Origin: an uncultured Shimia sp.
Lineage (GTDB): Bacteria > Pseudomonadota > Alphaproteobacteria > Rhodobacterales > Rhodobacteraceae
Assembly (NCBI RefSeq): GCF_947498095.1
Contig: NZ_CANMJE010000003.1
Span: 62,001 to 126,000, forward strand
DNA length: 64,000 nt
Direction: 5' to 3'
Part shown: positions 1 through 64,000 of the stretch, in pieces
How the letters are laid out: every line of letters begins with the position of its first letter
Position numbering within the stretch: the stretch's first letter is position 1
Made by a program: the position numbers and the translations under genes
Notes under the pieces: generated by a model
The model's input: only the letters and a program-made list of their open reading frames with translations
What the model was told of the DNA's origin: nothing
Databases searched by the model: none

Positions 1-1
1 T

Positions 2-139
2 ATCGCCGCTACTCTGGCCACGGGCTTTGCCCGGACGATTCCCATGGTCGCCAGCCGTACAGGTGGCCGACGCGTTCTGACGTTGGTCTATGACAAGTCT
101 TTGGGCATGATGCGGGCGGTTGAACGGCTTGTGCCCTGA
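2..139 (+). CDS. C-terminal end of an unrecognised protein (partial)
   Basis: An open frame runs from the window edge to a TGA at 137-139 and gives about 45 residues ending in AVERLVP. Its codon use is like that of the following genes and there is no internal stop. It ends about 70 bases before the crotonase gene on the same strand, so the two may be co-transcribed. The visible tail carries no motif that I can assign to a family. It could be a non-coding frame by chance, but 45 codons without a stop at the edge, next to a same-strand gene, favour a real gene end. Confidence 0.45.
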   Translation: MAATLATGFARTIPMVASRTGGRRVLTLVYDKSLGMMRAVERLVP

Positions 140-207
140 CGTCAGGGTTTACGGGGCCGCGACCTTTGGCGAGACTACAGGTAATCTGAGCCACAGGAGC
201 CTGTCCC

Positions 208-999
208 ATGTCCCGCGTTTCCGTCGAAATTGAGAACCACATTGCCCGTGTCACGCTGACCCGAGCTGACAAGATGAACGCGCTGGATGGCGACATGATC
301 GACGCCATCATTGACGCGGGCGAGTCTTTGATTGGCAATGAAGATGTGCGCGTCGTTGTGTTGCAGGGCGAGGGCAAAGCCTTTTGTGCTGGGCTGGATG
401 TGATGAGTTTTGCTGCCATGGCCGCCAGCGATCCTGAAGAAATCGCAATGCCGCGCACGCACGGCGACAGCAACCGTTTTCAGCAGGTTGCGATGGTCTG
501 GCAAAAGGTTCCGGTTCCGGTGATTGCCGCGCTCAAGGGGGTAGCGTTCGGTGGTGGCTTCCAGTTGGCCATGGGCGCAGATATCCGGATTGCCGCCCCA
601 GACACAAAACTGGCGATCATGGAAATGAAATGGGGGCTGATCCCTGACATGGGTGGGATGGCGCTCTTGCCGTCGCTGGCGCGTTCGGACGTTATTCGCA
701 AGTTGACCTATACCGCGCAGCAGATCACTGCCGAACAGGCAGAAGCCTGGGGCCTGGTGACAGAATTGTCTGATGACCCCGAGGCTGCGGCGATGGAGCT
801 GGCCACCGAGATTGCGGGTAAAAGCCCTTCGGCGATCCGTACCGCAAAACGTCTGATTGGTTATGCCGAAGCCAACGCTGGTGACGTGGCAGCGGTCTTG
901 TTGGAAGAGAGCCGCGAACAGGTTGGCTTGATCGGCAAACCGCATCAGGTGGAAGTGATCGGCGCCAATCTTCAGAAACGCGCGCCGGTGTTTAAATAG
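208..999 (+). CDS. Enoyl-CoA hydratase/isomerase (crotonase) family protein
   Basis: This is a 263-residue crotonase-fold protein. It is expected to act on an acyl-CoA thioester in the cytoplasm, for example by hydration or isomerisation of a 2-enoyl-CoA in fatty-acid or aromatic-acid breakdown. The N-terminal part shows the family hallmarks: NALDGDMIDAI near residue 24, the first oxyanion-hole segment GEGKAFCAGLDV near residue 55, and the second oxyanion segment ALKGVAFGGGFQLAMGADI near residue 108. MKWGLIPDMGG follows near residue 147. The position that holds the catalytic Glu of true hydratases appears to be followed by an Asp (LIPDMGG), so the exact reaction is open. The ATG at 208 follows GAGCC with no strong ribosome site. 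Length matches the family. Nothing in the neighbourhood fixes the substrate. Confidence 0.88.
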   Translation: MSRVSVEIENHIARVTLTRADKMNALDGDMIDAIIDAGESLIGNEDVRVVVLQGEGKAFCAGLDVMSFAAMAASDPEEIAMPRTHGDSNRFQQVAMVWQKVPVPVIAALKGVAFGGGFQLAMGADIRIAAPDTKLAIMEMKWGLIPDMGGMALLPSLARSDVIRKLTYTAQQITAEQAEAWGLVTELSDDPEAAAMELATEIAGKSPSAIRTAKRLIGYAEANAGDVAAVLLEESREQVGLIGKPHQVEVIGANLQKRAPVFK

Positions 1000-1009
1000 G
1001 CGAGGCTGT

Positions 1010-1060
1010 GGGGGCGCTGCCCCTCTGGGCCGTTGGCCCATTCACCCCGGAGTATTTTTT
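1010..1060. terminator. Hairpins between convergent genes, with Rhodobacteraceae-type tail motif
   Basis: Two short perfect stems lie between the crotonase gene and the convergent DUF1992 gene: GGGGC/GCCCC around 1012-1023 and TGGGCC-GTT-GGCCCA at 1026-1040. They are followed by CACCCCGGAGTATTTTTT, ending in a run of T. The layout fits a bidirectional or rightward terminator. The CCCGGAGTATTTTT string is one I associate from memory with gene ends in Rhodobacteraceae. Confidence 0.55.
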
Positions 1061-1075
1061 CCAATATGAAGGGGC

Positions 1076-1402
1076 TTAGCGCAGGAATTTGCGGTAGGCT
1101 TCGCGCTCCATTTCATAGCGCAGCTGAAGGTCGGCGATTTTGGCCATCAGGTCTTTGCGCGCTGCTGGATCTGTGCAGTCGCGATACGCGGTGCGGGCGG
1201 CGTCTAATTCTTCTTTGAGGGCAAACTCGCGAGGCATGACGCCGGCCTCCGCCATGATCCGATGACCGACAGCAGTGGCCGGGTCTTCCAGCGCGTGGCG
1301 TTGGAGCAGGGGCTTGCCCTCACCTTCGAGGTTCGAAAGCACGCCCTCGGCTTCTGCATTTTTGATCTGACGTTCGAGCAGGTTTTTGAGCGCAGCAAAC
1401 AT
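1076..1402 (-). CDS. DUF1992 (DnaJ-C28-like conserved domain) small protein
   Basis: A 108-residue protein in which nearly the whole length matches the DUF1992 pattern: an N-terminal helix LERQIKNAEAEGVLSNLEGE, then GKPL, then a conserved charged helical tail ending KADLQLRYEMEREAYRKFL-like. The family is annotated as DnaJ homologue subfamily C member 28, conserved domain, although no J domain is present here. The function of the bacterial members is not established. It lies 4 bases downstream of the drug-exporter gene on the same strand and so is probably the last gene of a valS-exporter-DUF1992 transcription unit. The start is the ATG at 1402. No membrane segment or signal peptide is visible. 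Confidence 0.8.
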   Translation of the reverse strand: MFAALKNLLERQIKNAEAEGVLSNLEGEGKPLLQRHALEDPATAVGHRIMAEAGVMPREFALKEELDAARTAYRDCTDPAARKDLMAKIADLQLRYEMEREAYRKFLR

Positions 1403-1406
1403 GTCG

Positions 1407-2594
1407 CTACTTTAGTCTCAGGTAACGTCCCACAACAACGGTCAAAACGGCTCCGGCTCCAAACACGCCCATGGTCAGGTTCGCCGCCATGTGGGTGCCA
1501 TCATAAAGTGATGAGCTGATCATGGCCGCGAATGACCCGATGATCATCGTGCCGGCCCCCATGACTGAGGCCGCGAACCCGGGCATTTCCTTAGCCGGTT
1601 CCATGGCCGCGGCATAAGATGTGGGCAGGATGATCCCAAAGCAAAGGACATAGAGGCACACAACGCCCCAGAACACTTGAAGGGAGGGGGAAATGGCCAC
1701 TGTCAGCAGATTGACGGCTGCGGCAACCGCCAGCATCACCATGGCCACAGAGCCCACCTGCCGCAGGGAGATCCGTTTTAGCAATTGCCCCGCCAACAGC
1801 GCACCGCCGGTGTTGACCAGCGCCGCCAGAGCAAACAGAGCGCCAAAGGCTTCGGGCTCAACGCCATAGACAGTCTCAGTTATGATCGCGCTCACGGCCA
1901 TTAGCCCGGCATAGCCGCCGAAGGTCAGCCCTCCAGCAATCATCGGGACCAGAAAGCCGCTGTTGGTGAACAGATAGGCTCCTGCCTTGACCAGAAACCC
2001 GAAACTAAAACGTTCCGGGCGTCGCTGCCCGCCGGTTTCGGGGAGGACTTTCAGCGTGTAGGCCAGGAACACAAGGCCGAGAATTGTCAGGCTGACAAAA
2101 ATTGCGCGCCAAGAAAACAATACCAAGAGGCCCGATCCGAGCACAGGGGCAAACATTGTCCCGATGGTGAGAATGGCGCCAAGCACGGTCATCATCCGCG
2201 CGGCTTCATTGCCTTCGGCCACGTCGCGAACCATGGCGCGGGCAATCACAGGGGCGCCGCCCATCAAGCCTTGAATAAAACGCGCGGCGATCAGGATTTG
2301 AAAAGATGGGGCGAGGGCGCATGCCAGGCTGGCCACGGTAAAACCACTGAGTGACAGGATCAGCGCCCGGCGGCGTCCAAACGCGTCCGAGAACAGGCCC
2401 CAGAACAATTGCCCGATCGCGTAGGCGATGAAATAGACCCCGACCAGCATGGCGCCGTAACGGGGATCAACCCCGAAATAGCGCGCCACGACCGCCGTGG
2501 TGGGCAGCACGATGTCGACGGACACGGCCGTCAGGGCGGTGATCCCGCCCATAAAGATCACCGTGTCCGTGCGACTGAGCTTGTGCGAGCTCAC
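1407..2594 (-). CDS. Major facilitator superfamily exporter, Bcr/CflA drug-resistance type
   Basis: A 395-residue inner-membrane protein with about 12 hydrophobic segments spread over its whole length. After the first helix comes [20 protein letters not shown], the Bcr/CflA-type start of the MFS DHA1 family. The motif-A loop [19 protein letters not shown] follows near residue 63, with the G-x3-D-x2-GRR pattern. These transporters export small toxic molecules by proton antiport. The start codon overlaps the last four bases of valS in an ATGA arrangement, so translation is probably coupled to valS. That pairing with a housekeeping gene says little about substrate. Confidence 0.85.
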
Positions 2595-5500
2595 CCGATT
2601 TCTGCCAGCCGTTCAAGCGCGGCTTTCAGTTTGGCTTCTTCTTCTTCGCGGGCTGCAAGGTTGCCACGGGCCTCTTCAACAACGTCTTCAGGGGCTGAGG
2701 CCACGAACTTGGCATTGTTCAACCGTCCACGCAGGCCGCCGAGTTCCTTGGCCAGCTTGCCAAGCGTTTTTTCCAACCGGGCTTTTTCTTCACCGACGTC
2801 GATGATGTCCGCCAACGGCAGACCAAAGGTGCCGCCCTCAACGGCGACGGTGGCGCAGCCTTTGGGAAATTCAGCGACATCTGTCAGGCTGTCGATACGT
2901 GCGAGCTTCAGGATCAATGCCTCGTTGCGCGCCCAGGCGGCTTTGCCGGCTGCGTCCAGTTCAGTGACCAGCATCGGCACTTTCAACCCCGCAGGAACAT
3001 GCATCTGTTGCCGGGTCGAACGCACGTTCTCGATGACAGAAATCACCCAGTTCATCTCGCGGTCGGCCTCGGGGTTCACCAGATCGCTGCCATAGGTTGG
3101 CCAATCACGATGCACCAGCATGCCATCGCGGCTTGCGGTCACGCCCCACAGCTCTTCGGTGACAAACGGCATGATCGGGTGCAACAGGATCAGGCATTGA
3201 TCCAGCACCCAGCCCATCGTGGCGCGGGTTTCGGCCAACACGGCCGCATCGTCGCTGTTCAACAGCGGTTTGGAGAATTCCACATACCAATCGCAGACCT
3301 TGCCCCAGACAAAGGCATAAAGCGCATTGGCAGCATCGTTGAAGCGATAGGCCTCAAGCGCTGCGTCCACCTCTTCGCGCACCTTGGCGGTTTCACCGAT
3401 GATCCATTGGTTCACTGTGGCAGTCGCGTCGGGGGCGCCTGCCGCAGGTGCGCCGCCCTCGTAAACTTCGTTCATCTCGGCAAAGCGCACGGCGTTCCAG
3501 ATTTTGGTGCCGAAGTTGCGATAGCCTTTGATGCGTTCCATGTCGAGCTTCAGTACACCGCCCAGAGCGGCCATCGCCGCCGAGGAAAAACGCAGCGCGT
3601 CGGCGCCGTATTCGTCAATGATGTCGAGCGGGTCCATGACGTTGCCGGTGGATTTTGACATCTTCTTTCCCTTGGCGTCGCGCACGAGACCATGCAGGTA
3701 TACTGTGTCGAACGGGATCTGATCTACGACAGCCAGCTGCATCATCATCATCCGCGCAACCCAGAAGAACAGAATGTCCTGCCCAGTCACAAGGTCCGAC
3801 GTCGGGAAGTATTTCTGCAACTCCGGTGTGTCTTCTGGCCAACCCAGCGTGCCGATGGGCCAGAGACCGGAAGAGAACCACGTGTCGAGCACGTCGGGGT
3901 CGCGCCAGACGGGGTAAACCAGTTTGGTCGGATCCTGAGATACTTCGTACGCTGCCAGAGATGCCGCGAATTTCTGCACTGCTTCGTTGCGGTCTGCGAC
4001 CTCGACCACAGTGGCGTTGTTAAGGGGCGTCGGCAGGCGCGCTTCGTCATCGGCAAAACGGGTTTTCACGTCGTCAAAGGAGGCGGCGCAGTGGTGGGTC
4101 TCATCGCCAACAACAAGTTGCTGGTCCGCAAGCAGGCGGCCGATTTCGACCAGATCAAGAACACCGTCGCCTTCGTCGTCATATACGCCGGGCGCCTTAA
4201 GGTTCAAACCATACCAAACTGGAATCTGGTGTCCCCACCACAGCTGGCGCGAGATACACCAGGGCTCGATGTTCTCCAGCCAGTGGAAATACACTTTCTC
4301 ACCGCTCTCGGGCAGGATTTTCACGGTGCCATCACGCACGGCATCCAGTGCCGGGCCCACAATCTTGTCAGCGTCGACAAACCATTGGTCCGTCAGCATC
4401 GGTTCAATGACAACCTTGGAACGGTCACCAAAGGGCTGCATCACGGGTTTGTTTTCAACAAATGGTTCCATCACAGAGACGTCTTCGCCGCTTTCCGGAT
4501 CGGTCTTGGTCACGGCGCGCATCACGGCCAGACCCTCGGAGGTGATCTGCTGTACCACCCGTTCGCGCGCGTCAAAGCGATCCAATCCGCGCAGTTCGTC
4601 AGGGATCAGGTTCACGGCGTCGGCTTCGTTCTCAGACAGGATGCGTTCGCCCTTGGCCACGGACATCGCCAATGTGGCAGCGTCGGCATAAGGCTCACCG
4701 TCGGCCCGCATGTGGCCTTTGGTGTCCATCAGGCGGTACATCGGGATGCCGCCGCGTTTGGCGACCTGATAGTCGTTGAAGTCATGCGCACCGGTAATCT
4801 TCACAGCACCCGAGCCAAAGTCTTTGTCTGGGTATTCGTCGGTAATAATCGGGATCAGGCGGCGATGCTCTTTCGGACCCACGGGGATCTCGCACAGCTT
4901 GCCAACGATGGGCGCGTAACGCTCGTCCGAAGGGTGTACTGCCACCGCACCGTCGCCCAGCATGGTTTCGGGGCGGGTGGTGGCGATCGAAATGTAGTCC
5001 CGCTCTTCTTCCAGAGTGACGTTGCCATCTTCATCCTTCTCGACATAGGTATAGGTCGCGCCACCTGCGAGCGGGTACTTGAAGTGCCACATGTGGCCGG
5101 CGACTTCGATGTTCTCAACCTCGAGATCTGAAATCGCGGTTTCAAAATGCGGGTCCCAGTTCACCAACCGCTTGCCGCGGTAGATGAAGCCCTTGTTGTA
5201 CATATCGACAAAGACCTTGAGCACGGCGTCGTGGAAGTTGCCGCCTGCCACGTCTTCGGGCGCACCCGGCGCGCCGGACATGGTAAAGGCCTCGCGCGAC
5301 CAGTCGCAGGAGGCGCCAAGGCGTTTCAGCTGGTTGACGATGGTGCCGCCGGACTCGGCCTTCCATTCCCAGACTTTCTCAAGGAACTTTTCGCGGCCCA
5401 ACTCGCGGCGCGAGGGCTGCTGGGTTTCGGCCAGTTTGCGTTCCACAACCATTTGCGTGGCAATCCCTGCGTGGTCGGTGCCAGGTTGCCAGAGTGTGTC

Positions 5501-5725
5501 GAATCCCTGCATCCGCTTCCAGCGCATCAGGATATCCTGCAGCGTGTTGTTGAACGCGTGACCCATGTGCAGAACGCCCGTGACGTTTGGCGGAGGGATC
5601 ATGATGCAATAGGTGCTGGCACCCGGTTTCGCATTTGCGCCTGCGGTAAAGCAGCCAGCCTTTTCCCAAGCCGCATAAAGCCGGCCTTCGGCCTCGGCTG
5701 CATCAAAGGTTTTTTCCATCGCCAT
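2591..5725 (-). CDS. valS: Valine--tRNA ligase
   Basis: A 1044-residue class I aminoacyl-tRNA synthetase that charges tRNA-Val in the cytoplasm. The HIGH-type signature is seen as [14 protein letters not shown] near residue 44 and the KMSKS loop as [10 protein letters not shown] near residue 700. The large editing (CP1) insertion lies between them, with [17 protein letters not shown] near residue 260. The C-terminal anticodon-binding helices are followed by an arm rich in Glu, Lys and Arg ([19 protein letters not shown]), the tRNA-binding coiled coil typical of ValRS. The protein is somewhat longer than the E. coli enzyme (951 residues), with extra residues in the editing region. The start is the ATG at 5725. 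It is first in an apparent unit with the exporter and the DUF1992 gene. Confidence 0.97.
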
Positions 5726-5740
5726 CGGTCATGATCCTGC

Positions 5741-5763
5741 GTTCGTCAACGTGTTTGACGAAC
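5741..5763. repeat. Perfect inverted repeat just upstream of valS
   Basis: GTTCGTCAA at 5741-5749 and TTGACGAAC at 5755-5763 form a perfect 9-base inverted repeat with a 5-base loop, 15 bases upstream of the valS start codon. It could form an RNA hairpin in the valS leader or be a protein-binding palindrome. It has no T run on either strand, so it is a poor intrinsic terminator for the upstream LytTR gene. Confidence 0.5.
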
Positions 5764-5821
5764 CCTCTACCCAATAGAGGCATAAAGGGAAAGGCAGCAG
5801 CCGCCTTAATCGCAGGAATTG

Positions 5822-6583
5822 TTAGTCGGGTACATCGACCTTTGGAGTCATCTCGCGGACCTTTATGGCAAATGAGCGTGACACCGGCAAAGTACGTCCG
5901 TCATTCAGATGCACCACGAGCCGGTTGTTTTCACGACTGGTGCCACTAAAGGCACGCGCCGCGATCCAATGCGATCGGTGCACTTGCTGGCCGGGGTAAT
6001 CGCGCAGTTCTTCCAGTGCATCACCCAGTCTCATATGGATCAGATCGCGTCCTTTTGTTGTGGTGACCTCGACATAGTGATCTTGCGAGGACAGGGACAG
6101 CAGGTCGGTCCCCAATTGCGGTGGCAGGCGCTTCATGAAGATCATGTAGCTTGGGACTTTCACCGGCTGGGTGAGCCTTGGACGTACATAGGCGATCATT
6201 GTGCCGCCAATCACGAGGCAAACAAAGGCAACATACAAAAAAACATGTGGCTTCAGAAATGGTCCATCTCCGGGCCGGAATACCTCTTCCAAGACGAGAA
6301 CAACCAATGCGGTTGGCGGGGCTGCGATCATGATCGACAGAGCAAGGCGCAGGATTGGAGATTCGTAGTGCAGTAAACCTTTGCGGCGCATCGTCATGAT
6401 CGATGCTGAGACAAACACCCACCCAGCGCCAATCGCCAAAGTCCAATAGATCAGCCGCATCCAGAAAGCCAAATCGAACGTCCCGAACGGTCCAAGCGTG
6501 GCGAATGTGCCTGTGGCAAGTACATAGGCTGCCGCCTGCTCAGGTAAGTGCCACAGTGGTCGTTGGGTGTTCGTAGATTGCAT
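5822..6583 (-). CDS. Membrane-anchored LytTR-family transcriptional regulator
   Basis: A 253-residue protein with four hydrophobic segments in the first 140 residues, followed by a LytTR DNA-binding domain over roughly the last 100. The domain shows LLSLSSQDHYVEVTTTKG, then MRLGDALEEL, then GQQVHRSHWIAARAF and the closing strand LPVSRSFAIKVRE, all standard LytTR features. It has no receiver domain, so it would sense a signal through or in the membrane rather than by phosphorylation. The ATG at 6583 is preferred. A longer reading from a TTG at 6628 would add 15 residues lacking family features. It is divergent from the two small membrane-protein genes that follow, which are candidate targets. 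Confidence 0.85.
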   Translation of the reverse strand: MQSTNTQRPLWHLPEQAAAYVLATGTFATLGPFGTFDLAFWMRLIYWTLAIGAGWVFVSASIMTMRRKGLLHYESPILRLALSIMIAAPPTALVVLVLEEVFRPGDGPFLKPHVFLYVAFVCLVIGGTMIAYVRPRLTQPVKVPSYMIFMKRLPPQLGTDLLSLSSQDHYVEVTTTKGRDLIHMRLGDALEELRDYPGQQVHRSHWIAARAFSGTSRENNRLVVHLNDGRTLPVSRSFAIKVREMTPKVDVPD

Positions 6584-6691
6584 CGGCTTGTCGTTCACGA
6601 AGTGTCGCTCTCGTTTCACGTCACACAACTTGTTCTGTCGCGCTGCGGCTGCGATGGCAAGCGCAAACAGACTTCCAGAAAGGGATCACAG

Positions 6692-6784
6692 ATGGGAATG
6701 GGATGGATCATGATGATCGTCGTTGGCGGTCTGGCTAATTGGCTGGTGGGCCGGCTGACCGGTTTGAAACTGCGTAAGGGCTGA
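6692..6784 (+). CDS. Very small membrane protein (30 residues)
   Basis: The ATG at 6692 opens a 30-residue frame, MGMGWIMMIVVGGLANWLVG, then RLTGLKLRKG. It has one hydrophobic helix and a basic C-terminus. AGAAAGGGATCAC just upstream supplies a plausible ribosome site. The stop lies 4 bases before the next ATG, so the two genes are probably translated together. The pattern recalls the first helix of GlsB/YeaQ/YmgE-type membrane proteins, but it is too short for assignment. Confidence 0.5.
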   Translation: MGMGWIMMIVVGGLANWLVGRLTGLKLRKG

Positions 6785-6788
6785 GGCG

Positions 6789-7283
6789 ATGGTTTTTTCT
6801 ATTATCGAAGGTGCGCCGCTCTGGGTTTGGCCGGTTCTGGCCTTTTTGGTTTGGACAGGCCTGCGCGCCACCTCCGAGCGGGTCGTCACAGCATGGCCTC
6901 TATATGTGATGCCCTTTATCGGCGTTTTGTCCGTCAATGCTGTCGCCGGACTGCCCCCAGCCTCGGGACTTTGGGCGATTTTCGCAGTGGCCTATCTATT
7001 GGGCGGCGTTCTGGGGTTTCGTTATCAGTCCCCTCGGGTCTACGGAAAACACGACGGCCAGGTTCGATTGGCAGGGGAATGGTTGACCTTTGCGGTTCTG
7101 ATGGCGGTGTTCTGGATGAATTTCGCCGGTGGTGTCGCGCAGGCAATTTCGCCTGATGTTTATGCGTCCGCGGCTTTCACGCTGACCTTTACCGCAATCG
7201 CCGGTCTTGCCGCCGGTTCGTTCTGCGGCCGCGCGATTTGCACATGGCGTATTGAGCCGAACAGCAAGAGCATGCCAGCCTAA
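6789..7283 (+). CDS. Multi-span membrane protein, DUF6622-like
   Basis: A 164-residue protein with about five hydrophobic helices. The opening, EGAPLWVWPVLAFLVWTGLR, is like that of a family of small proteobacterial integral membrane proteins that I recall as DUF6622. That assignment is from memory and uncertain. No catalytic motif is visible. The gene sits directly behind the 30-residue membrane peptide and is divergent from the LytTR regulator. In other bacteria LytTR regulators often control nearby membrane proteins, so regulation by that neighbour is a reasonable inference. Confidence 0.7.
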   Translation: MVFSIIEGAPLWVWPVLAFLVWTGLRATSERVVTAWPLYVMPFIGVLSVNAVAGLPPASGLWAIFAVAYLLGGVLGFRYQSPRVYGKHDGQVRLAGEWLTFAVLMAVFWMNFAGGVAQAISPDVYASAAFTLTFTAIAGLAAGSFCGRAICTWRIEPNSKSMPA

Positions 7284-7287
7284 CGCA

Positions 7288-7318
7288 TGTGCCGCCCGCG
7301 ACCTTCATGGGCGGCACA
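7288..7318. terminator. Hairpin between convergent genes
   Basis: TGTGCCGCCC (7288-7297) and GGGCGGCACA (7309-7318) form a perfect 10-base stem with an 11-base loop, placed between the ends of the membrane-protein gene and the convergent oxygenase gene. There is no T run, so it may end transcription only in part or protect mRNA ends from both sides. Confidence 0.6.
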
Positions 7319-7330
7319 CAGGGATCAATA

Positions 7331-8206
7331 TCAACCGTAGACAGAAGCCTTATTTGTGCCCGCCATAATTACTTTGTTCTGATGCTCGCGTATGCGCTCG
7401 TAAAGCGCCAGTGCTTCGGTTGAAAACCACTCGGAGGCGGGCGGGTAATGGGTGAAATTGCCTTTTGTATCTGTCCCCCGCACCGGGATCGCAAAATCAC
7501 CACCGCCGTGTTCCTGCACGACCTCTGGAGTTAAGTACCGGATGACCGCTGCGATGCGCCGGTCATCTGACACGTTTGGTCCTGATCCATGAACCGTCAA
7601 ACCGTGATGCAGTGACATTTGACCCGGATGCAGCTCAATCGCGATCCTGTCTTCGGGCGCGATGTCGACGGCAATCTCTTGTCCGCGAGACAAGAGATTG
7701 TTGGTATCGTCCCGGTCCTCGTGAGGCAGGATGGCATTCTTGTGGCTCCCGGCAACAAAATCCATGCATCCGGACTCTGGCGTTGCCGGAGACAAAGGCA
7801 CCCAGGCCGTCAGCAAGCCGTCTATCGCCCCCATACCCCAATAGGTCAGGTCCTGGTGCATCGCGACCTTGGCCGCCGTTCCCGGTTCTTTAACAAAGAA
7901 CTCCACAGCGTATAGCAGAACGTCCGGTCCCAACACCGTTTCAACCACGTCCAGAATGGCCGGATGAGAGCCGACTTCCCAAGCCAGCGGCATCACGCAT
8001 TGTGCATTTTGCCGCTTGTAGGTCATCAGCGGGCGCGGCAGGTCTGCTGCCAACCAATCACGCTCCATTTGTTCATAGGCGGTCCGCCATTTCAAAGCCG
8101 TCTCAACCGGCACAGCCGGGATTGGGAACAAGAAACCGTCTTGCCAATACTGCGAGATTTGTTTGGTCGAAGGGCGACCTGCTTCCAGAGTAATCGACGG
8201 GAGCAT
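7331..8206 (-). CDS. Phytanoyl-CoA dioxygenase (PhyH) family protein
   Basis: A 291-residue Fe(II)/2-oxoglutarate-dependent oxygenase of the PhyH family. The metal-binding HxD pair is seen in AMHQDLTYWG near residue 117, and the distal His in LHHGLTVHGSGPN near residue 200, followed by RRIAAVIRY, which supplies the Arg that usually binds 2-oxoglutarate. These enzymes hydroxylate small organic substrates, which in marine bacteria include osmolytes and modified lipids. The substrate cannot be read from the sequence. The ATG at 8206 follows AAAGGAC at a spacing of 7 bases; a TTG at 8212 is also possible. The gene is divergent from a LysR regulator that probably controls it. Confidence 0.87.
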   Translation of the reverse strand: MLPSITLEAGRPSTKQISQYWQDGFLFPIPAVPVETALKWRTAYEQMERDWLAADLPRPLMTYKRQNAQCVMPLAWEVGSHPAILDVVETVLGPDVLLYAVEFFVKEPGTAAKVAMHQDLTYWGMGAIDGLLTAWVPLSPATPESGCMDFVAGSHKNAILPHEDRDDTNNLLSRGQEIAVDIAPEDRIAIELHPGQMSLHHGLTVHGSGPNVSDDRRIAAVIRYLTPEVVQEHGGGDFAIPVRGTDTKGNFTHYPPASEWFSTEALALYERIREHQNKVIMAGTNKASVYG

Positions 8207-8320
8207 ACACAAGTCCTTTCGCGTTCGCGTTTGCGTTCGCCAATGACACTAGCGTGGGGATCGAAAAACAAAGCACGGTGAGTGTTGCGGGATAGGCTAA
8301 GTTTTTCTTATCCTTGTCGC

Positions 8321-9217
8321 ATGCAAGGTCGAATCCCCTCTCTCAACTGGCTGCGTGTTTTTGAAGCTGCCGCGCGCACGGAAAGCTTTGCGCGTGCCGC
8401 GGTGCAGCTCAATATGTCACCCGCTGCAGTCAGTCAGCAGGTCAAAGCGCTGGAGGATCGGTTGGGCGTGCCGCTGTTCCATCGTCGGGCGCAGGCTGTG
8501 GTTCTGACCGAGGCGGGGCGCGCTTATCTGCCACCGGTGCAACAGGCACTGTTGACGTTGGAAGGGGCTACCGAGGCCATTTTTGGGCAAAGCCCGTCTC
8601 AAGCGCTCTACGTGCAGTCGGTTCTGATTTTTGCACATGGGTTACTCACCCGGGGGATGGCCGAGTTCGAAGCGCTGCATCCGGGCATCTCGGTTCTGTT
8701 GTCGACCGGCATCACCGAGCGTGACTTTACTCAAGGCTTCAGCGATCTCAGGATCATTTTCGGAAATCCTCATTATTACGGCGCGGAGAGTGACAAGCTG
8801 TTGGAAGAACAGCTGTATCCCGTCGCGCCACCTGACCTTGCGGCGTCCATTTCGCAGGCGACCGATCTTCTGGAACATCCCCTGATTGAAGTGGCGACAC
8901 ATCGGTCTGGCTGGTTTCAGTTGTTGGACGAACTGCGCGTTCCACCCGGCAAGCGCACCATGATTCATGCCGACAGCACTGTAATGTCCATGGCAATGGC
9001 GCGTGAGGGGCGTGGGATTGCTCTGGCGCGTGCACCAGCGTCGGACAAAGCGATGCAAGAGGCAGGCTTGGTGCCTTGCCTGCCAGGTGTCTCAGTTGCG
9101 GGAACCGAGGCCTATCACCTCGTCTATGACTCGCGTGTGGCGCTAAGGCCGCCAGCGCGCCGGTTTCGCGAGTGGCTATTGGATTGGGTGGCACGCGAGG
9201 GATGGGCGGGCGCATAA
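8321..9217 (+). CDS. LysR-family transcriptional regulator (GcvA-like)
   Basis: A 298-residue LysR regulator. The N-terminal winged helix-turn-helix is clear: PSLNWLRVFEAAARTESFAR, then AAVQLNMSPAAVSQQVKALE, then LGVPLFHRR. A substrate-binding-like effector domain fills the rest. The P-S-L-x-W/A-L-R-x-F-E-A-A-A start is typical of the GcvA subgroup. The ATG at 8321 is preferred over the GTG at 8282 because it places the domain start at the normal distance. The gene is divergent from the PhyH oxygenase gene, with about 115 bases between starts, the usual layout for a LysR regulator and its target. Confidence 0.9.
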   Translation: MQGRIPSLNWLRVFEAAARTESFARAAVQLNMSPAAVSQQVKALEDRLGVPLFHRRAQAVVLTEAGRAYLPPVQQALLTLEGATEAIFGQSPSQALYVQSVLIFAHGLLTRGMAEFEALHPGISVLLSTGITERDFTQGFSDLRIIFGNPHYYGAESDKLLEEQLYPVAPPDLAASISQATDLLEHPLIEVATHRSGWFQLLDELRVPPGKRTMIHADSTVMSMAMAREGRGIALARAPASDKAMQEAGLVPCLPGVSVAGTEAYHLVYDSRVALRPPARRFREWLLDWVAREGWAGA

Positions 9218-9231
9218 GCGATACGCCCGCC
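9205..9231. terminator. Hairpin at the end of the LysR gene
   Basis: GGCGGGCG (9205-9212) and CGCCCGCC (9224-9231) form a perfect 8-base stem that spans the LysR stop codon. It lies between two convergent genes (LysR and the metallo-hydrolase). No T run follows, so its strength as a terminator is uncertain. Confidence 0.5.
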
Positions 9232-9257
9232 TCTGAAAGTCTTGGTCAGCGATTTCC

Positions 9258-10193
9258 TTACAGCATCAACTGATAGCTGGCTGGAACATAGTGATAGCCA
9301 TCGCCGTGGGTCGCGACATAGCCAACCGCAGGCCAAGGCATATGATAGCCAACAAAAGGAACTTTGTCGGCGGCCAGCATGTCCAGCATCTTCTTACGAG
9401 TCATGGCGGCGGCGGATTTGTCCATGTCAAACTTGACCTCCCAATCGGGATGGGCAAGCGACCACACATAGTGGTTGGCAAAATCTGCAGCGATTGCCAG
9501 CTGTTGGCCTTCGCTTTCCAGCATATAAGCCATGTGGCCCGGGGTGTGGCCAAAAGCAGCCATCGCGGTGATGCCCGAAGCCACACTGGCGCCATCGTCC
9601 AGCATCTCGATCCGTTCCATATTTGGTCGTACTTTGGCTTCAAACGCTTTGTTCTTGCCTTCGGTGCCGCTCCAGAAGTTCATCTCGGCCGAACCGGTCA
9701 CATGGCGCGCATCGGCGAAAGTGACGCCGCCTTCGCCCGCCAGGCCACCGATGTGGTCCCCGTGCATGTGGGTGATGACAACGGTGTCGATCTGGTCGGG
9801 GCTATAGCCTGCCGCCTGCAACGCGCCGGTGATCGCTTCCGGGTTCAGTCCGGTGTCAAACAGCACCAATTCGCTGCCTGTGTTCACCACCGTCGGAGTA
9901 AAGAAGAATTGTGCCTTGTCGGTCGGCAGGTTGGCAGCTTGCGAGGCCGTCGCAAACTTTTCGGCACTGACATTCATGCCAAAGATGTTCTGAGGGCCTT
10001 CTACGGTGCGAGTGCCGACCAACAGAGTGGTGACTTCGAAATTGCCCAGCTTCATGCGATTGAAGCGGGTGGTGCCGACCCCCATCATCTCGGCCTTGGC
10101 TTGCGCAGATGTTGCGGCGGTCAGGGCAATGGGTGTGGCTGCGGCGCCCATCAAAACAGAACGGCGATTGATTAGCGGTGATTTTAGGGTCAT
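9258..10193 (-). CDS. Exported metallo-beta-lactamase-fold hydrolase
   Basis: A 311-residue MBL-fold protein. The zinc-binding signature is VITHMHGDHIGGL near residue 138 (HxHxDH). Further His ligands are likely in GHTPGHMAYM near residue 215 and in YHMPWPAVGY near residue 292. The first 30 residues carry NRRSVLMG followed by a hydrophobic stretch and an Ala-x-Ala site, so it is probably exported by the Tat pathway, which fits a protein folded with its metals. Relatives include lactonases and other hydrolases of esters or thioesters; the substrate is unknown. TTTGGAGGACTCGCC precedes the ATG at 10193 and gives a strong ribosome site. The gene stands alone, convergent with LysR. Confidence 0.88.
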   Translation of the reverse strand: MTLKSPLINRRSVLMGAAATPIALTAATSAQAKAEMMGVGTTRFNRMKLGNFEVTTLLVGTRTVEGPQNIFGMNVSAEKFATASQAANLPTDKAQFFFTPTVVNTGSELVLFDTGLNPEAITGALQAAGYSPDQIDTVVITHMHGDHIGGLAGEGGVTFADARHVTGSAEMNFWSGTEGKNKAFEAKVRPNMERIEMLDDGASVASGITAMAAFGHTPGHMAYMLESEGQQLAIAADFANHYVWSLAHPDWEVKFDMDKSAAAMTRKKMLDMLAADKVPFVGYHMPWPAVGYVATHGDGYHYVPASYQLML

Positions 10194-10367
10194 GGCGAGT
10201 CCTCCAAATTATCGATATTTTGGAAGATAGAGCGAAAATATAGAAATCAAACCGGATAAATAGTTTGTGACAAAAGCTCTGGTCGCAATCTCAGCCGCTG
10301 TGCTCGCATGGCTTTTCTGGACAAAGCCACAATTTCATGGAATGGGAGGCCGCAACAGGAGACTCCC

Positions 10368-11693
10368 ATGACCACGACTCGTTTTGCGCCCTCTCCCACG
10401 GGCTATATCCATGTTGGCAACCTTCGCACCGCGTTGATGAACTATCTCATCGCGCGCAAGGCAGGTGGCACCTTTATCCTGCGCATCGATGACACCGATC
10501 CCGAGCGCTCGAAACAGGAATACGTGGACGCGATCCAGCAGGATCTGGAATGGCTGGGTCTGACATGGGACCGGATCGAGCGTCAGTCGGATCGTCTGGA
10601 CCGCTACGAACAAGCCGCGCAAGACCTGCGTGACAATGGCCGCTTGTACGAATGCTTTGAGACCCCGACCGAACTGGACCTCAAGCGCAAGAAACAGCTC
10701 AACATGGGCAAGCCACCGGTCTATGACCGCGCGGCTCTGGATCTGTCGGATGCTGAGAAAGATTCGTTGCGCGCCGAGCGTGGCAATGGCCACTGGCGTT
10801 TCAAACTGGATCAGGAACGCATTGAGTGGACTGATGGTATTCTGGGCGATCTTTCGATTGATGCGGCCTCGGTGTCTGACCCGGTCTTGATCCGGGGTGA
10901 CGGGCAATTCCTTTATACACCGGCCTCGGTCTGTGATGACATCGACTTTGGTGTTACTCATGTGGTGCGCGGCTCGGACCACGTCACCAACACCGCGACA
11001 CAGATTCAAATCATCAAGGCGCTGGGCGGCACGGTCCCCAGCTTTGCGCATCACTCGTTGTTGACCGGTCCCCAGGGCGAGGCGCTGTCAAAGCGTCTCG
11101 GCACGCTGTCCTTACGTGATCTGCGCGAGGCCGGTGTTGAGCCGATGGCCCTTGTCAGCCTAATGGCGCGTCTTGGGTCTTCTGATCCTGTGGAACTGCG
11201 CGGCGCGATGGATGAAGTTGTAGAAGGCTTTGACATTGGCCATTTCGGCTCTGCCCCGACCAAGTTCGATGAGCAGGATCTTTATCCGTTGACTGCCCGC
11301 GTGCTGCACGAACTGCCCCTGGCGGATGTGGCAGCGGATGTGGCCGCTGCTGGCGTACCAACCGAACTGGCCGAGCAATTCTGGAACGTCACGCGCGAAA
11401 ATATTGTCACCCGCAAAGATCTTGCGACGTGGTGGGATCTCTTTACCAACGGCGCCGAGCCGGTGATTGATGACGAAGACAAAGCGTTCGTGGCCGAGGC
11501 TATGGCGCTTTTGCCCGAAGGTCCCTTTGATGGCGACACGTGGGGTGCTTGGACCAAAGCCGTCAAAGAGGCCACAGGCCGCAAAGGGCGTGGATTGTTC
11601 ATGCCATTGCGCAAAGCGCTGACCGGGCAAAGCCACGGGCCAGACATGTCCGCCGTGCTGCCGCTGTTGCAGGTTATCAAGGCGCGCGGCTGA
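10368..11693 (+). CDS. gltX: Glutamate--tRNA ligase
   Basis: A 441-residue class I synthetase that attaches glutamate to tRNA. FAPSPTGYIHVGNLRTAL at the N-terminus carries the HIGH-type motif, and GEALSKRLGTLSLRDL near residue 237 is the KMSKS-type loop in the SKR form usual for GluRS. IDDTDPERS near residue 41 and RGSDHVTNTATQIQI near residue 200 are further family segments. The ATG at 10368 is chosen because AACAGGAGACTCCC precedes it and the catalytic motif then begins at residue 5. The frame is open for 20 more codons upstream without support. Many alphaproteobacteria carry two GluRS genes; this window cannot show whether this is the only one. Confidence 0.95.
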   Translation: MTTTRFAPSPTGYIHVGNLRTALMNYLIARKAGGTFILRIDDTDPERSKQEYVDAIQQDLEWLGLTWDRIERQSDRLDRYEQAAQDLRDNGRLYECFETPTELDLKRKKQLNMGKPPVYDRAALDLSDAEKDSLRAERGNGHWRFKLDQERIEWTDGILGDLSIDAASVSDPVLIRGDGQFLYTPASVCDDIDFGVTHVVRGSDHVTNTATQIQIIKALGGTVPSFAHHSLLTGPQGEALSKRLGTLSLRDLREAGVEPMALVSLMARLGSSDPVELRGAMDEVVEGFDIGHFGSAPTKFDEQDLYPLTARVLHELPLADVAADVAAAGVPTELAEQFWNVTRENIVTRKDLATWWDLFTNGAEPVIDDEDKAFVAEAMALLPEGPFDGDTWGAWTKAVKEATGRKGRGLFMPLRKALTGQSHGPDMSAVLPLLQVIKARG

Positions 11694-11840
11694 TCCCGCT
11701 CCAAACTAACAAAAGCCTTTGCGAGAGATTGTAGGGGTTTTTGTGCCTGTGCAGCCTCGGACAGCCGCGGCACGGGAAAGTTGACGATTGATCCGCCGGG
11801 TAATTTCCTCCACCCTGACAGAGCGAACAGGAGGAAAGAT

Positions 11841-12032
11841 ATGGCGACTTATCGTTGTGGAGCATGTGGCATGGGCGTGAATGCGACCTGTGCTGATTGC
11901 AATGAAGCACTTGTGAACGACACACTGATCAAGGATGACGGCACCGAGGTGCAGATTTCGCGTTGCCCCAAGTGCGAGGGCAAGATCAAATCACCCATGT
12001 GCTGTGGGCAGGATATGGTCTGCCCAACCTGA
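11841..12032 (+). CDS. Cysteine-rich mini-protein (63 residues), zinc-ribbon-like
   Basis: The ATG at 11841 follows the strong ribosome site CAGGAGGAAAGAT. The 63-residue product has ordered cysteine pairs: CGAC at 6-9, CADC at 17-20, CPKC at 42-45, then CC at 54-55 and a final Cys at 61. Paired CxxC knuckles of this kind normally bind zinc. The protein has no membrane segment. It is upstream of the convergent DUF924 gene and stands alone. I do not recognise a named family. A structural or nucleic-acid-binding role is possible but not shown. Confidence 0.78.
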   Translation: MATYRCGACGMGVNATCADCNEALVNDTLIKDDGTEVQISRCPKCEGKIKSPMCCGQDMVCPT

Positions 12033-12048
12033 CGTCGGCCTTCTCGCG

Positions 12049-12705
12049 TTAGGGTTTGGCGGCGACGACATCCTCAACCTTGCGCACGTGTGGGAAATCG
12101 CCGTCCGCAACATAGGCTTCTTCCTCTGGCGTGCTTGGGCGCCCAAGTACGGCGTTGCGGTGGGGATGACGACCAAACCGCGCCAACACCCCGCAAACCC
12201 GCTCGTGCTGGTTGGTAAACCCGTCCGCCATTGGCGCCAGACAGTCTGGCATCTTGGCCACGATCCTGTCGATCACTGGCGGCAGTTTTTGCATGCGCTC
12301 AAGATGATCCGGCCCTTCGCAATGGCCAATGGCAATCACAAAAAAGCCCATCTCCCACGGCTCAAGTGCATCTATATGGCCGTTCTCAATTCCTGCCATC
12401 GCCAATCTGGCGGCCTTGATGTCTTGCGCAAAAGCTGCGGGTGTGTCGCGCCACAGGGATCGCGGAAACTGATCCAGTGCGATCAACAGGGCCAGTCGGC
12501 CACGCGGGGTCTCTGCCCAATGATCCAACTGTCCCCGAGCCGCTGCCAACGTCAGGTCTGCGAAATCTGAGATAATGCGCGCGTCCATACCGCCCTGCAT
12601 GCGTTCGTCCCAGAATGCGCCGTGCGCTTCTGCGTCATATTGGTGCCCCGTGTCGGGAAACCAGAACTCTAAAACACTCTCGGGCGTGTGGTCTGTCGTG
12701 GCCAT
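12049..12705 (-). CDS. DUF924 family protein
   Basis: A 218-residue protein with the DUF924 pattern: VLEFWFP near the start, FWDERMQGGMDARIISDFADL, then LALLIALDQFPRSLWRDTPA near residue 88 and FVIAIGHCEGPDHLERM near residue 145. RFGRHPHRNAVLGRPSTPEE closes the domain near residue 180. The family is all-helical, with a TPR-like fold known from structures, and its function is not established. The ATG at 12705 follows a GAAAGGAC ribosome site. It shares a strand with the following cyclotransferase-like gene but lies 92 bases away, so joint transcription is uncertain. Confidence 0.88.
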   Translation of the reverse strand: MATTDHTPESVLEFWFPDTGHQYDAEAHGAFWDERMQGGMDARIISDFADLTLAAARGQLDHWAETPRGRLALLIALDQFPRSLWRDTPAAFAQDIKAARLAMAGIENGHIDALEPWEMGFFVIAIGHCEGPDHLERMQKLPPVIDRIVAKMPDCLAPMADGFTNQHERVCGVLARFGRHPHRNAVLGRPSTPEEEAYVADGDFPHVRKVEDVVAAKP

Positions 12706-12797
12706 GAACCGTCCTTTCGCGCGTCGGGTTTAGGTGTCAGGTTACGCGCCAAGGCGGAATTGCCCAAACCAATTCGCATGGCACGACGTGGACCAGA

Positions 12798-13403
12798 TTA
12801 ATCAGGATCTCCCGTCCATGCGTTGAGATCGCCATTCGGCCAGTCCATCGGCACGACGCCGAGGGCTTTGAGATTGTCATCGACAAGTCGCGTCTCATCT
12901 CCGCTTAAGATTTGGTGACGCGGATAGATCGGGCGGGCGCGATCATTCAACACCGGCGCCGACCAGCCAACGGTGGTTTCAAAGAAATGTGCGACGCCGG
13001 GTTCTCCGAACTCGCTCAGATACCCTTGGACGACCACATCAATATAGCTCAGCAACAGCGGATGCTCGACCGAAGGGATCCCGTGCTTTCCATGCGGCAC
13101 CGTATAGACTGCAACGTTGATCTCATCGTCTTTGGTGTGACGGACATGATCGGAGACAGCGGCGCGGTCATAGGCGCGTTCGCGATAATCCAAGGCGGTC
13201 CAATCGTCGTTCGGGACGTGGGCAATCAATCCGTCGATCTGGGAGCTTGGGTCCGGAATGACTGTCAAATAGGCCACGGGCCGCAGGTTTGTATGCCGCC
13301 AGATTCGCCGCCAGCCGCGAAGCTGCGCGGGATGTGCATCTTCGAAATCATGCGTATTTCGGTTCACAAGGCTGCCGTAGCCAAAGAAATAGGGTCGTTT
13401 CAT
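12798..13403 (-). CDS. Gamma-glutamylcyclotransferase-fold protein
   Basis: A 201-residue protein that opens with the signature YFFGYGSLVNRNTH, the substrate-binding loop of the gamma-glutamylcyclotransferase (GGCT, AIG2) fold. An acidic residue expected for catalysis is plausibly the Glu in DYRERAYDR near residue 76. The fold acts in glutathione and gamma-glutamyl-peptide turnover, or in amine modification, depending on the member, so the substrate is not certain. It is divergent from the NsrR-like gene. The candidate NsrR operator at 13443-13465 lies only 40 bases upstream of this start, so nitric oxide may also influence this gene. Confidence 0.82.
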   Translation of the reverse strand: MKRPYFFGYGSLVNRNTHDFEDAHPAQLRGWRRIWRHTNLRPVAYLTVIPDPSSQIDGLIAHVPNDDWTALDYRERAYDRAAVSDHVRHTKDDEINVAVYTVPHGKHGIPSVEHPLLLSYIDVVVQGYLSEFGEPGVAHFFETTVGWSAPVLNDRARPIYPRHQILSGDETRLVDDNLKALGVVPMDWPNGDLNAWTGDPD

Positions 13404-13442
13404 GGGCAGACCATGCCTTGCCCTTGATCCATGTCAATTGGA

Positions 13443-13465
13443 AAGATGTATTTAGGATGCATAGT
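13443..13465. promoter_or_regulatory. Candidate NsrR operator in the divergent promoter region
   Basis: AAGATGTATTT, one base, then GGATGCATAGT gives the 11-1-11 layout of known NsrR sites, whose consensus is close to AAGATGYATTT-N-AAATRCATCTT. Dyad matches are kept at the outer and central ATG/CAT positions but lost at several others. It lies between the NsrR-like gene and its divergent neighbour. This is consistent with autoregulation but untested. Confidence 0.55.
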
Positions 13466-13499
13466 GGCCAGATCGTTTTTTGTGATCATCGGAGTTTCT

Positions 13500-13949
13500 G
13501 TGCGTATTACTAAGAGAACCAATATCGCGATCCGCGTACTGATGTTCTGCGCTGCGCATCGTGATCGACTGGTGACCAAATCGGAAATCTCTGAGGTGTG
13601 CAAGGCTTCGGAAAATCACCTGGCACAGGTCATCAACCAGTTGGGCCAGATGGGCGTCATCAACACGCAACGCGGCCGCAACGGTGGCCTAAAGCTGGCG
13701 GATGAGCCGGACAAGATTGAGATCGGGAAGATCTTTCGCGTGATGGAAGCGCCGGTGCCTGTCGCCGAGTGTTTTGCCGATGCGGACAGCACCTGCCCGC
13801 TGGTCGAGGCTTGCAGGCTGCGCGATGCATTGCATGAGGCGGTTGAGGCTTTTTACAAGCGTTTGGATGGGGTTACGTTGGATTTTCTGACATGTGACAA
13901 TCCCGTTTTGATGAACATTCTGGCACCCGAACCCTGCGACGTGCCTTAG
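13500..13949 (+). CDS. nsrR: Rrf2-family regulator, NsrR-like nitric-oxide sensor
   Basis: A 149-residue Rrf2 protein. The helix-turn-helix is RITKRTNIAIRVLMFCAAH followed by VTKSEISEVCKASENHLAQV, and the winged part is GVINTQRGRNGGLKLA. Three cysteines in CFADADSTC and CPLVEAC (residues about 93 to 107) match the cluster-ligand region of NsrR, which holds an iron-sulfur cluster that reacts with nitric oxide. The GTG at 13500 is chosen because it starts the protein with MRITKRTN, as in NsrR; an upstream ATG at 13431 would add 23 unmatched residues. No nitric-oxide reductase or flavohaemoprotein gene is in the window, so its targets apart from itself are not visible. Confidence 0.82.
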   Translation: MRITKRTNIAIRVLMFCAAHRDRLVTKSEISEVCKASENHLAQVINQLGQMGVINTQRGRNGGLKLADEPDKIEIGKIFRVMEAPVPVAECFADADSTCPLVEACRLRDALHEAVEAFYKRLDGVTLDFLTCDNPVLMNILAPEPCDVP

Positions 13950-13990
13950 GCTCTTGCCAGCCTGAATTCGGGACACTACGGTATACGCCA

Positions 13991-14147
13991 AGCGAGTCGG
14001 GAGAACCGGAGTGATCCGGTGCCGAAGGAGCAACCGCCCCGGAAACTCTCAGGCCTCAAGGACCGACTTGCTAAAACGAGAACTCTGGAGAGAGGCGCGT
14101 ATGCGTCCGCCGAAGGGATAACGATCTCAGGCGAAAGGACAGAGGGG
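13991..14147 (+). promoter_or_regulatory. Tandem glycine riboswitch upstream of gcvT
   Basis: The leader holds two glycine aptamers. Aptamer 1 (13991-14072) is closed by AGCGAGTCGG pairing with CCGACTTGCT and contains GCCGAAGGAGCAA and AACTCTCAGG. After an 8-base linker, aptamer 2 (about 14081-14147) contains GCCGAAGGGATAACG and ATCTCAGGCGAAAGGACAGAG. GCCGAAGGRGCAA-like and CTCAGGCAAAAGGACAGAG-like strings are the known conserved core. The element lies about 90 bases before the gcvT start, so glycine would turn the cleavage operon on. Confidence 0.93.
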
Positions 14148-14235
14148 GCATCGCCCGCGCGAGCAAAATCGCGCGACAGAGTGATGCCGGATGCTTTCCA
14201 CGATCAAAGCGCTCCGGACAGGAAGGAGCGAAATT

Positions 14236-15360
14236 ATGGGTGAGCTGTTACGCACGCCACTGTTCGATCTACACGCCGAGCTTGGTGCCAAGATGGTGCC
14301 TTTTGCGGGCTATAAAATGCCAGTACAATATCCCCTTGGTGTGATGAAAGAGCATCTGCACACCCGTGCCGGGGCCGGGTTGTTCGATGTCAGTCACATG
14401 GGACAAGTCATCCTTCGTGGCGACAGCTACGCGGCGGTGGCAGCGGCTTTTGAAACGCTGGTGCCGATGGATGTGCTGGGCCTGGACGAAGGCCGACAGC
14501 GCTACGGTCTTTTCACCAATGACGCCGGGGGCATCGACGATGACCTGATGTTTGCCAATCGGGGTGATCACCTGTTCGTCGTGGTTAACGCCGCCTGCAA
14601 AGAGGGCGACATTGTCCGCATGAAAGCTGTACTGGAACCGAACGTTACCGTCGAAGTGATCGAGGATCGCGCGCTGATCGCACTGCAGGGCCCGGCTGCC
14701 GAAACAGCATTGGCCCGGCTTAATCCGTCGGTTGCCGAGATGTCCTTTATGGATGTTGCAACGGTCGACCTGAATGGCTCCGAGTGCTGGGTGTCTCGCT
14801 CCGGGTACACCGGAGAAGACGGATATGAAATCTCGGTGCCTGCCACTGAGGCCGAGGCTCTGGCCCGTGCGCTGTTGGTGATGGAAGAGGTCGAGGGCAT
14901 TGGCCTTGGGGCCCGCGATAGCTTGCGGCTCGAAGGTGGTCTTTGCCTTTATGGTAATGACATCGACACCTCGACATCGCCAATCGAAGCTGCACTGACC
15001 TGGGCCATCCAAAAGGTGCGTCGTCCCGGTGGGGATCGCGCTGGCGGGTTTCCCGGTGCCTCGCGCATATTCGGGGATTTCGCCGAAGGCGTTGCCCGCA
15101 AACGCGTCGGCCTCGCGCCGCAAGGACGCGCTCCGATGCGGGCGGGAACGCCCCTTTTTGCCGCCGAAGAAGGTGGCGACCCCATAGGCGAAGTGACCTC
15201 GGGCGGGTTCGGACCCACCTTGGGTGGACCTGTGGCTATGGGATATGTCGGCAGCAGCCAGGCGGCTGTCGGAACAGAAGTATTCGGTGAGGTGCGCGGC
15301 AAACGTTTGCCAGTTACGGTGGCAAAGATGCCGCTGGTACCCTCCAATTTCAAACGCTGA
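14236..15360 (+). CDS. gcvT: Glycine cleavage system T protein (aminomethyltransferase)
   Basis: A 374-residue T protein. It takes the aminomethyl group from lipoyl-GcvH, passes the carbon to tetrahydrofolate and releases ammonia in the cytoplasm. The opening TPLFDLHAELGAKMVPFAGY is typical, followed by GLFDVSHMGQV near residue 50, and YTGEDGYEISV near residue 191. LGARDSLRLEGGLCLYGNDI near residue 222 is the conserved folate-site segment. The ATG at 14236 follows AGGAAGGAGCG; the frame is open further up, inside the leader. The tandem glycine riboswitch immediately upstream is expected to control it. It is first in a gcvT-gcvH-gcvP operon. Confidence 0.96.
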   Translation: MGELLRTPLFDLHAELGAKMVPFAGYKMPVQYPLGVMKEHLHTRAGAGLFDVSHMGQVILRGDSYAAVAAAFETLVPMDVLGLDEGRQRYGLFTNDAGGIDDDLMFANRGDHLFVVVNAACKEGDIVRMKAVLEPNVTVEVIEDRALIALQGPAAETALARLNPSVAEMSFMDVATVDLNGSECWVSRSGYTGEDGYEISVPATEAEALARALLVMEEVEGIGLGARDSLRLEGGLCLYGNDIDTSTSPIEAALTWAIQKVRRPGGDRAGGFPGASRIFGDFAEGVARKRVGLAPQGRAPMRAGTPLFAAEEGGDPIGEVTSGGFGPTLGGPVAMGYVGSSQAAVGTEVFGEVRGKRLPVTVAKMPLVPSNFKR

Positions 15361-15381
15361 TCAATCTGGGAGAAGAAGCAT

Positions 15382-15741
15382 ATGAAATTCACAGAAGAAC
15401 ATGAATGGCTGCGCGTCGAAGACGACGTCGTGGTGGTTGGCATTACGGCCCACGCGTCCGAGCAGTTGGGCGATGTAGTGTTTATCGAACTGCCCGAGGC
15501 CGGCACTGAAGTCACCAAAGACGAAGAAGTTTGCGTGATTGAATCGGTCAAGGCCGCTTCGGATATTCTGGCGCCAATTGATGGCGAAATCACCGAGGTC
15601 AACGAAGCGCTTGTTGATGAGCCGGGCAAGGTCAACGAAGACCCAACCGGGGACGCTTGGTTCTTCAAGATCAAAGCCGCGGATCCATCCCAGATGGACG
15701 ATTACATGGACGAAGCCGCTTACAACGATTTTATCGGCTGA
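15382..15741 (+). CDS. gcvH: Glycine cleavage system H protein
   Basis: A 119-residue lipoyl carrier that shuttles the aminomethyl group among the P, T and L proteins. KFTEEHEWLRVEDD at the start and GITAHASEQLGDVVFIELPE next are family features. The lipoylated lysine lies in VCVIESVKAASDILAP near residue 58, and the C-terminal YNDFIG is typical. A GGGAGAAGAAGC ribosome site precedes the ATG. The gene follows gcvT by 21 bases. The P gene follows after about 106 bases, a gap that holds the gcvP ribosome site and no other gene. Confidence 0.97.
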   Translation: MKFTEEHEWLRVEDDVVVVGITAHASEQLGDVVFIELPEAGTEVTKDEEVCVIESVKAASDILAPIDGEITEVNEALVDEPGKVNEDPTGDAWFFKIKAADPSQMDDYMDEAAYNDFIG

Positions 15742-15847
15742 CGTGTGGCGGGGCCGCTGGTCCCGCATTTTTTGAAGACTTGGGCAGTGACCAGCCCGGA
15801 TGGTGCGCACGCCTAGGCGCATCGCAGGACCTTTGTTGGAGGATGAC

Positions 15848-18673
15848 ATGCCATTCAAACCGACCGAATACCTTCCGTACGATTTTGCCAACCGCCGCCA
15901 TATTGGGCCGTCTCCCGAAGAGATGGAGGGTATGCTTGACGTAGTCGGGGCGCCCGACCTCGATGCACTAATCGAGGACACTGTGCCAGAGAGTATCCGC
16001 CAGGCCGAGGCACTGGATTTTGGCAAACCAATGTCCGAACGCGAATTGCTGCACTACATGCGGGTGACAGGGGCCAAGAATAAGGTTCTGACCAGCCTGA
16101 TCGGGCAGGGGTATCACGGCACGGTGACGCCGCCTGCGATCCAGCGCAACATCATGGAAAACCCGGCGTGGTACACGGCCTATACCCCTTACCAGCCTGA
16201 GATTTCACAAGGCCGGCTCGAGGCGTTGTTGAACTTTCAGACGATGATTTCGGACCTGACCGGACTGGAAATTGCCAACGCTTCGTTGCTGGATGAATCC
16301 ACGGCCTGCGCCGAAGCCATGACCATGGCCGAGCGCGTGTCCAAGTCCAAATCCAAGGCGTTCTTTGTCGACCGCGATTGCCACCCGCAAAACATCGAGG
16401 TGATCCAGACTCGCGCAAAGCCTTTGGGGATTGAGGTGATTGTCGGTAACCCAGACAAGATGGACGCCAGCGCGGTTTTTGGCGCGTTGTTCCAATACCC
16501 CGGAACCTACGGTCACGTACGGGACTATACCGATCACATTGCGGCGCTACATGAGCACAAGGCGATTGGCATTGTCTCGGCAGACCCCTTGTCGCTGACC
16601 TTGCTGAAAGAACCCGGCGCCATGGGCGCGGACATCGCCGTAGGCAGCACGCAACGCTTTGGTGTGCCGATCGGTTATGGTGGTCCACATGCGGCCTATA
16701 TGGCGACCAAGGACGCCTATAAACGCAATATGCCGGGCCGGATTGTCGGTGTGTCGATCGACGCGCGTGGCAACAAGGCCTACCGCCTGTCACTTCAGAC
16801 CCGTGAACAGCATATTCGCCGCGAGAAGGCCACGTCGAACGTCTGCACGGCGCAAGCTTTGCTGGCGGTTATGGCGTCGATGTATGCGGTGTTCCACGGT
16901 CCCAAAGGGCTTAAGGCCATCGCGCAACGCATCCATCGCAAGACGGTCCGGCTGGCAAACGGGCTTGAAGCCAACGGCTTCAAAGTCGACCCGAAAGTGT
17001 TCTTTGACACGATCACCGTTGATGTTGGCCCGTTGCAGGAAGCCGTGATCAAATCTGCGGTGGACGAGGGGATCAACCTGCGCCGCGTCGGCGAGCGCCG
17101 CGTAGGCATCACCCTGGACGAGGCCACTCGCCCGCGCATCATCGAAAAGGTCTGGCGTGCCTTTGGCATCACGCGTCTGGATGATGATTTCAGCCCCGAG
17201 TACCGCGTTCCCGAGGGCATGCATCGCAAGACCGAGTATCTGACACACCCGATCTTTCACATGAACCGCGCCGAGACTGAGATGATGCGGTACATGCGTC
17301 GCTTGTCAGACCGCGACCTTGCGCTGGATCGTGCCATGATCCCGCTTGGGTCTTGCACAATGAAGCTGAACTCAGCCGCCGAGATGATGCCGCTCAGCAG
17401 TCGGGATTTCTCGCGCCTGCACCCGTTCTGTCCGGTGGATCAGGCCGAAGGCTATCACATCATGCTGCGCGATCTTTCCGCCAAGCTGTGTGACATCACC
17501 GGCTATGATGACTTCTCGATGCAGCCCAACTCGGGTGCGCAAGGTGAATACGCCGGGCTGTTGACGATTGCCGATTACCACGCAGCACGTGGTGACACGC
17601 ATCGCAATGTCTGCCTGATTCCGATGAGCGCACACGGCACCAACCCGGCGTCGGCCCACATGGTCGGTTGGAAGGTTGTGCCGGTGAAGTCAGCTGAGAA
17701 CGGCGATATTGATCTCGAAGACTTCCGTGACAAGGCTGCGCAGCACGCCGACAACCTTGCGGGCTGCATGATCACCTATCCGTCGACCCATGGTGTGTTC
17801 GAGGAAACCGTGATCGAGGTCTGCAAGATCACCCACGACCACGGCGGGCAGGTCTATATCGACGGTGCCAACATGAACGCAATGGTGGGCCTGTCGCGTC
17901 CCGGTGATCTGGGCGGCGACGTCAGTCACCTGAACCTGCACAAAACCTTTGCCATTCCACATGGTGGCGGCGGCCCCGGCATGGGTCCCATCGGGGTCAA
18001 GGCACATCTCGTGCCACACCTGCCGGAAAAAGCGGGCGCTGTCAGTGCCGCACCTTACGGGTCGGCGTCAATCCTGACGATCAGCTGGGCTTACATCTTG
18101 CTGATGGGCGGTGAGGGTCTGACCCAGGCGACCCGTGTTGCCATTTTGAATGCCAACTACATCGCCAAGCGGCTCGAGGGCGCCTATGACGTGCTTTACA
18201 AGGGCCCAACCGGGCGCGTTGCACATGAGTGCATCATCGACACCCGCCCCTATGATGAAAGCGCAGGGGTCACAGTGGACGATATTGCCAAGCGTTTGAT
18301 GGATGCGGGTTTCCATGCGCCCACGATGAGCTGGCCCGTGGCAGGCACCCTGATGATTGAGCCGACCGAGTCTGAAACCAAGGCCGAGCTGGACCGTTTC
18401 TGTGATGCGATGCTGGCAATCCGCGAGGAAATCCGCGAGATCGAAGAAGGGCGAATGGATGCGGAAAACAACCCATTGAAAAACGCGCCTCACACGACGC
18501 AGGATCTGGTTGGTGAGTGGGATCGTCCCTATAGCCGCGAACAGGGTTGTTTCCCTCCGGGCGCCTTCCGAGTCGACAAGTACTGGCCTCCGGTCAACCG
18601 CGTCGACAACGCATGGGGGGATCGGAACCTCGTTTGTATCTGCCCACCGATGGAAGATTACGTCGAAGACTAA
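15848..18673 (+). CDS. gcvP: Glycine dehydrogenase (decarboxylating), P protein
   Basis: A 941-residue single-chain P protein, a PLP enzyme that decarboxylates glycine and loads the aminomethyl group on Gcv[21 protein letters not shown] at the start is standard. The N-terminal half includes [16 protein letters not shown], and the C-terminal half holds the PLP-binding lysine in [18 protein letters not shown] near residue 700. The length is that of a fused alpha-beta P protein. The ATG at 15848 follows TTGGAGGATGAC. The frame is open 16 codons further upstream but without a better site. A strong terminator follows the stop. The L protein (dihydrolipoyl dehydrogenase) is not in this operon. Confidence 0.97.
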
Positions 18674-18680
18674 TCAAGAA

Positions 18681-18707
18681 AGGCCTCGCATCCGCGGGGC
18701 CTTTTTT
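18681..18707 (+). terminator. Intrinsic terminator of the gcvTHP operon
   Basis: AGGCCTCGC and GCGGGGCCT form a 9-base stem with one G-T pair around a 4-base loop, followed at once by TTTTT. It begins 8 bases after the gcvP stop and is the clearest intrinsic terminator in the window. Confidence 0.88.
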
Positions 18708-18795
18708 CCGAGATGGGCGGCGTGGCGGCATTGTGCTTGATTGACAGCCGAAAGGCGCAAATCTAGGGTCTCGCGACACGATCCGAGAGGCACAT

Positions 18796-19443
18796 ATGTC
18801 CAACCCAGTGGCTTCCCCCAAGATTTTTGGGATCGGCTTTCAGAAAACCGCAACCACGACCCTCTGCACGGCCTTCAGGCTCCTTGGGTATAAGATGGAG
18901 GGCGGGAGCAAGCACTTGATCCCGTCTTTGCGGCGCGGTGATTTGGCACCAACCTTTGAAGTGGCTGATCGCAATGAGGCGTTTGATGACAATCCTTGGC
19001 CATTGATATACCCCGAGTTGGACGCAAGGTATCCGGGCAGTAAGTTTATCCTGACAGTGCGAGATGAAAAAGAATGGCTGCAAAGCGTGGTCAACCACCT
19101 CGGGTTTGGCCCGGACCCGATGCAGAAACTTGTCTACGGTGTTGGGTTTCCGGTTGGGTTCGAGGATGTGTTTATCGAGCGCTATCGCCGCCACAATCGC
19201 GAGGTTCAGGCCTATTTTGCAGATCGCCCAAAGGATCTTTTGGTGGTGGATTTCTGCGCGGGTGCGGGCTGGGAAGAGCTGTGCACCTTTCTGCAACGGG
19301 ACATCCCCGATGAACCGTTCCCGCATTCCTTTAAGGGGACTTATACGCCCTCCAAATCCCGTTCACGGCGGGTTGTCAGCAAGGTCATTCACGGGCTGCG
19401 ACGTGTTGTCGGTCGGGATGGCACCGTCACCTGGCAAGCCTGA
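18796..19443 (+). CDS. Sulfotransferase family protein
   Basis: A 215-residue sulfotransferase-fold protein. The 5'-phosphosulfate-binding loop lies at the start, GIGFQKTATTTLCTAFRLLG, with KTATTTL in the P-loop position. The second part of the PAPS site is suggested by PGSKFILTVRDEKEWLQSV near residue 80. These enzymes move a sulfuryl group from PAPS to a sugar, lipid or small metabolite. The acceptor is unknown. A C-terminal basic tail (SKSRSRRVVSKVIHGLRRVV) is notable. The gene is monocistronic, between the gcvP terminator and a convergent aminotransferase-fold gene. A link with the sulfatases 10 kb away is not supported. Confidence 0.82.
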   Translation: MSNPVASPKIFGIGFQKTATTTLCTAFRLLGYKMEGGSKHLIPSLRRGDLAPTFEVADRNEAFDDNPWPLIYPELDARYPGSKFILTVRDEKEWLQSVVNHLGFGPDPMQKLVYGVGFPVGFEDVFIERYRRHNREVQAYFADRPKDLLVVDFCAGAGWEELCTFLQRDIPDEPFPHSFKGTYTPSKSRSRRVVSKVIHGLRRVVGRDGTVTWQA

Positions 19444-19480
19444 AGCGTCTGCCAGCACATACTGCCCGGCACGCTGTTTT

Positions 19481-20734
19481 CTATTTTCCGATTTCGTTCA
19501 GCGCTGTCAGCAGCCGCGCGATCTCTTGCTCGGTGTTGTAGTGACATAGCGAGATGCGGATGCAGTCGCTAAGCCCCAGCGGGTCCAGCACGTTGCCACT
19601 ATAGTGATCGGCCTTGCGGGTGTGGGTGCGAATGCCTTGGTCGTTCAGCATTGTCACCACATCGGGTGATGCCATGTCCTGAACAACGATCGACACCAGC
19701 CCTTCGCGGGCGGGGTTATCGGCGCCCGCAAGGATCGTGACGTGATCCATATTGCGCAAGCCAGGCAGGTTGCCGATGCCGTTGATCATGGCGTCCGTCA
19801 GATGGGTCTCATAGGCATGAATGGCGCGGCCTGCAGCCTCGATCCGGGCGCGTGGATCAGTTTCGTCCGAGACCTCGCCACCGAGCCAGTCAAAATAGGC
19901 GACCACGTCAGAGACTGTGGCATAGGCGCCGGTATCGCGGGTGCCAAACTCCCACCCGTCCGCAGGTGCATCGATCAGCTTGTCATGTGGCAAAAGGCTC
20001 AGCCGATCTGAAATCCACGCAATGCCATATCCGTGGCGCGAGAACATTTTGTAAGGCGAGATTGCGTAGCCATCGACGTTGTAGGCATCAAGATCCATTT
20101 GCCCGTGCGCGGCATGTTGAATGCCATCGACGATGATCAAACAGTCTGGTGCCACCGCGCGGATTGCCTTGGAAATCGCCGCGACATCCATGCCCATGCC
20201 GGTCACAGGTGACGCATGCAGGATGGTCGCCACGCGCACGTCCGGCGTCATGTGGCGCGCGTAGTGTTCTGCTGTGACCATGCCTGTGGCGTCGTCGTGC
20301 GGGACATTCACATACTCCAGCCCTGCAATGTCTGCCCAGCGTCGCGCGGCGCTGCGGCTGGCGGGGTGTTCGATGGACGACCCGATTACCTTTGAGCCCT
20401 TGGGTACATTGACACAGGCCGTGCGGATCAGGCGAAACAGCAGTTCGGTGCCACTTTCGCCTGCAAAAAACTGACCTGAAGACGCGTTCATTAGTACAGC
20501 CAGGTCCGCTTTGGCAGCATTGATCGTGGCCACCAAAGCATGGGCCGCAGGGTTGTCACGACCCTGATTATCCGGGATCGCGGCATATTTCGCAGAGGTT
20601 TCAACCGCCGACTTCAACGTGAGCGCACCGCCAGCATTCTCAAAAAAGATGCGCGGACCCTGAAACGGGCAGCTGTCAACATGAGCAAACCGGTCGCGGA
20701 TGACGGCGATCAGGGCGGGGTTGTCTTGGATCAT
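19481..20734 (-). CDS. Cysteine desulfurase-like class V aminotransferase-fold protein
   Basis: A 417-residue PLP enzyme of the class V fold, of the cysteine desulfurase-like group. FFENAGGALTLKSAVE near residue 28, GTELLFRLIRTAC near residue 93 and IIVDGIQHAAHGQMDLDAYN near residue 200 are group features. The Schiff-base lysine is expected in YAISPYKMFSRHGYGIAW. In true desulfurases a conserved Cys loop delivers sulfur. I do not see an obvious counterpart, so desulfurase activity is uncertain; related enzymes include kynureninase-like and selenocysteine-lyase-like proteins. It stands alone, convergent with the sulfotransferase gene, and is followed upstream by the decayed IS zone. Confidence 0.82.
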   Translation of the reverse strand: MIQDNPALIAVIRDRFAHVDSCPFQGPRIFFENAGGALTLKSAVETSAKYAAIPDNQGRDNPAAHALVATINAAKADLAVLMNASSGQFFAGESGTELLFRLIRTACVNVPKGSKVIGSSIEHPASRSAARRWADIAGLEYVNVPHDDATGMVTAEHYARHMTPDVRVATILHASPVTGMGMDVAAISKAIRAVAPDCLIIVDGIQHAAHGQMDLDAYNVDGYAISPYKMFSRHGYGIAWISDRLSLLPHDKLIDAPADGWEFGTRDTGAYATVSDVVAYFDWLGGEVSDETDPRARIEAAGRAIHAYETHLTDAMINGIGNLPGLRNMDHVTILAGADNPAREGLVSIVVQDMASPDVVTMLNDQGIRTHTRKADHYSGNVLDPLGLSDCIRISLCHYNTEQEIARLLTALNEIGK

Positions 20735-21003
20735 CGAAAAGTCCTGTCAGTGTTCAGAGCGTTTGGCTTTGACGTATGGCCATCTCGGGCAAAACCATCA
20801 CCTCTGTCAACGACGATCCCACGTGGGGCATCAAGGGGCGACTGGCGAACCAAGGCGGATGACCAACAATGATGGGGTATAGGTGGCAGTGGACGCAATG
20901 GTAGACTAACAGGTGTCAACCGAAATCTCCAATTTACAAAGAATTTGGATGTTGTCTTAGAAGCTCCGTTCAAGCATGCAGGGTGGACTTCTAGCTTCAG
21001 GTC

Positions 21004-21693
21004 ACGGCAAAACGCGACACTTTCTAGTATTTCAAAACGAAGCCCGAGTTCATTAAGCTGGTAGTGAAGATGTATGTACGTTTCCCGCTTTGGCTGCGAG
21101 ATTTCGAAGATCTGCTGCATGAACGTGTCATCGATATCTGCCATGATCCAGTCCGATTTTTGTGGAATAGATTTGGTCCGCTTTTTCTTCAGAAATCTGA
21201 AAAGGACGGGTTCAGTGATCCCGGTTTTGTTCAAACTGACGATGGCGCCTGGGTGAGGATTTGTGTAAATCAGTGGCGTCCAGCCTCACCTGTGGCGTGC
21301 AGTCGATCGCGAAGGCGAGGTGCAGGAAAGTTACGTTACGAAACGACGAGGCCGCGCCGCTGCCCCAATATTTAAAAAAATGGATAGAACGGTATGGGCG
21401 GCCGGAAATCATCGTGAGCGACAAGTTGCGTTCACATGCCGTGTGATGAAGGTCATCGGAAATGCGGTTAAACGGAAAACAGGGCGCAGACAAAAATCGC
21501 GTTGAGGATTCACACCTACCTTTTCGAAAGCGAGCCGTGCACCGCCTTCGTCGTATGCGAAGTATGCGGAAATACGCAATCGTACACGCTATAGACGATA
21601 ACCACTTTAATTCGGAGCCCAGCATTTAGTCCCGACCAATTTTCAAGCTCAACCGAACGACAACTCTCTCTGAGTGGTGCGATCTCTGAGCGG
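21004..21693 (+). pseudogene. Near full-length remnant of an IS6-family transposase
   Basis: Reading across frames gives most of an IS6 (IS26-like) transposase. It begins with AKRDTF-stop-YFKTKPEF, then MYVRFPLWLRDFEDLLHERV, then VRFLWNRFGPLF. Later come QYLKKWIERYGRPEIIVSDK and LRSHAV-stop, the segment with the last catalytic residues, then PFRKRAVHRLRRMRSMRKYA and DNHFNSERS, as in the usual C-terminus. There are several stops and frame changes, so it is dead. The 270 bases before it, up to the aminotransferase start, hold no gene. I could not identify terminal inverted repeats. Confidence 0.8.
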
Positions 21694-21807
21694 CAAACAG
21701 GGCGGTCTTGCTGGCTTAGTAGAGACTGGTAAGAATTAGTCTACCTGCATGCCAAGAAACCAGTTGGAGTCAGATGAGTCACAGTCTTAGGTGGCTCTCA
21801 CGTCAGC

Positions 21808-22488
21808 TTAGTCATCAAAATACGCGTTGTGCGTGGTGTAGATTGCCTCAATTGTCGGCGTCAGACGATTGAGATGCGTGCGAAGGACTTGATCAGCCGT
21901 CTCCGCATCGCCACCAAACAAGGCCTGCAAAAGCGTTTGATGGTCCTGATACAATACATCCATTGCTTCTTTGCTGGTCAGCGCCAACATACAAAGACGG
22001 TCCACCTGGGCTTTGTTTTCGGCGATGATTTCGAAGGCAAACGCCTGCTTGGCTGAAGCGCATAGAAGTTTATGAAACTGATAATCAAGATCGTGAAATC
22101 GGCTGGCATCTTCTGATGAAACTGCATCGGCCTGTTCACGCAGGTTTGCTTTCAAATCTACATCCACCGACTTGTCGCGATCATGCGCGGCCCGTCGAAC
22201 GATCTCCAGCTCAACGGCTGTTCGGACAAAGCGGGCATTGGCAATCAATTCCCGCGAGAATGGTCTTACGACGGTTGCGCGTTGCGGGCGTATCAACAAA
22301 AGATTGAGGTTGGAAAGCCGGGTAAAAGCCTCTCGTACTGGTTGCCGGGAATATCCAAAGGATTTCGCGATTTCTGTTTCCGAGATCTTGGTGCCTGGAA
22401 GTAGTTCCAGCCGGACGATTCGCTCAAACAATTCGTCGAAGACAACGTCACTGCTCGTTGTGCGATCAAGGTTTCCAAGTGCGACCAT
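21808..22488 (-). CDS. GntR-family regulator with FCD domain
   Basis: A 226-residue GntR/FadR-type regulator. The winged helix-turn-helix covers residues 10-75: LELLPGTKISETEIAKSFGY, then SRQPVREAFTRLSNLNLLL. The rest is an all-helical FCD ligand domain with metal-ligand-like residues in DLDYQFHKLLCASAK near residue 130 and HQTLLQALFGGD near residue 190. Regulators of this class sense sugar acids or organic acids. It is divergent from the dctP gene of the uronate-type operon, so by position it is the likely repressor or activator of that operon (UxuR- or ExuR-like role). Confidence 0.9.
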   Translation of the reverse strand: MVALGNLDRTTSSDVVFDELFERIVRLELLPGTKISETEIAKSFGYSRQPVREAFTRLSNLNLLLIRPQRATVVRPFSRELIANARFVRTAVELEIVRRAAHDRDKSVDVDLKANLREQADAVSSEDASRFHDLDYQFHKLLCASAKQAFAFEIIAENKAQVDRLCMLALTSKEAMDVLYQDHQTLLQALFGGDAETADQVLRTHLNRLTPTIEAIYTTHNAYFDD

Positions 22489-22828
22489 CGTTGTTTTCCA
22501 ATGTTTGTTTGACCGCAGTTTGGCAGAATATGGTTAGGAAATATAGAGGAAATTTGCATACTAGACGACAAAGTATTCGGCTATTCTATGGGTGAAATAG
22601 AGAAATTCTGGCTCATGCAAATGTTTTTTAGTTGACTAGTATCCCAGTTTAACTAATCAATATGGCCATGAACGAACTTACGGCATTCGTTCGTGTTGGG
22701 AGGATTTAAAGTCACCGTTAGATGGGTTGGCAGGGATCGAGCACGATGGGCCGCAATGTTTCGGACGAGATTTTCGGCCAAAGAGGGCCGGAGGAAAACA
22801 AAACTTGAACCAAATCTGGGAGGATAGA
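22489..22828. promoter_or_regulatory. Divergent promoter region with candidate GntR operator
   Basis: This 340-base gap holds no gene. It separates the GntR/FCD regulator from dctP and should hold both promoters. A perfect 6-base inverted repeat, TTAGTT at 22628-22633 and AACTAA at 22651-22656, with 17 bases between, is a candidate operator but is longer than a classic FadR-type site. The dctP ribosome site GGGAGGATAG lies at its right end. Confidence 0.4.
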
Positions 22829-23812
22829 ATGTTCAATTTTTCACTTAAAACGATGGCCGTGTCGGCGATGCTTCTAAGCGGTGTGTCCATTGCGCAGGCT
22901 GATGTAACTTTGCGCGGTGCCAGCATGTTTGATGAAGAGCATGCATTCACCAAGACCCTACGCGAATTCGAACGTCTGGTCGCCGACAACTACGATGGCG
23001 ACGTAAGCTTTGACTTGCGCCTGAACGGTGAGCTGGGCGTTGAATCCGACTATGTGACCTACCTGAACCAGGGCGTCGCGGTCGATTACACAATCCTCGC
23101 ACCGTCCAACATGGCGGTTTTCTCAGAATCCATTCCTTTGATGGATATGCCCTTCCTGTTTCGTGACCTTGACCATTGGAACACAGTGCTGTCTTCGAAT
23201 GCGCTGAAGCCTTTGGAAGATGACTTGCGCGAAGCGGCTGGTATCGTGATTGTAGGCTATCATGGCGGCGGCGTGCGCAATCTGGCCTCGGCCAAGCCCA
23301 TCACCAACATGGATGAATTGTCCGGTCACCGCATGCGTGTGATGGGGGCTCCAATTCAGGCGCAAACCTTTGCCGCCGTTGGTGCGGCTCCGTCTGCCAT
23401 CGCCTATAACGAAGTCTATAACGCGATCCAGACTGGCGTCATTGCCGGGTTCGAAAACGAAGCCGCTTCGATCCAGAACCTGAAGTTCTACGAAGTCGCG
23501 CCACATATCTCGTTGACACAGCACACAATCACAGTTCGTCCGATCGTGATGTCGGCGAAAATCTTTGACGGTTTGCCAGAAGCCCTGCAGGCGGCCATCA
23601 TGACGGCCGGTGCCGAAGCCGGCGCCTTTGGTCGCGCGCTGGAAAGCGGTCAGGATGGTGAAAAACTGCAAGCCATGATCGATGCTGGGCAGATTGAAGT
23701 GCATGAGTTCGCGGGTCGCGAGAAAATGCTGGAAATGGTTCAGCCGGTGCAGGACGCTTATGCTGCAGAGCTGGGCGCAACCGAACTGCTCAACAACGTT
23801 CGCGGAATGTAA
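22829..23812 (+). CDS. dctP: TRAP transporter substrate-binding protein, DctP family
   Basis: A 327-residue periplasmic binding protein with a clear signal peptide of about 24 residues ending near IAQA. Family features are GELGVESDYVTYLNQGVAVD near residue 70, MRVMGAPIQAQTFAAVGAAP near residue 170 (the Arg here is where DctP proteins hold the substrate carboxylate) and YNAIQTGVIAGFENEAAS near residue 200. TRAP binding proteins of this type usually carry carboxylates, including sugar acids, which suits the downstream uronate genes. The ATG at 22829 follows GGGAGGATAG; the longer frame from 22727 would precede the signal peptide with 34 residues and is unlikely. First gene of the operon. Confidence 0.93.
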   Translation: MFNFSLKTMAVSAMLLSGVSIAQADVTLRGASMFDEEHAFTKTLREFERLVADNYDGDVSFDLRLNGELGVESDYVTYLNQGVAVDYTILAPSNMAVFSESIPLMDMPFLFRDLDHWNTVLSSNALKPLEDDLREAAGIVIVGYHGGGVRNLASAKPITNMDELSGHRMRVMGAPIQAQTFAAVGAAPSAIAYNEVYNAIQTGVIAGFENEAASIQNLKFYEVAPHISLTQHTITVRPIVMSAKIFDGLPEALQAAIMTAGAEAGAFGRALESGQDGEKLQAMIDAGQIEVHEFAGREKMLEMVQPVQDAYAAELGATELLNNVRGM

Positions 23813-23822
23813 TCTCCCTGTA

Positions 23823-23853
23823 GACGGGCGGTGAACTTTCTGATCCGCCCGTC
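23823..23853 (+). promoter_or_regulatory. Intercistronic hairpin after dctP
   Basis: GACGGGCGG (23823-23831) and CCGCCCGTC (23845-23853) form a perfect 9-base stem with a 13-base loop, 10 bases after the dctP stop and 50 bases before dctQ. Without a T run it is more likely to protect the dctP mRNA end, so that binding protein is made in excess over permease, than to stop transcription outright. Confidence 0.65.
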
Positions 23854-23906
23854 AACACAACGTTTGATGCGCCTCGCGCATCACATAACGACTAAGGGCA
23901 GAGCGC

Positions 23907-24401
23907 ATGCTTGGAATTCTTCTTAACCGGTTCTGTATTGGCCTGCGTGTCCTGCTTGGCCTGATGATGGGGCTTCTGGCGATACCGGTCGCAATGCAAG
24001 TAGTCTCACGCTACACCGGGTTGATCCCGACATTCCTTTGGACCGAAGAGTTGGCAACATTCTTGTTCGTATGGATTGTCATGATCGGGTCTGTGGTCGC
24101 GGTCTGGGACGGTACGCACTTTGATGTTCGCATTACCCCGGATGCCACGACGCCAGCCTTTCGTTTGCTGCAAAGGGGCATTGTCCACGTCGCCATCATG
24201 GTGTTCGGAGCGTTGTTTCTGTTCTACGGCATTGAATACGCAGAATTCGGCAGCAAGCAGCGGTCCGTGATGATGCGCGCAAACCTGATGATCACACATA
24301 TTTCTGTTCCAATCGCTGGCGGGCTTTGGCTGCTGCTTTCAGGCTATCGTTTGTCCCAAGACGTGGCCCAATTCCTTAACCGAGAAAGCCATTCGTCATG
24401 A
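23907..24401 (+). CDS. dctQ: TRAP transporter small permease subunit, DctQ family
   Basis: A 164-residue inner-membrane protein with four hydrophobic helices. QVVSRYTGLIPTFLWTEELA near residue 32 is the usual DctQ segment after helix 1, with TEELATFLFVWIV leading into helix 2. It partners DctP and DctM in a sodium-driven importer. Its last four bases overlap the dctM start (ATGA), so the two subunits are translationally coupled. Size and topology are normal for the family. Confidence 0.92.
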   Translation: MLGILLNRFCIGLRVLLGLMMGLLAIPVAMQVVSRYTGLIPTFLWTEELATFLFVWIVMIGSVVAVWDGTHFDVRITPDATTPAFRLLQRGIVHVAIMVFGALFLFYGIEYAEFGSKQRSVMMRANLMITHISVPIAGGLWLLLSGYRLSQDVAQFLNRESHSS

Positions 24402-25708
24402 TCCTGGATACCGCCACCGCCGCCATGATGCTGATCGCCGGATTTCTGGTTCTGATCTTCATCCGCATTCCGGTTGCCTTTGCGCTGGGCCTTGCGACCG
24501 TCCCGGTTGTTCTTCTTGAGCTACGACTGACGCCTTTCATCGTTCTTGACCGGATGTTCCAATCCTACAACTCGTTTATACTTTTGGCCGTGCCATTTTT
24601 TCTTCTGGCGGCAAATCTTATGAACTCTGGCAAAGTTACCGACCGTTTGATCGAGCTTGCCCGTGTGCTGACCGGGTGGATGCCGGGCGGCCTTGGCCAC
24701 GTGAACGTTGCTGTGTCGATGTTGTTCGCCGGTATTTCGGGGTCTTCAACGGCGGATGCAGCAGGTATTGGCAAGATCCTGATCCCGGCCATGCAGAAAG
24801 AGGGCTACGACACAAGATTTGCGGTCGCGATTACCGCGTGTTCGTCAGTGATGGGTGTTATCATCCCGCCGTCGATCCTGATGATCGTCTGGGGCGGTGT
24901 GATGCAGGTGTCTGTTGGCGCATTGTTCCTGGGCGGCGCGATCCCCGGCCTGTTGATCGGTCTGGCGTTGATGGCGACGGTCTATGGGTTTGCTAAAGCC
25001 CGCAACTATCCGGTGACGGCCACCCCGAACTGGGGCGAGTTCTGGGCTGCCTGGAAAGGCGCGGCTCTTGCACTGTTAACACCGGTCTTTGTGATTGGCG
25101 GCATTGTGGGTGGCCTGGTTACCCCAACAGAAAGCGCCATTATTGCTGCAGGTTACGCTCTGATCCTTGGGATGTTCGTTTACAAAACAGTGACGCCCAA
25201 AGATCTCGGCCACATCCTTTATGACACGGCGCGTTTTGCCGCGATTTCGCTATTTGCCATTGGCACGGCGTCCGCATTTGGCTGGCTTTTGTCTTTCTAT
25301 AATGCACCACGCCTTATTGTCAGTGTTTTGACCGCTTGGGAGTTTGGGCCCTTTGGCACCGCGCTGTTGATTGCACTGTTGTTTCTGCTGTTTGGCCTGT
25401 TTATCGATGCCATCCCGACAATCATCATTCTTGGCACAGTCCTGATGCCCGTGGCACAGGCGGGCGGCGTTGATCCGATTGCCTTTGCGATCATTGGTAT
25501 CGTCTCTCTGGCGTTCGGATTGGTGACGCCGCCTTATGGATTGTGCCTGTTAATCTCGGCTGCAATTGGGGGGCTGAACGTCGTGCAAGTTCTGCGCGAG
25601 GTGATCCTCATTCTTGCGCCAATGCTGGTGCTTCTCATCCTGATGGCAGCATTTCCCGAAATCATTCTGTGGCTCCCAAAAACGGTTATGCCGGGCGCGT
25701 TCCGATAA
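24398..25708 (+). CDS. dctM: TRAP transporter large permease subunit, DctM family
   Basis: A 436-residue inner-membrane protein with about 12 hydrophobic segments. It carries DctM hallmarks: IRIPVAFALGLATVPVVLLE near residue 22, NLMNSGKVTDRLIELARVLT near residue 70, VAVSMLFAGISGSSTADAAG near residue 105 and MGVIIPPSILMIVWG near residue 150. It forms the transport channel of the TRAP importer. It overlaps dctQ by four bases. The gap of about 95 bases to the SDR gene includes a possible internal start region, but the same-strand order suggests one operon. Confidence 0.94.
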   Translation: MILDTATAAMMLIAGFLVLIFIRIPVAFALGLATVPVVLLELRLTPFIVLDRMFQSYNSFILLAVPFFLLAANLMNSGKVTDRLIELARVLTGWMPGGLGHVNVAVSMLFAGISGSSTADAAGIGKILIPAMQKEGYDTRFAVAITACSSVMGVIIPPSILMIVWGGVMQVSVGALFLGGAIPGLLIGLALMATVYGFAKARNYPVTATPNWGEFWAAWKGAALALLTPVFVIGGIVGGLVTPTESAIIAAGYALILGMFVYKTVTPKDLGHILYDTARFAAISLFAIGTASAFGWLLSFYNAPRLIVSVLTAWEFGPFGTALLIALLFLLFGLFIDAIPTIIILGTVLMPVAQAGGVDPIAFAIIGIVSLAFGLVTPPYGLCLLISAAIGGLNVVQVLREVILILAPMLVLLILMAAFPEIILWLPKTVMPGAFR

Positions 25709-25803
25709 GCGCTGCGTACTAAAAGACGAACGTCAAAGGGCCAGTATGCAATGCAACCCTACGAAAATAGCAAAGCATGCGCTTTGCGGAAGAAAGGATC
25801 GAT

Positions 25804-26547
25804 ATGAAACTTGCAGGAAAAACAGCCATCGTGACCGGTGGCGGGCGCGACATTGGTCGTGCCGTCGCGGTCAAACTTGCCTCAGAAGGCGCGAATGTCG
25901 CGATCAACTATTTCTCAAGTTCAAAGGGCGCGGATGAAGCTGTCGCAGCGATTGAGGCCAACGGCGGCAAGGCGATTGCCGTACAGGGCGACCTCAACAA
26001 TCAAGCGGATGTTGATTCTTTGGTATCCCGCACGGTTGAGGCATTTGGCGGTGTCGACATTCTGGTCAACAATGCTGGCGGTTTGATCGCTCGCAAAACC
26101 ATTGCCGATATGTCCGTCGAACACTGGAATGCGGTGATGAGCCTTAATCTGACCAGCACATTCCTAATGACTCAGGCATGTCTGTCCAAGATGACATCCG
26201 GCGTGATCGTCAATCTCGCCAGCCAGGCTGGGCGCGACGGTGGTGGACCGGGTGCCGTGGCTTACGCGACCGCCAAAGGCGCCGTGATGACCATGACACG
26301 TGGACTGGCGAAAGAAGTGGGTCCCGACATTCGAGTCAACGCTCTGTGCCCCGGTATGATCGATACCGATTTTCACAACATCCACACGCCTGATGCCGGT
26401 CGCCGCGGCTTTGAAGCAAATGCGCCGCTGAAACGTCAAGGTCACGTGGATGACGCTGCCAACCTTGTGTTGTTCTTAGCGTGCGAGGACAGCGCCTTTA
26501 TCACAGGGGCCAACATTGATCTGAACGGTGGCATGCTGTTTTCCTAA
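25804..26547 (+). CDS. Short-chain dehydrogenase/reductase, likely sugar-acid oxidoreductase
   Basis: A 247-residue classical SDR that uses NAD(P)H. The cofactor loop is VTGGGRDIGRAVAV near residue 10, NNAGG near residue 88 is the structural motif, and the catalytic Tyr and Lys are in AYATAKGA near residue 155, with the Ser of NLASQAG about 13 residues earlier. NGGMLFS ends the protein as in many members. The ATG at 25804 follows AAAGGATCGAT. Placed between a TRAP importer and uronate enzymes, it may reduce fructuronate-like or keto-deoxy sugar acids (the UxuB- or KduD-type step). That role is inferred from position only. Confidence 0.88.
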   Translation: MKLAGKTAIVTGGGRDIGRAVAVKLASEGANVAINYFSSSKGADEAVAAIEANGGKAIAVQGDLNNQADVDSLVSRTVEAFGGVDILVNNAGGLIARKTIADMSVEHWNAVMSLNLTSTFLMTQACLSKMTSGVIVNLASQAGRDGGGPGAVAYATAKGAVMTMTRGLAKEVGPDIRVNALCPGMIDTDFHNIHTPDAGRRGFEANAPLKRQGHVDDAANLVLFLACEDSAFITGANIDLNGGMLFS

Positions 26548-26568
26548 AGCGCAGGGGAGGGGCTGCCC

Positions 26569-26880
26569 GTGTCTAAACTCCCGACTATCTCTGCCGGGGA
26601 CGGTGTCGCCCGGCCGACGCTGTCAGACTACTCTGACCCTATGGTCGTGGCTTTTTGGTTTCTGGCAAGTAGAGCAATTGGTGCAATGCACTGCCATCCG
26701 CATGTACGGACCAACTATGTTGAAGGCGGGCTACAACGCTTTAAACTTGAAGATCACGAGCAAGAGTTCGGTCACGTCGGCAGTTTTGTCATTGCTTCAG
26801 GCCACAGTAATGTCTGCAAAGGTATGGAACCCGGTAAAATGAACGACTGTTTCTCACTCCGCCGCGACGAAATTCGGTGA
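26569..26880 (+). CDS. Cupin-domain protein, KdgF-like but with altered metal-ligand region
   Basis: A 103-residue single-domain cupin starting at the GTG at 26569 after AGGGGAGGGG. The first motif is IGAMHCHPHVRTNYVEGG, where family members usually have HSHPHEQ. The second is FVIASGHSNVCKGMEPGKM followed by DCFSLRRDE, where members usually have VIPSNVEHG and D-x-F-x-P-x-RED. KdgF cupins open 4,5-unsaturated uronates to a linear keto acid, which suits the operon. Here the usual Gln is an Arg and the usual last His is displaced by two positions, so metal binding may be changed or lost. Its stop overlaps the next start by four bases, which supports a real, translated gene. Confidence 0.65.
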   Translation: MSKLPTISAGDGVARPTLSDYSDPMVVAFWFLASRAIGAMHCHPHVRTNYVEGGLQRFKLEDHEQEFGHVGSFVIASGHSNVCKGMEPGKMNDCFSLRRDEIR

Positions 26881-27809
26881 CCGGCATGCGGTTTCTGGGA
26901 ATCGGAGAATGCATGGCAGAATTGGCCCCATCTGAACACTCAGGAGAGTTTCGGCTGGGGTTTGCTGGTGATAGCTTTAACACGACCTGGTATCTTGCGC
27001 AGATCGCCAAGGATATCGACATCAGTTATCTGACCGCAGTCGGTGATGATGCGATTTCGCAGGATATGCGAACTTTCATGAAAGACAGCGGAATTTGCGA
27101 CGGGCATGTACAGGTCGTTGCGGGTCAAACAGTTGGGTTGTACCTCATCCACCTTAACAATGGTGAGCGCAGCTTTTCCTATTGGCGCAGCAGTTCTGCG
27201 GCCAAGCAGCTTGCGGCGGACCAGATCGCGCTCGGGCGGGCCGTTGCGGACACGGATCTGATCTATTTTTCGGGAATTACCCTCGCGATACTGGATAAAC
27301 AGTCACGCGAGGTTCTGTTCGATGCATTACACCGCGCGCGCGCGTCCGGCAAAACGGTTGCCTTTGACACAAACCTGCGGCCGCAGCTTTGGGCAACCCC
27401 GCAGGAGATGACCGACACGATCATTAAGGCGGCTGCACACTCTGATATCGTTTTGCCATCGTACGACGACGAAGCTGTATGGTTTGGCGACCGCGACTCA
27501 ATTGCGACGTTGGATCGCTATGCCGAGATAGGCGTCGACCAGATCGTTGTGAAAAACAGTGCCCAGCCGGTGGTTTTTCAAAAATCCGGGCAACGCGGCG
27601 AGGTCGACGTTGAGCCCGTAAGCCAAATTGTCGACACCACGGCCGCCGGTGACAGTTTCAATGCCGGGGTTTTGGCAAGTATTCTAAGACAGGGTGATCT
27701 GGAAACGGGAATACGGCACGGATGCCAGCTCGCAGGTCATGTTGTTCGGCACAAAGGCGCGCTCGTCCCAGTTGGCAGTGACATTGGCGCGGACGGGGCT
27801 GAGTCATGA
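26877..27809 (+). CDS. kdgK: PfkB-family sugar kinase, 2-keto-3-deoxygluconate kinase-like
   Basis: A 310-residue ribokinase-fold kinase. MRFLGIGECMAELAPSEHSG opens the protein in the way KDG kinases do (G-E-x-M-x-E-L). FAGDSFNTTWYLA follows near residue 28, and the anion-hole signature DTTAAGDSFNAGVLAS, with the catalytic Asp, lies near residue 253. It would phosphorylate 2-keto-3-deoxygluconate with ATP, the step after mannonate dehydratase. The GTG at 26877 overlaps the cupin stop; an ATG at 26886 is also possible. The next gene, uxuA, begins 28 bases downstream. Confidence 0.83.
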   Translation: MTGMRFLGIGECMAELAPSEHSGEFRLGFAGDSFNTTWYLAQIAKDIDISYLTAVGDDAISQDMRTFMKDSGICDGHVQVVAGQTVGLYLIHLNNGERSFSYWRSSSAAKQLAADQIALGRAVADTDLIYFSGITLAILDKQSREVLFDALHRARASGKTVAFDTNLRPQLWATPQEMTDTIIKAAAHSDIVLPSYDDEAVWFGDRDSIATLDRYAEIGVDQIVVKNSAQPVVFQKSGQRGEVDVEPVSQIVDTTAAGDSFNAGVLASILRQGDLETGIRHGCQLAGHVVRHKGALVPVGSDIGADGAES

Positions 27810-27837
27810 CCTTCTATGTTCAAGAAGGTACAAACCG

Positions 27838-29034
27838 ATGAAGCAGACTTGGCGCTGGTTTGGCCCTTCTGACGCAATCTCCATTGGAGAAATCAGGCAA
27901 ACCGGTGCAACGGGCATTGTTTCAGCTTTGCATCATGTGCCAACTGGCGAGGTTTGGTCTGTCGATGCGATCAAAGAGCGGCAACAGCTGATTGAACGGC
28001 CTCAAGGGGTGCCGTCTGGTCTGACTTGGGATGTGGTCGAGAGCTTGCCGGTGTCCGAGGTGTTGAAATCGCAGACCGGACCAGTGGGGCAACACCTAGC
28101 AAGCTACAAAGAAAGCCTGCGAAACTTGGCCAAATGCGGCATTCACACGGTCTGTTACAACTTCATGCCTGTGCTGGATTGGACCCGTACAGACTTGAGC
28201 TATCCACTGCAGCATGGCGGGCATGCGATGCGGTTTGATCTTGTGGATTTTGTCGCGTTCGATTGCTTCATCTTAAGCCGCAGAGGAGCGGAGCAAGACT
28301 ATTCACCAGAAATTTTGGAAACGGCGAAAGCCCGGTTTTCAGACCTGAATGATGCGGGCCGGCAGGCGTTGTCGAACAACATCGTTGCAGGCCTTCCAGG
28401 TGCCAACGACAATTGGTCTCTTGAGGACGTGAGGCAAAATCTCGCCGCCTATGAGGGCATGACGCCCGAGACTCTGCGCTCTAACCTCATTGATTTCTTG
28501 TCCGAAGTGGTGCCTTTGGCCGAAGAGCTTGGCATCCGGGTTTGTTGCCATCCCGATGATCCACCCTTTCCATTGCTTGGCCTGCCAAGGGTCATGTCAT
28601 CACAAGCAAACTATGCCACGGTGCTGGACGCTGTAGATAGCCCGGCAAACGGCGCGACGCTCTGCACCGGATCTCTGGGGGTTGCGATTGGGTTTGATCC
28701 GGTGTCCTTCATCACCCAACTTGGCCACAAGGTTCATTTCGTACATCTTCGCAATACGGTGCGAGACGGTTCAAGTGACGGAAATCGCCATGGTTTTGTT
28801 GAGGCAGAACACTTGGTTGGGGACACAGATATGGTCGCGACAATTCGTGCCTTGTTGGCCGAGGAACAGCGACGCAGAGAAACCGGACGCACAGATCATG
28901 AAATCCCAATGCGCCCAGACCATGGCCACGCTCTTTTGAGCGACCTCGCGGGCACGACACAACCTGGATACCCGCTGATAGGCCGCTTGCGCGGCCTCGC
29001 AGAACTTCGCGGCGTCATGCTGGGGTGCAGCTAG
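27838..29034 (+). CDS. uxuA: Mannonate dehydratase
   Basis: A 398-residue enzyme, close to the 394 of E. coli UxuA, that dehydrates D-mannonate to 2-keto-3-deoxygluconate. Family segments are WRWFGPSDAISIGEIRQTGA at the start, IVSALHHVPTGEVW, and CGIHTVCYNFMPVLDWTRTD near residue 100. The metal-site region is VCCHPDDPPFPLLGLPRVMS near residue 238, followed by FVHLRNT and a C-terminal PDHGHALL. The ATG at 27838 follows AAGAAGG. It is the last gene of the operon. Fructuronate reductase (UxuB), uronate isomerase (UxaC) and KDPG aldolase are not present by name, so they must lie elsewhere or be replaced, perhaps by the SDR. Confidence 0.95.
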   Translation: MKQTWRWFGPSDAISIGEIRQTGATGIVSALHHVPTGEVWSVDAIKERQQLIERPQGVPSGLTWDVVESLPVSEVLKSQTGPVGQHLASYKESLRNLAKCGIHTVCYNFMPVLDWTRTDLSYPLQHGGHAMRFDLVDFVAFDCFILSRRGAEQDYSPEILETAKARFSDLNDAGRQALSNNIVAGLPGANDNWSLEDVRQNLAAYEGMTPETLRSNLIDFLSEVVPLAEELGIRVCCHPDDPPFPLLGLPRVMSSQANYATVLDAVDSPANGATLCTGSLGVAIGFDPVSFITQLGHKVHFVHLRNTVRDGSSDGNRHGFVEAEHLVGDTDMVATIRALLAEEQRRRETGRTDHEIPMRPDHGHALLSDLAGTTQPGYPLIGRLRGLAELRGVMLGCS

Positions 29035-29089
29035 TCGATCATAAGGTGCCACACCCTCGGTCGTGGCAGATGTTTGGGACTCAAATCAC

Positions 29090-29282
29090 ACCTGGTTGAG
29101 ACAATGCTCGTGGGTCGTTTGTATCAATTGGCGTTCAACATTCCGAAGAAAGGCCGGAAATGTGACGTAAAGCATCACCGAAAAGAGGTATGCTTCAGGA
29201 CCGATTTTGAATTGCCGAAAAGCGGAACGTTTTGCCATCAGGGTAAGCTATGAAACAGCCCCGCTCTCCGCAACCGAATTTC
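29090..29282 (-). pseudogene. 5' fragment of an IS6-family element, reading leftward
   Basis: The minus strand from 29238 reads AKRSAFRQFKIGPEAYLFSV, then MLYVTFPAFLRNVER, the start of an IS6-type transposase, and then degenerates. Upstream of its start, at 29240-29282, is GGGGCTGTTTCATAG and neighbouring bases, which match in inverted orientation the bases at 36955-37004. Those shared bases are taken as the element end. Only about 50 codons remain. The rest of the gap between uxuA and the sulfatase (29035-29448) shows no gene. Confidence 0.7.
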
Positions 29283-29448
29283 TTCTGTCATCACCTTGCC
29301 ACGAGCCCGCCCGCCTCTGTTTGCACACCTGCTAACGTCTATTTCGGGCAGGGCCGTGCCATTCTGAGAAAACCAAAATGGATCAAACAAAAAGGCCGTC
29401 GAAACGCGACGCTTGCTGTTCTAGTTGATTGTGGAGCGTGCCCCGCTG

Positions 29449-30918
29449 TCAAGCCGAAAACTCAGGAACCCAGTCCTCGCCCCACGCGTCTTGCCACAGC
29501 CTTTGATAGGTCACGTTGGATTTTGCACTGCCGCTTTGCCACAGGTCATAATCTGGCGCGGCATAGGCATCAAAAAACGACGTTACGCGGTTGCGCAGGT
29601 CGTCAATGATCTGGGAAAGCTCCGGGCGGTCAATCAGATTGACCTTTTCCATTGGATCGTCGGTCAGGTGGTAAAGCTCGTCCTGCATCGGATAGGAGGC
29701 CGCACCCTGGAACCGCATGGCAAAAAGCCATTCGTGTGTCCGGATCGCACGGGTTTCTTCCTGCTCGTAAAAGATCGCATCCGCCTCTTCCAGATATTCG
29801 CCTCTCAGGGCAGGGCCAAGATCGCGCGCGCTGCTGGCAAGGCTCGGGCGTGCGTCGGGGGAGCCAACCAAGGCGGCCAAGGTCGGAAAAAGATCGATCT
29901 GACTGACCAGCGCGTTCGACACGCGGCCACTTGTAACCGGCCCTCCACTCAGGATCAGTGGAATATTGTAGGACGCACGGTGCGCGCTGGCGGGGAAAGC
30001 AGCCGCGCCGTGGCCCCATATACCGTTGTGCCCCAGCGAGAATCCGTGATCCGAGGTGTAGATTACGATGGTGTTCTCATCGAGACCCAGCCTTTCGAGC
30101 GTCGCAAGTATCCGTCCGACACCATCGTCGATCAGGCTGACCTGAGCAAAATAGTTCCGCAGCGATTCAACATTGTTCGGCAACAAAAGCGGCCCCTTGA
30201 ATTGCTCACGCACACCACCTTCGGCAACCCGCAGGCCAAACCGTTCCAGAACGTCGCTGGACAGGCCCTCTCTTGGGATCGAGTGCATATCCGCATCGTC
30301 GTAAAGATCCGCAAACGCCATGTCTGGGCGTCCTTTGATGGCCGGCCAATGCCCGTAGGGCCCGTTGTAGGGCACGAAGGCAAAAAACGGATCCTCTTCC
30401 TCGGCGCGATGTTCCAGATACTCGATCGTCTTGTCGGTAAAGAAGTCGACAGTATGCCCTTCAAAGCGATAGCGCTCTTCCTGATCAATCACATCGTTGC
30501 CGTAAAAACTGGTGGTATGCCCGTGCGGAAATGTGACCCAGTGATCAAAGGCCAGTTGCGGTACAAAAGGGACGCCTAGATGAAATTTACCAATCATCGC
30601 AGTTGCATACCCGGCCTGCTTGATGACCGTTGGCAGGTTGTTGAACTCACCTATCGCCGACCAGTTTTGCGGCCAATGGTCGATCAGCCGGTCATCCAGC
30701 CAGTTGTGAATACCATGTTGGCTGGGCATCAATCCGGTCAACACTGAGGCCCGGCAAGGTGAGCACATCGCGTTCACGCAATAGGCATTCTCAAACCGCA
30801 CCCCGCGATCTGCCATTTGGTCAAGATGCGGGGTTTGCACCTCGTTATTGCCATAGCAGCCAAGTAAGTCGGCGGGCTGGTTGTCTGACATAAAAAGGAT
30901 GATGTTTGGGCGCTTCAT
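29449..30918 (-). CDS. Type I sulfatase (formylglycine-dependent), no signal peptide
   Basis: A 489-residue alkaline-phosphatase-superfamily sulfatase. RPNIILFMSDNQPADLLGCY at the start gives the metal-site Asp. The active-site signature is CSPCRASVLTG near residue 52 (C-x-P-x-R), whose Cys must be oxidised to formylglycine by a maturase not seen in this window. YTSDHGFSLGHNGIWGHG near residue 290 holds the second metal-site Asp-His pair. It starts directly with the catalytic fold and has no signal peptide, so it is expected in the cytoplasm. It would remove sulfate from an imported substrate; the substrate class cannot be read. It is convergent with uxuA and divergent from the MarR gene. Confidence 0.92.
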   Translation of the reverse strand: MKRPNIILFMSDNQPADLLGCYGNNEVQTPHLDQMADRGVRFENAYCVNAMCSPCRASVLTGLMPSQHGIHNWLDDRLIDHWPQNWSAIGEFNNLPTVIKQAGYATAMIGKFHLGVPFVPQLAFDHWVTFPHGHTTSFYGNDVIDQEERYRFEGHTVDFFTDKTIEYLEHRAEEEDPFFAFVPYNGPYGHWPAIKGRPDMAFADLYDDADMHSIPREGLSSDVLERFGLRVAEGGVREQFKGPLLLPNNVESLRNYFAQVSLIDDGVGRILATLERLGLDENTIVIYTSDHGFSLGHNGIWGHGAAAFPASAHRASYNIPLILSGGPVTSGRVSNALVSQIDLFPTLAALVGSPDARPSLASSARDLGPALRGEYLEEADAIFYEQEETRAIRTHEWLFAMRFQGAASYPMQDELYHLTDDPMEKVNLIDRPELSQIIDDLRNRVTSFFDAYAAPDYDLWQSGSAKSNVTYQRLWQDAWGEDWVPEFSA

Positions 30919-30935
30919 GGGCAGTCCTCAATTTA

Positions 30936-31033
30936 GTCTGGCAGGATATCCGAGCGGTTGCTTTCGGCGGCGGCCTTGCGGTCGGAACACGGCCTGCAGC
31001 CCCTCCGCCAACGATGACATCGTCAAAAGCCAT
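30936..31033 (-). pseudogene. N-terminal remnant of a GMC-type FAD oxidoreductase
   Basis: The minus strand from the ATG at 31033 reads MAFDDVIVGGGAAGRVPTAR, very like the FAD-binding start of GMC (choline dehydrogenase-like) oxidoreductases, where VIVGGGxAGCVLAxRL is usual. After about 20 codons the similarity is lost, and the frame runs to the sulfatase start region with no further match. It is a short piece, so chance resemblance cannot be excluded, but the G-x-G-x-x-G placement directly after a methionine is convincing. Confidence 0.45.
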
Positions 31034-31202
31034 TGTCCTCATACCTGAGTCCTAACCCGCTTTCATTCCGGCATGCATCCACGATCTCGGCGCTGCACCA
31101 TGCCTTATATCGACCCGGCGCACCACTTATGTTGCTCTTGCCATATATTGCATTTGCCAATATAGTGATTAACAAGTCAAGGGATTTTGTGGGGGTGAAA
31201 CG

Positions 31203-31730
31203 TTGCACGGAGCATTGATACCACCCGAGCAGGTGGATGATTTCATCATCCTGCGGGCGCGGAGATTCACCAGTTCAACCCGGCGTTCTTTGACGCAGGA
31301 CGTTTTGCAGAAGGAAAATCTGCCCGTTCTCGAATGGCAGTTGTTGTTTTCGATTGCGCGCTTCGGAAGTTGCCACGTTGCCTTTGTCACAAAAAACACC
31401 TCGATCGATCCAGCGCATGGCAGCCGCGCTGCAAGCGCGCTGGAGAAAAAGGGGCTGATTTCGCGTTGCGAAGACCCAGAGAACAAGCGCCGCAAACTGA
31501 TGTCGCTGACCCCACTTGGTGTCGAAACAGTAAAGCGGATTTGGCCAAAAGCCCGACAGGTCACGGCGAGTTTTACTGACCGGTTAAGCCCGGACGAGTT
31601 TACTGAACTGAAACGGCTGTTGGATTTGATCAATGGCAGTGCAGGCCCTTTGGCCGTCAAGGTCGATCCGCGCAACCGACAGGATAGTGCACTAATTGAG
31701 ATGGGAGAAGTTGCCGCTCAGGCTGGATGA
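31203..31730 (+). CDS. MarR-family transcriptional regulator
   Basis: A 175-residue winged-helix regulator of the MarR type. The recognition region is PVLEWQLLFSIARFGSCHVA, then DPAHGSRAASALEKKGLISR, and the wing is CEDPENKRRKLMSLTPLG. A C-terminal helix gives dimer contacts. The only start giving the full domain is the TTG at 31203, which has a poor ribosome site, so expression may be low. It lies 80 bases before the TAXI binding-protein gene on the same strand and about 285 bases from the divergent sulfatase, so it is the likely regulator of the sulfatase and TAXI transporter genes. Confidence 0.85.
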   Translation: MHGALIPPEQVDDFIILRARRFTSSTRRSLTQDVLQKENLPVLEWQLLFSIARFGSCHVAFVTKNTSIDPAHGSRAASALEKKGLISRCEDPENKRRKLMSLTPLGVETVKRIWPKARQVTASFTDRLSPDEFTELKRLLDLINGSAGPLAVKVDPRNRQDSALIEMGEVAAQAG

Positions 31731-31811
31731 TCGGGTGCAGCACTTTTTGTCCGAACCCGGCCGTGGAAGGGCGCGTTACTAGAAAACAAAGGTAAAATCA
31801 GGGAGGAAACG

Positions 31812-32858
31812 ATGAAACCTATGAAATTGATCGCCGCTGCGGTCGCTACAATGACGATGGTGTCTGGTGCAGTTGCGCAGACCAATCTGACCGCCGAAAC
31901 GGCAAGCCCGGGTGGTGCCACGCATCTTTCCCTTGCGCATTTGACGGAAGTGGCGGGCACCAGCGGTGTTGCCAACATTCAACTGGCAGATGGTCAGACA
32001 TTGACCAATTCGATCCAGAACGTTGCTGAAGGCAAAACTGACATCGCCGGAACGCCTTACATTCTGCCTTTCCTGATGAGCAGGGGCGTTGGCCCTTACG
32101 GATCTTTAGGCAAGGAAAAGGGCGCAGAGCTTGCGAGTAACCTCCGGGCAATCAACCCCTTTGTCCTCGGGATCTTCTTTCTCTTTGCCTATGACTCCAA
32201 AGGCATTGGCGGCTGGGACGACCTGAAAGGCCGCAAGATCTACAATGGTCCGCCCCGTGGTGGTGCTCTGACCAACGCCCGCAGCATGATCCAGATCGTG
32301 GCGGGCCTGAAGGATGGTGAAGACTACGAAGGCATGCAGATTAACTGGGGGCAGGGTGCAACGCTGATCAGCAGTGGTGAACCCGACGCCGTTGTGCTTC
32401 CGGAACTGTTCCCTAGCCCTCGTCTGACCATCCCCAGCGCGGCTGGCAAAATGACCGGCTGGTCGATGCCAATTGAGGCCTACGAAAGCGAAGCGATGCA
32501 GAAGTACATGAAAGCCCCGGGCAGCGCGCCCTGGACCAGCAGTGTTGCAAGCATTCAGGACGTCATGGGTGAGGATTGGTCTTTCGTTTCTGAGGACGAC
32601 ACGTTCCGCGCCTTTGCAACGATTGGTGGCAATGTTGTGAACAAGAATATGGACGATGCACTCGTCTATGATCTGGTGAATGTTTACATCGCGTCACTCA
32701 AAGATCTGATGGGCAAGGCGCCTTATGGCGAAACCGTTGGCTACGATTTCCCGATGCAGGGGATGTGTGGCGCGAACCCGATCCAGTACCACCCAGCCGC
32801 AGCGCGCGCGTGGCGTGAAGCTGGTTTCGAGATTGATGATTGTGCGGTCGCACAATAA
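31812..32858 (+). CDS. TAXI-family TRAP transporter solute-binding protein
   Basis: A 348-residue periplasmic binding protein with a signal peptide of about 22 residues ending in GAVAQ. The pattern fits TAXI proteins rather than DctP: QLADGQTLTNSIQNVAEGKT near residue 58, GIFFLFAYDSKGIGGWDDLK near residue 120 and GRKIYNGPPRGGALTNARSM near residue 140. A C-terminal Cys pair may form a disulfide (MCGANPIQYHPAAARAW, then DDCAVAQ). TAXI systems take up carboxylates and other small anions; the ligand here is unknown but may be a sulfated sugar acid, given the two sulfatase genes beside it. GGGAGGAAACG precedes the ATG. Confidence 0.85.
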   Translation: MKPMKLIAAAVATMTMVSGAVAQTNLTAETASPGGATHLSLAHLTEVAGTSGVANIQLADGQTLTNSIQNVAEGKTDIAGTPYILPFLMSRGVGPYGSLGKEKGAELASNLRAINPFVLGIFFLFAYDSKGIGGWDDLKGRKIYNGPPRGGALTNARSMIQIVAGLKDGEDYEGMQINWGQGATLISSGEPDAVVLPELFPSPRLTIPSAAGKMTGWSMPIEAYESEAMQKYMKAPGSAPWTSSVASIQDVMGEDWSFVSEDDTFRAFATIGGNVVNKNMDDALVYDLVNVYIASLKDLMGKAPYGETVGYDFPMQGMCGANPIQYHPAAARAWREAGFEIDDCAVAQ

Positions 32859-32881
32859 CCCAACTCACGTCTGAAAAACAT

Positions 32882-32907
32882 GAGCGTCGCCTGATCTGGC
32901 GGCGCTC
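32882..32907 (+). promoter_or_regulatory. Intercistronic hairpin after the TAXI binding protein
   Basis: GAGCGTCGCC (32882-32891) and GGCGGCGCTC (32898-32907) pair over 10 bases with one G-T pair around a 6-base loop. It lies between the binding-protein and permease genes. As at the dctP gene there is no T run, so a role in raising binding-protein output over permease is likely. Confidence 0.65.
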
Positions 32908-32937
32908 AATCGGGCAATTTCAAGGATAGACAGAACA

Positions 32938-35274
32938 GTGGTCGATATAACCAACCAAACCTTGAACAAAGCGCTCTTTCCGAACTGGGCTGTTTACATC
33001 CTGTCGCTGGTTTTTGTCGCCATGGGCGTCATTAACAGCACGCCGGTCATTCCCGGCTGGTCCGAGATGTGGCAGGGGTTAACCGGGAACGAAAACTTCA
33101 AAGTTCGCAGTTTTTCGACCGAATGGTTCTATCCCATTGTGTTCTTTGTCATGATGCTGGTCGTGGCGCTAAAACACTCCATGTGGCGCGCTTGGCAAGG
33201 CACTTCCCGCGCCTGGTTTGGTGCCTTTATGGACATCGCGCTGGTCGTAGCGGCGGCCACCATTTCTTTTACGTATCTTATCGAAATCGACAGTGTCTGT
33301 CTGATTGATGCCCTGAACGGGGATCGTGCGCGGATCATGGCCGAAACGCTGCAGGCAGAAATCGAGTTTGCCGAAACGATGGGTTTGCCGGCGCCAGACA
33401 CCGTGGAAGACCCCAAATGCGTCAACACGACGGGCGTTTGGCTGGTTGCCATCATGGGAGCGTCCATGATGGTGTTCTTGGGATACAACATCAAAGTCTG
33501 GGGACTGCCGCTGGTGGCCGTCGCGATTTTGATTGCGCTCTACACCTTTGGAACTGTGTTGGTCTGGTATTTCCACGGGCCCGAAGACATCAACAAATAC
33601 CTGATGACCAAGCTTGGCGGTGAGCCGCGCTCCTTCCTTGATGGGGTGCCCAACGTGCATGACGCGTTGGTCAATAACGCGTCGGGCATTCTCGGGCGCT
33701 TCATGAACGTGATCATGAACATGGTCTTCCCCTATATCATTCTGGGCGCGCTTTTCGGGCAATCCGCCGGGGGCCAGACCCTGATCAAACTGGCGTTCCG
33801 CTGGACACGCCATCTGCGCGGCGGACCGGCCCACGCAGCGATTGTCAGCTCGGCCATGTTTGGTACGATTTCCGGTGGACCCGTGGTTAATGTTCTCTCG
33901 ACCGGAGTTCTCACCATCCCGATGATGATCAAGCGCGGCTTTTCTAAGGTCTTTGCCGGGGGTGTCGAGGCCGCGGCCTCGTCCGGCGGGTCGATCATGC
34001 CGCCGGTCATGGGGGTCGCCGCCTTTATTCTCGCCGCAATGACAGGCGTGCCATATCGCGATGTCATCATCGCAGCGGCCTTGCCTGCAGTGGCCTATTT
34101 TGCCTGCCTGTTCCTCAGCGCCTCTTTCCAGTCCCGAAAGCAGGGCATCGAAGCCTTTGGTGAACTGACCGAGGATATGCGGATCGACCGCGAAGACGTC
34201 TTGCACCTGATGCAGATTTTCCTGCCGATACTCTTGATCCTGATCCTGCTGCTGACCCCAAAAGACATGGTGGGCTGCGGCTTCATGGCCTCGCTTCTGG
34301 GCGCCGAGGCAGTATTTCAGAACGACCGCTGCGTTGTCTCGTCAATGCCATGGATCCTGCAGATATTCCAAAATGCGGCGGGTGATGCCGGGGCGACCGG
34401 CTGGTGGGCTGCGGCGCTGGTCATGGTCCTCCTGTTCCTTGACAAAGAGTTCCGCGCCAAACCGCGCAAGGTTTTGGATGCGCTTGCCGAGTCCGGGATC
34501 ACCATTTCAACCTTGTACCTGATGTTGCTGGCGGTGACAGTGATCGACGTCTGCCTGAACTTCACAGGCCTGTCCAAATTCGTGGCCATCGATGTGTTGC
34601 GCTTTTTGCTGTCGCTTGATCTGGCCGGAGATGGGTCGGTGCTGTTCCAGTTTATTGCGCTGGCGATCACGATGCTGCTGGCCGTGCTGTTGGGCATGGG
34701 GATGCCGGCGGTTCCGGCCTATATCAACGTCGCCCTTTTGATGGGGCCTTTGCTGGCCGGGCTCGGCATTGCCACGTTTACGGCGCATATGTTCATCTTC
34801 TACTTCGCCATTGCATCCGCCATTACCCCGCCCGTCGCGCTGGCTGCATTTGCGGCGTCGACCATTACCAAGGCCGAGCCGATGGCGACCGGTTTCAGCG
34901 CTGTGCGCTCGGGCATTGTGATGTTCGCAATTCCCTTTGTCTTTGCTTTCTACCCCGAGATCCTGCTGGTTGATCAGGCGTTGGTTGATCCTTCCAGCCC
35001 CTCCGGCGCGCCCCTGCCAGGCTATGAGAATGGCGTCCAGTTCAGCGCACTTTTGTGGCTTTTGGCACGCCTTGTTCTGGTGCTCTATCTGGTGGCAAGC
35101 GCTTTGGCCACGCACGATGCCCGACCGCTCAGCGCGGCATGGATCGCCATTCGGCTTGCGACCGCAGTGGCCATCCTCATGCGCCCGGAGGTCATCCAGT
35201 TTGCCGCACTCGCCTTTGCCGCAGCCTTTCTGGCCTGGCACCATTTTGGCGCTGGTCGGGCCAAACCCGCATAA
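32938..35274 (+). CDS. TRAP transporter fused permease (DctQ-DctM type)
   Basis: A 778-residue inner-membrane protein. The first 230 residues form four or more helices of a DctQ-like part; the remainder is a DctM-like channel with about a dozen helices. Channel motifs include AHAAIVSSAMFGTISGGPVV near residue 298, FAGGVEAAASSGGSIMPPVM near residue 340 and LLGMGMPAVPAYINVALLMG near residue 580. Fusion of the two permeases is the usual state in TAXI systems. A notable feature is a hydrophilic stretch with several Cys between helices 3 and 4. The GTG at 32938 follows AAGGATAGACAGAACA. It pairs with the TAXI binding protein and is followed after 19 bases by a sulfatase. Confidence 0.9.
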   Translation: MVDITNQTLNKALFPNWAVYILSLVFVAMGVINSTPVIPGWSEMWQGLTGNENFKVRSFSTEWFYPIVFFVMMLVVALKHSMWRAWQGTSRAWFGAFMDIALVVAAATISFTYLIEIDSVCLIDALNGDRARIMAETLQAEIEFAETMGLPAPDTVEDPKCVNTTGVWLVAIMGASMMVFLGYNIKVWGLPLVAVAILIALYTFGTVLVWYFHGPEDINKYLMTKLGGEPRSFLDGVPNVHDALVNNASGILGRFMNVIMNMVFPYIILGALFGQSAGGQTLIKLAFRWTRHLRGGPAHAAIVSSAMFGTISGGPVVNVLSTGVLTIPMMIKRGFSKVFAGGVEAAASSGGSIMPPVMGVAAFILAAMTGVPYRDVIIAAALPAVAYFACLFLSASFQSRKQGIEAFGELTEDMRIDREDVLHLMQIFLPILLILILLLTPKDMVGCGFMASLLGAEAVFQNDRCVVSSMPWILQIFQNAAGDAGATGWWAAALVMVLLFLDKEFRAKPRKVLDALAESGITISTLYLMLLAVTVIDVCLNFTGLSKFVAIDVLRFLLSLDLAGDGSVLFQFIALAITMLLAVLLGMGMPAVPAYINVALLMGPLLAGLGIATFTAHMFIFYFAIASAITPPVALAAFAASTITKAEPMATGFSAVRSGIVMFAIPFVFAFYPEILLVDQALVDPSSPSGAPLPGYENGVQFSALLWLLARLVLVLYLVASALATHDARPLSAAWIAIRLATAVAILMRPEVIQFAALAFAAAFLAWHHFGAGRAKPA

Positions 35275-35293
35275 TGGAAGACGCTGATTTCGC

Positions 35294-36862
35294 ATGACCA
35301 AACGCCCCAATTTTCTGTTTCTGATTACCGATCAACAACGCGCGGACTGGCTTGGGTGTTATGGACATCCGGTGTTGAAGACGCCTCACATCGATTCCAT
35401 TGCGGCACGCGGCACACGGTTTGACAACTTTCACACGGCGTCGCCTGTTTGCATGCCGAACCGGGCATCGCTGTTAACGGGGCGGTATCCCAGCCTGCAT
35501 GGGCTGCGCTATAACGGCTGTGTCTTGCCGGAAAACGCCAACACCTTTGTCGATGTACTGGCGCAATCAGGCTATCACACTGCGGCTATCGGCAAGAGCC
35601 ACCTGCAACCTTTCACCGCCATGCCGCCAATGGGTAAATCGGTTGAGGACATTGCCGCCTCGCCAGAGGCTTGGAAGACCGACAGGCCTGCGCATTACCA
35701 AGAAGAACCTGAACAGTATAAGGGCGATGAACGTTACCAGATCAATACGCCTTATTACGGCTACCAGCACGTTGACATGGTGACCTCTCACGGTGATCGC
35801 TGTGGCGGGCACTACCAGCAGTGGTTCCGCGAGGCCGCCTCGGACTGGGAGGCGCTGCATGATCCTGCCAACGAGCTGGCGCACAACTACTCTTGCCCGC
35901 AAGCTTACCGCACACCCATCCCCGAGGACCTGTATCCCACCGGGTACATCCGGGATCGCGCCATTGACTACATCACGTCGCGTGCCGATCAGGACGCGCC
36001 CTTTTTTGCCTTCGTCAGTTTCCCCGATCCGCACCACCCGTTTAATCCACCGGGGAAATACTGGGACATGTACAGCCCCGACGAATTTGAGATTTCGCTG
36101 CCCTTTGACGCGCATAAGAACCCCACGCCCCCTATGAAATGGCTGCATGACCAGTGGAAAGGGGTGGGCGACGGCGAACAGGCGACCCCACAAACGGCTA
36201 TGATGCTGGATGATCAACAGCTGAAGGAAGCCATGGCGCTTTCTGCGGGCATGATGGCCTTTATCGACGATGCGGTCGGCGACATCCTCGCGGCGCTTGA
36301 AGAGAGCGGGCAGATGGAAAACACGGTCATCTGCTACAATGCCGATCACGGAGACTACCTGGGCGATTTCAACATGATTTTGAAAGGTGCCTTGCCGTTC
36401 CGCAGCATCACACGTGTGCCCTTTATCTGGTCCGATCCGGATCATCGCGCGGCAACCAGTGCAGATGCGCTATGCTCCACCGTTGATCTGGCTGCGACCA
36501 TTCTGGATCGCGCCGGGTTGGAACCTTTCAACGGTAATCAGGGGCAAAGCTTTCTGCCCGCCACCCAAGGCGCAGACGGCCCCCGCAGCGAGGCGTTGAT
36601 CGAATACAATGATGGCGGCAACCGTCTTGGGTTTGAAGAACCTGCCCGGGTTCGCTCGCTGATCACGGCCCGGTGGCGCTATACGATCTACCGCGATCAG
36701 ACATGGGGCGAGCTATACGATCTGGTCAATGACCCGGAGGAGACAGAAAACCTCTGGGACAGCCCCGACCATCAGCAAGTCCGGGCACAGATGTCGGAGC
36801 GGCTGGTTCATCACCTGATTGCACAAATGGATGAAAGCCCACAGTCAGACAGGCTTGCGTGA
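35294..36862 (+). CDS. Second type I sulfatase, no signal peptide
   Basis: A 522-residue sulfatase. RPNFLFLITDQQRADWLGCY opens the fold with the first metal-site Asp. The active-site motif is CMPNRASLLTGRYPSLHGLR near residue 54 (C-x-P-x-R). YNADHGDYLGDFNMILKGAL near residue 350 carries the later Asp-His-Gly pair and the substrate-side lysine. Like the first sulfatase it has no signal peptide, so it is probably cytoplasmic and acts after import. The two proteins are related only at the level of the family, suggesting two different sulfate positions or substrates. The 19-base gap from the permease indicates one operon. Its stop overlaps the start of a truncated amidohydrolase. Confidence 0.92.
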   Translation: MTKRPNFLFLITDQQRADWLGCYGHPVLKTPHIDSIAARGTRFDNFHTASPVCMPNRASLLTGRYPSLHGLRYNGCVLPENANTFVDVLAQSGYHTAAIGKSHLQPFTAMPPMGKSVEDIAASPEAWKTDRPAHYQEEPEQYKGDERYQINTPYYGYQHVDMVTSHGDRCGGHYQQWFREAASDWEALHDPANELAHNYSCPQAYRTPIPEDLYPTGYIRDRAIDYITSRADQDAPFFAFVSFPDPHHPFNPPGKYWDMYSPDEFEISLPFDAHKNPTPPMKWLHDQWKGVGDGEQATPQTAMMLDDQQLKEAMALSAGMMAFIDDAVGDILAALEESGQMENTVICYNADHGDYLGDFNMILKGALPFRSITRVPFIWSDPDHRAATSADALCSTVDLAATILDRAGLEPFNGNQGQSFLPATQGADGPRSEALIEYNDGGNRLGFEEPARVRSLITARWRYTIYRDQTWGELYDLVNDPEETENLWDSPDHQQVRAQMSERLVHHLIAQMDESPQSDRLA

Positions 36863-36958
36863 TGCCTGAAGCAGACGAAATCTGGACTGGTGGCACGATC
36901 CTGACCATGGATCCCCAAACCTCTCGGGCCGAGGCATTGGCCGTGAAGGCGATGCCAA
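36862..36958 (+). pseudogene. 5' end of an amidohydrolase gene cut by an IS6 element
   Basis: An ATG at 36862 overlaps the sulfatase stop (TGATG) and opens EADEIWTGGTILTMDPQTSR, then AEALAVKA, the standard start of YtcJ-type amidohydrolases. After about 32 codons the sequence changes to the IS6 element end, and the frame closes shortly after with no metal-site motifs. So a complete amidohydrolase gene once ended, or continued, this operon, and the insertion cut it. The rest of the gene is not visible within the window. Confidence 0.75.
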
Positions 36959-37180
36959 ATGAAATTCGGTTGCGTAGGGCGGGGCTGTTTCATAGTTTGT
37001 CCTGATGACAAAACGTTCGCCATTTCGCAATTTCAAAACCATCCCTGAGAATAACTGCCTTGCGGTGATACTTTTTGTCAGATTTCTGCTCTCTTTTCGG
37101 AATGTGTAAGATTTTTTGCACAAACGGTGCATTGATGTGAGCCGCAAAACTTTCCGGTTCTGGTGGAACAGATTGCCACA
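36955..37180 (+). pseudogene. 5' fragment of an IS6-family element, reading rightward
   Basis: The element end (GGTTGCGTAGGGCGGGGCTG and flanking bases) is followed by TTTCATAG and an ATG at 37005 that reads TKRSPFRNFKTIPENNCLAV, ILFVRFLLSFRNV-stop, DFLHKRCIDVSRKTFRFWWN. This is the N-terminal part of an IS6 transposase with a stop in place of the Glu after RNV. The similarity ends near 37180. Together with the oppositely oriented copy at 29.2 kb it brackets the sulfatase/TAXI segment. Confidence 0.78.
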
Positions 37181-37333
37181 TCCTTCGCGGCTGGGCTTCG
37201 TGGAAGACGGGGCAGCCGGGTGCGGTGTTACTCGAACTGGCGTGACAGCATCTCTCAGACTGATTCCCTAGCGCTGGCTTTGGACGTCGATGAAGAATCA
37301 GATGGGTAGGATTTGAACCCGACCGTGGACCAT

Positions 37334-38454
37334 CTATCTTGCCTGATACCAGAAGGACAACTGGCGGGGTGCTCCGTTTGGCGGTTTCGGAAAGGGAGCC
37401 CCACTCTGAATTTGGAGGCTTGCCGCACGGTCAACATCGGCGCTGCCTGAACTGTCGATGACCTCGGCCCAATTGAGGGAACCATATGGGTTTATTTCAA
37501 GATAAACACGCGCAAAGCCGGGGGCCTTTACTTAGACTGGACGCGTGCGGTTTAGGTGGACACGCACGCGCCCCGCATAACTGGTTGTTTCAGAATTGCC
37601 TGGTCCTCGGGAGTCGGCAACAGGGCCGGATTGAATACCAAACCCACCAACAGAGGTAAGAGACCCTTCTCGTTGGTAGGTTTCCAGGAGGGATTTAATG
37701 GTTTGTGATGGGTTCTTCAGATCCACAAAACCGTCTTTCCAGTCCGGAAACAGATGTTGCGGTTCGCTTTCGTAGCCATCCTCCATGGCGTCAGCAGTCG
37801 CAACCTCGCTAAGTTCGACAGGCAAGGGCTCCATCGATGCCTGGGCAACCGAGGCAGCGAATCGTGTAACCTGCTCAACTGGCAAAACCGTTTCTAGCAG
37901 CGGAGCCACCATATGTTCGACGGTTTCCGCTGGCTCGGCTTCAACCGGGGGAGTGAATTCTTGCGGAGTCACTGGTTCGACGGGCTCTTCGACATCCGTC
38001 ATTGTTCCCAAAGGCGCAGGCGTGTCGTTTTGTGGCGGAACAGGTTCAGTCTCGTCTGGTTGGGTCGTCGGCTCCGAAAGATCCGGCTCACGCAAAAAAA
38101 ATCACTTTGAGTGCCCGCAAGTGGAACCGGTTCTACTATTTAAGCTGTGCCTGTATCTGGCGCAAAGGCCTCTTACGGGTTCTCTGAAGCCACAAGCCCC
38201 TCGGTTTCAGGCGCATGCGCTGCTTCGGAAGGTGGTACCGATTCAACAGGTTGTTCCTGTTCGGGTTCCGGTTCTACGATGTCTTCAATCGCCTCTGAGA
38301 TGTCCTCAAACGCATTGCCCACAGCGACGATGTCGCCCGTTGTTTCCGGTGGCGATGCGCGCTCCATGTTCACGGCGAACTTAAGCCCCATCAGATGCAC
38401 ACCAATCGACAGGAGCAGCGCAAACAACGCAAAGAAGAATGAGCGACGGATCAC
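37334..38454 (-). pseudogene. tonB: tonB pseudogene (energy transducer)
   Basis: The minus strand starts at a GTG (38454) with IRRSFFFALFALLLSIGVHL, the membrane anchor. A Pro/Glu-rich spacer follows (PVESVPPSEAAHAPETEG; later EPVPPQNDTPAPLG), then the C-terminal TonB domain. The domain begins ETTSYAGRVRVHLNRTRPV-stop and continues in the same frame as VKAPGFARVYLEINPYGSLN, then DVDRAASLQIQSGAPFPKPP. There are stops near 38173 and 38140, a frame change at an A/T run near 38095-38101, and an in-frame TAA near 37530. It cannot make a full TonB. It overlaps the exbD remnant's end by a TGA/GTG arrangement, as an operon would. Confidence 0.82.
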
Positions 38455-38525
38455 CAGAGCGCCCGGTCGGTTGCCAGTATCACCGAGGACGCGCCCGCCC
38501 GCCGGAGGTCACCGGTGATCTCCAT
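38451..38525 (-). pseudogene. exbD: C-terminal scrap of exbD
   Basis: About 24 codons reading MEITGDLRRAGASSVILATD and RALW-stop match the extreme C-terminus of ExbD proteins, in which a helix L-R-x-A-G-x-x-x-V is followed by a strand and a TD or TE ending. The stop overlaps the tonB GTG. The upstream part of exbD, and the end of exbB, are missing, so a deletion of roughly 400 bases or more has joined the two. The identification rests mainly on position. Confidence 0.5.
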
Positions 38526-38546
38526 AAGACGCGGCGCCGGAACGTC

Positions 38547-39071
38547 TCAATCCTGCACCAGGCGGGTTGCCACCGCGAGCCCGACAGCTATGCTGACCAG
38601 AGCAACCCAGATTCCACGTGCCAGCAGGGACGGGTCCACCGATGCGTCGGCAGATTGCAAATTTTTTGAAAGGCTTCGGTCATGCCTAGGACAGTTCTGA
38701 AGAGACCAAGCAACGGGGCCAACTGAGCGACGGTATCCAGTAAGCGAAAGCCGCGTTCCAAACGGGCCAGCGCCAATCCGGCTTCCGCATCCAAACGGTC
38801 ACATAGAGCTTGTGAATTTGACATTTGAATCGCGGCTTCAATCAAAGGGGCAAGATAGCCGTGGCTGCTGGTAAGACGCGCCTTTGCACCTTCCGCATCA
38901 ACTGCGTCCCATGCCGCAAGTGCTTCTGAAAGTAACTTGTGCCGCCCAACCCCTGAGGCCGAATACTGCCACAGCTTTTAGATGGTCACAACCACCGTCA
39001 GAACCGACATCACTAAAAGAATGGCCACCACTGGCCCGCCCAGGGCTACTACTTCAGTCAAACCATTCATT
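38547..39071 (-). pseudogene. exbB: exbB pseudogene (MotA/TolQ/ExbB proton channel)
   Basis: From the ATG at 39071 the minus strand reads NGLTEVVALGGPVVAILLVM, then SVLTVVVTI-stop-KLWQYSA. It continues LARLERGFRLLDTVAQLAPL, LGLFRTVLGMTEAFQ and, after a frame change near 38665, VDPSLLARGIWVALVS and IAVGLAVATRLVQD-stop. RGFRLLDTVAQLAPLLGLFGTVLGM is the ExbB/TolQ core motif. The inframe stop after the first helix, the frame change and the early end make it non-functional. ExbB, ExbD and TonB together power outer-membrane uptake. Confidence 0.82.
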
Positions 39072-39076
39072 GTATT

Positions 39077-39507
39077 TATCCCAGTAGTTTAACGGTAATA
39101 CGGCTGCTGAGCGTCAGCCCGTCGCTGCAAGTATCACTTTCCGCACCCTTCGAGAAGCATGTGTTTGTCCCGTTGATCAGGACTTGGGAAATTGCTTCAC
39201 AGGTCATCTTAGGTACATCAAACTGGCGCGCACGAGGACGCTCCAATGGCTACTCTCGGAAATCAAACAGCGACAGGCGCATCACGGCACCCAAAGTGTC
39301 AAAAATCACTGTTTCAAACACGGCTTTTTCGATGGCATTTTACGTGCCGTTGTTCGCCAAGAAAGTAAACCGGCAGGCATCTTCGACGTCTTGGACCGTG
39401 TTGAGCTCGAGTGACAACCGAGGCGGAGCGACTTCTCCGGATTGGGCGGAGGCAACAGTCGGGGCGACCAGAAAAGCGACTGCAAGAAAGCGAAGAATTA
39501 CGAACAT
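39077..39507 (-). pseudogene. Secreted conserved protein gene upstream of exbB, broken
   Basis: From the ATG at 39507 the minus strand reads FVILRFLAVAFLVAPTVASA, a signal peptide. PPRLSLELNTVQDVEDACRF and TFLANNGT-stop follow, then EKAVFETVIFDTLGAVMRLS and LFDFRE-stop, then a Cys-containing tail ending SRITVKLLG. At least two premature stops are present. I recall similar small exported proteins of unknown function directly before exbB in roseobacters, with Cys residues at comparable places. It is the first gene of the same decayed operon. Confidence 0.65.
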
Positions 39508-40194
39508 ATGTGTTCCATAAAGTAGAACAAGGCGGCCCTTGAGTGGAAGCATTTTTTCACTGCGTATTGGTTGCTTTACTTGAGACGAAATCAGGGCAAA
39601 AGAAAGAACCGTGGGTCTTGTCAATTAGATGTGCTTTGAGGCGTGCGGATCAAGGAAGCCGCGTTCACCTTTTGGCACGGTGGCCACATTCAAACGGGAA
39701 ATGTGACGGGGCATCCTATCTCAAACTTAACGGCAACGAAAGTTTCTATGGAAACTTCCTCCCTCGCCAGAGAACCCAATTTTCAGTTATCCGAGTCCAA
39801 ATTTCTAAGGGTCAATGGCAATGCTGATCGACAAAAAAAAGCGGCGTTGGTTGACCAACCGGGCAGAGAATTCATAACTGCTATTCCGACGATGAGAACG
39901 TGCTATGCTGCGATTCGGCCTGATGTAAAGTCTGCGAGATTTTTCTCCGTTCACGCACCAGTTTCGATCGCTTCAAGCTGAAACGAACCGCCGCTCTCAC
40001 CGAATAGCATCAGCTTTGCGTGGCATAATCCAAGTTACACTGGCCAAGTGGAAACTGCATCGAATAGGTTTGCCAACAACCAAAAAATGAACTTGTATGG
40101 CGCGACATGCATTGCAAAGCTGGTGGAATAAGAGTTTCCGTCTTTTCCTAACTAATGGAGTCCAAAAATAAAGGGTTCTGAATTATTCGAAGGG
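39508..40194. other. Gene-free stretch before the giant autotransporter gene
   Basis: About 690 bases between the decayed operon and the giant gene. It contains only short, overlapping frames with no recognisable motifs, and its base composition is lower in G+C than the neighbouring core genes. It probably holds the promoter of the giant gene. I see no repeat, terminator or transposase piece that I can name. Confidence 0.5.
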
Positions 40195-43100
40195 ATGATA
40201 GTTTCCCGAAAACAATATTTGGGTTTGGGCCTTACTATTCGAAAAGTGGGTATCTCGTTAACTCGAACCTGGTTTGTGGTTCGAAAACCTGTAAAACTTG
40301 TTCAAAAATCCGAATCCATTTGCAATCTGGCATTGTCATGCTTTACTTTTGCCGCCCTCCTTTTCCTTGTTGTGTTTGTCGCGACACCTGCGCAGTCACA
40401 ATCTCCGACCCGCTCGCAAATTACGCTCTCGGATATTATCGTTGGGGTTGAGCGGTCCCTGCAGCTGGCACCGGTCGCCGTCAACCCGCTCGGGACATTG
40501 CCACTATCCAAGGAAAGCACATCAGCGCTCTCCGGGTATGAATTTGCCGTGCAAGGCGGCGCGCTGCCAGAAGGGTTGGCGTTAACGCCCAACGGCGTTC
40601 TGTCCGGTCGGCCCAGCCAAACCGGTACCGCGCAATTTGACATCGTCATCAGGTTCCAAGGCAGAACCGTTGAAATCCTGTCCTATACCTTAACCGTTAC
40701 AAATCTTTCCGACGCTCCCAATTCTGTGAAAGCAGCCGAAGGTGTCGCGATCGGGCTGGGATTGTTTCCCCTTATTGCTGATTTTGACGGTTTCTCTGCC
40801 GCTGATGGGGCGACAACGAGGTTTGATCCAACGACTCTGGATGAAGACGGTGGGATCGTCGTCAACACCAAGCTTCCAAACGTCAACGAAGGTGAGTTCT
40901 ACGAATTCCGAATTGTCCCAATCGAGCCTGCGGACGGCCCGTTTGTATTTACTACGCTGGACAATAATTTGCCGGATGGGCTGGTTCTCAGCCCGGATGG
41001 TGTGGTCAGTGGCGCAACCTGTGACGGTCGTTCCAACACCAAGTTTTTTGTTGGGATTGACCGATTGCCCGATCTCTACGGCGAATTTGAGTTTTCCATC
41101 AAGATTGACGGAAGCGGAAACCCGAACCAGTGCGATGCCGAAGTGCCGATTATTTTGCCAGCAACTATTCCAGCGGGATTTTATGACCGGTCTTATGAAC
41201 AGTTTATCGCCATTGAAAACTCGGCTGATACTTTCACTTTCAGCGTCCTTTCTGGTGTATTGCCGGTCGGAGTTACGCTTGTAAATGAATCAGGTCGGGG
41301 CAAACTGGCAGGTTTCCCACAAGAAACCGGGTCATTTATCTTTCGCGTAGAGGCGACGTCAACCGGTGGTGAAACCCTTGCCAGAGACTACAATCTGGTC
41401 ATTATTCCGGTGCAGGGGGGGATTTCGATCTCGCCCGATGCGCTCAGCGAAGGGCAGCTTAACCAATCCTACAGCCAGCAACTGTCGTCTTCGGGTGGCG
41501 ACGGCGCATATACTTATTCGCTGGAAGATCCAAGCGCGCTTCCGGCTGGCATTTCGTTTTCATCAGATGGCCTGTTTTCCGGCACCCCGACCGAAGCCGG
41601 GGCCTTTAGTCTGGTGGCCAACGTCATTGATGGGCAAGGCAACACCGGTACCGCATCCTACACACTGACAATTACGTCCCCGAGTGTCGATCTGTCGATT
41701 ACGCCGTCGGTTTTGTCTGATGCGGATTACAATGTTGCCTATAGCCAGCAGTTAACGGCGTCGGGCGGGGATGGAGCCTATAGTTTCAGCCTGGGCAGTG
41801 GCGTGCTGCCGGCTGGGATCAGCTTGTCCAATGCGGGTTTGCTGTCTGGTCTCGCGCAGGAGGCCGGGACATTTTCGTTCAGTGTGGACGTGGTGGACGG
41901 CCAGGGCAACAGCGGCAACCAGCCTTATACGCTGGTGGTCAACTCGGTGAGCGATCTGATCACCATCACCCCGTCGGTATTGGCGCAAGGGACGTTCGGC
42001 GTGTTCTATGAACTGACGCTTGGGGCCACGGGCGGCGATGGCAACTATACGCCCAGCCTGACAGGGGCGCTGCCGGCGGGGATGACGTTTGACACCTCGG
42101 ACGGGACCTTCCGCGGGACACCGACCCAGACGGGAACCTTCCCGGTAACGGTGGATGTGGTCGATGGTCAGGGCAACACCGGCCAAAAGGACTATGAACT
42201 GGAGATCGTGGCGATCAGCACGCTGGAGATTACGCCGGCAACGCTGTCAAACGCCACGTACAATACACTCTATAATGCGCAGCTGGCGGCGACGGGCGGG
42301 AATGGCAGCTACAGCTTTTCTCTGAGTGCAGGGACCTTGCCCAATGGCGTGACGATGAACGGCAGCGGTTTGATTTCGGGGACCCCGACACAGGCTGGCG
42401 ACTTTTCCTTTGTTGTGGCGGTTTCGGACACGGCTGGCAACACGGGCGAGCGGTCTTACACGCTGACCGTGGATCGGCTGACGGATCTGGACATTCAGCC
42501 AACCAGCCTGACCGAGGGCGTGTTTGGCGTGCTTTACAGCCAACAAGTAACGGCCAGCGGCGGGGACGGGAGTTACGAGTTCTCGGTGACGGCTGGCGTG
42601 CTGCCGACCGGGGTCCAGCTGACAGCCGGAGGGCTGATGAGCGGGACGCCGACGCAAACTGGCAATTTCCCGATCACGGTGCAGGTGGTAGATGGCCAGT
42701 TGAACACGGGCACGCGAGACTACACGCTGAACATCGCCACGACCAACGGCGTGATCGTAATCACGCCCGACACGCTACCCGAGGGAACTTATAGCAGCGC
42801 CTATTCGGTGACTTTGGACGGGACCGGCGGGGCGGCACCTTATGAGTTCTCGCTGGACGTCGGGCCGCTGCCCACGGGGCTGACTCTGGTGTCAGATGGC
42901 ACGCTGTCGGGAACGCCGACGCAAACCGGATCGTTCCCGATCACGGTGGGCGTGACCGATGCACAAAACAACACCAGTTCCAAGAGCTACACATTGGTTG
43001 TGAACACGATTGACACGATCAGCATCACCCCGGCGACCGTTCCGGACGGAACCTTTGGTGTGGCCTACAACCAGCAACTGTCGGCGGCCGGAGGCGAAGG

Positions 43101-46100
43101 CCCCTATTCCTTTGCCGTCACCCTTGGGGCGTTGCCGAATGGCGTGACACTCGACAGTGACGGCCTGATCTCCGGCACCCCGGTCGAAACCGGCGACTTC
43201 CAGTTTGTCGTCACCGCGACAGACGCCCAGAACAACACTGGAATCGCCCTTTACACCCTCACTATTGCGCCAAACACCACGCTCATTTCCATTGCCCCTA
43301 CGACACTGCCCAACGGCACCTATCGGGTCACCTATGATCAGGATTTGACGGCAAGTGGAGGTATCGGACCCTATGACTTCAGCATCAGCGCCGGAGCCTT
43401 GCCCCCCGGGGTTAGTTTGTCCTCAAGTGGAACGTTGCTGGGCTCTCCGCTGGAAAACGGAACCTTTAACTTTACGGTGAGTGTGCAAGACGCACAGCGC
43501 AATACGGGAAGCCGGGCCTACGTGCTGGACGTTGACCCCATCACAACTCTTGATCTGGAGCCTCCCTCGCTTGCTGATGGTGTGAATTTGACGCCGTATA
43601 GCCAGCAGCTTTTTGCAAATGGTGGCGATGGAACCTATTCTTTTGCTGTGACGAGTGGGGCCCTTCCGGATGGTTTGAACCTGAGTGCCGGAGGTTTGAT
43701 TTCAGGCACGCCCACCACAAGTGCTGTGTTCCCGAATATCGAAATTACGGTGACCGATACGCAATTGAACACAGGCGTCCAGACCTATTCGATCACGATC
43801 GCAGCCAATCCGCAGCAAATTGTCATAGCACCTGCCACTTTGACGGATGCCCAGTATGGATCGTTTTACAGCCAGCCGCTTAGTTCGAGCGGCGGCAATG
43901 CGCCTTATTCATACTCGCAGGTTGGAGGTACAATGCCGGCGGGTGTTTCCCTGGTCGGAAGCACAATCTCTGGAGTGCCGACAGAGGCAGGATCATTCTC
44001 TTTCCGGATCCGCTCCGAAGACAATGACCCAATCCCGAACTCGGGCGAGATTGTTTACACGCTGACGGTTGCACGGGTGACGGATCTTGTGATTTCACCT
44101 GCGACCCTGCCAGAGGGGACATATGCGTCGGCCTATAGCACGCAGTTGACAGCCAGTGGTGGTGACGGCACCTATGGGTTCGCCCTGACAGCTGGCGCGT
44201 TGCCTGCGGGGCTTGCGCTGGAGACCAATGGCCTGCTGTCGGGCAACCCCCTTGAAACTGGTACCTTCCCGATCACCGTTACTACGCTTGACTCCGAAGG
44301 CAACACCGGCACCCGCGACTATGATCTGGTCATAAATCCCGTCCTTGACTTGATTACCATCACCCCGCCTAGCCTACCGCCCGCGACGTTCGGTGTGTTC
44401 TATGAGCTGACGCTGGGGGCCACAGGCGGAGACGGTAACTATACGCCCAGCCTAACGGGGGCGCTGCCGGCGGGGATGACGTTTGACACCTCGGACGGGA
44501 CCTTCCGCGGGACACCGACCCAGACGGGAACCTTCCCGGTAACGGTGGATGTGGTCGATGGTCAGAACAACACCGGCCAGATTGACTACGTTCTGGAAGT
44601 TCTTGCAGTTAGCACGCTGGAAATCGCCCCGGCTACGCTGTCAAACGCCACGTTCAACGCCCCCTATAATGCGCAGCTGACGGCGACGGGCGGGGATGGC
44701 AATTATAGTTTCAGCTCCAGCAGCGGCGCCCTTCCGGACGGGATGTCGCTGGGCACGGATGGGCTGCTGACGGGGACACCGACCCAGACTGGCAGTTTCC
44801 AGTTCACCGTCGATGTCACGGACTTGCAGAACAACACAGGTCAACGCACCTATACGCTGATTGTCGACATATTGACGAATCTGGGAATTACGCCGGCCAC
44901 ATTGCCGAACGCAACCTATCTGACAGATTACAGCCAGCAATTGCAGGGCACCGGCGGTGTTGCGCCCTATAGTTTTGAGGTGCAGTCAGGCGCACTGCCT
45001 GCGGGTCTCACGCTGACGGCAACCGGCCTGATCCGGGGCCGCGCGTCAGTTACAGGCAGATTTGACATGACGGTTGGCGTGACGGATGCGCAGGGCAATA
45101 CCGGCAGCCAGGCCTATACGCTGGTGGTCGATCCCATCAGCGACCTGATCACCATCACCCCAGAGAGCCTGCCGCCCGCGACGTTCGGTTTGTTTTATGA
45201 GCTGACGCTCGGGGCCACGGGCGGCGATGGCAACTATACGCCCAGCCTGACAGGCGCGCTGCCGGCGGGGATGACGTTTGACACCTCGGACGGGACCTTC
45301 CGCGGGACACCGACCCAGACGGGAACCTTCCCGGTAACGGTGGATGTGGTCGATGGTCAGAACAACACCGGCCAAAAGAGCTACGTGCTTGAGGTCGTCG
45401 CGGTCGACACGCTAGAGATTACGCCGACAACCCTGGGCGATGCGACATTCAATGTGGCCTATGGCCAACAGCTGACAGCGACGGGCGGGAACGGCAGCTA
45501 TACGTTCTCGGTGCCGACGGGTGTGTCTCCGGAAAGCATCGGACTGCCCGAGGGGATCACTCTGAGCGCCTCCGGCCTGTTGTCCGGCACGCCAACAGAG
45601 GCAGGCGACTTTACCTTTGTGGCAAATGTGGTGGATACCGCCGGCAACACCGGGCAGCGCGCTTACACGCTGACGGTTGCACGGGTGACGGATCTTGTGA
45701 TTTCACCTGCGACCCTGCCAGAGGGGACATATGCGTCGGCCTATAGCACGCAGTTGACAGCCAGTGGTGGTGACGGCACCTATGGGTTCGCCCTGACAGC
45801 TGGCGCGTTGCCTGCGGGGCTTGCGCTGGAGACCAATGGCCTGCTGTCGGGCAACCCCCTTGAAACTGGTACCTTCCCGATCACCGTTACTACGCTTGAC
45901 TCCGAAGGCAACACCGGCACCCGTGACTATGATCTGGTCGTAAACCCCGTCCTTGACTTGATTACCATCACCCCCGCCCAGGTCGAAGACTCGGTTTTTG
46001 GGAACACCTACTTTCAACAGTTGACAGCAAACGGAGGCGAGGGACCCTATACGTTTTCCATTGAATCCGGCGCCCTGCCTGATGGGCTGGTGCTATCTTC

Positions 46101-47448
46101 CGAAGGGGCCATTTCGGGTACACCGCAGCAGGTGGGAACGTTCAGCTTCCGGGTGTTTGTGGTCGATGGCCAGGGCAACACTGGCTCCGGCGACTACGTA
46201 ACAAACGTGCTGCCCGGTGTTGGGATTATCGAGATAACCCCAAGCACTCTTCCGGCCGGGCTCACGAGCAATCCATATGAAGCTCAGCTGTCGTCGAGCA
46301 AAGGCATCGCCCCTTACGTTTATTCGACTGATGCGGGTTCTTTGCCGGACGGGCTGACATTGGAGCCGTCGACAGGTTTGATTTCCGGGGTTCCCCAATT
46401 TCCAGGGACGGCCAACTTTTCTGTTAATGTCATTGATAGCCAAGGCAACACGGGCCGGATCAACTATGGCCTTGTCATCGACGAGGGGCGTCCTGATCCC
46501 AGCACGGATCCTGAGGTTATCGAGTTGGTTGAAAAGACGTTTTCGGCAACACGTGAAATGATTGACAATCATCGCCAAAGCGCCTTGCGACGGCTGGAAA
46601 ACCTTAGAACTAAATTTGATTGCAACGCTCTAAAGGAAGAGTGCAACGCGCTCGGGGCATGGCAAATTGGCAGATATGTGTCTTCGGAAACCGGGTCCTT
46701 CGCGTCATACGTTTTAGGTGTGGATTACCAAGTCCGAAGTGACCTGATAGTGGGGCTAAGCTTTGGGTACGGACAGGCAAAAGTTGATGTTGGGCGTTTT
46801 GGTTCAGGACTCGATGTCAAAGGCAACACGGTCGCTGCCTACTTCACACATACCTTCGGGAATGATGCCTATCTTGAAGGCCTGCTTGGATACGGTGAAT
46901 TCAAGTATCAGACACAAAGGTACCTGACGAATTCGGGCGGTTACGAACTGGGCCGGCGAGATGGCGATTCAACGTTCATGTCACTGCGCTATACGCAGGC
47001 CTATAAATTGGCATCAGAGTCCATTTTGTCAGTGTTTGCCGGATACGACGCCGGGCAAATAAATCTGGACTCCTTTACTGAGTTAAACGGCACCAACCAA
47101 AGCCTGACTTTTGGATCAACAAGTCAGTTTTCTCAGGCGTTCAATATAGGTGTCAACTTTGAAAAAACCTGGCACCAAAGCTGGGGACTGTTGAATGGTT
47201 GGGTTGAAGCCAAATTTGCCCACGAGGTTATCGGTGGGTTTAGTCAGAGAGTTTTTTACAAGGATACACCAGAGATTCAGTACGTTCTGACAAATGACAG
47301 CAGCCAGCGAAACAGACTGACGTTCAGTTTCGGGGTCGAAACAGTTCAGAGAAATAGCACAGCCTCGATTGAGTTATTCGTTTCAAATGTCCTTGAGAGT
47401 TCGATCCCAAGCATCGGACTGGCAGCGTCTTACCAATTGGAATTCTGA
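40195..47448 (+). CDS. Giant Ig-like repeat protein with C-terminal autotransporter barrel
   Basis: A 2417-residue predicted surface protein. A long basic leader of about 45 residues precedes a hydrophobic core (CFTFAALLFLVVFVATPAQS), so export is Sec-dependent with an extended signal region. Residues 70-340 hold three divergent domains. From about 408 to 2105 run some 19 repeats of 88-90 residues with the He_PIG pattern: I-x-I-x-P-x-x-L, Y-x-x-x-L-x-A-x-GG-x-x-x-Y-x-F, ALPxGLxLxxxGLxSGTPTQ and DxQxNTGxxxYxLxV. The last 280 residues form a barrel: GAWQIGRYVSSETGSFASYV at the start, and YQLEF with a final Phe, as in autotransporters. It is probably a surface adhesin or stalk. No enzyme domain is visible. 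The ATG at 40195 has GAAGG very close, so another start in the leader is possible. Confidence 0.9.
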   Translation: MIVSRKQYLGLGLTIRKVGISLTRTWFVVRKPVKLVQKSESICNLALSCFTFAALLFLVVFVATPAQSQSPTRSQITLSDIIVGVERSLQLAPVAVNPLGTLPLSKESTSALSGYEFAVQGGALPEGLALTPNGVLSGRPSQTGTAQFDIVIRFQGRTVEILSYTLTVTNLSDAPNSVKAAEGVAIGLGLFPLIADFDGFSAADGATTRFDPTTLDEDGGIVVNTKLPNVNEGEFYEFRIVPIEPADGPFVFTTLDNNLPDGLVLSPDGVVSGATCDGRSNTKFFVGIDRLPDLYGEFEFSIKIDGSGNPNQCDAEVPIILPATIPAGFYDRSYEQFIAIENSADTFTFSVLSGVLPVGVTLVNESGRGKLAGFPQETGSFIFRVEATSTGGETLARDYNLVIIPVQGGISISPDALSEGQLNQSYSQQLSSSGGDGAYTYSLEDPSALPAGISFSSDGLFSGTPTEAGAFSLVANVIDGQGNTGTASYTLTITSPSVDLSITPSVLSDADYNVAYSQQLTASGGDGAYSFSLGSGVLPAGISLSNAGLLSGLAQEAGTFSFSVDVVDGQGNSGNQPYTLVVNSVSDLITITPSVLAQGTFGVFYELTLGATGGDGNYTPSLTGALPAGMTFDTSDGTFRGTPTQTGTFPVTVDVVDGQGNTGQKDYELEIVAISTLEITPATLSNATYNTLYNAQLAATGGNGSYSFSLSAGTLPNGVTMNGSGLISGTPTQAGDFSFVVAVSDTAGNTGERSYTLTVDRLTDLDIQPTSLTEGVFGVLYSQQVTASGGDGSYEFSVTAGVLPTGVQLTAGGLMSGTPTQTGNFPITVQVVDGQLNTGTRDYTLNIATTNGVIVITPDTLPEGTYSSAYSVTLDGTGGAAPYEFSLDVGPLPTGLTLVSDGTLSGTPTQTGSFPITVGVTDAQNNTSSKSYTLVVNTIDTISITPATVPDGTFGVAYNQQLSAAGGEGPYSFAVTLGALPNGVTLDSDGLISGTPVETGDFQFVVTATDAQNNTGIALYTLTIAPNTTLISIAPTTLPNGTYRVTYDQDLTASGGIGPYDFSISAGALPPGVSLSSSGTLLGSPLENGTFNFTVSVQDAQRNTGSRAYVLDVDPITTLDLEPPSLADGVNLTPYSQQLFANGGDGTYSFAVTSGALPDGLNLSAGGLISGTPTTSAVFPNIEITVTDTQLNTGVQTYSITIAANPQQIVIAPATLTDAQYGSFYSQPLSSSGGNAPYSYSQVGGTMPAGVSLVGSTISGVPTEAGSFSFRIRSEDNDPIPNSGEIVYTLTVARVTDLVISPATLPEGTYASAYSTQLTASGGDGTYGFALTAGALPAGLALETNGLLSGNPLETGTFPITVTTLDSEGNTGTRDYDLVINPVLDLITITPPSLPPATFGVFYELTLGATGGDGNYTPSLTGALPAGMTFDTSDGTFRGTPTQTGTFPVTVDVVDGQNNTGQIDYVLEVLAVSTLEIAPATLSNATFNAPYNAQLTATGGDGNYSFSSSSGALPDGMSLGTDGLLTGTPTQTGSFQFTVDVTDLQNNTGQRTYTLIVDILTNLGITPATLPNATYLTDYSQQLQGTGGVAPYSFEVQSGALPAGLTLTATGLIRGRASVTGRFDMTVGVTDAQGNTGSQAYTLVVDPISDLITITPESLPPATFGLFYELTLGATGGDGNYTPSLTGALPAGMTFDTSDGTFRGTPTQTGTFPVTVDVVDGQNNTGQKSYVLEVVAVDTLEITPTTLGDATFNVAYGQQLTATGGNGSYTFSVPTGVSPESIGLPEGITLSASGLLSGTPTEAGDFTFVANVVDTAGNTGQRAYTLTVARVTDLVISPATLPEGTYASAYSTQLTASGGDGTYGFALTAGALPAGLALETNGLLSGNPLETGTFPITVTTLDSEGNTGTRDYDLVVNPVLDLITITPAQVEDSVFGNTYFQQLTANGGEGPYTFSIESGALPDGLVLSSEGAISGTPQQVGTFSFRVFVVDGQGNTGSGDYVTNVLPGVGIIEITPSTLPAGLTSNPYEAQLSSSKGIAPYVYSTDAGSLPDGLTLEPSTGLISGVPQFPGTANFSVNVIDSQGNTGRINYGLVIDEGRPDPSTDPEVIELVEKTFSATREMIDNHRQSALRRLENLRTKFDCNALKEECNALGAWQIGRYVSSETGSFASYVLGVDYQVRSDLIVGLSFGYGQAKVDVGRFGSGLDVKGNTVAAYFTHTFGNDAYLEGLLGYGEFKYQTQRYLTNSGGYELGRRDGDSTFMSLRYTQAYKLASESILSVFAGYDAGQINLDSFTELNGTNQSLTFGSTSQFSQAFNIGVNFEKTWHQSWGLLNGWVEAKFAHEVIGGFSQRVFYKDTPEIQYVLTNDSSQRNRLTFSFGVETVQRNSTASIELFVSNVLESSIPSIGLAASYQLEF
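42067..42171 (+). repeat. 105-base segment present three times in the giant gene
   Basis: The segment that encodes ALPAGMTFDTSDGTFRGTPT and QTGTFPVTVDVVDGQ is the same at 42067-42171 and in the repeats that begin at 44386 and 45181, apart from the final codon. The flanking parts of these three repeats differ more. Identity of this kind inside a diverged repeat array points to recent duplication or gene conversion. Confidence 0.8.
44055..44369 (+). repeat. Near-identical repeat unit, first copy
   Basis: About 315 bases starting TTACACGCTGACGGTTGC recur at 45663-45977, an offset of 1608 bases or six Ig-like repeats. I saw only a few single-base differences, among them cccgcgac/cccgtgac and cataaatccc/cgtaaacccc. 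It encodes one whole Ig-like unit (LVISPATLPEGTYASAYSTQ onward). Confidence 0.85.
45663..45977 (+). repeat. Near-identical repeat unit, second copy
   Basis: The second copy of the unit at 44055-44369. The repeats just before each copy differ, so the duplication is of a unit and not of the whole six-repeat block. Confidence 0.85.
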
Positions 47449-47520
47449 GTCCTGCCCTTCGGTAGCCCCGCCAATGGAAAATTGCTTGAGGTGGGCAATG
47501 TGGCATCCTAGCGTTCGTCA

Positions 47521-48145
47521 ATGGCAAGCACTCCCCATTTCGCATTTCTAAACTGTAACTGTGGCTATAGTCCAAGCGGTGAGGCTGTACGTCAGCTTAC
47601 TGCTGTCGCGTTGCGATTCAGACAATCTTCTGCATGGCCTCGGCTCCTTGCTGAAGGAAGCGATTTGGCCCATTTTCCGCTTCAGATATCCGCAACAAGC
47701 GCGTGAATCTGATGCGATGCCACTTGTACCGACAGTGACACTGTAACGAAGATTTCTCTAGGACCAGCGACGAGCAACACTGTCTTTGGTGTATTGTTGA
47801 ACACGAAGGCAAGATTATGGAAGACTAAGCCTAAAGCGCCGATACAGGGTCGAGTTACTAAAGTGTCATAGGTTGCGAGAAACGTTACGGCCGACACGCG
47901 GTCATTGTTTCCGAAAAACTACCGTCTTGTGGCGCTGCGAGTAAACTCGCCAAGATAAGTGCGTGTTGCTTCAACTGCAATCGGGTAGAGTGCACAGACT
48001 TACCAATTATAGGGTGAGCATAAGCCATGAATCACATTTGCCGACTGAAAAGCTTGCAGTCGTTTGACTCCATCCATTGCTCAGCTTTCAGCCACTTTAA
48101 CCAGGACCGCGGTACTTCAAAGAGAGACCATTTAAGTTGATCCGT
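47521..48145 (+). pseudogene. Heavily decayed IS6-family transposase
   Basis: Pieces in shifting frames match an IS6 transposase in order. ATGGCAAGCACTCCCCATTT at 47521 resembles the start of the copy at 37005. VRLYVSLLLSR follows near 47580, then RFGPFSASDIRNKRVN near 47665 and IVEHEGK near 47800, then KRYGRHAVIVSEKLPSCGAA near 47885 and LKSLQSF, SHFNQDRGTSKRDH near 48050-48125. Many stops and shifts exist. It looks older than the copies at 29 and 37 kb, and no terminal repeat could be set. Confidence 0.7.
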
Positions 48146-48399
48146 ACCAATGTTCTTGCTCAGTGAAGCGGTCTTTTCGCAGCACAAAGGATAGAGGCGT
48201 GGTGCCGTAATTGATTGGTTCGAATTTGACCGGCGCCCTTCTCAACGAATTTGCATACCGCCGGAATCTGCTACAAAAAATCGGTCAAACTATCCTGATG
48301 CAGCCGTGGAATAAAGCTGGTGGCCTCGTAGGGTAAAAGATTGTCCTCCGATGCAGTGTGCTGACGGCCTTCTGCAACAAATGAGGGAAGAGCCAGGGA

Positions 48400-48779
48400 A
48401 TGTCCAATTTATGGGGCGGATTATCTCAGGCTTTGATGCTGGTATGGTCCCATGAAGCTGATCTTATCTGGATTAGGACGCGCTCTTTGCAGGTAACTCG
48501 GACAGCGCTAAGGTAAACTCGGCCATTGTGTTGCCTAAGTGCGCCTTGTCGGCTGTGCGCCGCTTCCGTTTCCGGCGGCTGACTATTGCGGTCATGAGTG
48601 CCCCGATGGAATTGTCTCCAGTTGTTGCCGGGCTGATCGTCTACACTCTACTTAGCCGGTCTAGGCCTTTTGGCGTGTTTGGGCTGGTGTTCACGCCGAC
48701 GGCGATGATAATTGAACAGTTCATTATCTTTGCGCCGCTCATTGCCTCAATCGCCCATCGGGCCTTGCGAGAGTTATAG
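48400..48779 (+). pseudogene. tupB: tupB pseudogene (tungstate ABC permease)
   Basis: From the ATG at 48400 the frame reads SNLWGGLSQALMLVWSHEAD and then RTRSLQVTRTALR before a stop. In another frame RRFRFRRLTIAVMSAPMELS, PVVAGLIVYTLLSRSRPFGV and FGLVFTPTAMIIEQFIIFAP follow, which are the helices and loop of TupB-type tungstate permeases (usual form LPPVVVGLVVYLLLSRSGPL). A frame change near 48515 and an early stop at 48779 end it. The C-terminal third, and the tupA and tupC partners, are not seen nearby. Confidence 0.78.
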
Positions 48780-49084
48780 TGCAATTACATTGATTTGTTG
48801 ATTTTCCGACACTACACTTGCCGCTCGCAATGTCGATGATCTTGGCCGCGTCGGTGATTTTCTTGGGGCCAGCCGGTTCCGCCTTGCGTGAGGGTTTCAG
48901 ATCAAGAGTGCTATCTTATCCGGAAAGTAATTGTAGAATGCGCCGCCGTTTTCGTAGTTTAGTGCTGTCCTTACGCGGATCTAGGATGGTAGAAATCGGT
49001 TCGAATTGGTATAGTAACACTCGTGTTTTCCAGTCTTGATCCTCCGGCCCTTAGTCTTCGAAGCGGACGCACTCAATGCGAGAC
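48780..49084. other. Gene-free stretch after the tupB pseudogene
   Basis: About 305 bases with no open frame that I can support. It may hold further remains of the tungstate operon, but I could not match any. It ends at the stop of the M24 peptidase gene. Confidence 0.4.
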
Positions 49085-50212
49085 TCAATCTTGCTTGCGG
49101 TCTTTGACTAGGAGCTGACGTACTGTACGTGGCATTTCTGACAAGAATTCAAGCTTGTCCTGATGTAGGAAGCCGACGTCTTCGAGCCGGATACCAAATT
49201 CCTCTTTGAGGTAGATCCCCGGTTCAATGGAAAACACGTTTCCGGCTCTCAGAGGTTCAGGATAGTTGGCCGCGATATATGGAGGTTCGTGGACGTCGAC
49301 ACCTAAACCATGGCCGGTACGATGCAGGAACTCCGGGCCATAACCAGCGTCCTCAATCACGGTCCGCGCGGCTTTGTCAACGTCGCTGCAAAGGGTACCG
49401 GGACGGGCGGCGGATTGTGCAGATTGCACCGCTTGCTCAACGATACCGGCAATCTCTTGGTGCCGGGCATTGGGTGTATCCCCGTACCAGGCACAGCGTG
49501 TCATGTCTGAGGGGTAGCCGCGTAAGCGGCAACCGGCGTCTATCAGGACCGCCATGTCGGGCTGCAAGATATCAAGGCTTGTGTGATGGTGCGGATAAGC
49601 ACTGTTCTTGCCAAAAGCAACGATGCAAAAGGCGGGCTCAGCCCCGTTAGCCATGTAGTGATCGACGATAATATCACGCACGTCGAGTTCGGTCATTCCG
49701 GTGCGCATGGCGCTAAACGCCCGCTCAAAAGCGGCATCGTTCAAAAGTGCGCTGTCGCGCAAGAGTTGCCGTTCCTCAGCGTCTTTTTCAGCCCGCAGAA
49801 ACCCCACCGTGTCCAAAGTAAAGCGGTGGGTCGGGGCATCGAGCTGGTCTAGCAGAAGAAATGAGAAATCGGTGCGCATCATTTCGTCCAGCACGATATT
49901 GAGGCCGGGACGAGTAGCGTTTGCATCGCTCAAAAGCTGTGTAAGGGCCCCCAGCGGTCCATCGGCGTCGCTCCACGTGTAAAACGGCGTGTCTTTGCAT
50001 TGGGCGCGCGATGCTTCAGCGTTCAGAAGGGGCATGAGCACGCCAACGTGGTCGGCAGTGACAACAGCCATGACCGGGCGTTCATCACCATGCGGGTTTA
50101 GCCCCAAAAGCCATTGCATGTGGCTTCCTGGTCCGATGGCGATCAAATCGGTGTTGGTTTGGGCCATACGCTTGCGCAGCCGCGCCAACCGGTTTTCGAC
50201 GATGTCAGACAT
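49085..50212 (-). CDS. M24-family metallopeptidase (Xaa-Pro dipeptidase-like)
   Basis: A 375-residue pita-bread-fold peptidase. A creatinase-like N-terminal domain of about 135 residues is followed by the catalytic domain. Its metal ligands are seen in order: Asp in LIDAGCRLRGYPSDMTRCAW near residue 225 (two Asp), His in HRTGHGLGVDVHEPPYIAAN near residue 303, Glu in NVFSIEPGIYLKE and Glu in IRLEDVGFL. Relatives cleave Xaa-Pro peptides, creatine or ectoine, so the substrate is open. The ATG at 50212 follows GGAGAGGTTCC. It follows the XRE-cupin gene and an ABC importer, so it probably processes what that importer brings in. Confidence 0.88.
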   Translation of the reverse strand: MSDIVENRLARLRKRMAQTNTDLIAIGPGSHMQWLLGLNPHGDERPVMAVVTADHVGVLMPLLNAEASRAQCKDTPFYTWSDADGPLGALTQLLSDANATRPGLNIVLDEMMRTDFSFLLLDQLDAPTHRFTLDTVGFLRAEKDAEERQLLRDSALLNDAAFERAFSAMRTGMTELDVRDIIVDHYMANGAEPAFCIVAFGKNSAYPHHHTSLDILQPDMAVLIDAGCRLRGYPSDMTRCAWYGDTPNARHQEIAGIVEQAVQSAQSAARPGTLCSDVDKAARTVIEDAGYGPEFLHRTGHGLGVDVHEPPYIAANYPEPLRAGNVFSIEPGIYLKEEFGIRLEDVGFLHQDKLEFLSEMPRTVRQLLVKDRKQD

Positions 50213-50247
50213 GGAACCTCTCCAGAGTGGCGCAGTGTTGGGTGGGG

Positions 50248-50850
50248 TTAATCCCGATGACCGGGCAGGCGGCTGTTTTGCGCACCTTGCAGAACGACCA
50301 GAGTGCCGGTCCACAGCATGCGGGCAGGGGTGTCACCCAAAGTTTTCCAAGCATGAGGCGTCATCCCATCATAGTGCAGGCTATCGCCCTCGCGCAGGGT
50401 AAAGGTCTCTCCATCCAAGCTTTTTTCTATAGAGCCGCTGAGGATGTAAATGAATTCCTCACCCTCGTGTTGGAAGGTTTCTGACTGAAACCCCGGAGGG
50501 CAATTCATGATGAAGGCAGACAGCTCGTGGCCGGGAAACTCGGTGCTAAGCGCTTCATAGGTTACGCCGGAATCAGAAATCGAGAACCTGCGCCGCTGAT
50601 CTGCGTAGGACACCGCATCCCCTGGTCGGGGACGGGCAACAAAGTAATCAAGCCCCAGATCAAGCGCACGTGCAATCTGTGCCAAGGTGCCGAGCGAGGG
50701 CGTCGCATTGCCCCGTTCAACCTGCGACAGATAACCGACGGATACGCCTGCACGGTCGCAGAGCTCTTTCAGGGTAAGCTTGCGCTTTTGGCGGCATTTG
50801 CGGATCAAGTTGCCCAGTTTGGTCGGTTCGATCTGATTGGATGCTAACAT
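50248..50850 (-). CDS. XRE-family regulator with C-terminal cupin domain
   Basis: A 200-residue regulator. The helix-turn-helix spans residues 12-66: LIRKCRQKRKLTLKELCDRA, then GVSVGYLSQVERGNATPSLG. The C-terminal cupin has EGEEFIYILSGSIEKSLDGE and LREGDSLHYDGMTPHAWKTL and would bind a small effector. This HTH-cupin design is common among regulators of amine, peptide and osmolyte genes. The ATG at 50850 is preferred because it starts the domain at the normal place. It lies in the operon between the importer ATPase and the M24 peptidase genes and so is their probable regulator. Confidence 0.88.
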   Translation of the reverse strand: MLASNQIEPTKLGNLIRKCRQKRKLTLKELCDRAGVSVGYLSQVERGNATPSLGTLAQIARALDLGLDYFVARPRPGDAVSYADQRRRFSISDSGVTYEALSTEFPGHELSAFIMNCPPGFQSETFQHEGEEFIYILSGSIEKSLDGETFTLREGDSLHYDGMTPHAWKTLGDTPARMLWTGTLVVLQGAQNSRLPGHRD

Positions 50851-50922
50851 GCGAGGTCCCCCCGATTTGCAGGGGTCAAGTCCACGCAGGCGGGCAGTGG
50901 TATGCAAAAACGACGCATTTCG

Positions 50923-52614
50923 TCAGCCCGACAATTGCGCCAGTCGAGGCATCAGGTCGAGCAACTGGGCGGTATACTGCTGCTCCGGTTTAACAAAGAG
51001 CGTTTCTGTGTCCTGCACCTCGATCAGCTGTCCTTGCTTCATCACGCCAACGCGGTCACACATCTGACGCACCACTGGAAGGTCATGGCTGATGAACAAC
51101 ATGGTAAGGCCAAGGTGCTCCTGCAAATCCTTAAGAATATTGAGGATTTGTGCCTGAATGGACACGTCCAAGGCACTGGTGGGTTCATCGCAAATCAAGA
51201 ACCGTGGCTGTGTTGCCAAAGCGCGGGCAATTGAGATTCGTTGCCGCTGCCCACCGGAGAACTCATGCGGGTACTTTGTTGCAGCAGCTCGGGTCAAACC
51301 GACCCGATCCAGCAATTCGTGCACCCGCCCGCTAATCTGATCCGGTGGCAAAATCTTGTGATGCATCAATGGCTCGGCCACGATGCTTTCCACTTTCATG
51401 CGCGGGTTCAGACTTGAGAACGGATCTTGGAAAATCATCTGGATCTGTTTTCGATAGTTCGCCATTTCAACTGTCGACATCGCGGTGACGTCATCGCCGT
51501 CGAAATGAATTTGGCCACCATCGACTGGCAGCAGTGTGCCAATCATGCGTGCAACAGTGGATTTTCCCGATCCACTTTCCCCGACGAGGCCAAAAACCTC
51601 ACCGTCCTTGATGTCGAATGACACGTCATCAACGGCGGTGAAATAGGTGCGTCGTGACGGCAGAATGGCGGATTTCTCTAGAAACTTTTTGGTGATGCCT
51701 TTGACTTCGACCAATTTGCCGGATTTGGATGGTTCTGGTTTGTGCCAGTTGCGCGCAAGGTCTTCGATCTTAAAAGTGGTTTCACGACCACCATAGCTGA
51801 CCTGTGGGAACCGGTGCAGCTTCACTTGCGGGCGCGGCACGGCAGAGATCAGCGACTTGGTATATTCATGTTCAGGTGCGCTTAGCACTCTGTCTGTTGG
51901 CCCGTTCTCAACAACCTCGCCAGAGTACATGACGGTAACCTGTTCGGTGGTGTCGGCGATCACGCCCATGTCGTGCGTAACTAGTATCACCCCCACCTGC
52001 GTTTCTGAGGCCAGCTCCTTAATAAGGTCCAATACCTGCGCCTGAATGGACACGTCCAGCGCGGTAGTCGGCTCATCGGCTACGATAACTGAAGGTTCGG
52101 AGCACAAGGCTAGAGCAATCACGACGCGTTGGCGCATACCGCCCGAAAACTGGTGCGGATACTGGTCGAACCGCGTTTTTGGGTCCGGGATCGATACCCT
52201 GTCCAGCAGGGCAAGCGCGCGTTCCTTAGCCTCAGCGGCAGAGACCTTCAGGTGCAGCTGAATGGTTTCAACCAACTGCTCGCCAATGGTGAATAGCGGG
52301 TTGAGAGAGGTCAGAGGATCCTGAAAGATCATGCCAATTTCACGACCACGAATAGCGCGCTTTTCCTCGGCGCTCAGGTTGTCGATACGGCGTCCCTTGA
52401 GCCAGATTTCCCCGGAAGCAATGCGCGCTGGATCATCCAAAAGCCCGATGACAGCATTGCCGGTCATCGACTTGCCCGCCCCACTTTCGCCGACAACGCC
52501 TCGGATTTCTCCGGGGTGGATGTCATAGCTGACATTCTTGACAGGACGGACCAACCCGTGGCGGGTGGGAATTTCGACCGTCAGGTTGCGGATGGATAAT
52601 ACGGGTTCGGTCAT
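50923..52614 (-). CDS. Peptide-type ABC importer, fused double ATPase (DppD-DppF like)
   Basis: A 563-residue protein with two complete ABC ATPase domains in tandem. The first has Walker A GESGAGKS near residue 40, signature FSGGMRQRV and Walker B VIVADEPTTALD. The second has GESGSGKS near residue 340, FSGGQRQRI and FLICDEPTSALD. A linker of about 60 residues joins them. It powers uptake through the two permeases upstream. Fusion of DppD and DppF in one chain is common in alphaproteobacteria. Its start overlaps the end of the DppC-like gene by four bases. Confidence 0.94.
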   Translation of the reverse strand: MTEPVLSIRNLTVEIPTRHGLVRPVKNVSYDIHPGEIRGVVGESGAGKSMTGNAVIGLLDDPARIASGEIWLKGRRIDNLSAEEKRAIRGREIGMIFQDPLTSLNPLFTIGEQLVETIQLHLKVSAAEAKERALALLDRVSIPDPKTRFDQYPHQFSGGMRQRVVIALALCSEPSVIVADEPTTALDVSIQAQVLDLIKELASETQVGVILVTHDMGVIADTTEQVTVMYSGEVVENGPTDRVLSAPEHEYTKSLISAVPRPQVKLHRFPQVSYGGRETTFKIEDLARNWHKPEPSKSGKLVEVKGITKKFLEKSAILPSRRTYFTAVDDVSFDIKDGEVFGLVGESGSGKSTVARMIGTLLPVDGGQIHFDGDDVTAMSTVEMANYRKQIQMIFQDPFSSLNPRMKVESIVAEPLMHHKILPPDQISGRVHELLDRVGLTRAAATKYPHEFSGGQRQRISIARALATQPRFLICDEPTSALDVSIQAQILNILKDLQEHLGLTMLFISHDLPVVRQMCDRVGVMKQGQLIEVQDTETLFVKPEQQYTAQLLDLMPRLAQLSG

Positions 52615-53573
52615 TTTAGCCTCGGGTTCAAGACATCGCGCAGCCAGTCACCCAGCATGTTCACACTCAGCGCCAGGGCCAGCAGGGTGCAGGCAGGGAA
52701 GAAAAGGATCCACCACTCTCCGGAGAACAGATAGCCCTGCCCGATACGGATTAGCGTACCCAAGGATGGTTGCGTGGGTGGCGCCCCCACTCCGAGGAAA
52801 CTAAGCGTAGCTTCGGCGATAATCGCCAGCGCCAGTGAAATGGTTGCGATCACCAAAACGGGTGACAGGATGTTGGGCAGAATGTGCCGCAGCATGATGG
52901 CCGAAGGGCGTCGCCCGATCAGTCTGGCTGCCGACACGTAGTCCTTATTCTTTTCCACCAAGGTCGCGCCGCGTACAACGCGGGCAAACTGCACCCAGTC
53001 ACTCAGGCCAATGGCAAGGATCAGCACCCAGATCGCCATCTGATCGCGGTGTTCGATCGGGGTGATACCCTTGGCAATACCAAAGATCAGCATCGCAACA
53101 AGGATGGAGGGGAAAGTCAGTTGTACGTCGGCGGTGCGCATGATGAAACTGTCGATCCAGCCCCCGAAGTACCCGGCTAAAAGACCGAGAAAGATGCCCA
53201 GGATCACTGCGAACAGCACAGCAGAAAAGCCGACGAACAGCGAAATTCGCATACCGTATAGGATGGTGGAAAACACATCCCGCCCCTGATCGTCGGTGCC
53301 CAACAGGAAGCTCTCGCCGGTAAAGGCATTCGGGGTCATCGGAGGGGTGAACCCGTTCATCAGGTTCAGCGATGTAGGGTCGAACGGGTTGGTTGTCGCA
53401 ATCAGAGGCGCGAATACAGCCGACAGGATCAAGAGAAGCGAAACGGCGGCCGACACCATCGCCACTGGCGAACGCCGGAAAGCATAGTAGAGGTCGCTGT
53501 CCAGCGCGCGGCGCAGCCGCGACGGGGGCGCCGATTGCGTTTCGTTTTGCGCAGAGAGGGGTTGATCGGTCAC
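52611..53573 (-). CDS. Peptide-type ABC importer permease, DppC-like
   Basis: A 320-residue inner-membrane permease with about six helices. An N-terminal soluble segment is followed by AMVSAAVSLLLILSAVFAPL and LLGTDDQGRDVFSTILYGMR near residue 92, the DppC signature. The EAA loop VRGATLVEKNKDYVSAARLI near residue 202 contacts the ATPase. It starts with GTG at 53573 and overlaps the DppB-like gene's end by four bases, so the four importer genes are translated as a coupled set. Confidence 0.93.
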   Translation of the reverse strand: MTDQPLSAQNETQSAPPSRLRRALDSDLYYAFRRSPVAMVSAAVSLLLILSAVFAPLIATTNPFDPTSLNLMNGFTPPMTPNAFTGESFLLGTDDQGRDVFSTILYGMRISLFVGFSAVLFAVILGIFLGLLAGYFGGWIDSFIMRTADVQLTFPSILVAMLIFGIAKGITPIEHRDQMAIWVLILAIGLSDWVQFARVVRGATLVEKNKDYVSAARLIGRRPSAIMLRHILPNILSPVLVIATISLALAIIAEATLSFLGVGAPPTQPSLGTLIRIGQGYLFSGEWWILFFPACTLLALALSVNMLGDWLRDVLNPRLK

Positions 53574-54541
53574 TTGGCACTCACCCTTAAACGTGGATCG
53601 ATGAAGGCATAGAGGATATCAACCAAGAGGTTGATGACGACGAACATCACCGAAATCATCATCAGATAAGCGGCCATGACCGGGATATCGACGAACTGGA
53701 TTGCGTTGATGAACAAAAGCCCGAGGCCGGGCCACTGGAAAACAGTTTCAGTGATAATCGCAAAAGCGATGATGGCTCCCAATTGCAGGCCGATCACGGT
53801 GATGACCGGAACCATGGTGTTCTTGAGAGCATGGCGGTAATTAATCACTCGGTTGCTCAGACCTCGTGCACGGGCAAAACGAATATAGTCCTGACGCAGC
53901 ACTTCGAGCATTTCTGAACGCACCAGCCGCATAATGAGGGTCATTTGGTAAAGACCCAGTGTGATCGCCGGCAAGATGAGTGCTTTGAGCCCAGACTCGG
54001 TTAGGAAACCGGTGGTCCAGCCGCCAATCTGGGTGACTTCACCGCGACCAAAGCTGGGCAGCCAGCCCAATTCAACCGAAAACAAGTAGATCAGGAGAAT
54101 ACCAATCAAAAAGGTCGGTAGAGAAACCCCAATCAGCGATGCAGACATGATAAAATTGGCGGCAAATCCGTCGCGTCGAATAGCAGTAAACACACCAAGT
54201 GCAATGCCCATCACGACGGCAAAAATGGCCGACAGAGCGGCAAGTTCAAGCGTAGCAGGCGCGCGCTCCATTATGATTTCGGAGACTTCGCGGCCCTGGC
54301 GGTAGCTAACGCCGAAATTGCCCTTGGCCGCTTCGTTGAGGAATTTGAAATACTGTACGGGAACAGGTCTATCCAGGCCCAACTGCGTGCGCAGACGCTC
54401 GACGTCTTCCATCGTGCGTTCCTGGCCGAGCATGTTGTCAATCGGGTCACCGACAAAGGTGAACATTGAAAACGCAATGGCGCCGGTAACGACCAGAACC
54501 AGAATAGACTGAAACACGCGTTTGAGGATGAATGGCAACAT
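53570..54541 (-). CDS. Peptide-type ABC importer permease, DppB-like
   Basis: A 323-residue permease with six helices. LKRVFQSILVLVVTGAIAFS at the start, DPIDNMLGQERTMEDVERLR near residue 32 and GLDRPVPVQYFKFLNEAAKG next are DppB features. The EAA loop is RSEMLEVLRQDYIRFARARG near residue 205. The ATG at 54541 is preceded directly by an in-frame GTG, and either could serve. The hairpin after the binding-protein gene lies about 105 bases upstream. Confidence 0.92.
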   Translation of the reverse strand: MLPFILKRVFQSILVLVVTGAIAFSMFTFVGDPIDNMLGQERTMEDVERLRTQLGLDRPVPVQYFKFLNEAAKGNFGVSYRQGREVSEIIMERAPATLELAALSAIFAVVMGIALGVFTAIRRDGFAANFIMSASLIGVSLPTFLIGILLIYLFSVELGWLPSFGRGEVTQIGGWTTGFLTESGLKALILPAITLGLYQMTLIMRLVRSEMLEVLRQDYIRFARARGLSNRVINYRHALKNTMVPVITVIGLQLGAIIAFAIITETVFQWPGLGLLFINAIQFVDIPVMAAYLMMISVMFVVINLLVDILYAFIDPRLRVSAK

Positions 54542-54646
54542 CACAGGAGCTTTCTTGAGCCAATGGGCGCAGGGGCACTTGGCAATTTATCGGGTCGCGG
54601 AAGGGATGCCTGCACAGGTAAAGGTATGACCCCACCTGGCAAAGAA

Positions 54647-54675
54647 TGGGCCGCCCGCGACGAACAGGCGGCCCA
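54647..54675 (-). promoter_or_regulatory. Intercistronic hairpin after the ABC binding protein
   Basis: TGGGCCGCC (54647-54655) and GGCGGCCCA (54667-54675) form a perfect 9-base stem with an 11-base loop, 7 bases downstream of the binding-protein stop on the minus strand. It has the same position, relative to a binding-protein gene, as the hairpins at 23823 and 32882. Confidence 0.65.
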
Positions 54676-54682
54676 GATTGGT

Positions 54683-56263
54683 TTAGTTCATGGTGAAGTA
54701 TTTAACGCGCGGTTGATCTTCGGGATCAACTTCGATGCCAACGCCTTCGCTCATGCCCCAGTTCAGCACCTGATGGTGAATCGGGATGTAGAGTTGCTCA
54801 TCTTGAACAACACGCCAAATGGCCGCGATATCTGCATTACGGGCGTCAAGATCGGTGTTGGAGGCCAGCGATTTGATCTTGGCGTTGATGTCGGCATTGT
54901 TAAAGCCGGTTCCGTTCCAGGTTCCGATGTCGCTTTCACGGCCGTGCACCAGGAAGTTAAAGATGTACTCCGAGTCGTATGTCGGAACACCCCAACCCAG
55001 CATGTAGAAATCGGTCTTGCTGTCGGTGATCTTGGGGAAGTGCTGTGCCTTGGGAATGGCGTCCAGGTTCACTGTGATGCCGATTTGACCCAGCATGCCA
55101 ACTGCGGCCTGACAGATCGCTTCGTCGTTGATGTAGCGGTCATTCGGGCAATCCAGACGGATCGAGAAACCGTCGCCGTAACCGGCTTCGGCCATCAGTG
55201 CCTTGGCACCTTCCAGATCAGTGGAGCTTTCGCCGTCCATCGCGGCGGTCCAACCGTTCACAAAGGGCGGTGCGATCATACCCGCAGGTTGCGATTGGCC
55301 ACGCATCACGACCTGACGGATGGCGTCGCGGTTGATGGCCATGGACATCGCCTTGCGAACGCGCACGTCTGCCAGTGGGTTTTTGCCGTCTACGTTGTCG
55401 GCCTCAAGATCATTTGCGCCTTGATTCATGCCAAAGAAGATCACGCGGTTTTGCGGAGCTTGCTTGACCGTCAAACCATCTGCACCATCAACGCGGGCCA
55501 AATCCTGCACCGGCATGTCTTGGAGGAAGTTGATCTCACCCGACAGAAGTGCTGCAACGCGGGTCGCGGCGTTCTGGATCGGGGTATAGACGATCTCGCT
55601 GACTTCCATCGGGAAGTCGTTGCGACCCCAATACTCTTCGTTGCGCACCATGACGGTTTTCACGTCGGGCTCGCGGCTCACAAGACGATAAGCGCCGGTG
55701 CCGTTCACGTTGGTGGTTGCAAAGGTGATCTCGCCACCTTCAAAGTCCTGCACGTTGACGGTGTTGTTCGCCTCGGTCCAGCCCTTGTCCATCATGAACA
55801 GGTTGGTCAGGTTCGACGGCAGGATCGGGTTTGGACCGTCGGTTTCGATTTCGACCGTGTGGTCACCGACGGCGCGCACTGCGGTGATCGATCCAATCAG
55901 TTCTTTCATGTCCGAGTTTGGTTGTTTTGCCCGCTCAAAGCTGAACACCACGTCTTCTGCGGTGAAATCCGCACCGTCATGGAACTTAACGCCTTGGCGC
56001 AGGTTGAATACCCAAACGTTGGGGTTGTCAGCCTTGGGCGCCCAGTCGGTTGCCAAAGTTGGCACGAATGCCCCGCTGGTGTCGCGGATAATCAGCGGCT
56101 CATACATCTGGTGACGCATGGTGTGGCTGGGACCTTCGTTCTGCGAGTGCGGATCCAGTGTCAGGGCGTCGCCCGCACGTGCCCATTTAAGGGTTTCGGC
56201 GTTGGCAACGACAGTTGACGCCAAAAGCGCCGCAACTGCCAGAATATGTGATGTCTTTTTCAT
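54683..56263 (-). CDS. Peptide-type ABC importer substrate-binding protein (DppA-like)
   Basis: A 526-residue periplasmic binding protein of the DppA/OppA cluster-C type. A signal peptide of about 22 residues ends near VVANA. ALTLDPHSQNEGPSHTMRHQ near residue 35 and VFNLRQGVKFHDGADFTAED near residue 90 are the family marks. A cluster of Asp, Asn and Gly follows in GWTEANNTVNVQDFEGGE. It delivers peptides or peptide-like compounds to the permeases. The ATG at 56263 follows AGCGAGGAAACC. It is the first gene of the operon. The ligand cannot be fixed from sequence. Confidence 0.93.
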   Translation of the reverse strand: MKKTSHILAVAALLASTVVANAETLKWARAGDALTLDPHSQNEGPSHTMRHQMYEPLIIRDTSGAFVPTLATDWAPKADNPNVWVFNLRQGVKFHDGADFTAEDVVFSFERAKQPNSDMKELIGSITAVRAVGDHTVEIETDGPNPILPSNLTNLFMMDKGWTEANNTVNVQDFEGGEITFATTNVNGTGAYRLVSREPDVKTVMVRNEEYWGRNDFPMEVSEIVYTPIQNAATRVAALLSGEINFLQDMPVQDLARVDGADGLTVKQAPQNRVIFFGMNQGANDLEADNVDGKNPLADVRVRKAMSMAINRDAIRQVVMRGQSQPAGMIAPPFVNGWTAAMDGESSTDLEGAKALMAEAGYGDGFSIRLDCPNDRYINDEAICQAAVGMLGQIGITVNLDAIPKAQHFPKITDSKTDFYMLGWGVPTYDSEYIFNFLVHGRESDIGTWNGTGFNNADINAKIKSLASNTDLDARNADIAAIWRVVQDEQLYIPIHHQVLNWGMSEGVGIEVDPEDQPRVKYFTMN

Positions 56264-56499
56264 GGTTTCCTCGCTGTTAGTAAGTGTTTTCTGCAAGCAA
56301 TATTATTTGGTAGTTCTGATCGAAAGCTCGTCAGAATTGCATGTCTTTGACATCTTGGGGTGCTTGTTCTTTTTAACAAGAAACGCCTCATCTCAGTGAA
56401 TGTCGCATGTGTGTTTGGCTTGCAGGTGCTGCTCCGCCAAAGCCTGACGTTGCGCAGGCAGGACACTATGAAAATTAGTTGAGGTATACAATAATTATT
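56264..56499. promoter_or_regulatory. Promoter region upstream of the ABC importer operon
   Basis: About 235 bases with no gene, between the binding-protein start and an IS6 fragment. It should hold the promoter of the importer operon. I see no convincing operator for the XRE-cupin regulator. Confidence 0.35.
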
Positions 56500-56697
56500 T
56501 TTGCGTCCAAATGCTTCTCCTTAGGCTGCCTTCAAGAGCCATCAAGAATCATCTGCCCAGCAGTGATGGTGTGCCTTTGTGTTCGTCTTTCGTTTCGGAA
56601 AATCCGAGGCGCGTTGCTCGAAAGAGAGACCAATGCGAGCCGCAACACAATCCAGATGTGGTGGAATAGATTTGGCAGTTTGATTGCGAAGGCGTAG
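56500..56697 (+). pseudogene. N-terminal fragment of an IS6-family transposase
   Basis: An open frame reads EPSRIICPAVMVCLCVRLSF, then RKIRGALLERETNAS and NTIQMWWNRFGSLIAKA before a stop. This follows the IS6 pattern EIIRLAVxLYxRFxLSFRxVxxLLxERG and WWxRFGP, at the right spacing. No catalytic segment remains. The following 165 bases to the histidine kinase end hold nothing that I can name. Confidence 0.65.
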
Positions 56698-56864
56698 TGC
56701 TCTAAAGCTAATTTTCTAAATGCTAGTATGGTACCTCAGCGCCGTATCCATGAAAACATCGATGAAACTAAATGGAGAGCTAGAAGCCGACTTCTTGGAT
56801 TGTGGACGGATTGACCGTTTGGACGGGGCTATTTGAATTAGTTTCGAAGCACCGGCTTGAAGCC

Positions 56865-58277
56865 TTACGCCGTCATTTTGACGGAGACCGGTTCGAATTC
56901 ACTTTCCAGTTCCACGTTTGTCACTCGATCAAGTTCGATAAAGAAGGTTGTTCCCACTCCAACGGTACTAACGTAATCGATGCTGGCGTTGTGTCGCTCG
57001 ACGATCTGTTTGGTGATGTAGAGACCAAGGCCAGTGCCACCAACTTTGCGCACATCGGAAGAGTCCACCTGGGTGAACCTGCCAAACACGTGGTCCCTGG
57101 CGTCTTGTGGAATACCCGATCCTTCGTCTTGGATTGAAATACGAATGCGGGCACCGCAGTTTTCCACGCGTGCGTTCACTGTGGCACCTTCCTCAGAGAA
57201 CTTCAGCGCATTGGACAACAAATTATTCATCGCCTGGATCAGGCGACTGGTGTCACCAATGATATGGCAATCGCCCTCAGCTGGGTCGACAGTGACATGA
57301 ATGCCGAGTTTGTTGGCATATCCTGAGATAGATTCCACTGCCTCGTACACCAAGTCGTTCGCATCAACCGGCTTGAAGTTGTAGACCACTTCGTCTGCCT
57401 CGACTTTTTGAATGTAGAGAAGATCTTCGATCAAAGCAGCGAGGCGTTGCCCGTTCCTGGACGCAATTCCGACAATAGGTTTGAGTGTCTCTGGCAAAAC
57501 GCCGAGCTTCTCGCTGTCAATGAGTTCCAGCGAACCGATGATTGATGTCAGAGGCGTACGCAACTCGTGGCTGACGGTGGCCAGGAAACGCGACTTTGCT
57601 TCCAAGGCAGCTTTGGTGCGTTTGTTCTCTTCCTCAATCAGTTTCATCTGTTTGAGTCTCTCTTGGTAGTTGACATAGAATTTGATGGATATGTCGACAA
57701 TGAAGTAGAGCACGAAGATGATCGTAAAGAATTCCAGCCAAACAGTGGAACTGAGCGGTGGGTTGTAACGGACCACATCCAGAAATGCGATGAACAGAAA
57801 GGCAAAACTGTAGATCGAGAGTCGCAACAGCAAGATGCCTTTCATCTGGCTATTGTAAATTGCCGCAAAGACCGAAGCAGAGAACAGAAAGAAGAGTGGC
57901 GTGAAATGCCCGGCAGACTTCTGGAGAACAGCCATATTGATGATGAAAACGTCGATCGCGATTGCGCTTATGACCGTGTTGCGCGCGATACGTTTGAGAA
58001 TCTGACGCCCCTCGACCGGGTCCTTTCCATCCCAAGCTTTGGACTGACGTCCGAGCTGCATATCAAGCGCTTCGGTCAGGACGACCACGCCGTAGCACAT
58101 GAAGATTAGGACTGGATCGTAGTAAAACGCAGCCAACACTGTGGCAGCCAAAAAGCTCGCTTGGCGCAGCCAAACAAGCTGGTTGGAGAGCGTGATGTAA
58201 TCCTTGATACTCTGTTCGCGACCGTCGGTACTGAACCAGTCTGCGCGCGTCGCCCAATAAGCACTTAGATCTTTCAT
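56865..58277 (-). CDS. Membrane sensor histidine kinase
   Basis: A 470-residue protein. The first 200 residues hold about six hydrophobic segments with no large periplasmic loop, so the signal is probably sensed in the membrane. After a coiled-coil linker rich in Glu, Lys and Arg comes the HisKA helix FLATVSHELRTPLTSIIGSL, with the phospho-accepting His near residue 243. The ATPase part has the N-box NNLLSNALKFSEEG, G1 DEGSGIP and G2 GGTGLGLYITKQIVE. No receiver or Hpt part is attached. Receiver and Hpt proteins are encoded 3-5 kb away and could form a phosphorelay with it. Confidence 0.93.
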   Translation of the reverse strand: MKDLSAYWATRADWFSTDGREQSIKDYITLSNQLVWLRQASFLAATVLAAFYYDPVLIFMCYGVVVLTEALDMQLGRQSKAWDGKDPVEGRQILKRIARNTVISAIAIDVFIINMAVLQKSAGHFTPLFFLFSASVFAAIYNSQMKGILLLRLSIYSFAFLFIAFLDVVRYNPPLSSTVWLEFFTIIFVLYFIVDISIKFYVNYQERLKQMKLIEEENKRTKAALEAKSRFLATVSHELRTPLTSIIGSLELIDSEKLGVLPETLKPIVGIASRNGQRLAALIEDLLYIQKVEADEVVYNFKPVDANDLVYEAVESISGYANKLGIHVTVDPAEGDCHIIGDTSRLIQAMNNLLSNALKFSEEGATVNARVENCGARIRISIQDEGSGIPQDARDHVFGRFTQVDSSDVRKVGGTGLGLYITKQIVERHNASIDYVSTVGVGTTFFIELDRVTNVELESEFEPVSVKMTA

Positions 58278-58482
58278 GCTTCCCTCATACCTTCTGCCAT
58301 TGTTAAGAGGTACGATCCAAATGCGATGAAATTGGGCCCTTTGAGGGGTCTATTTTGGCCTTTTGTCGTGCCAATCCTGGCTCGGCGCAGAAATCGCTGG
58401 AGGCATTGTGAGGTTTTTTGGGGGTTCTCCGAAGAAAACCGAAAGGCTTCGCAACTCGGCGAACAAGCGTGTGGACCAGCAA

Positions 58483-59181
58483 TCAGGCCGCGGCCGACTG
58501 ACCACTCCGTGACGCGGCGTAAATCCCAGAAAGTTCAGGAAATGCGACGTTGGAATGTGGGATGTCCTCTATAGGGCCAAAGACGGGCGTGCGCGCCAGA
58601 ACGGCATTGCGCTGTTCTTTTACATCGGCGGTCAAAAGCTGAATTGGCTTCTTCAACGCTGGGTAGCTTCGCGGTTCTATTGCCAGTTTATAACCGAGGT
58701 AGCGGCGATAGAATGGGGCATGCTCGGTCCGCACTGCAGCAAGGGCCAGGTCGATGTCGTAAAAGATCGTCGCGAGGAACGGGATGCGCAAAGCCAAGAA
58801 ATTCAATGGTACTCGCTGTTTCCGAACGGAAGGGTCAATCACAAAGCGCGTCGTATCAAGAGCCGTCTGGCCTTCCTCAATATCCTGCAAAATCTCTGGA
58901 AAAACTTCGAGTGACGGCGCCGTTGGTGAGAGCATAGAAACCGGATGCAGCCGTACCGACGCCAAAATCTTCCCTTCGATTTCAACCCCGACGTGGACGC
59001 AGTTGGCGGTCTCGTCGAACGCATCGCTCATGATGCCGCGCTCGTTCTTGGCTATCGTCCTTTCGGCGCGATAGCACTTGTAACGCAAGCGGTACACTTC
59101 CTCTAAGTCTTGGCTTTCGCTCAACACCCTGTAGCGAGCGTTCTTGAGAGCCTCGATGACCTGTTTGTTCATAGCTGGCAT
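58483..59181 (-). CDS. LuxI/FeeM-like N-acyltransferase (GNAT fold)
   Basis: A 232-residue protein resembling autoinducer and N-acyl amino acid synthases of the GNAT fold. SESQDLEEVYRLRYKCYRAE near residue 22 corresponds to the LuxI/FeeM N-terminal segment, then ILASVRLHPVSM near residue 75, TRFVIDPSVRKQRVPLNFLA near residue 115 and AAVRTEHAPFYRRYLGYK near residue 150. Such enzymes join an acyl chain from acyl-ACP to an amino group, making signal-like N-acyl compounds or lipids. Start choice is uncertain: ATGs at 59181 and 59172 are both possible. It lies 16 bases after the methyltransferase gene, so both are likely in one operon. Confidence 0.7.
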   Translation of the reverse strand: MPAMNKQVIEALKNARYRVLSESQDLEEVYRLRYKCYRAERTIAKNERGIMSDAFDETANCVHVGVEIEGKILASVRLHPVSMLSPTAPSLEVFPEILQDIEEGQTALDTTRFVIDPSVRKQRVPLNFLALRIPFLATIFYDIDLALAAVRTEHAPFYRRYLGYKLAIEPRSYPALKKPIQLLTADVKEQRNAVLARTPVFGPIEDIPHSNVAFPELSGIYAASRSGQSAAA

Positions 59182-59197
59182 TTCTGTTTCCGCATCG

Positions 59198-59968
59198 CTA
59201 GGCCGTTGCTCTGCAAACAAGGAGGTCGCTGTAGCCGCGATAGACAGGCTTGTGCTTGATGACCTCGAACCCGGTTTCGGTGACCAACGACACTATTTCC
59301 GCTTCACTATGCGTCCAATAAACCCCTGTCTTTTGTGCTTCGTAGATGGCTTTGTTCTGTGTGGCGATTTCTCTGCCCTGCCAAAAAACGCGGAGCGCGC
59401 CGGCAAGGCCTTGCTCTTTTCTTAAGCTGGAGAACAGATAGCTGCGCCAGTCTGCAACGTTCATGTAGCGTCCGAGATCGACCAGGTAGAGCCAGCCACC
59501 TGGACTAAGAAGTCGCCGCATGTCTTTGAGACGCTGCTCTTGTTCGGGCATGGCGTAAAGTGCGTGGACACAGACAATCAGATCAGCCGTACTCGAGGCA
59601 CCAACGGCTTCAAGTGCGCGATTGTCGTAAATGATATTTCGGTGGGCCGCCAATTTGGCCTGCGCCGCCTCAATCATGTGGGGGTCTGGTTCGATAAGGC
59701 GTATCTCGCTGTCAGGGCAGGCACGCGCGGCAATTTCGGTGTAGTTTCCCGTTCCACCACCAATATCGTAGATTGATTGGGGCGTTTCTATTGTTGCGAG
59801 GAAAGCTTCGAATTCGTGAAGCAAAGCCTGATACGCTGGGTTGTGCTCTGACAACAGATCATACGCAGTGGCATAGGCACTCCAATCAGCGCGAACCGAA
59901 CGATCCGTCGTTTCTGGCCTAAGGACATCCACGTGCACCAACCTCGCTCCAAGATCGCGTGGCTGCAT
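59198..59968 (-). CDS. Class I SAM-dependent methyltransferase
   Basis: A 256-residue Rossmann-fold methyltransferase. The SAM-binding glycine motif is IYDIGGGTGNYTEIA near residue 68, with the acidic residue in IRLIEPDPHMIEAAQ about 22 residues on. Motif IV is DLIVCVHALYAMPE near residue 125, and LLSPGGWLYLVDLGRYMN near residue 153 follows. The acceptor is unknown. The ATG at 59968 follows GGGAGTGCTCCCC. With the downstream N-acyltransferase it forms a two-gene unit that may make a methylated acyl compound. Confidence 0.88.
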   Translation of the reverse strand: MQPRDLGARLVHVDVLRPETTDRSVRADWSAYATAYDLLSEHNPAYQALLHEFEAFLATIETPQSIYDIGGGTGNYTEIAARACPDSEIRLIEPDPHMIEAAQAKLAAHRNIIYDNRALEAVGASSTADLIVCVHALYAMPEQEQRLKDMRRLLSPGGWLYLVDLGRYMNVADWRSYLFSSLRKEQGLAGALRVFWQGREIATQNKAIYEAQKTGVYWTHSEAEIVSLVTETGFEVIKHKPVYRGYSDLLVCRATA

Positions 59969-60917
59969 GGGGAGCACTCCCACAGTTGGGGGTATTGGCC
60001 TGCAGCACGACATGTTTCTTGACTCATGTTTCTTACGGTAAAACTGACGCCGCTATGGAAACAATGCAAGAAATTTCATCACTAATGCCACTTTTTCACT
60101 TTGAATGTTTCCATGTAGTCAACAGGTTATGCGCTATTGTTGATCCGCGAAAATGGAGGATTTTTTGGATTCTCAAAAACTAAAGGTCTTCAGAGGTTTG
60201 CATCAGGCCGTCTGCCCAGCCTCTAGATATGGTGGGAAAAAGGTCAAAGTATCTCTGGATGTGGTGCCATTCGGAGGATCTTAATCCTTTGAAGGATAGA
60301 TGAAAGAGGCACAGACAGACCTGCCAGTCTTTGTGTCCGCGTAAAAAGCACGTCCAAATGCGCCCCAAAAGATGTGGCAAAAATGAGGCGGAAACCTCGA
60401 AAATTGCAGAGAGGTTTTGCAAGAGCGCCAGAATACCGCCCCATTTTTTGGCGACAATGTAGCGAATCTTAAACGGTAAATAGGTTTGGAGTCGTGATAA
60501 ACGTATTAGCAGTTCCTCAAGTTCCGACGGTGGACGCATTAGGCTATGTTGATTCTCTGGCGCTCGATCTTGTCGCGCACTTTGTTGGTATCGCATTGCA
60601 TCACAACGACAATTCGGCCCCTCGTCACATGTTGAATACTGAGCCCAGGACGCCTTCTCCGGACACCTTTTGATAGCTTTGCCCACGCAACATTAACTCG
60701 ATGGGCGTTTGCTGGCGGAACAGCTTGAGGCAAAATGTCTGTGAGCGTTTGAAACTGATCCAGTTTTGAAGGTTAAGTTCTATCTGGCTTTTGCTTGAGC
60801 CCGCATTTTTCCTGTACCGCGCCTGCTGTATCAACCCTCATCTTTCTGGCAATGACAAGATTTGCAGCAATGGCCAAGAATGTATTAACATCCGGTTAAT
60901 TGCGAAAGGACAGTCAG
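59969..60917. other. 950-base gap without a supported gene
   Basis: Only weak frames exist. The longest, on the minus strand from about 60541 to 60180, could give some 120 residues with a hydrophobic middle, but it matches nothing that I know and has no clear ribosome site. The stretch should contain the methyltransferase promoter (left) and the promoter of the receiver gene (right). Its low order and mixed base use suggest further decayed sequence. Confidence 0.4.
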
Positions 60918-61304
60918 ATGAAAGCGCTGCGAAAGATCCTCCATGTTGAGGATGATCCTGATATCCGCGCAATCGTGAAACTCTGCTTGCATGATCTTGG
61001 TGGATTTGAATTGCTTCAGTGCTCGACCGGCCACGAAGCGCTCAAAGTCGCAGAGAATTTTGACCCTGATCTATTCTTTTTGGATATGATGATGCCCGGT
61101 CTAAATGGATTGGAAACGCTCCAGGCCCTAAAATCTTTGCAAGGCTTGAGAGAGGTCCCGGCGGTATTCTTGACGTCTGTGAACAATGCCGAAAAGTATC
61201 ATGATGCTATTCTGGAACAAGCGGCCGGTTCGATTCAAAAACCCTTTGATCCGAGCCGGCTTGTTGACCAGCTTCAACAGATTTGGTCGCAGTTGCCGGA
61301 ATAG
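60918..61304 (+). CDS. CheY-like single-domain response regulator
   Basis: A 128-residue receiver domain with no output domain. KILHVEDDPDIRAIVKLCL holds the acidic pocket, LFFLDMMMPGLNGLE near residue 53 the phospho-accepting Asp, AVFLTSVNN near residue 84 the Thr or Ser switch, and IQKPFDPSRLVDQL the conserved Lys. The ATG at 60918 follows GAAAGGACAGTCAG. It is convergent with the Hpt gene, with 7 bases between stops. A stand-alone receiver next to an Hpt protein is the usual make-up of a phosphorelay. Confidence 0.93.
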   Translation: MKALRKILHVEDDPDIRAIVKLCLHDLGGFELLQCSTGHEALKVAENFDPDLFFLDMMMPGLNGLETLQALKSLQGLREVPAVFLTSVNNAEKYHDAILEQAAGSIQKPFDPSRLVDQLQQIWSQLPE

Positions 61305-61311
61305 ACCTAGC

Positions 61312-61683
61312 TCAGGTTGAGCGACACGTTTCAAGAGTTGCCCGAATTTCCTTCGTCAGATCCTTTAACTCTGAAAGTATGTTTAATTCGGAGACCACGG
61401 CTTCAGAGGGCGGCAAAAACTCCGAGATCGCCTTTTCAATTGCGGATGCGTGCTTTCCAACATCACGAAAGCCATGTGTAGGCGCAATACCAGCAAGGTT
61501 ATGAACGATCGTGTAAAGGTCAGTCAGTGTCGTAGTGTCTAATCCACAGGTCGAGGTCTTGGCGATAATATCCTTTAGCTCCATTTCCTTCTTTTCGAGG
61601 CTATCGAAATACTTCGTCCGCAAAAGATGCAGCTGGGCCTTAAAGTCGGCCGATAACTCACTGCTAAAAAGGTCTGTTGGCAT
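61312..61683 (-). CDS. Histidine phosphotransfer (Hpt) domain protein
   Basis: A 123-residue helical protein. The phospho-accepting His lies in TIVHNLAGIAPTHGFRDVGK near residue 65, matching the H-x-L-x-G-x-A-x-x-x-G-F motif of Hpt domains. Helices before and after it complete the bundle. It has no other domain. It would carry phosphate between receiver proteins and a histidine kinase. It is convergent with the CheY-like gene. Confidence 0.87.
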   Translation of the reverse strand: MPTDLFSSELSADFKAQLHLLRTKYFDSLEKKEMELKDIIAKTSTCGLDTTTLTDLYTIVHNLAGIAPTHGFRDVGKHASAIEKAISEFLPPSEAVVSELNILSELKDLTKEIRATLETCRST

Positions 61684-62064
61684 AAATTCACCTTTTACAT
61701 TTGTAGCGTCAGCACTAGTGGAACAGACTTGAGATTTTCGTAACGGTGTAATCCCGGTTCATCTTAGTCAAGATAGATCGAAGATGAACTGGAAACCCAG
61801 AAAACCTATGAACTGCCACCTAAAGAATCTTTGATGTGCTTTGCTAGGTACCTCGTTTTTGAGGCGACATGTGCCGCCCTGAACTTCAACAATTGGTAAG
61901 CCTTAGAGAGGCATGACCCGCCTTTGGAACACCCAAAGCTTACTTTGGCGACGAATGTCATTCATGTGCCGTGCACGCAATAATGAGTGCCCACATACCC
62001 AGTGTAAATAGCACGTTGACCCGTCTCGGTAGAAATCGTGATTGTGGCAGCTATCCAACCGGCT
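61684..62064. other. 380-base gap without a supported gene
   Basis: The gap lies between the Hpt gene start and the stop of the receiver-GGDEF gene. It should hold the Hpt promoter. I find no open frame with a motif and no clear terminator for the receiver-GGDEF gene. Confidence 0.4.
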
Positions 62065-63132
62065 TCAGGATTTTGACAAGGGCAATTTTCTAGTTTGGAT
62101 GTCGCCAAACAGCACTTCGTAAGCCCGCCTCTCCATAACATTGTTCACCTTGCTTCGTTTGACGCTGGAACGGAGCACGCGTTTGAGGTTCGTCAAATCT
62201 TGCTGTCTTAGCGAGGCGCGAGTTTCCACATTGTCCACTGCCGTTGTCATTGAGAACATCGCCCCCGCTCGGGTTAGGGCGCGCATAGAAATTGCTTCGC
62301 CGACGGCGACGACAACTTTCTGGTCCTTAAATCGGGGAATGGACGTCTCTGCCAACTCGGCGTTTAACAGCATCTCAAAGACGCTTTGAGAATGCGAAAG
62401 CTGTGTTGACGTTGAACAGAGAAATATGCCTCCCCCCCGATATGTGATCAGGCTGTCGGTTCCCCGTACTGCATGGGCGAGGGTGGTCGCGACGTCTGCC
62501 AAGAGTTGGCGGAATGCAATCGTACTGAGACTTTTGTGCAGCGATTCAATCTCAACAATTTTCGTTGCGAAAACGTGGCTGCGCATCAGTTTGATACGCG
62601 TAAGATGCATGATGTAGTTTTCGAACGCGACATACCCGACCACATTTTCGAGCCCCTTGATCTCAAAAGGTTCACTTGGGTTTATCGCGCAGCTCTTCTC
62701 CAGATCCTTCTCGAGTGTGAGCACAGCTACTCTGTTCTGGTTGGCCCGGATTTGTTCGTTCGTGAGCTTCTCGGCAACCCTTATGCGGCTAAAGAGTTCG
62801 AGGAAGTCAAAGGGCTTAGTGATGTAGTCTGTCGCGCCGGCCGCGAATGCCTGATCTACATACTTTTTTTGCGACATAGCTGTCAGCATGACGATGGGTG
62901 TTCGTTCATATCCGCGAATTTTGCGAATCTTCTGACACAAAACGATCCCGTTCATCTCAGGCATTTGGATGTCCAAGAGAAAGCTTTCAAACGGATCACT
63001 TTCTGCATCAATCAATTTGAGCGCTTCGGGGCCAGACGAAGCGGTAAACAACTCGTGTTGTGTCTCAGAGCTTACAGAAGCCCGGAGAAGATCTCTGATG
63101 TTCTCATCATCGTCTACAGCGAGTATTTTCAT
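62065..63132 (-). CDS. Response regulator with degenerate GGDEF domain
   Basis: A 355-residue protein. Residues 1-120 form a receiver with DDDENIRDLL, FLLDIQMPEMNGIVLCQ (phospho-accepting Asp near 53), VMLTAMSQ and YITKPFDFLELF. Residues about 185-330 have the layout of a GGDEF domain, but the signature is RGGGIFLCS where active cyclases have RGG(D/E)EF. Loss of both acidic residues means that cyclic-di-GMP synthesis is very unlikely. Such domains often act as binding or protein-contact modules. The ATG at 63132 is clear. It is divergent from the last gene of the window. Confidence 0.85.
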   Translation of the reverse strand: MKILAVDDDENIRDLLRASVSSETQHELFTASSGPEALKLIDAESDPFESFLLDIQMPEMNGIVLCQKIRKIRGYERTPIVMLTAMSQKKYVDQAFAAGATDYITKPFDFLELFSRIRVAEKLTNEQIRANQNRVAVLTLEKDLEKSCAINPSEPFEIKGLENVVGYVAFENYIMHLTRIKLMRSHVFATKIVEIESLHKSLSTIAFRQLLADVATTLAHAVRGTDSLITYRGGGIFLCSTSTQLSHSQSVFEMLLNAELAETSIPRFKDQKVVVAVGEAISMRALTRAGAMFSMTTAVDNVETRASLRQQDLTNLKRVLRSSVKRSKVNNVMERRAYEVLFGDIQTRKLPLSKS

Positions 63133-63619
63133 TCCAATTCAAATGAAACCGATGCGTGAACATCAACCTCATCTGCCTCTGATTTGTTACTTTTTGCGGT
63201 CGTTTCATGACTTCCATTGTAGACGTTAATTAATAATTAAGACGACAAATGGGCGAAAGACGCACATTTTCCAGTGCTGTCATGTGTCGATTTTCGGATC
63301 TGTTCACGGCTCTGTCTGCAGCCTCTTCAATTCTCTGCAGGGCTCAAAACCCAGGCCAATTAGCGAGCTAAACTGCACTTCTGTTCGCGCGGGGCGGCGC
63401 CAACAGGGCATAGAACAAGGTTAATGACATTGGACTAGCCGTGGCTCGATCCAATTCGCTCGATATTACCGGCCATGTTTCCCGGTTTTGTCTGTATTGT
63501 GCCAGTTATTTCAGCATGTTCGATCAACAAACACGCAGTCAAACTCTCAGCCTGCGTTGCGCCATTCTTTGTAGCCTCGGCAATTGAAGTTTCTCATTGC
63601 GTGGTTTTTGAACTCAGGC
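63133..63619. other. Divergent intergenic region before the last gene
   Basis: About 490 bases between the receiver-GGDEF start and the following receiver gene. It is A+T rich near 63230, with a TTAATTAATAATTAA stretch that suits a promoter. No gene is supported and no operator is recognised. Confidence 0.4.
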
Positions 63620-64000
63620 ATGGCGGATACTCCAAGCATACTTGTGATCGAAGAAAACAGCCTCCGGGCTGCGGAAATCCGTGACGGGCTTAGTCTGGGC
63701 GGTTGGAGCAGTGTCACCATCCTGGAGAACTTGGAATGCCTGTCGCAAGAGTTGAGCAAGACAGATCCTGACATCATTTTGATTGACCTTGCCACGCCGA
63801 ACCGTGACGCCTTGGAAAACCTCTCTAATGCATCGGGGGCTGCCCATCGACCGGTGGCAATGTTCGTGGATCAAACCGATGCTGAACTGACTCGACTGGC
63901 GATGCAGGCAGGTCTCTCTGCCTATGTTGTTGACGGTCTGGAGCAAAGCCGCATCCTACCCGTTCTTGAAACTGCAATTGAACGCTTCCGGTTCACCAGC
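63620..64000 (+). CDS. NasT-like response regulator, cut by the window edge
   Basis: An open frame from the ATG at 63620 to the edge gives 127 residues: ADTPSILVIEENSLRAAEIR, then DIILIDLATPNRDALENL near residue 54 (phospho-accepting Asp) and VAMFVDQTDAELTRLAMQAG near residue 80, ending AYVVDGLEQSRILPVLETAI. The R-A-x-x-I-x-x-G-L and Y-V-V-D-G-L phrases match NasT-type regulators, in which an RNA-binding ANTAR domain follows. That domain would lie beyond the edge, so it is a prediction. If correct, nitrate-assimilation genes should follow. The longer frame upstream has no support. Confidence 0.75.
   Translation, partial: MADTPSILVIEENSLRAAEIRDGLSLGGWSSVTILENLECLSQELSKTDPDIILIDLATPNRDALENLSNASGAAHRPVAMFVDQTDAELTRLAMQAGLSAYVVDGLEQSRILPVLETAIERFRFTS

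Follow-up and report, generated by a model that had tools for sequence, protein, structure and literature searches.

Side by side but apparently independent: a putative hexuronate operon and a TAXI-sulfatase cassette in an uncultured Shimia genome

Do two import-and-degradation modules that adjoin each other in the genome of an uncultured Shimia sp. form a single route for sulfated uronates, or are they independent neighbours? The question arises from a stretch of 64,000 nucleotides (contig NZ_CANMJE010000003.1, positions 62,001 to 126,000; hereafter the window), in which a DctPQM importer with uronate enzymes (module A) lies next to a TAXI-type TRAP importer with two sulfatases, Sulf1 and Sulf2 (module B). 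The first-pass annotation had proposed that the TAXI importer takes up sulfated uronate mono- or oligosaccharides, that Sulf1 and Sulf2 desulfate them and that module A degrades the uronate. Its gene positions are right, and the ORF listing and profile searches uphold most of its family calls, that of the cupin being corrected below. Our analysis favours, with a probability of roughly 0.7, two independent and separately regulated units placed side by side without functional link, of which module B would import a sulfate ester. The four alternatives weighed against this reading address different modules and do not rule each other out.

Module A consists of the following features, among which the divergent GntR regulator was absent from the initial gene list:

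21808..22488, minus strand: GntR-family (FCD) regulator (PF00392 and PF07729), divergent from dctP
22556..22564, plus strand: putative GntR operator, ATACTAG half, here GCATACTAG (place hand-counted on the alignment)
22632..22644, plus strand: putative GntR operator, second half, TTGACTAGTATCC
22829..23812, plus strand: DctP, TRAP solute-binding protein (PF03480)
23907..24401, plus strand: DctQ, small TRAP membrane subunit (PF04290)
24398..25708, plus strand: DctM, large TRAP membrane subunit (PF06808, 338 bits)
25807..26547, plus strand: SDR oxidoreductase, proposed uronate (mannuronate) reductase (PF13561/PF00106)
26569..26880, plus strand: degenerate KdgF-like cupin (GTG start, 103 aa), two of four metal ligands replaced
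26883..27809, plus strand: KDG-kinase-like PfkB kinase (PF00294; NF052444 253 bits, cut-off 400)
27838..29034, plus strand: UxuA, D-mannonate dehydratase (TIGR00695 461 bits, cut-off 199.55)

The starts of DctP, the SDR, the kinase and UxuA are chosen inner start codons, the mechanical ORFs opening slightly earlier. DctP belongs to the uronate clade, being identical at 227 of 303 aligned residues (75%) to PDB 4nx1/4ovp, whose ligands we take to be mannuronate and taluronate; on this similarity, D-mannuronate or D-taluronate is its likely ligand. Together with UxuA, whose earlier identification as mannonate dehydratase is borne out by its score, this supports the view that module A serves uronate use. 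The kinase is a PfkB-family member as annotated, and is called KdgK-like here because it stays under the KdgK cut-off. No uronate isomerase UxaC (PF02614) was detected in the genome (99.99% complete), and the SDR, whose best PDB sequence is 4yqy (“Putative Dehydrogenase”, 318 bits), is therefore proposed to turn D-mannuronate straight into D-mannonate for UxuA. The substrate taken up by DctPQM would thus be a free hexuronate, with D-mannuronate as the likeliest candidate. The SDR would reduce the aldehyde of this sugar directly to D-mannonate; UxuA would dehydrate the latter to KDG, and the kinase would form KDPG, to be split by a KDPG aldolase encoded elsewhere in the genome (one PF01081 match, 223.6 bits). 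According to the available text of PMC6011931, Sphingomonas A1 has an SDR that converts aldonates, e.g. D-mannonate, to uronates by oxidation at C6. A UxuB-like step may also be considered, given one mannitol-dehydrogenase-family gene elsewhere in the genome.

The cupin had been described as carrying KdgF-like motifs; the relationship holds, weakly, but the motifs are not intact. The profile search gave no Pfam match for it, and its PDB matches are weak (a “Cupin” chain at E 0.012, KdgF chains at E 0.04). Compared with the cupins of homologous operons (L138, L139, L141, L146), it has Arg at the Gln ligand and Asn at the last His ligand of what are presumably two His, Gln and His coordinating the metal, and GHVG where GPGD stands. 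This bears on a somewhat doubtful alternative, in which module A would handle an unsaturated uronate or DEH from alginate, with KdgF opening the unsaturated ring, the SDR reducing DEH to KDG, the kinase forming KDPG and UxuA serving a side stream. The available text of PMC6353982 gives DEH reduction to KDG as the standard route of alginate breakdown, the cupins near homologous genes in L138, L139 and L146 are intact, and one Hepar_II_III_C-domain protein is encoded elsewhere in the genome; the loss of two metal ligands in the window's cupin argues the other way, as does L134, where the SDR and UxuA are present and the cupin and kinase were not found. Free D-mannuronate is retained as the most likely substrate.

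With its 75% identical binding protein and its clustered TRAP genes, SDR, kinase and mannonate dehydratase, module A resembles the DctP-type TRAP uronate importers associated with uxuA/kdgK operons, from which its degenerate cupin sets it apart; it is an ordinary uronate operon, for sugar acids of the alginate type. As no UxaC was found in the genome, its first step is probably not that of the isomerase pathway. In the NS5 group, TRAP transporters adjoin uronate isomerase and mannonate dehydratase, as reported in the available text of PMC9122927. Although of lesser weight than module B, module A points to a mannuronate reductase as a direct way into the UxuA pathway in the absence of UxaC. The SDR accompanies DctPQM in all six closest dctP loci, of which L134 alone has uxuA and the other five lack it; among 21 DctP loci an SDR of at least 60% identity is found in only 8, UxuA in 4 and KdgK in 3.

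The GntR-FCD gene is likewise kept in the six closest dctP loci (L134-L139). In the five aligned intergenic regions, ATACTAGA is invariant in the first half-site and the 14 bases GTTGACTAGTATCC in the second, the exact second-half site occurring only once in the window; the pair is a candidate operator for this regulator.

Module B converges on module A, uxuA and the Sulf1 gene being separated by 414 bases, and comprises:

29449..30918, minus strand: Sulf1, S1-type sulfatase (PF00884; CSPCR at residue 52)
31138..31152, plus strand: putative MarR operator TTGCCATATATTGCA, exact in 7/9 aligned regions
31203..31730, plus strand: MarR-family regulator (PF01047; TTG start uncertain)
31812..32858, plus strand: TAXI-type TRAP solute-binding protein (PF16868)
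32938..35274, plus strand: fused TRAP permease of the TAXI importer (TIGR02123 335.6 bits, cut-off 320.65)
35294..36862, plus strand: Sulf2, S1-type sulfatase (PF00884; CMPNR at residue 53), 19 bases past the permease gene

The TAXI-type importer, the MarR regulator and the two sulfatases of the earlier annotation are all confirmed by these profiles. The binding protein scores below the cut-off of the TAXI sequence model TIGR02122 (43.1 vs 84.35) and is just 14-17% identical to TAXI binding proteins of solved structure. Its structure model (mean pLDDT 90.7) nevertheless finds TAXI binding proteins as best PDB folds, including 1us4, 8s4j, 8u79, 9ibo and 4ddd (TM-scores 0.61-0.67 by query length), and with PF16868 and the adjacent fused permease gene this identifies a TAXI-TRAP system. 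Sulf1 is assigned to module B because the TAXI cassettes of relatives include it: its clustered relatives occur in 13 of 77 TAXI loci, a count used in place of an ortholog tally that partial hits to other sulfatases had swollen; at 45% identity or more the figure is 15/77. Sulf2 has matches of at least 45% identity in 34/77.

The putative MarR operator differs by a single mismatch in the two remaining regions (L014 and L019) and overlaps a promoter-like TTGCCA-17-TATAGT (31138-31166), such promoter-like matches being in no excess here (2 found vs 1.6 expected in shuffles). The MarR protein, by which this site may be recognised, has BilQ (37.8 bits) and HpaR (35.8 bits) as best NCBIfam matches, each far below cut-off. 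The operator-like motifs of the two modules are distinct, and scans allowing 2 and 3 mismatches, which weaker sites would escape and beyond which the first GntR half-site varies, located no copy of either in the vicinity of the other module.

Conserved co-occurrence of both modules, the mark of a sulfated-uronate locus, was seen in none of the 77 TAXI loci, 56 of which have at least 9 kb of upstream sequence, and in none of the 21 DctP loci, a set from which three weaker loci (G208, G082, G026) of 23 outside the present genome were left out. GntR, DctQ, the cupin, KdgK and UxuA had no match at E 1e-10 in the TAXI loci, where DctP had a single one at 27% identity; conversely, the TAXI protein, its permease and Sulf2 were absent from the DctP loci at E 1e-5. 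No match to Sulf1 or Sulf2 was found in 26 further UxuA loci of relatives, with flanks of ~1.5 kb. UxuA and a close TAXI relative occur together in 3 of 80 sampled genomes, the present one counted, and on one contig only in the present genome. The single pathway drawn by the first-pass annotation is contradicted by these neighbourhoods, which that annotation had itself named as a refuting test, and by the separate operator-like motifs, and we reject it as highly improbable, all the more as module A has an importer of its own, despite the physical adjacency of the modules, the seemingly cytoplasmic nature of both sulfatases, the sugar substrates of the closest PDB sequences of Sulf1 and the handling of uronates by module A.

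The association of module B with sulfatases is by contrast tight, in support of import plus desulfation: a sulfatase is encoded between -4 and +8 kb relative to the TAXI gene in 60/77 loci and in 41 of the 47 with full flanks (tblastn), vs 1/51 in a control stretch from -10 to -5 kb upstream (5 kb vs a tested interval of 12 kb) and 1/21 in the DctP loci. The 61 query sulfatases behind this count were themselves taken from these TAXI loci, and identical queries were run on the controls. The count replaced an ORF-based one of 35/47, because the latter missed sulfatases hidden under longer antisense ORFs (e.g. L033, L036, L038). The sulfatase is co-directional with and adjacent to the TAXI gene in 51/77 loci, and its subfamily varies by TAXI subclade. 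No sulfatase was detected in six of the full-flank loci, three of which (L022, L031, L057) encode TAXI proteins 74-77% identical to that of module B. The tight link and the variety of sulfatase subfamilies at this position make sulfate esters the probable cargo of the importer, with cleavage taking place in the cytoplasm.

Both sulfatases have the S1-type domain with C-x-P-x-R, the formylglycine motif, and no export signal was seen in either by eye, which is consistent with a cytoplasmic location. The genome encodes an anSME-type radical-SAM maturase (TIGR03942 494 bits, cut-off 349), which speaks against a lack of sulfatase maturation despite the absence of any FGE (PF03781) match in the genome. 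A small organic sulfate ester would thus be taken up intact by the TAXI importer, Sulf1 and Sulf2, presumably matured by the anSME-type enzyme to the formylglycine form, would strip the sulfate in the cytoplasm, and the carbon skeleton would enter pathways encoded elsewhere.

Cytoplasmic choline-sulfatase (BetC) systems likewise import an intact sulfate ester and cleave it inside. Module B differs from them by its TAXI-type importer and by its sulfatases, Sulf1 and Sulf2 scoring 162.9 and 194.3 bits against the choline-sulfatase cut-off of 433.45 (TIGR03417); neither reaches any NCBIfam cut-off shown, that of arylsulfatase included. The known TAXI-type importers, of glutamate (VcGluP and TtGluBP), alpha-ketoglutarate (Proteus) and orthophthalate (Azoarcus), share the binding-protein fold and the single fused permease, and module B is distinguished from them by its tight sulfatase linkage. 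TAXI importers of established substrate are few according to PMC11574862, whose introduction names no sulfate ester among TAXI ligands and whose available text has no word starting with “sulf”. No description of a TAXI- or TRAP-sulfatase pairing was found in the literature searched, and the available texts of PMC4103551 and PMC9122927 do not link TAXI to a sulfatase (“taxi” being “taxid” in the latter). Module B is a widespread, little-studied cassette, conserved in many marine lineages, the substrate class of which is directly testable.

What kind of ester is imported is hinted at by other neighbours. In L017, HpaD, HpaE and HpaH of the homoprotocatechuate (hpa) meta-cleavage cluster score above their cut-offs upstream of MarR-TAXI, and hpa relatives adjoin the cassette on the opposite strand in L012 and L020, i.e. 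in 3/77 TAXI loci overall; an amidohydrolase (Amidohydro_3 relatives) is present in 13/77 vs 0/21 DctP loci. These neighbours hint at sulfates of the aryl or amide type rather than at uronates, and we tentatively regard an aryl or aryl-amide sulfate as the likeliest class. Within the window, hpa and amidohydrolase genes are both absent, and the genome's HpaD is on another contig. Near this hpaD, no TAXI match was found, and a sulfatase ~14 kb off looks secreted and is 29.6% identical to Sulf1, so a second module-B-like cassette there was discarded; an amidohydrolase remnant beside module B was dismissed as well, without any match in the window and with the genome's best one, 31% identical, lying elsewhere. 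The data could, still tentatively, point to a TAXI-TRAP clade of marine Alpha- and Gammaproteobacteria specialised in organic sulfate esters, of which aryl or N-acyl-arylamine (tyramine- or dopamine-like) sulfates are the probable kind, and which would be taken up whole and desulfated in the cytoplasm. If so, this clade would constitute a route for dissolved organic sulfur bypassing extracellular sulfatases, small dissolved sulfate esters could be used without secreted enzymes, and the TAXI family would gain a new substrate class.

Two other substrate classes have to be weighed. The best PDB sequences of Sulf1 are sugar sulfatases (N-acetylglucosamine-6-sulfatase and mucin-desulfating sulfatase), which, with the amidohydrolase of the 13 loci acting as a deacetylase, would suit import of a sulfated sugar or sugar acid, e.g. 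a hexose or N-acetylhexosamine sulfate, unrelated to module A. This is unlikely, as the closest matches of Sulf2 are 4upi/4upl (“sulfatase family protein”) and choline-sulfatase, with phosphonate monoester hydrolases matching too, and none of the 21 family-searched neighbour proteins, hand-chosen among 1100 called neighbour ORFs and leaving most neighbours unannotated, is a sugar kinase or glycosidase. Phosphonate monoester hydrolases likewise use the formylglycine motif, and Sulf2 matches PehA (178 bits) and structures of these enzymes, so that Sulf1 and Sulf2 might in practice be members of this superfamily that hydrolyse phosphonate or phosphate esters, with TAXI carrying such an ester; we consider this very unlikely, both proteins being far under the PehA cut-off of 900 and chains named sulfatase (176 bits) outscoring phosphonate monoester hydrolase (105 bits) as matches of Sulf2.

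The TAXI-sulfatase cassette of module B is a real genomic association, and its pairing with the uronate operon (module A) looks incidental. According to ORF coordinates, the two modules are laid out as follows.

Window: uncultured Shimia sp. genome G000, contig C3, 62001-126000
Module A, minus strand: GntR regulator gene
Module A, plus strand, in order: dctP-dctQ-dctM-SDR-cupin-kinase-uxuA (cupin at 26569-26880)
Module B, minus strand: sulf1, followed by 284 bases
Module B, plus strand, in order: marR-TAXI-permease-sulf2

The plus-strand genes of module A are spaced by 2 to 98 bases, except that dctQ and dctM overlap by 4 bases, these lengths depending on inner start codons that we picked for some of its genes. 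In module B, the successive gaps from marR to sulf2 are of 81, 79 and 19 bases. The uxuA and sulf1 genes are convergent, with 414 bases between them, and the two modules thus cannot share a transcript in the ordinary way. A sulfotransferase-domain protein (PF17784) is encoded at 18796-19443, some 2.4 kb ahead of the GntR gene, and a giant protein of 2417 aa, which combines 19 putative Ig (He_PIG) stretches with an autotransporter beta-domain at its C-terminus, at 40195-47448.

The TAXI binding protein was scanned against one genome per species (84,980 species), yielding 77 loci whose titles name, among others, Rhodobacteraceae, SAR116, Rhizobiaceae, Geminicoccus and Granulosicoccaceae, the most similar proteins coming from records named as roseobacters (Tropicibacter, Falsiruegeria). 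Being seeded by six peptide patterns, the scan favours close relatives, and genomes very near that of the window may be missing. A permease match was present in 72 of the 77 loci. Using 61 query sulfatases drawn from these same loci, tblastn detected a sulfatase in the -4/+8 kb zone around the TAXI gene for 60/77 loci; of the 47 loci whose flanks are complete, 41 had one, and none was detected in L022, L031, L042, L043, L056 and L057. The sulfatase was adjacent and co-directional in 51/77. As controls with the same queries, the stretch from -10 to -5 kb (5 kb compared with 12) held a sulfatase in 1/51 TAXI loci, and loci fetched around DctP relatives held one anywhere in 1/21. Sulf2 relatives accompany close TAXI relatives (31 of 41 at an identity of at least 65%), and distant TAXI classes often occur with other sulfatases only (11/20 and 9/14). 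Such an exchange of sulfatases next to an unchanging transporter suggests a cargo that has to be desulfated. No description of the cassette was found in the open-access literature searched. Among the 25 genus genomes examined, G000 included, G000 alone encodes a TAXI protein above 50% identity; module B is therefore an accessory element in this genome, perhaps acquired by lateral transfer. The AlphaFold model of the TAXI protein (32 sequences) has a mean pLDDT of 90.7. Compared with PDB folds, it is closest to TAXI binding proteins of 14-17% identity, which lead the matches that follow by a wide margin. The alignment conserves 17 charged, polar or aromatic residues without exception, including R149, R157 and R204.

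The first-pass annotation had suggested that both modules together serve the use of sulfated uronates or sulfated sugar acids, a proposal that the neighbourhood search contradicts: neither UxuA nor KdgK was matched in any of the 77 TAXI loci, nor were GntR, DctQ or the cupin (E 1e-10). DctP was matched once at this threshold (L076, 27%), DctM 12 times and SDR 11 times, none of the latter two reaching 45% identity. Upstream sequence of at least 9 kb, the side on which module A lies in the window, was available in 56/77 loci. TAXI, permease and Sulf2 were absent from the 21 DctP loci, which gave a single Sulf1 match (26%) and two MarR matches (25%). Among 80 genomes, G000 included, UxuA was found in 24 and TAXI (at least 47% identity over most of its length) in seven; both occurred in G000, G017 and G038, and on one contig in G000 alone. 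Intergenic alignments revealed putative GntR operator halves, GTTGACTAGTATCC and ATACTAGA, which do not vary among five module A loci, and a putative MarR operator, TTGCCATATATTGCA, exact in 7/9 module B loci and with one mismatch in the other two. Scanning the window gave one extra site of the first motif (52157, two mismatches) and one of the second (50671, three mismatches), both within shuffle expectation and neither near the other module. These separate motifs, devoid of cross-sites, indicate that the modules are probably regulated apart.

Taken by itself, module A is a standard uronate operon apart from a minor peculiarity, and its earlier assignment to uronate catabolism is upheld. DctP matches PDB 4nx1/4ovp (E 6e-150; 227/303 aligned residues identical), presumably a Sulfitobacter protein with taluronate and mannuronate bound, and UxuA scores far above its family cut-off. 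G000 also encodes a KDPG aldolase and, on a different contig from the window, one protein with a mannitol-dehydrogenase C-terminal domain, the family to which UxuB belongs. A profile search found no UxaC in this genome (4.08 Mb, 51 contigs, 99.99% complete).

Among 295 genomes of the family, 24 including G000 match DctP at E 1e-60 or better, and the 21 DctP loci represent 20 of the 23 others plus the congener G013. The six closest (L134-L139, DctP 84-96%) all carry GntR and SDR, whereas UxuA occurs in L134 alone, KdgK in L139 alone and a cupin in L138 and L139. The SDR is hence the most faithful enzyme partner of DctPQM within this close group. L146 and L148 combine GntR, SDR, KdgK and UxuA with DctPQM, L146 having the cupin too. 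Over all 21 loci, SDR (at least 60% identity) was found in eight, UxuA in four and KdgK in three, so that more distant importers keep other company. The SDR probably acts first in the pathway. D-mannitol is C2-symmetric, and reduction of the D-mannuronate aldehyde therefore yields D-mannonate, the UxuA substrate, directly; this established stereochemistry would apply to the module A SDR if it catalyses that reduction. Such a direct step would render UxaC unnecessary. A Sphingomonas A1 SDR oxidises aldonates, including D-mannonate, at C6 into uronates, the reverse of the step proposed here (PMC6011931).

The cupin had been described as KdgF-like, which holds for its relatives in L138, L139 and L146, where H-x-H, Q, H and D are retained at KdgF-like positions, but not fully for the window copy, in which R replaces Q, N replaces the last H and GHVG replaces GPGD. 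With two of the four metal ligands replaced, this copy has probably either lost its function as a metal cupin or taken on another role; the gene is possibly decaying, and the surrounding genes look intact.

Regarding the ester carried by module B, HpaD, HpaE and HpaH score over their cut-offs in L017, upstream of marR-TAXI-permease-sulf2 on the same strand, together with an HpaG-like protein under its cut-off. Relatives of all four lie downstream of the cassette in L012 and L020, mostly on the opposite strand, and L026 contains just an HpaH relative, near the locus end. An Amidohydro_3 relative occurs in 13/77 TAXI loci versus 0/21 DctP loci. A histone-deacetylase-family protein is encoded beside the permease gene in L027 (Pfam-checked), with relatives in L022 and L060; L024 contains an amidase and L018 a peptidase S58. 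Relatives of FAD monooxygenases (7), GMC oxidoreductases (7) and P450 (5), many of them distant, are also present among these TAXI neighbours, and single FAD, GMC and HpaE-like matches appear in DctP loci too. Because 21 analyst-chosen ORFs of the 1100 called were given family searches, these neighbours are a hint rather than a census, and they hint at aryl or aryl-amide sulfates as cargo. Against aryl sulfates, the best PDB sequences for Sulf1 are sugar sulfatases; those for Sulf2 are 4upi/4upl, choline-sulfatase and others. HpaD of G000 lies on another contig and none was found within the 64-kb window.

PF00884 matches 22 places in G000, corresponding to roughly 20 sulfatase genes. The profile search gave no FGE match and a single anSME-type radical-SAM enzyme over cut-off, on which the maturation of all these sulfatases would thus rest. 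Roseobacters are largely aerobic. An FGE-type maturase gene is located inside the TAXI-sulfatase locus L035 (15232-16326), with relatives in L008 and L021.
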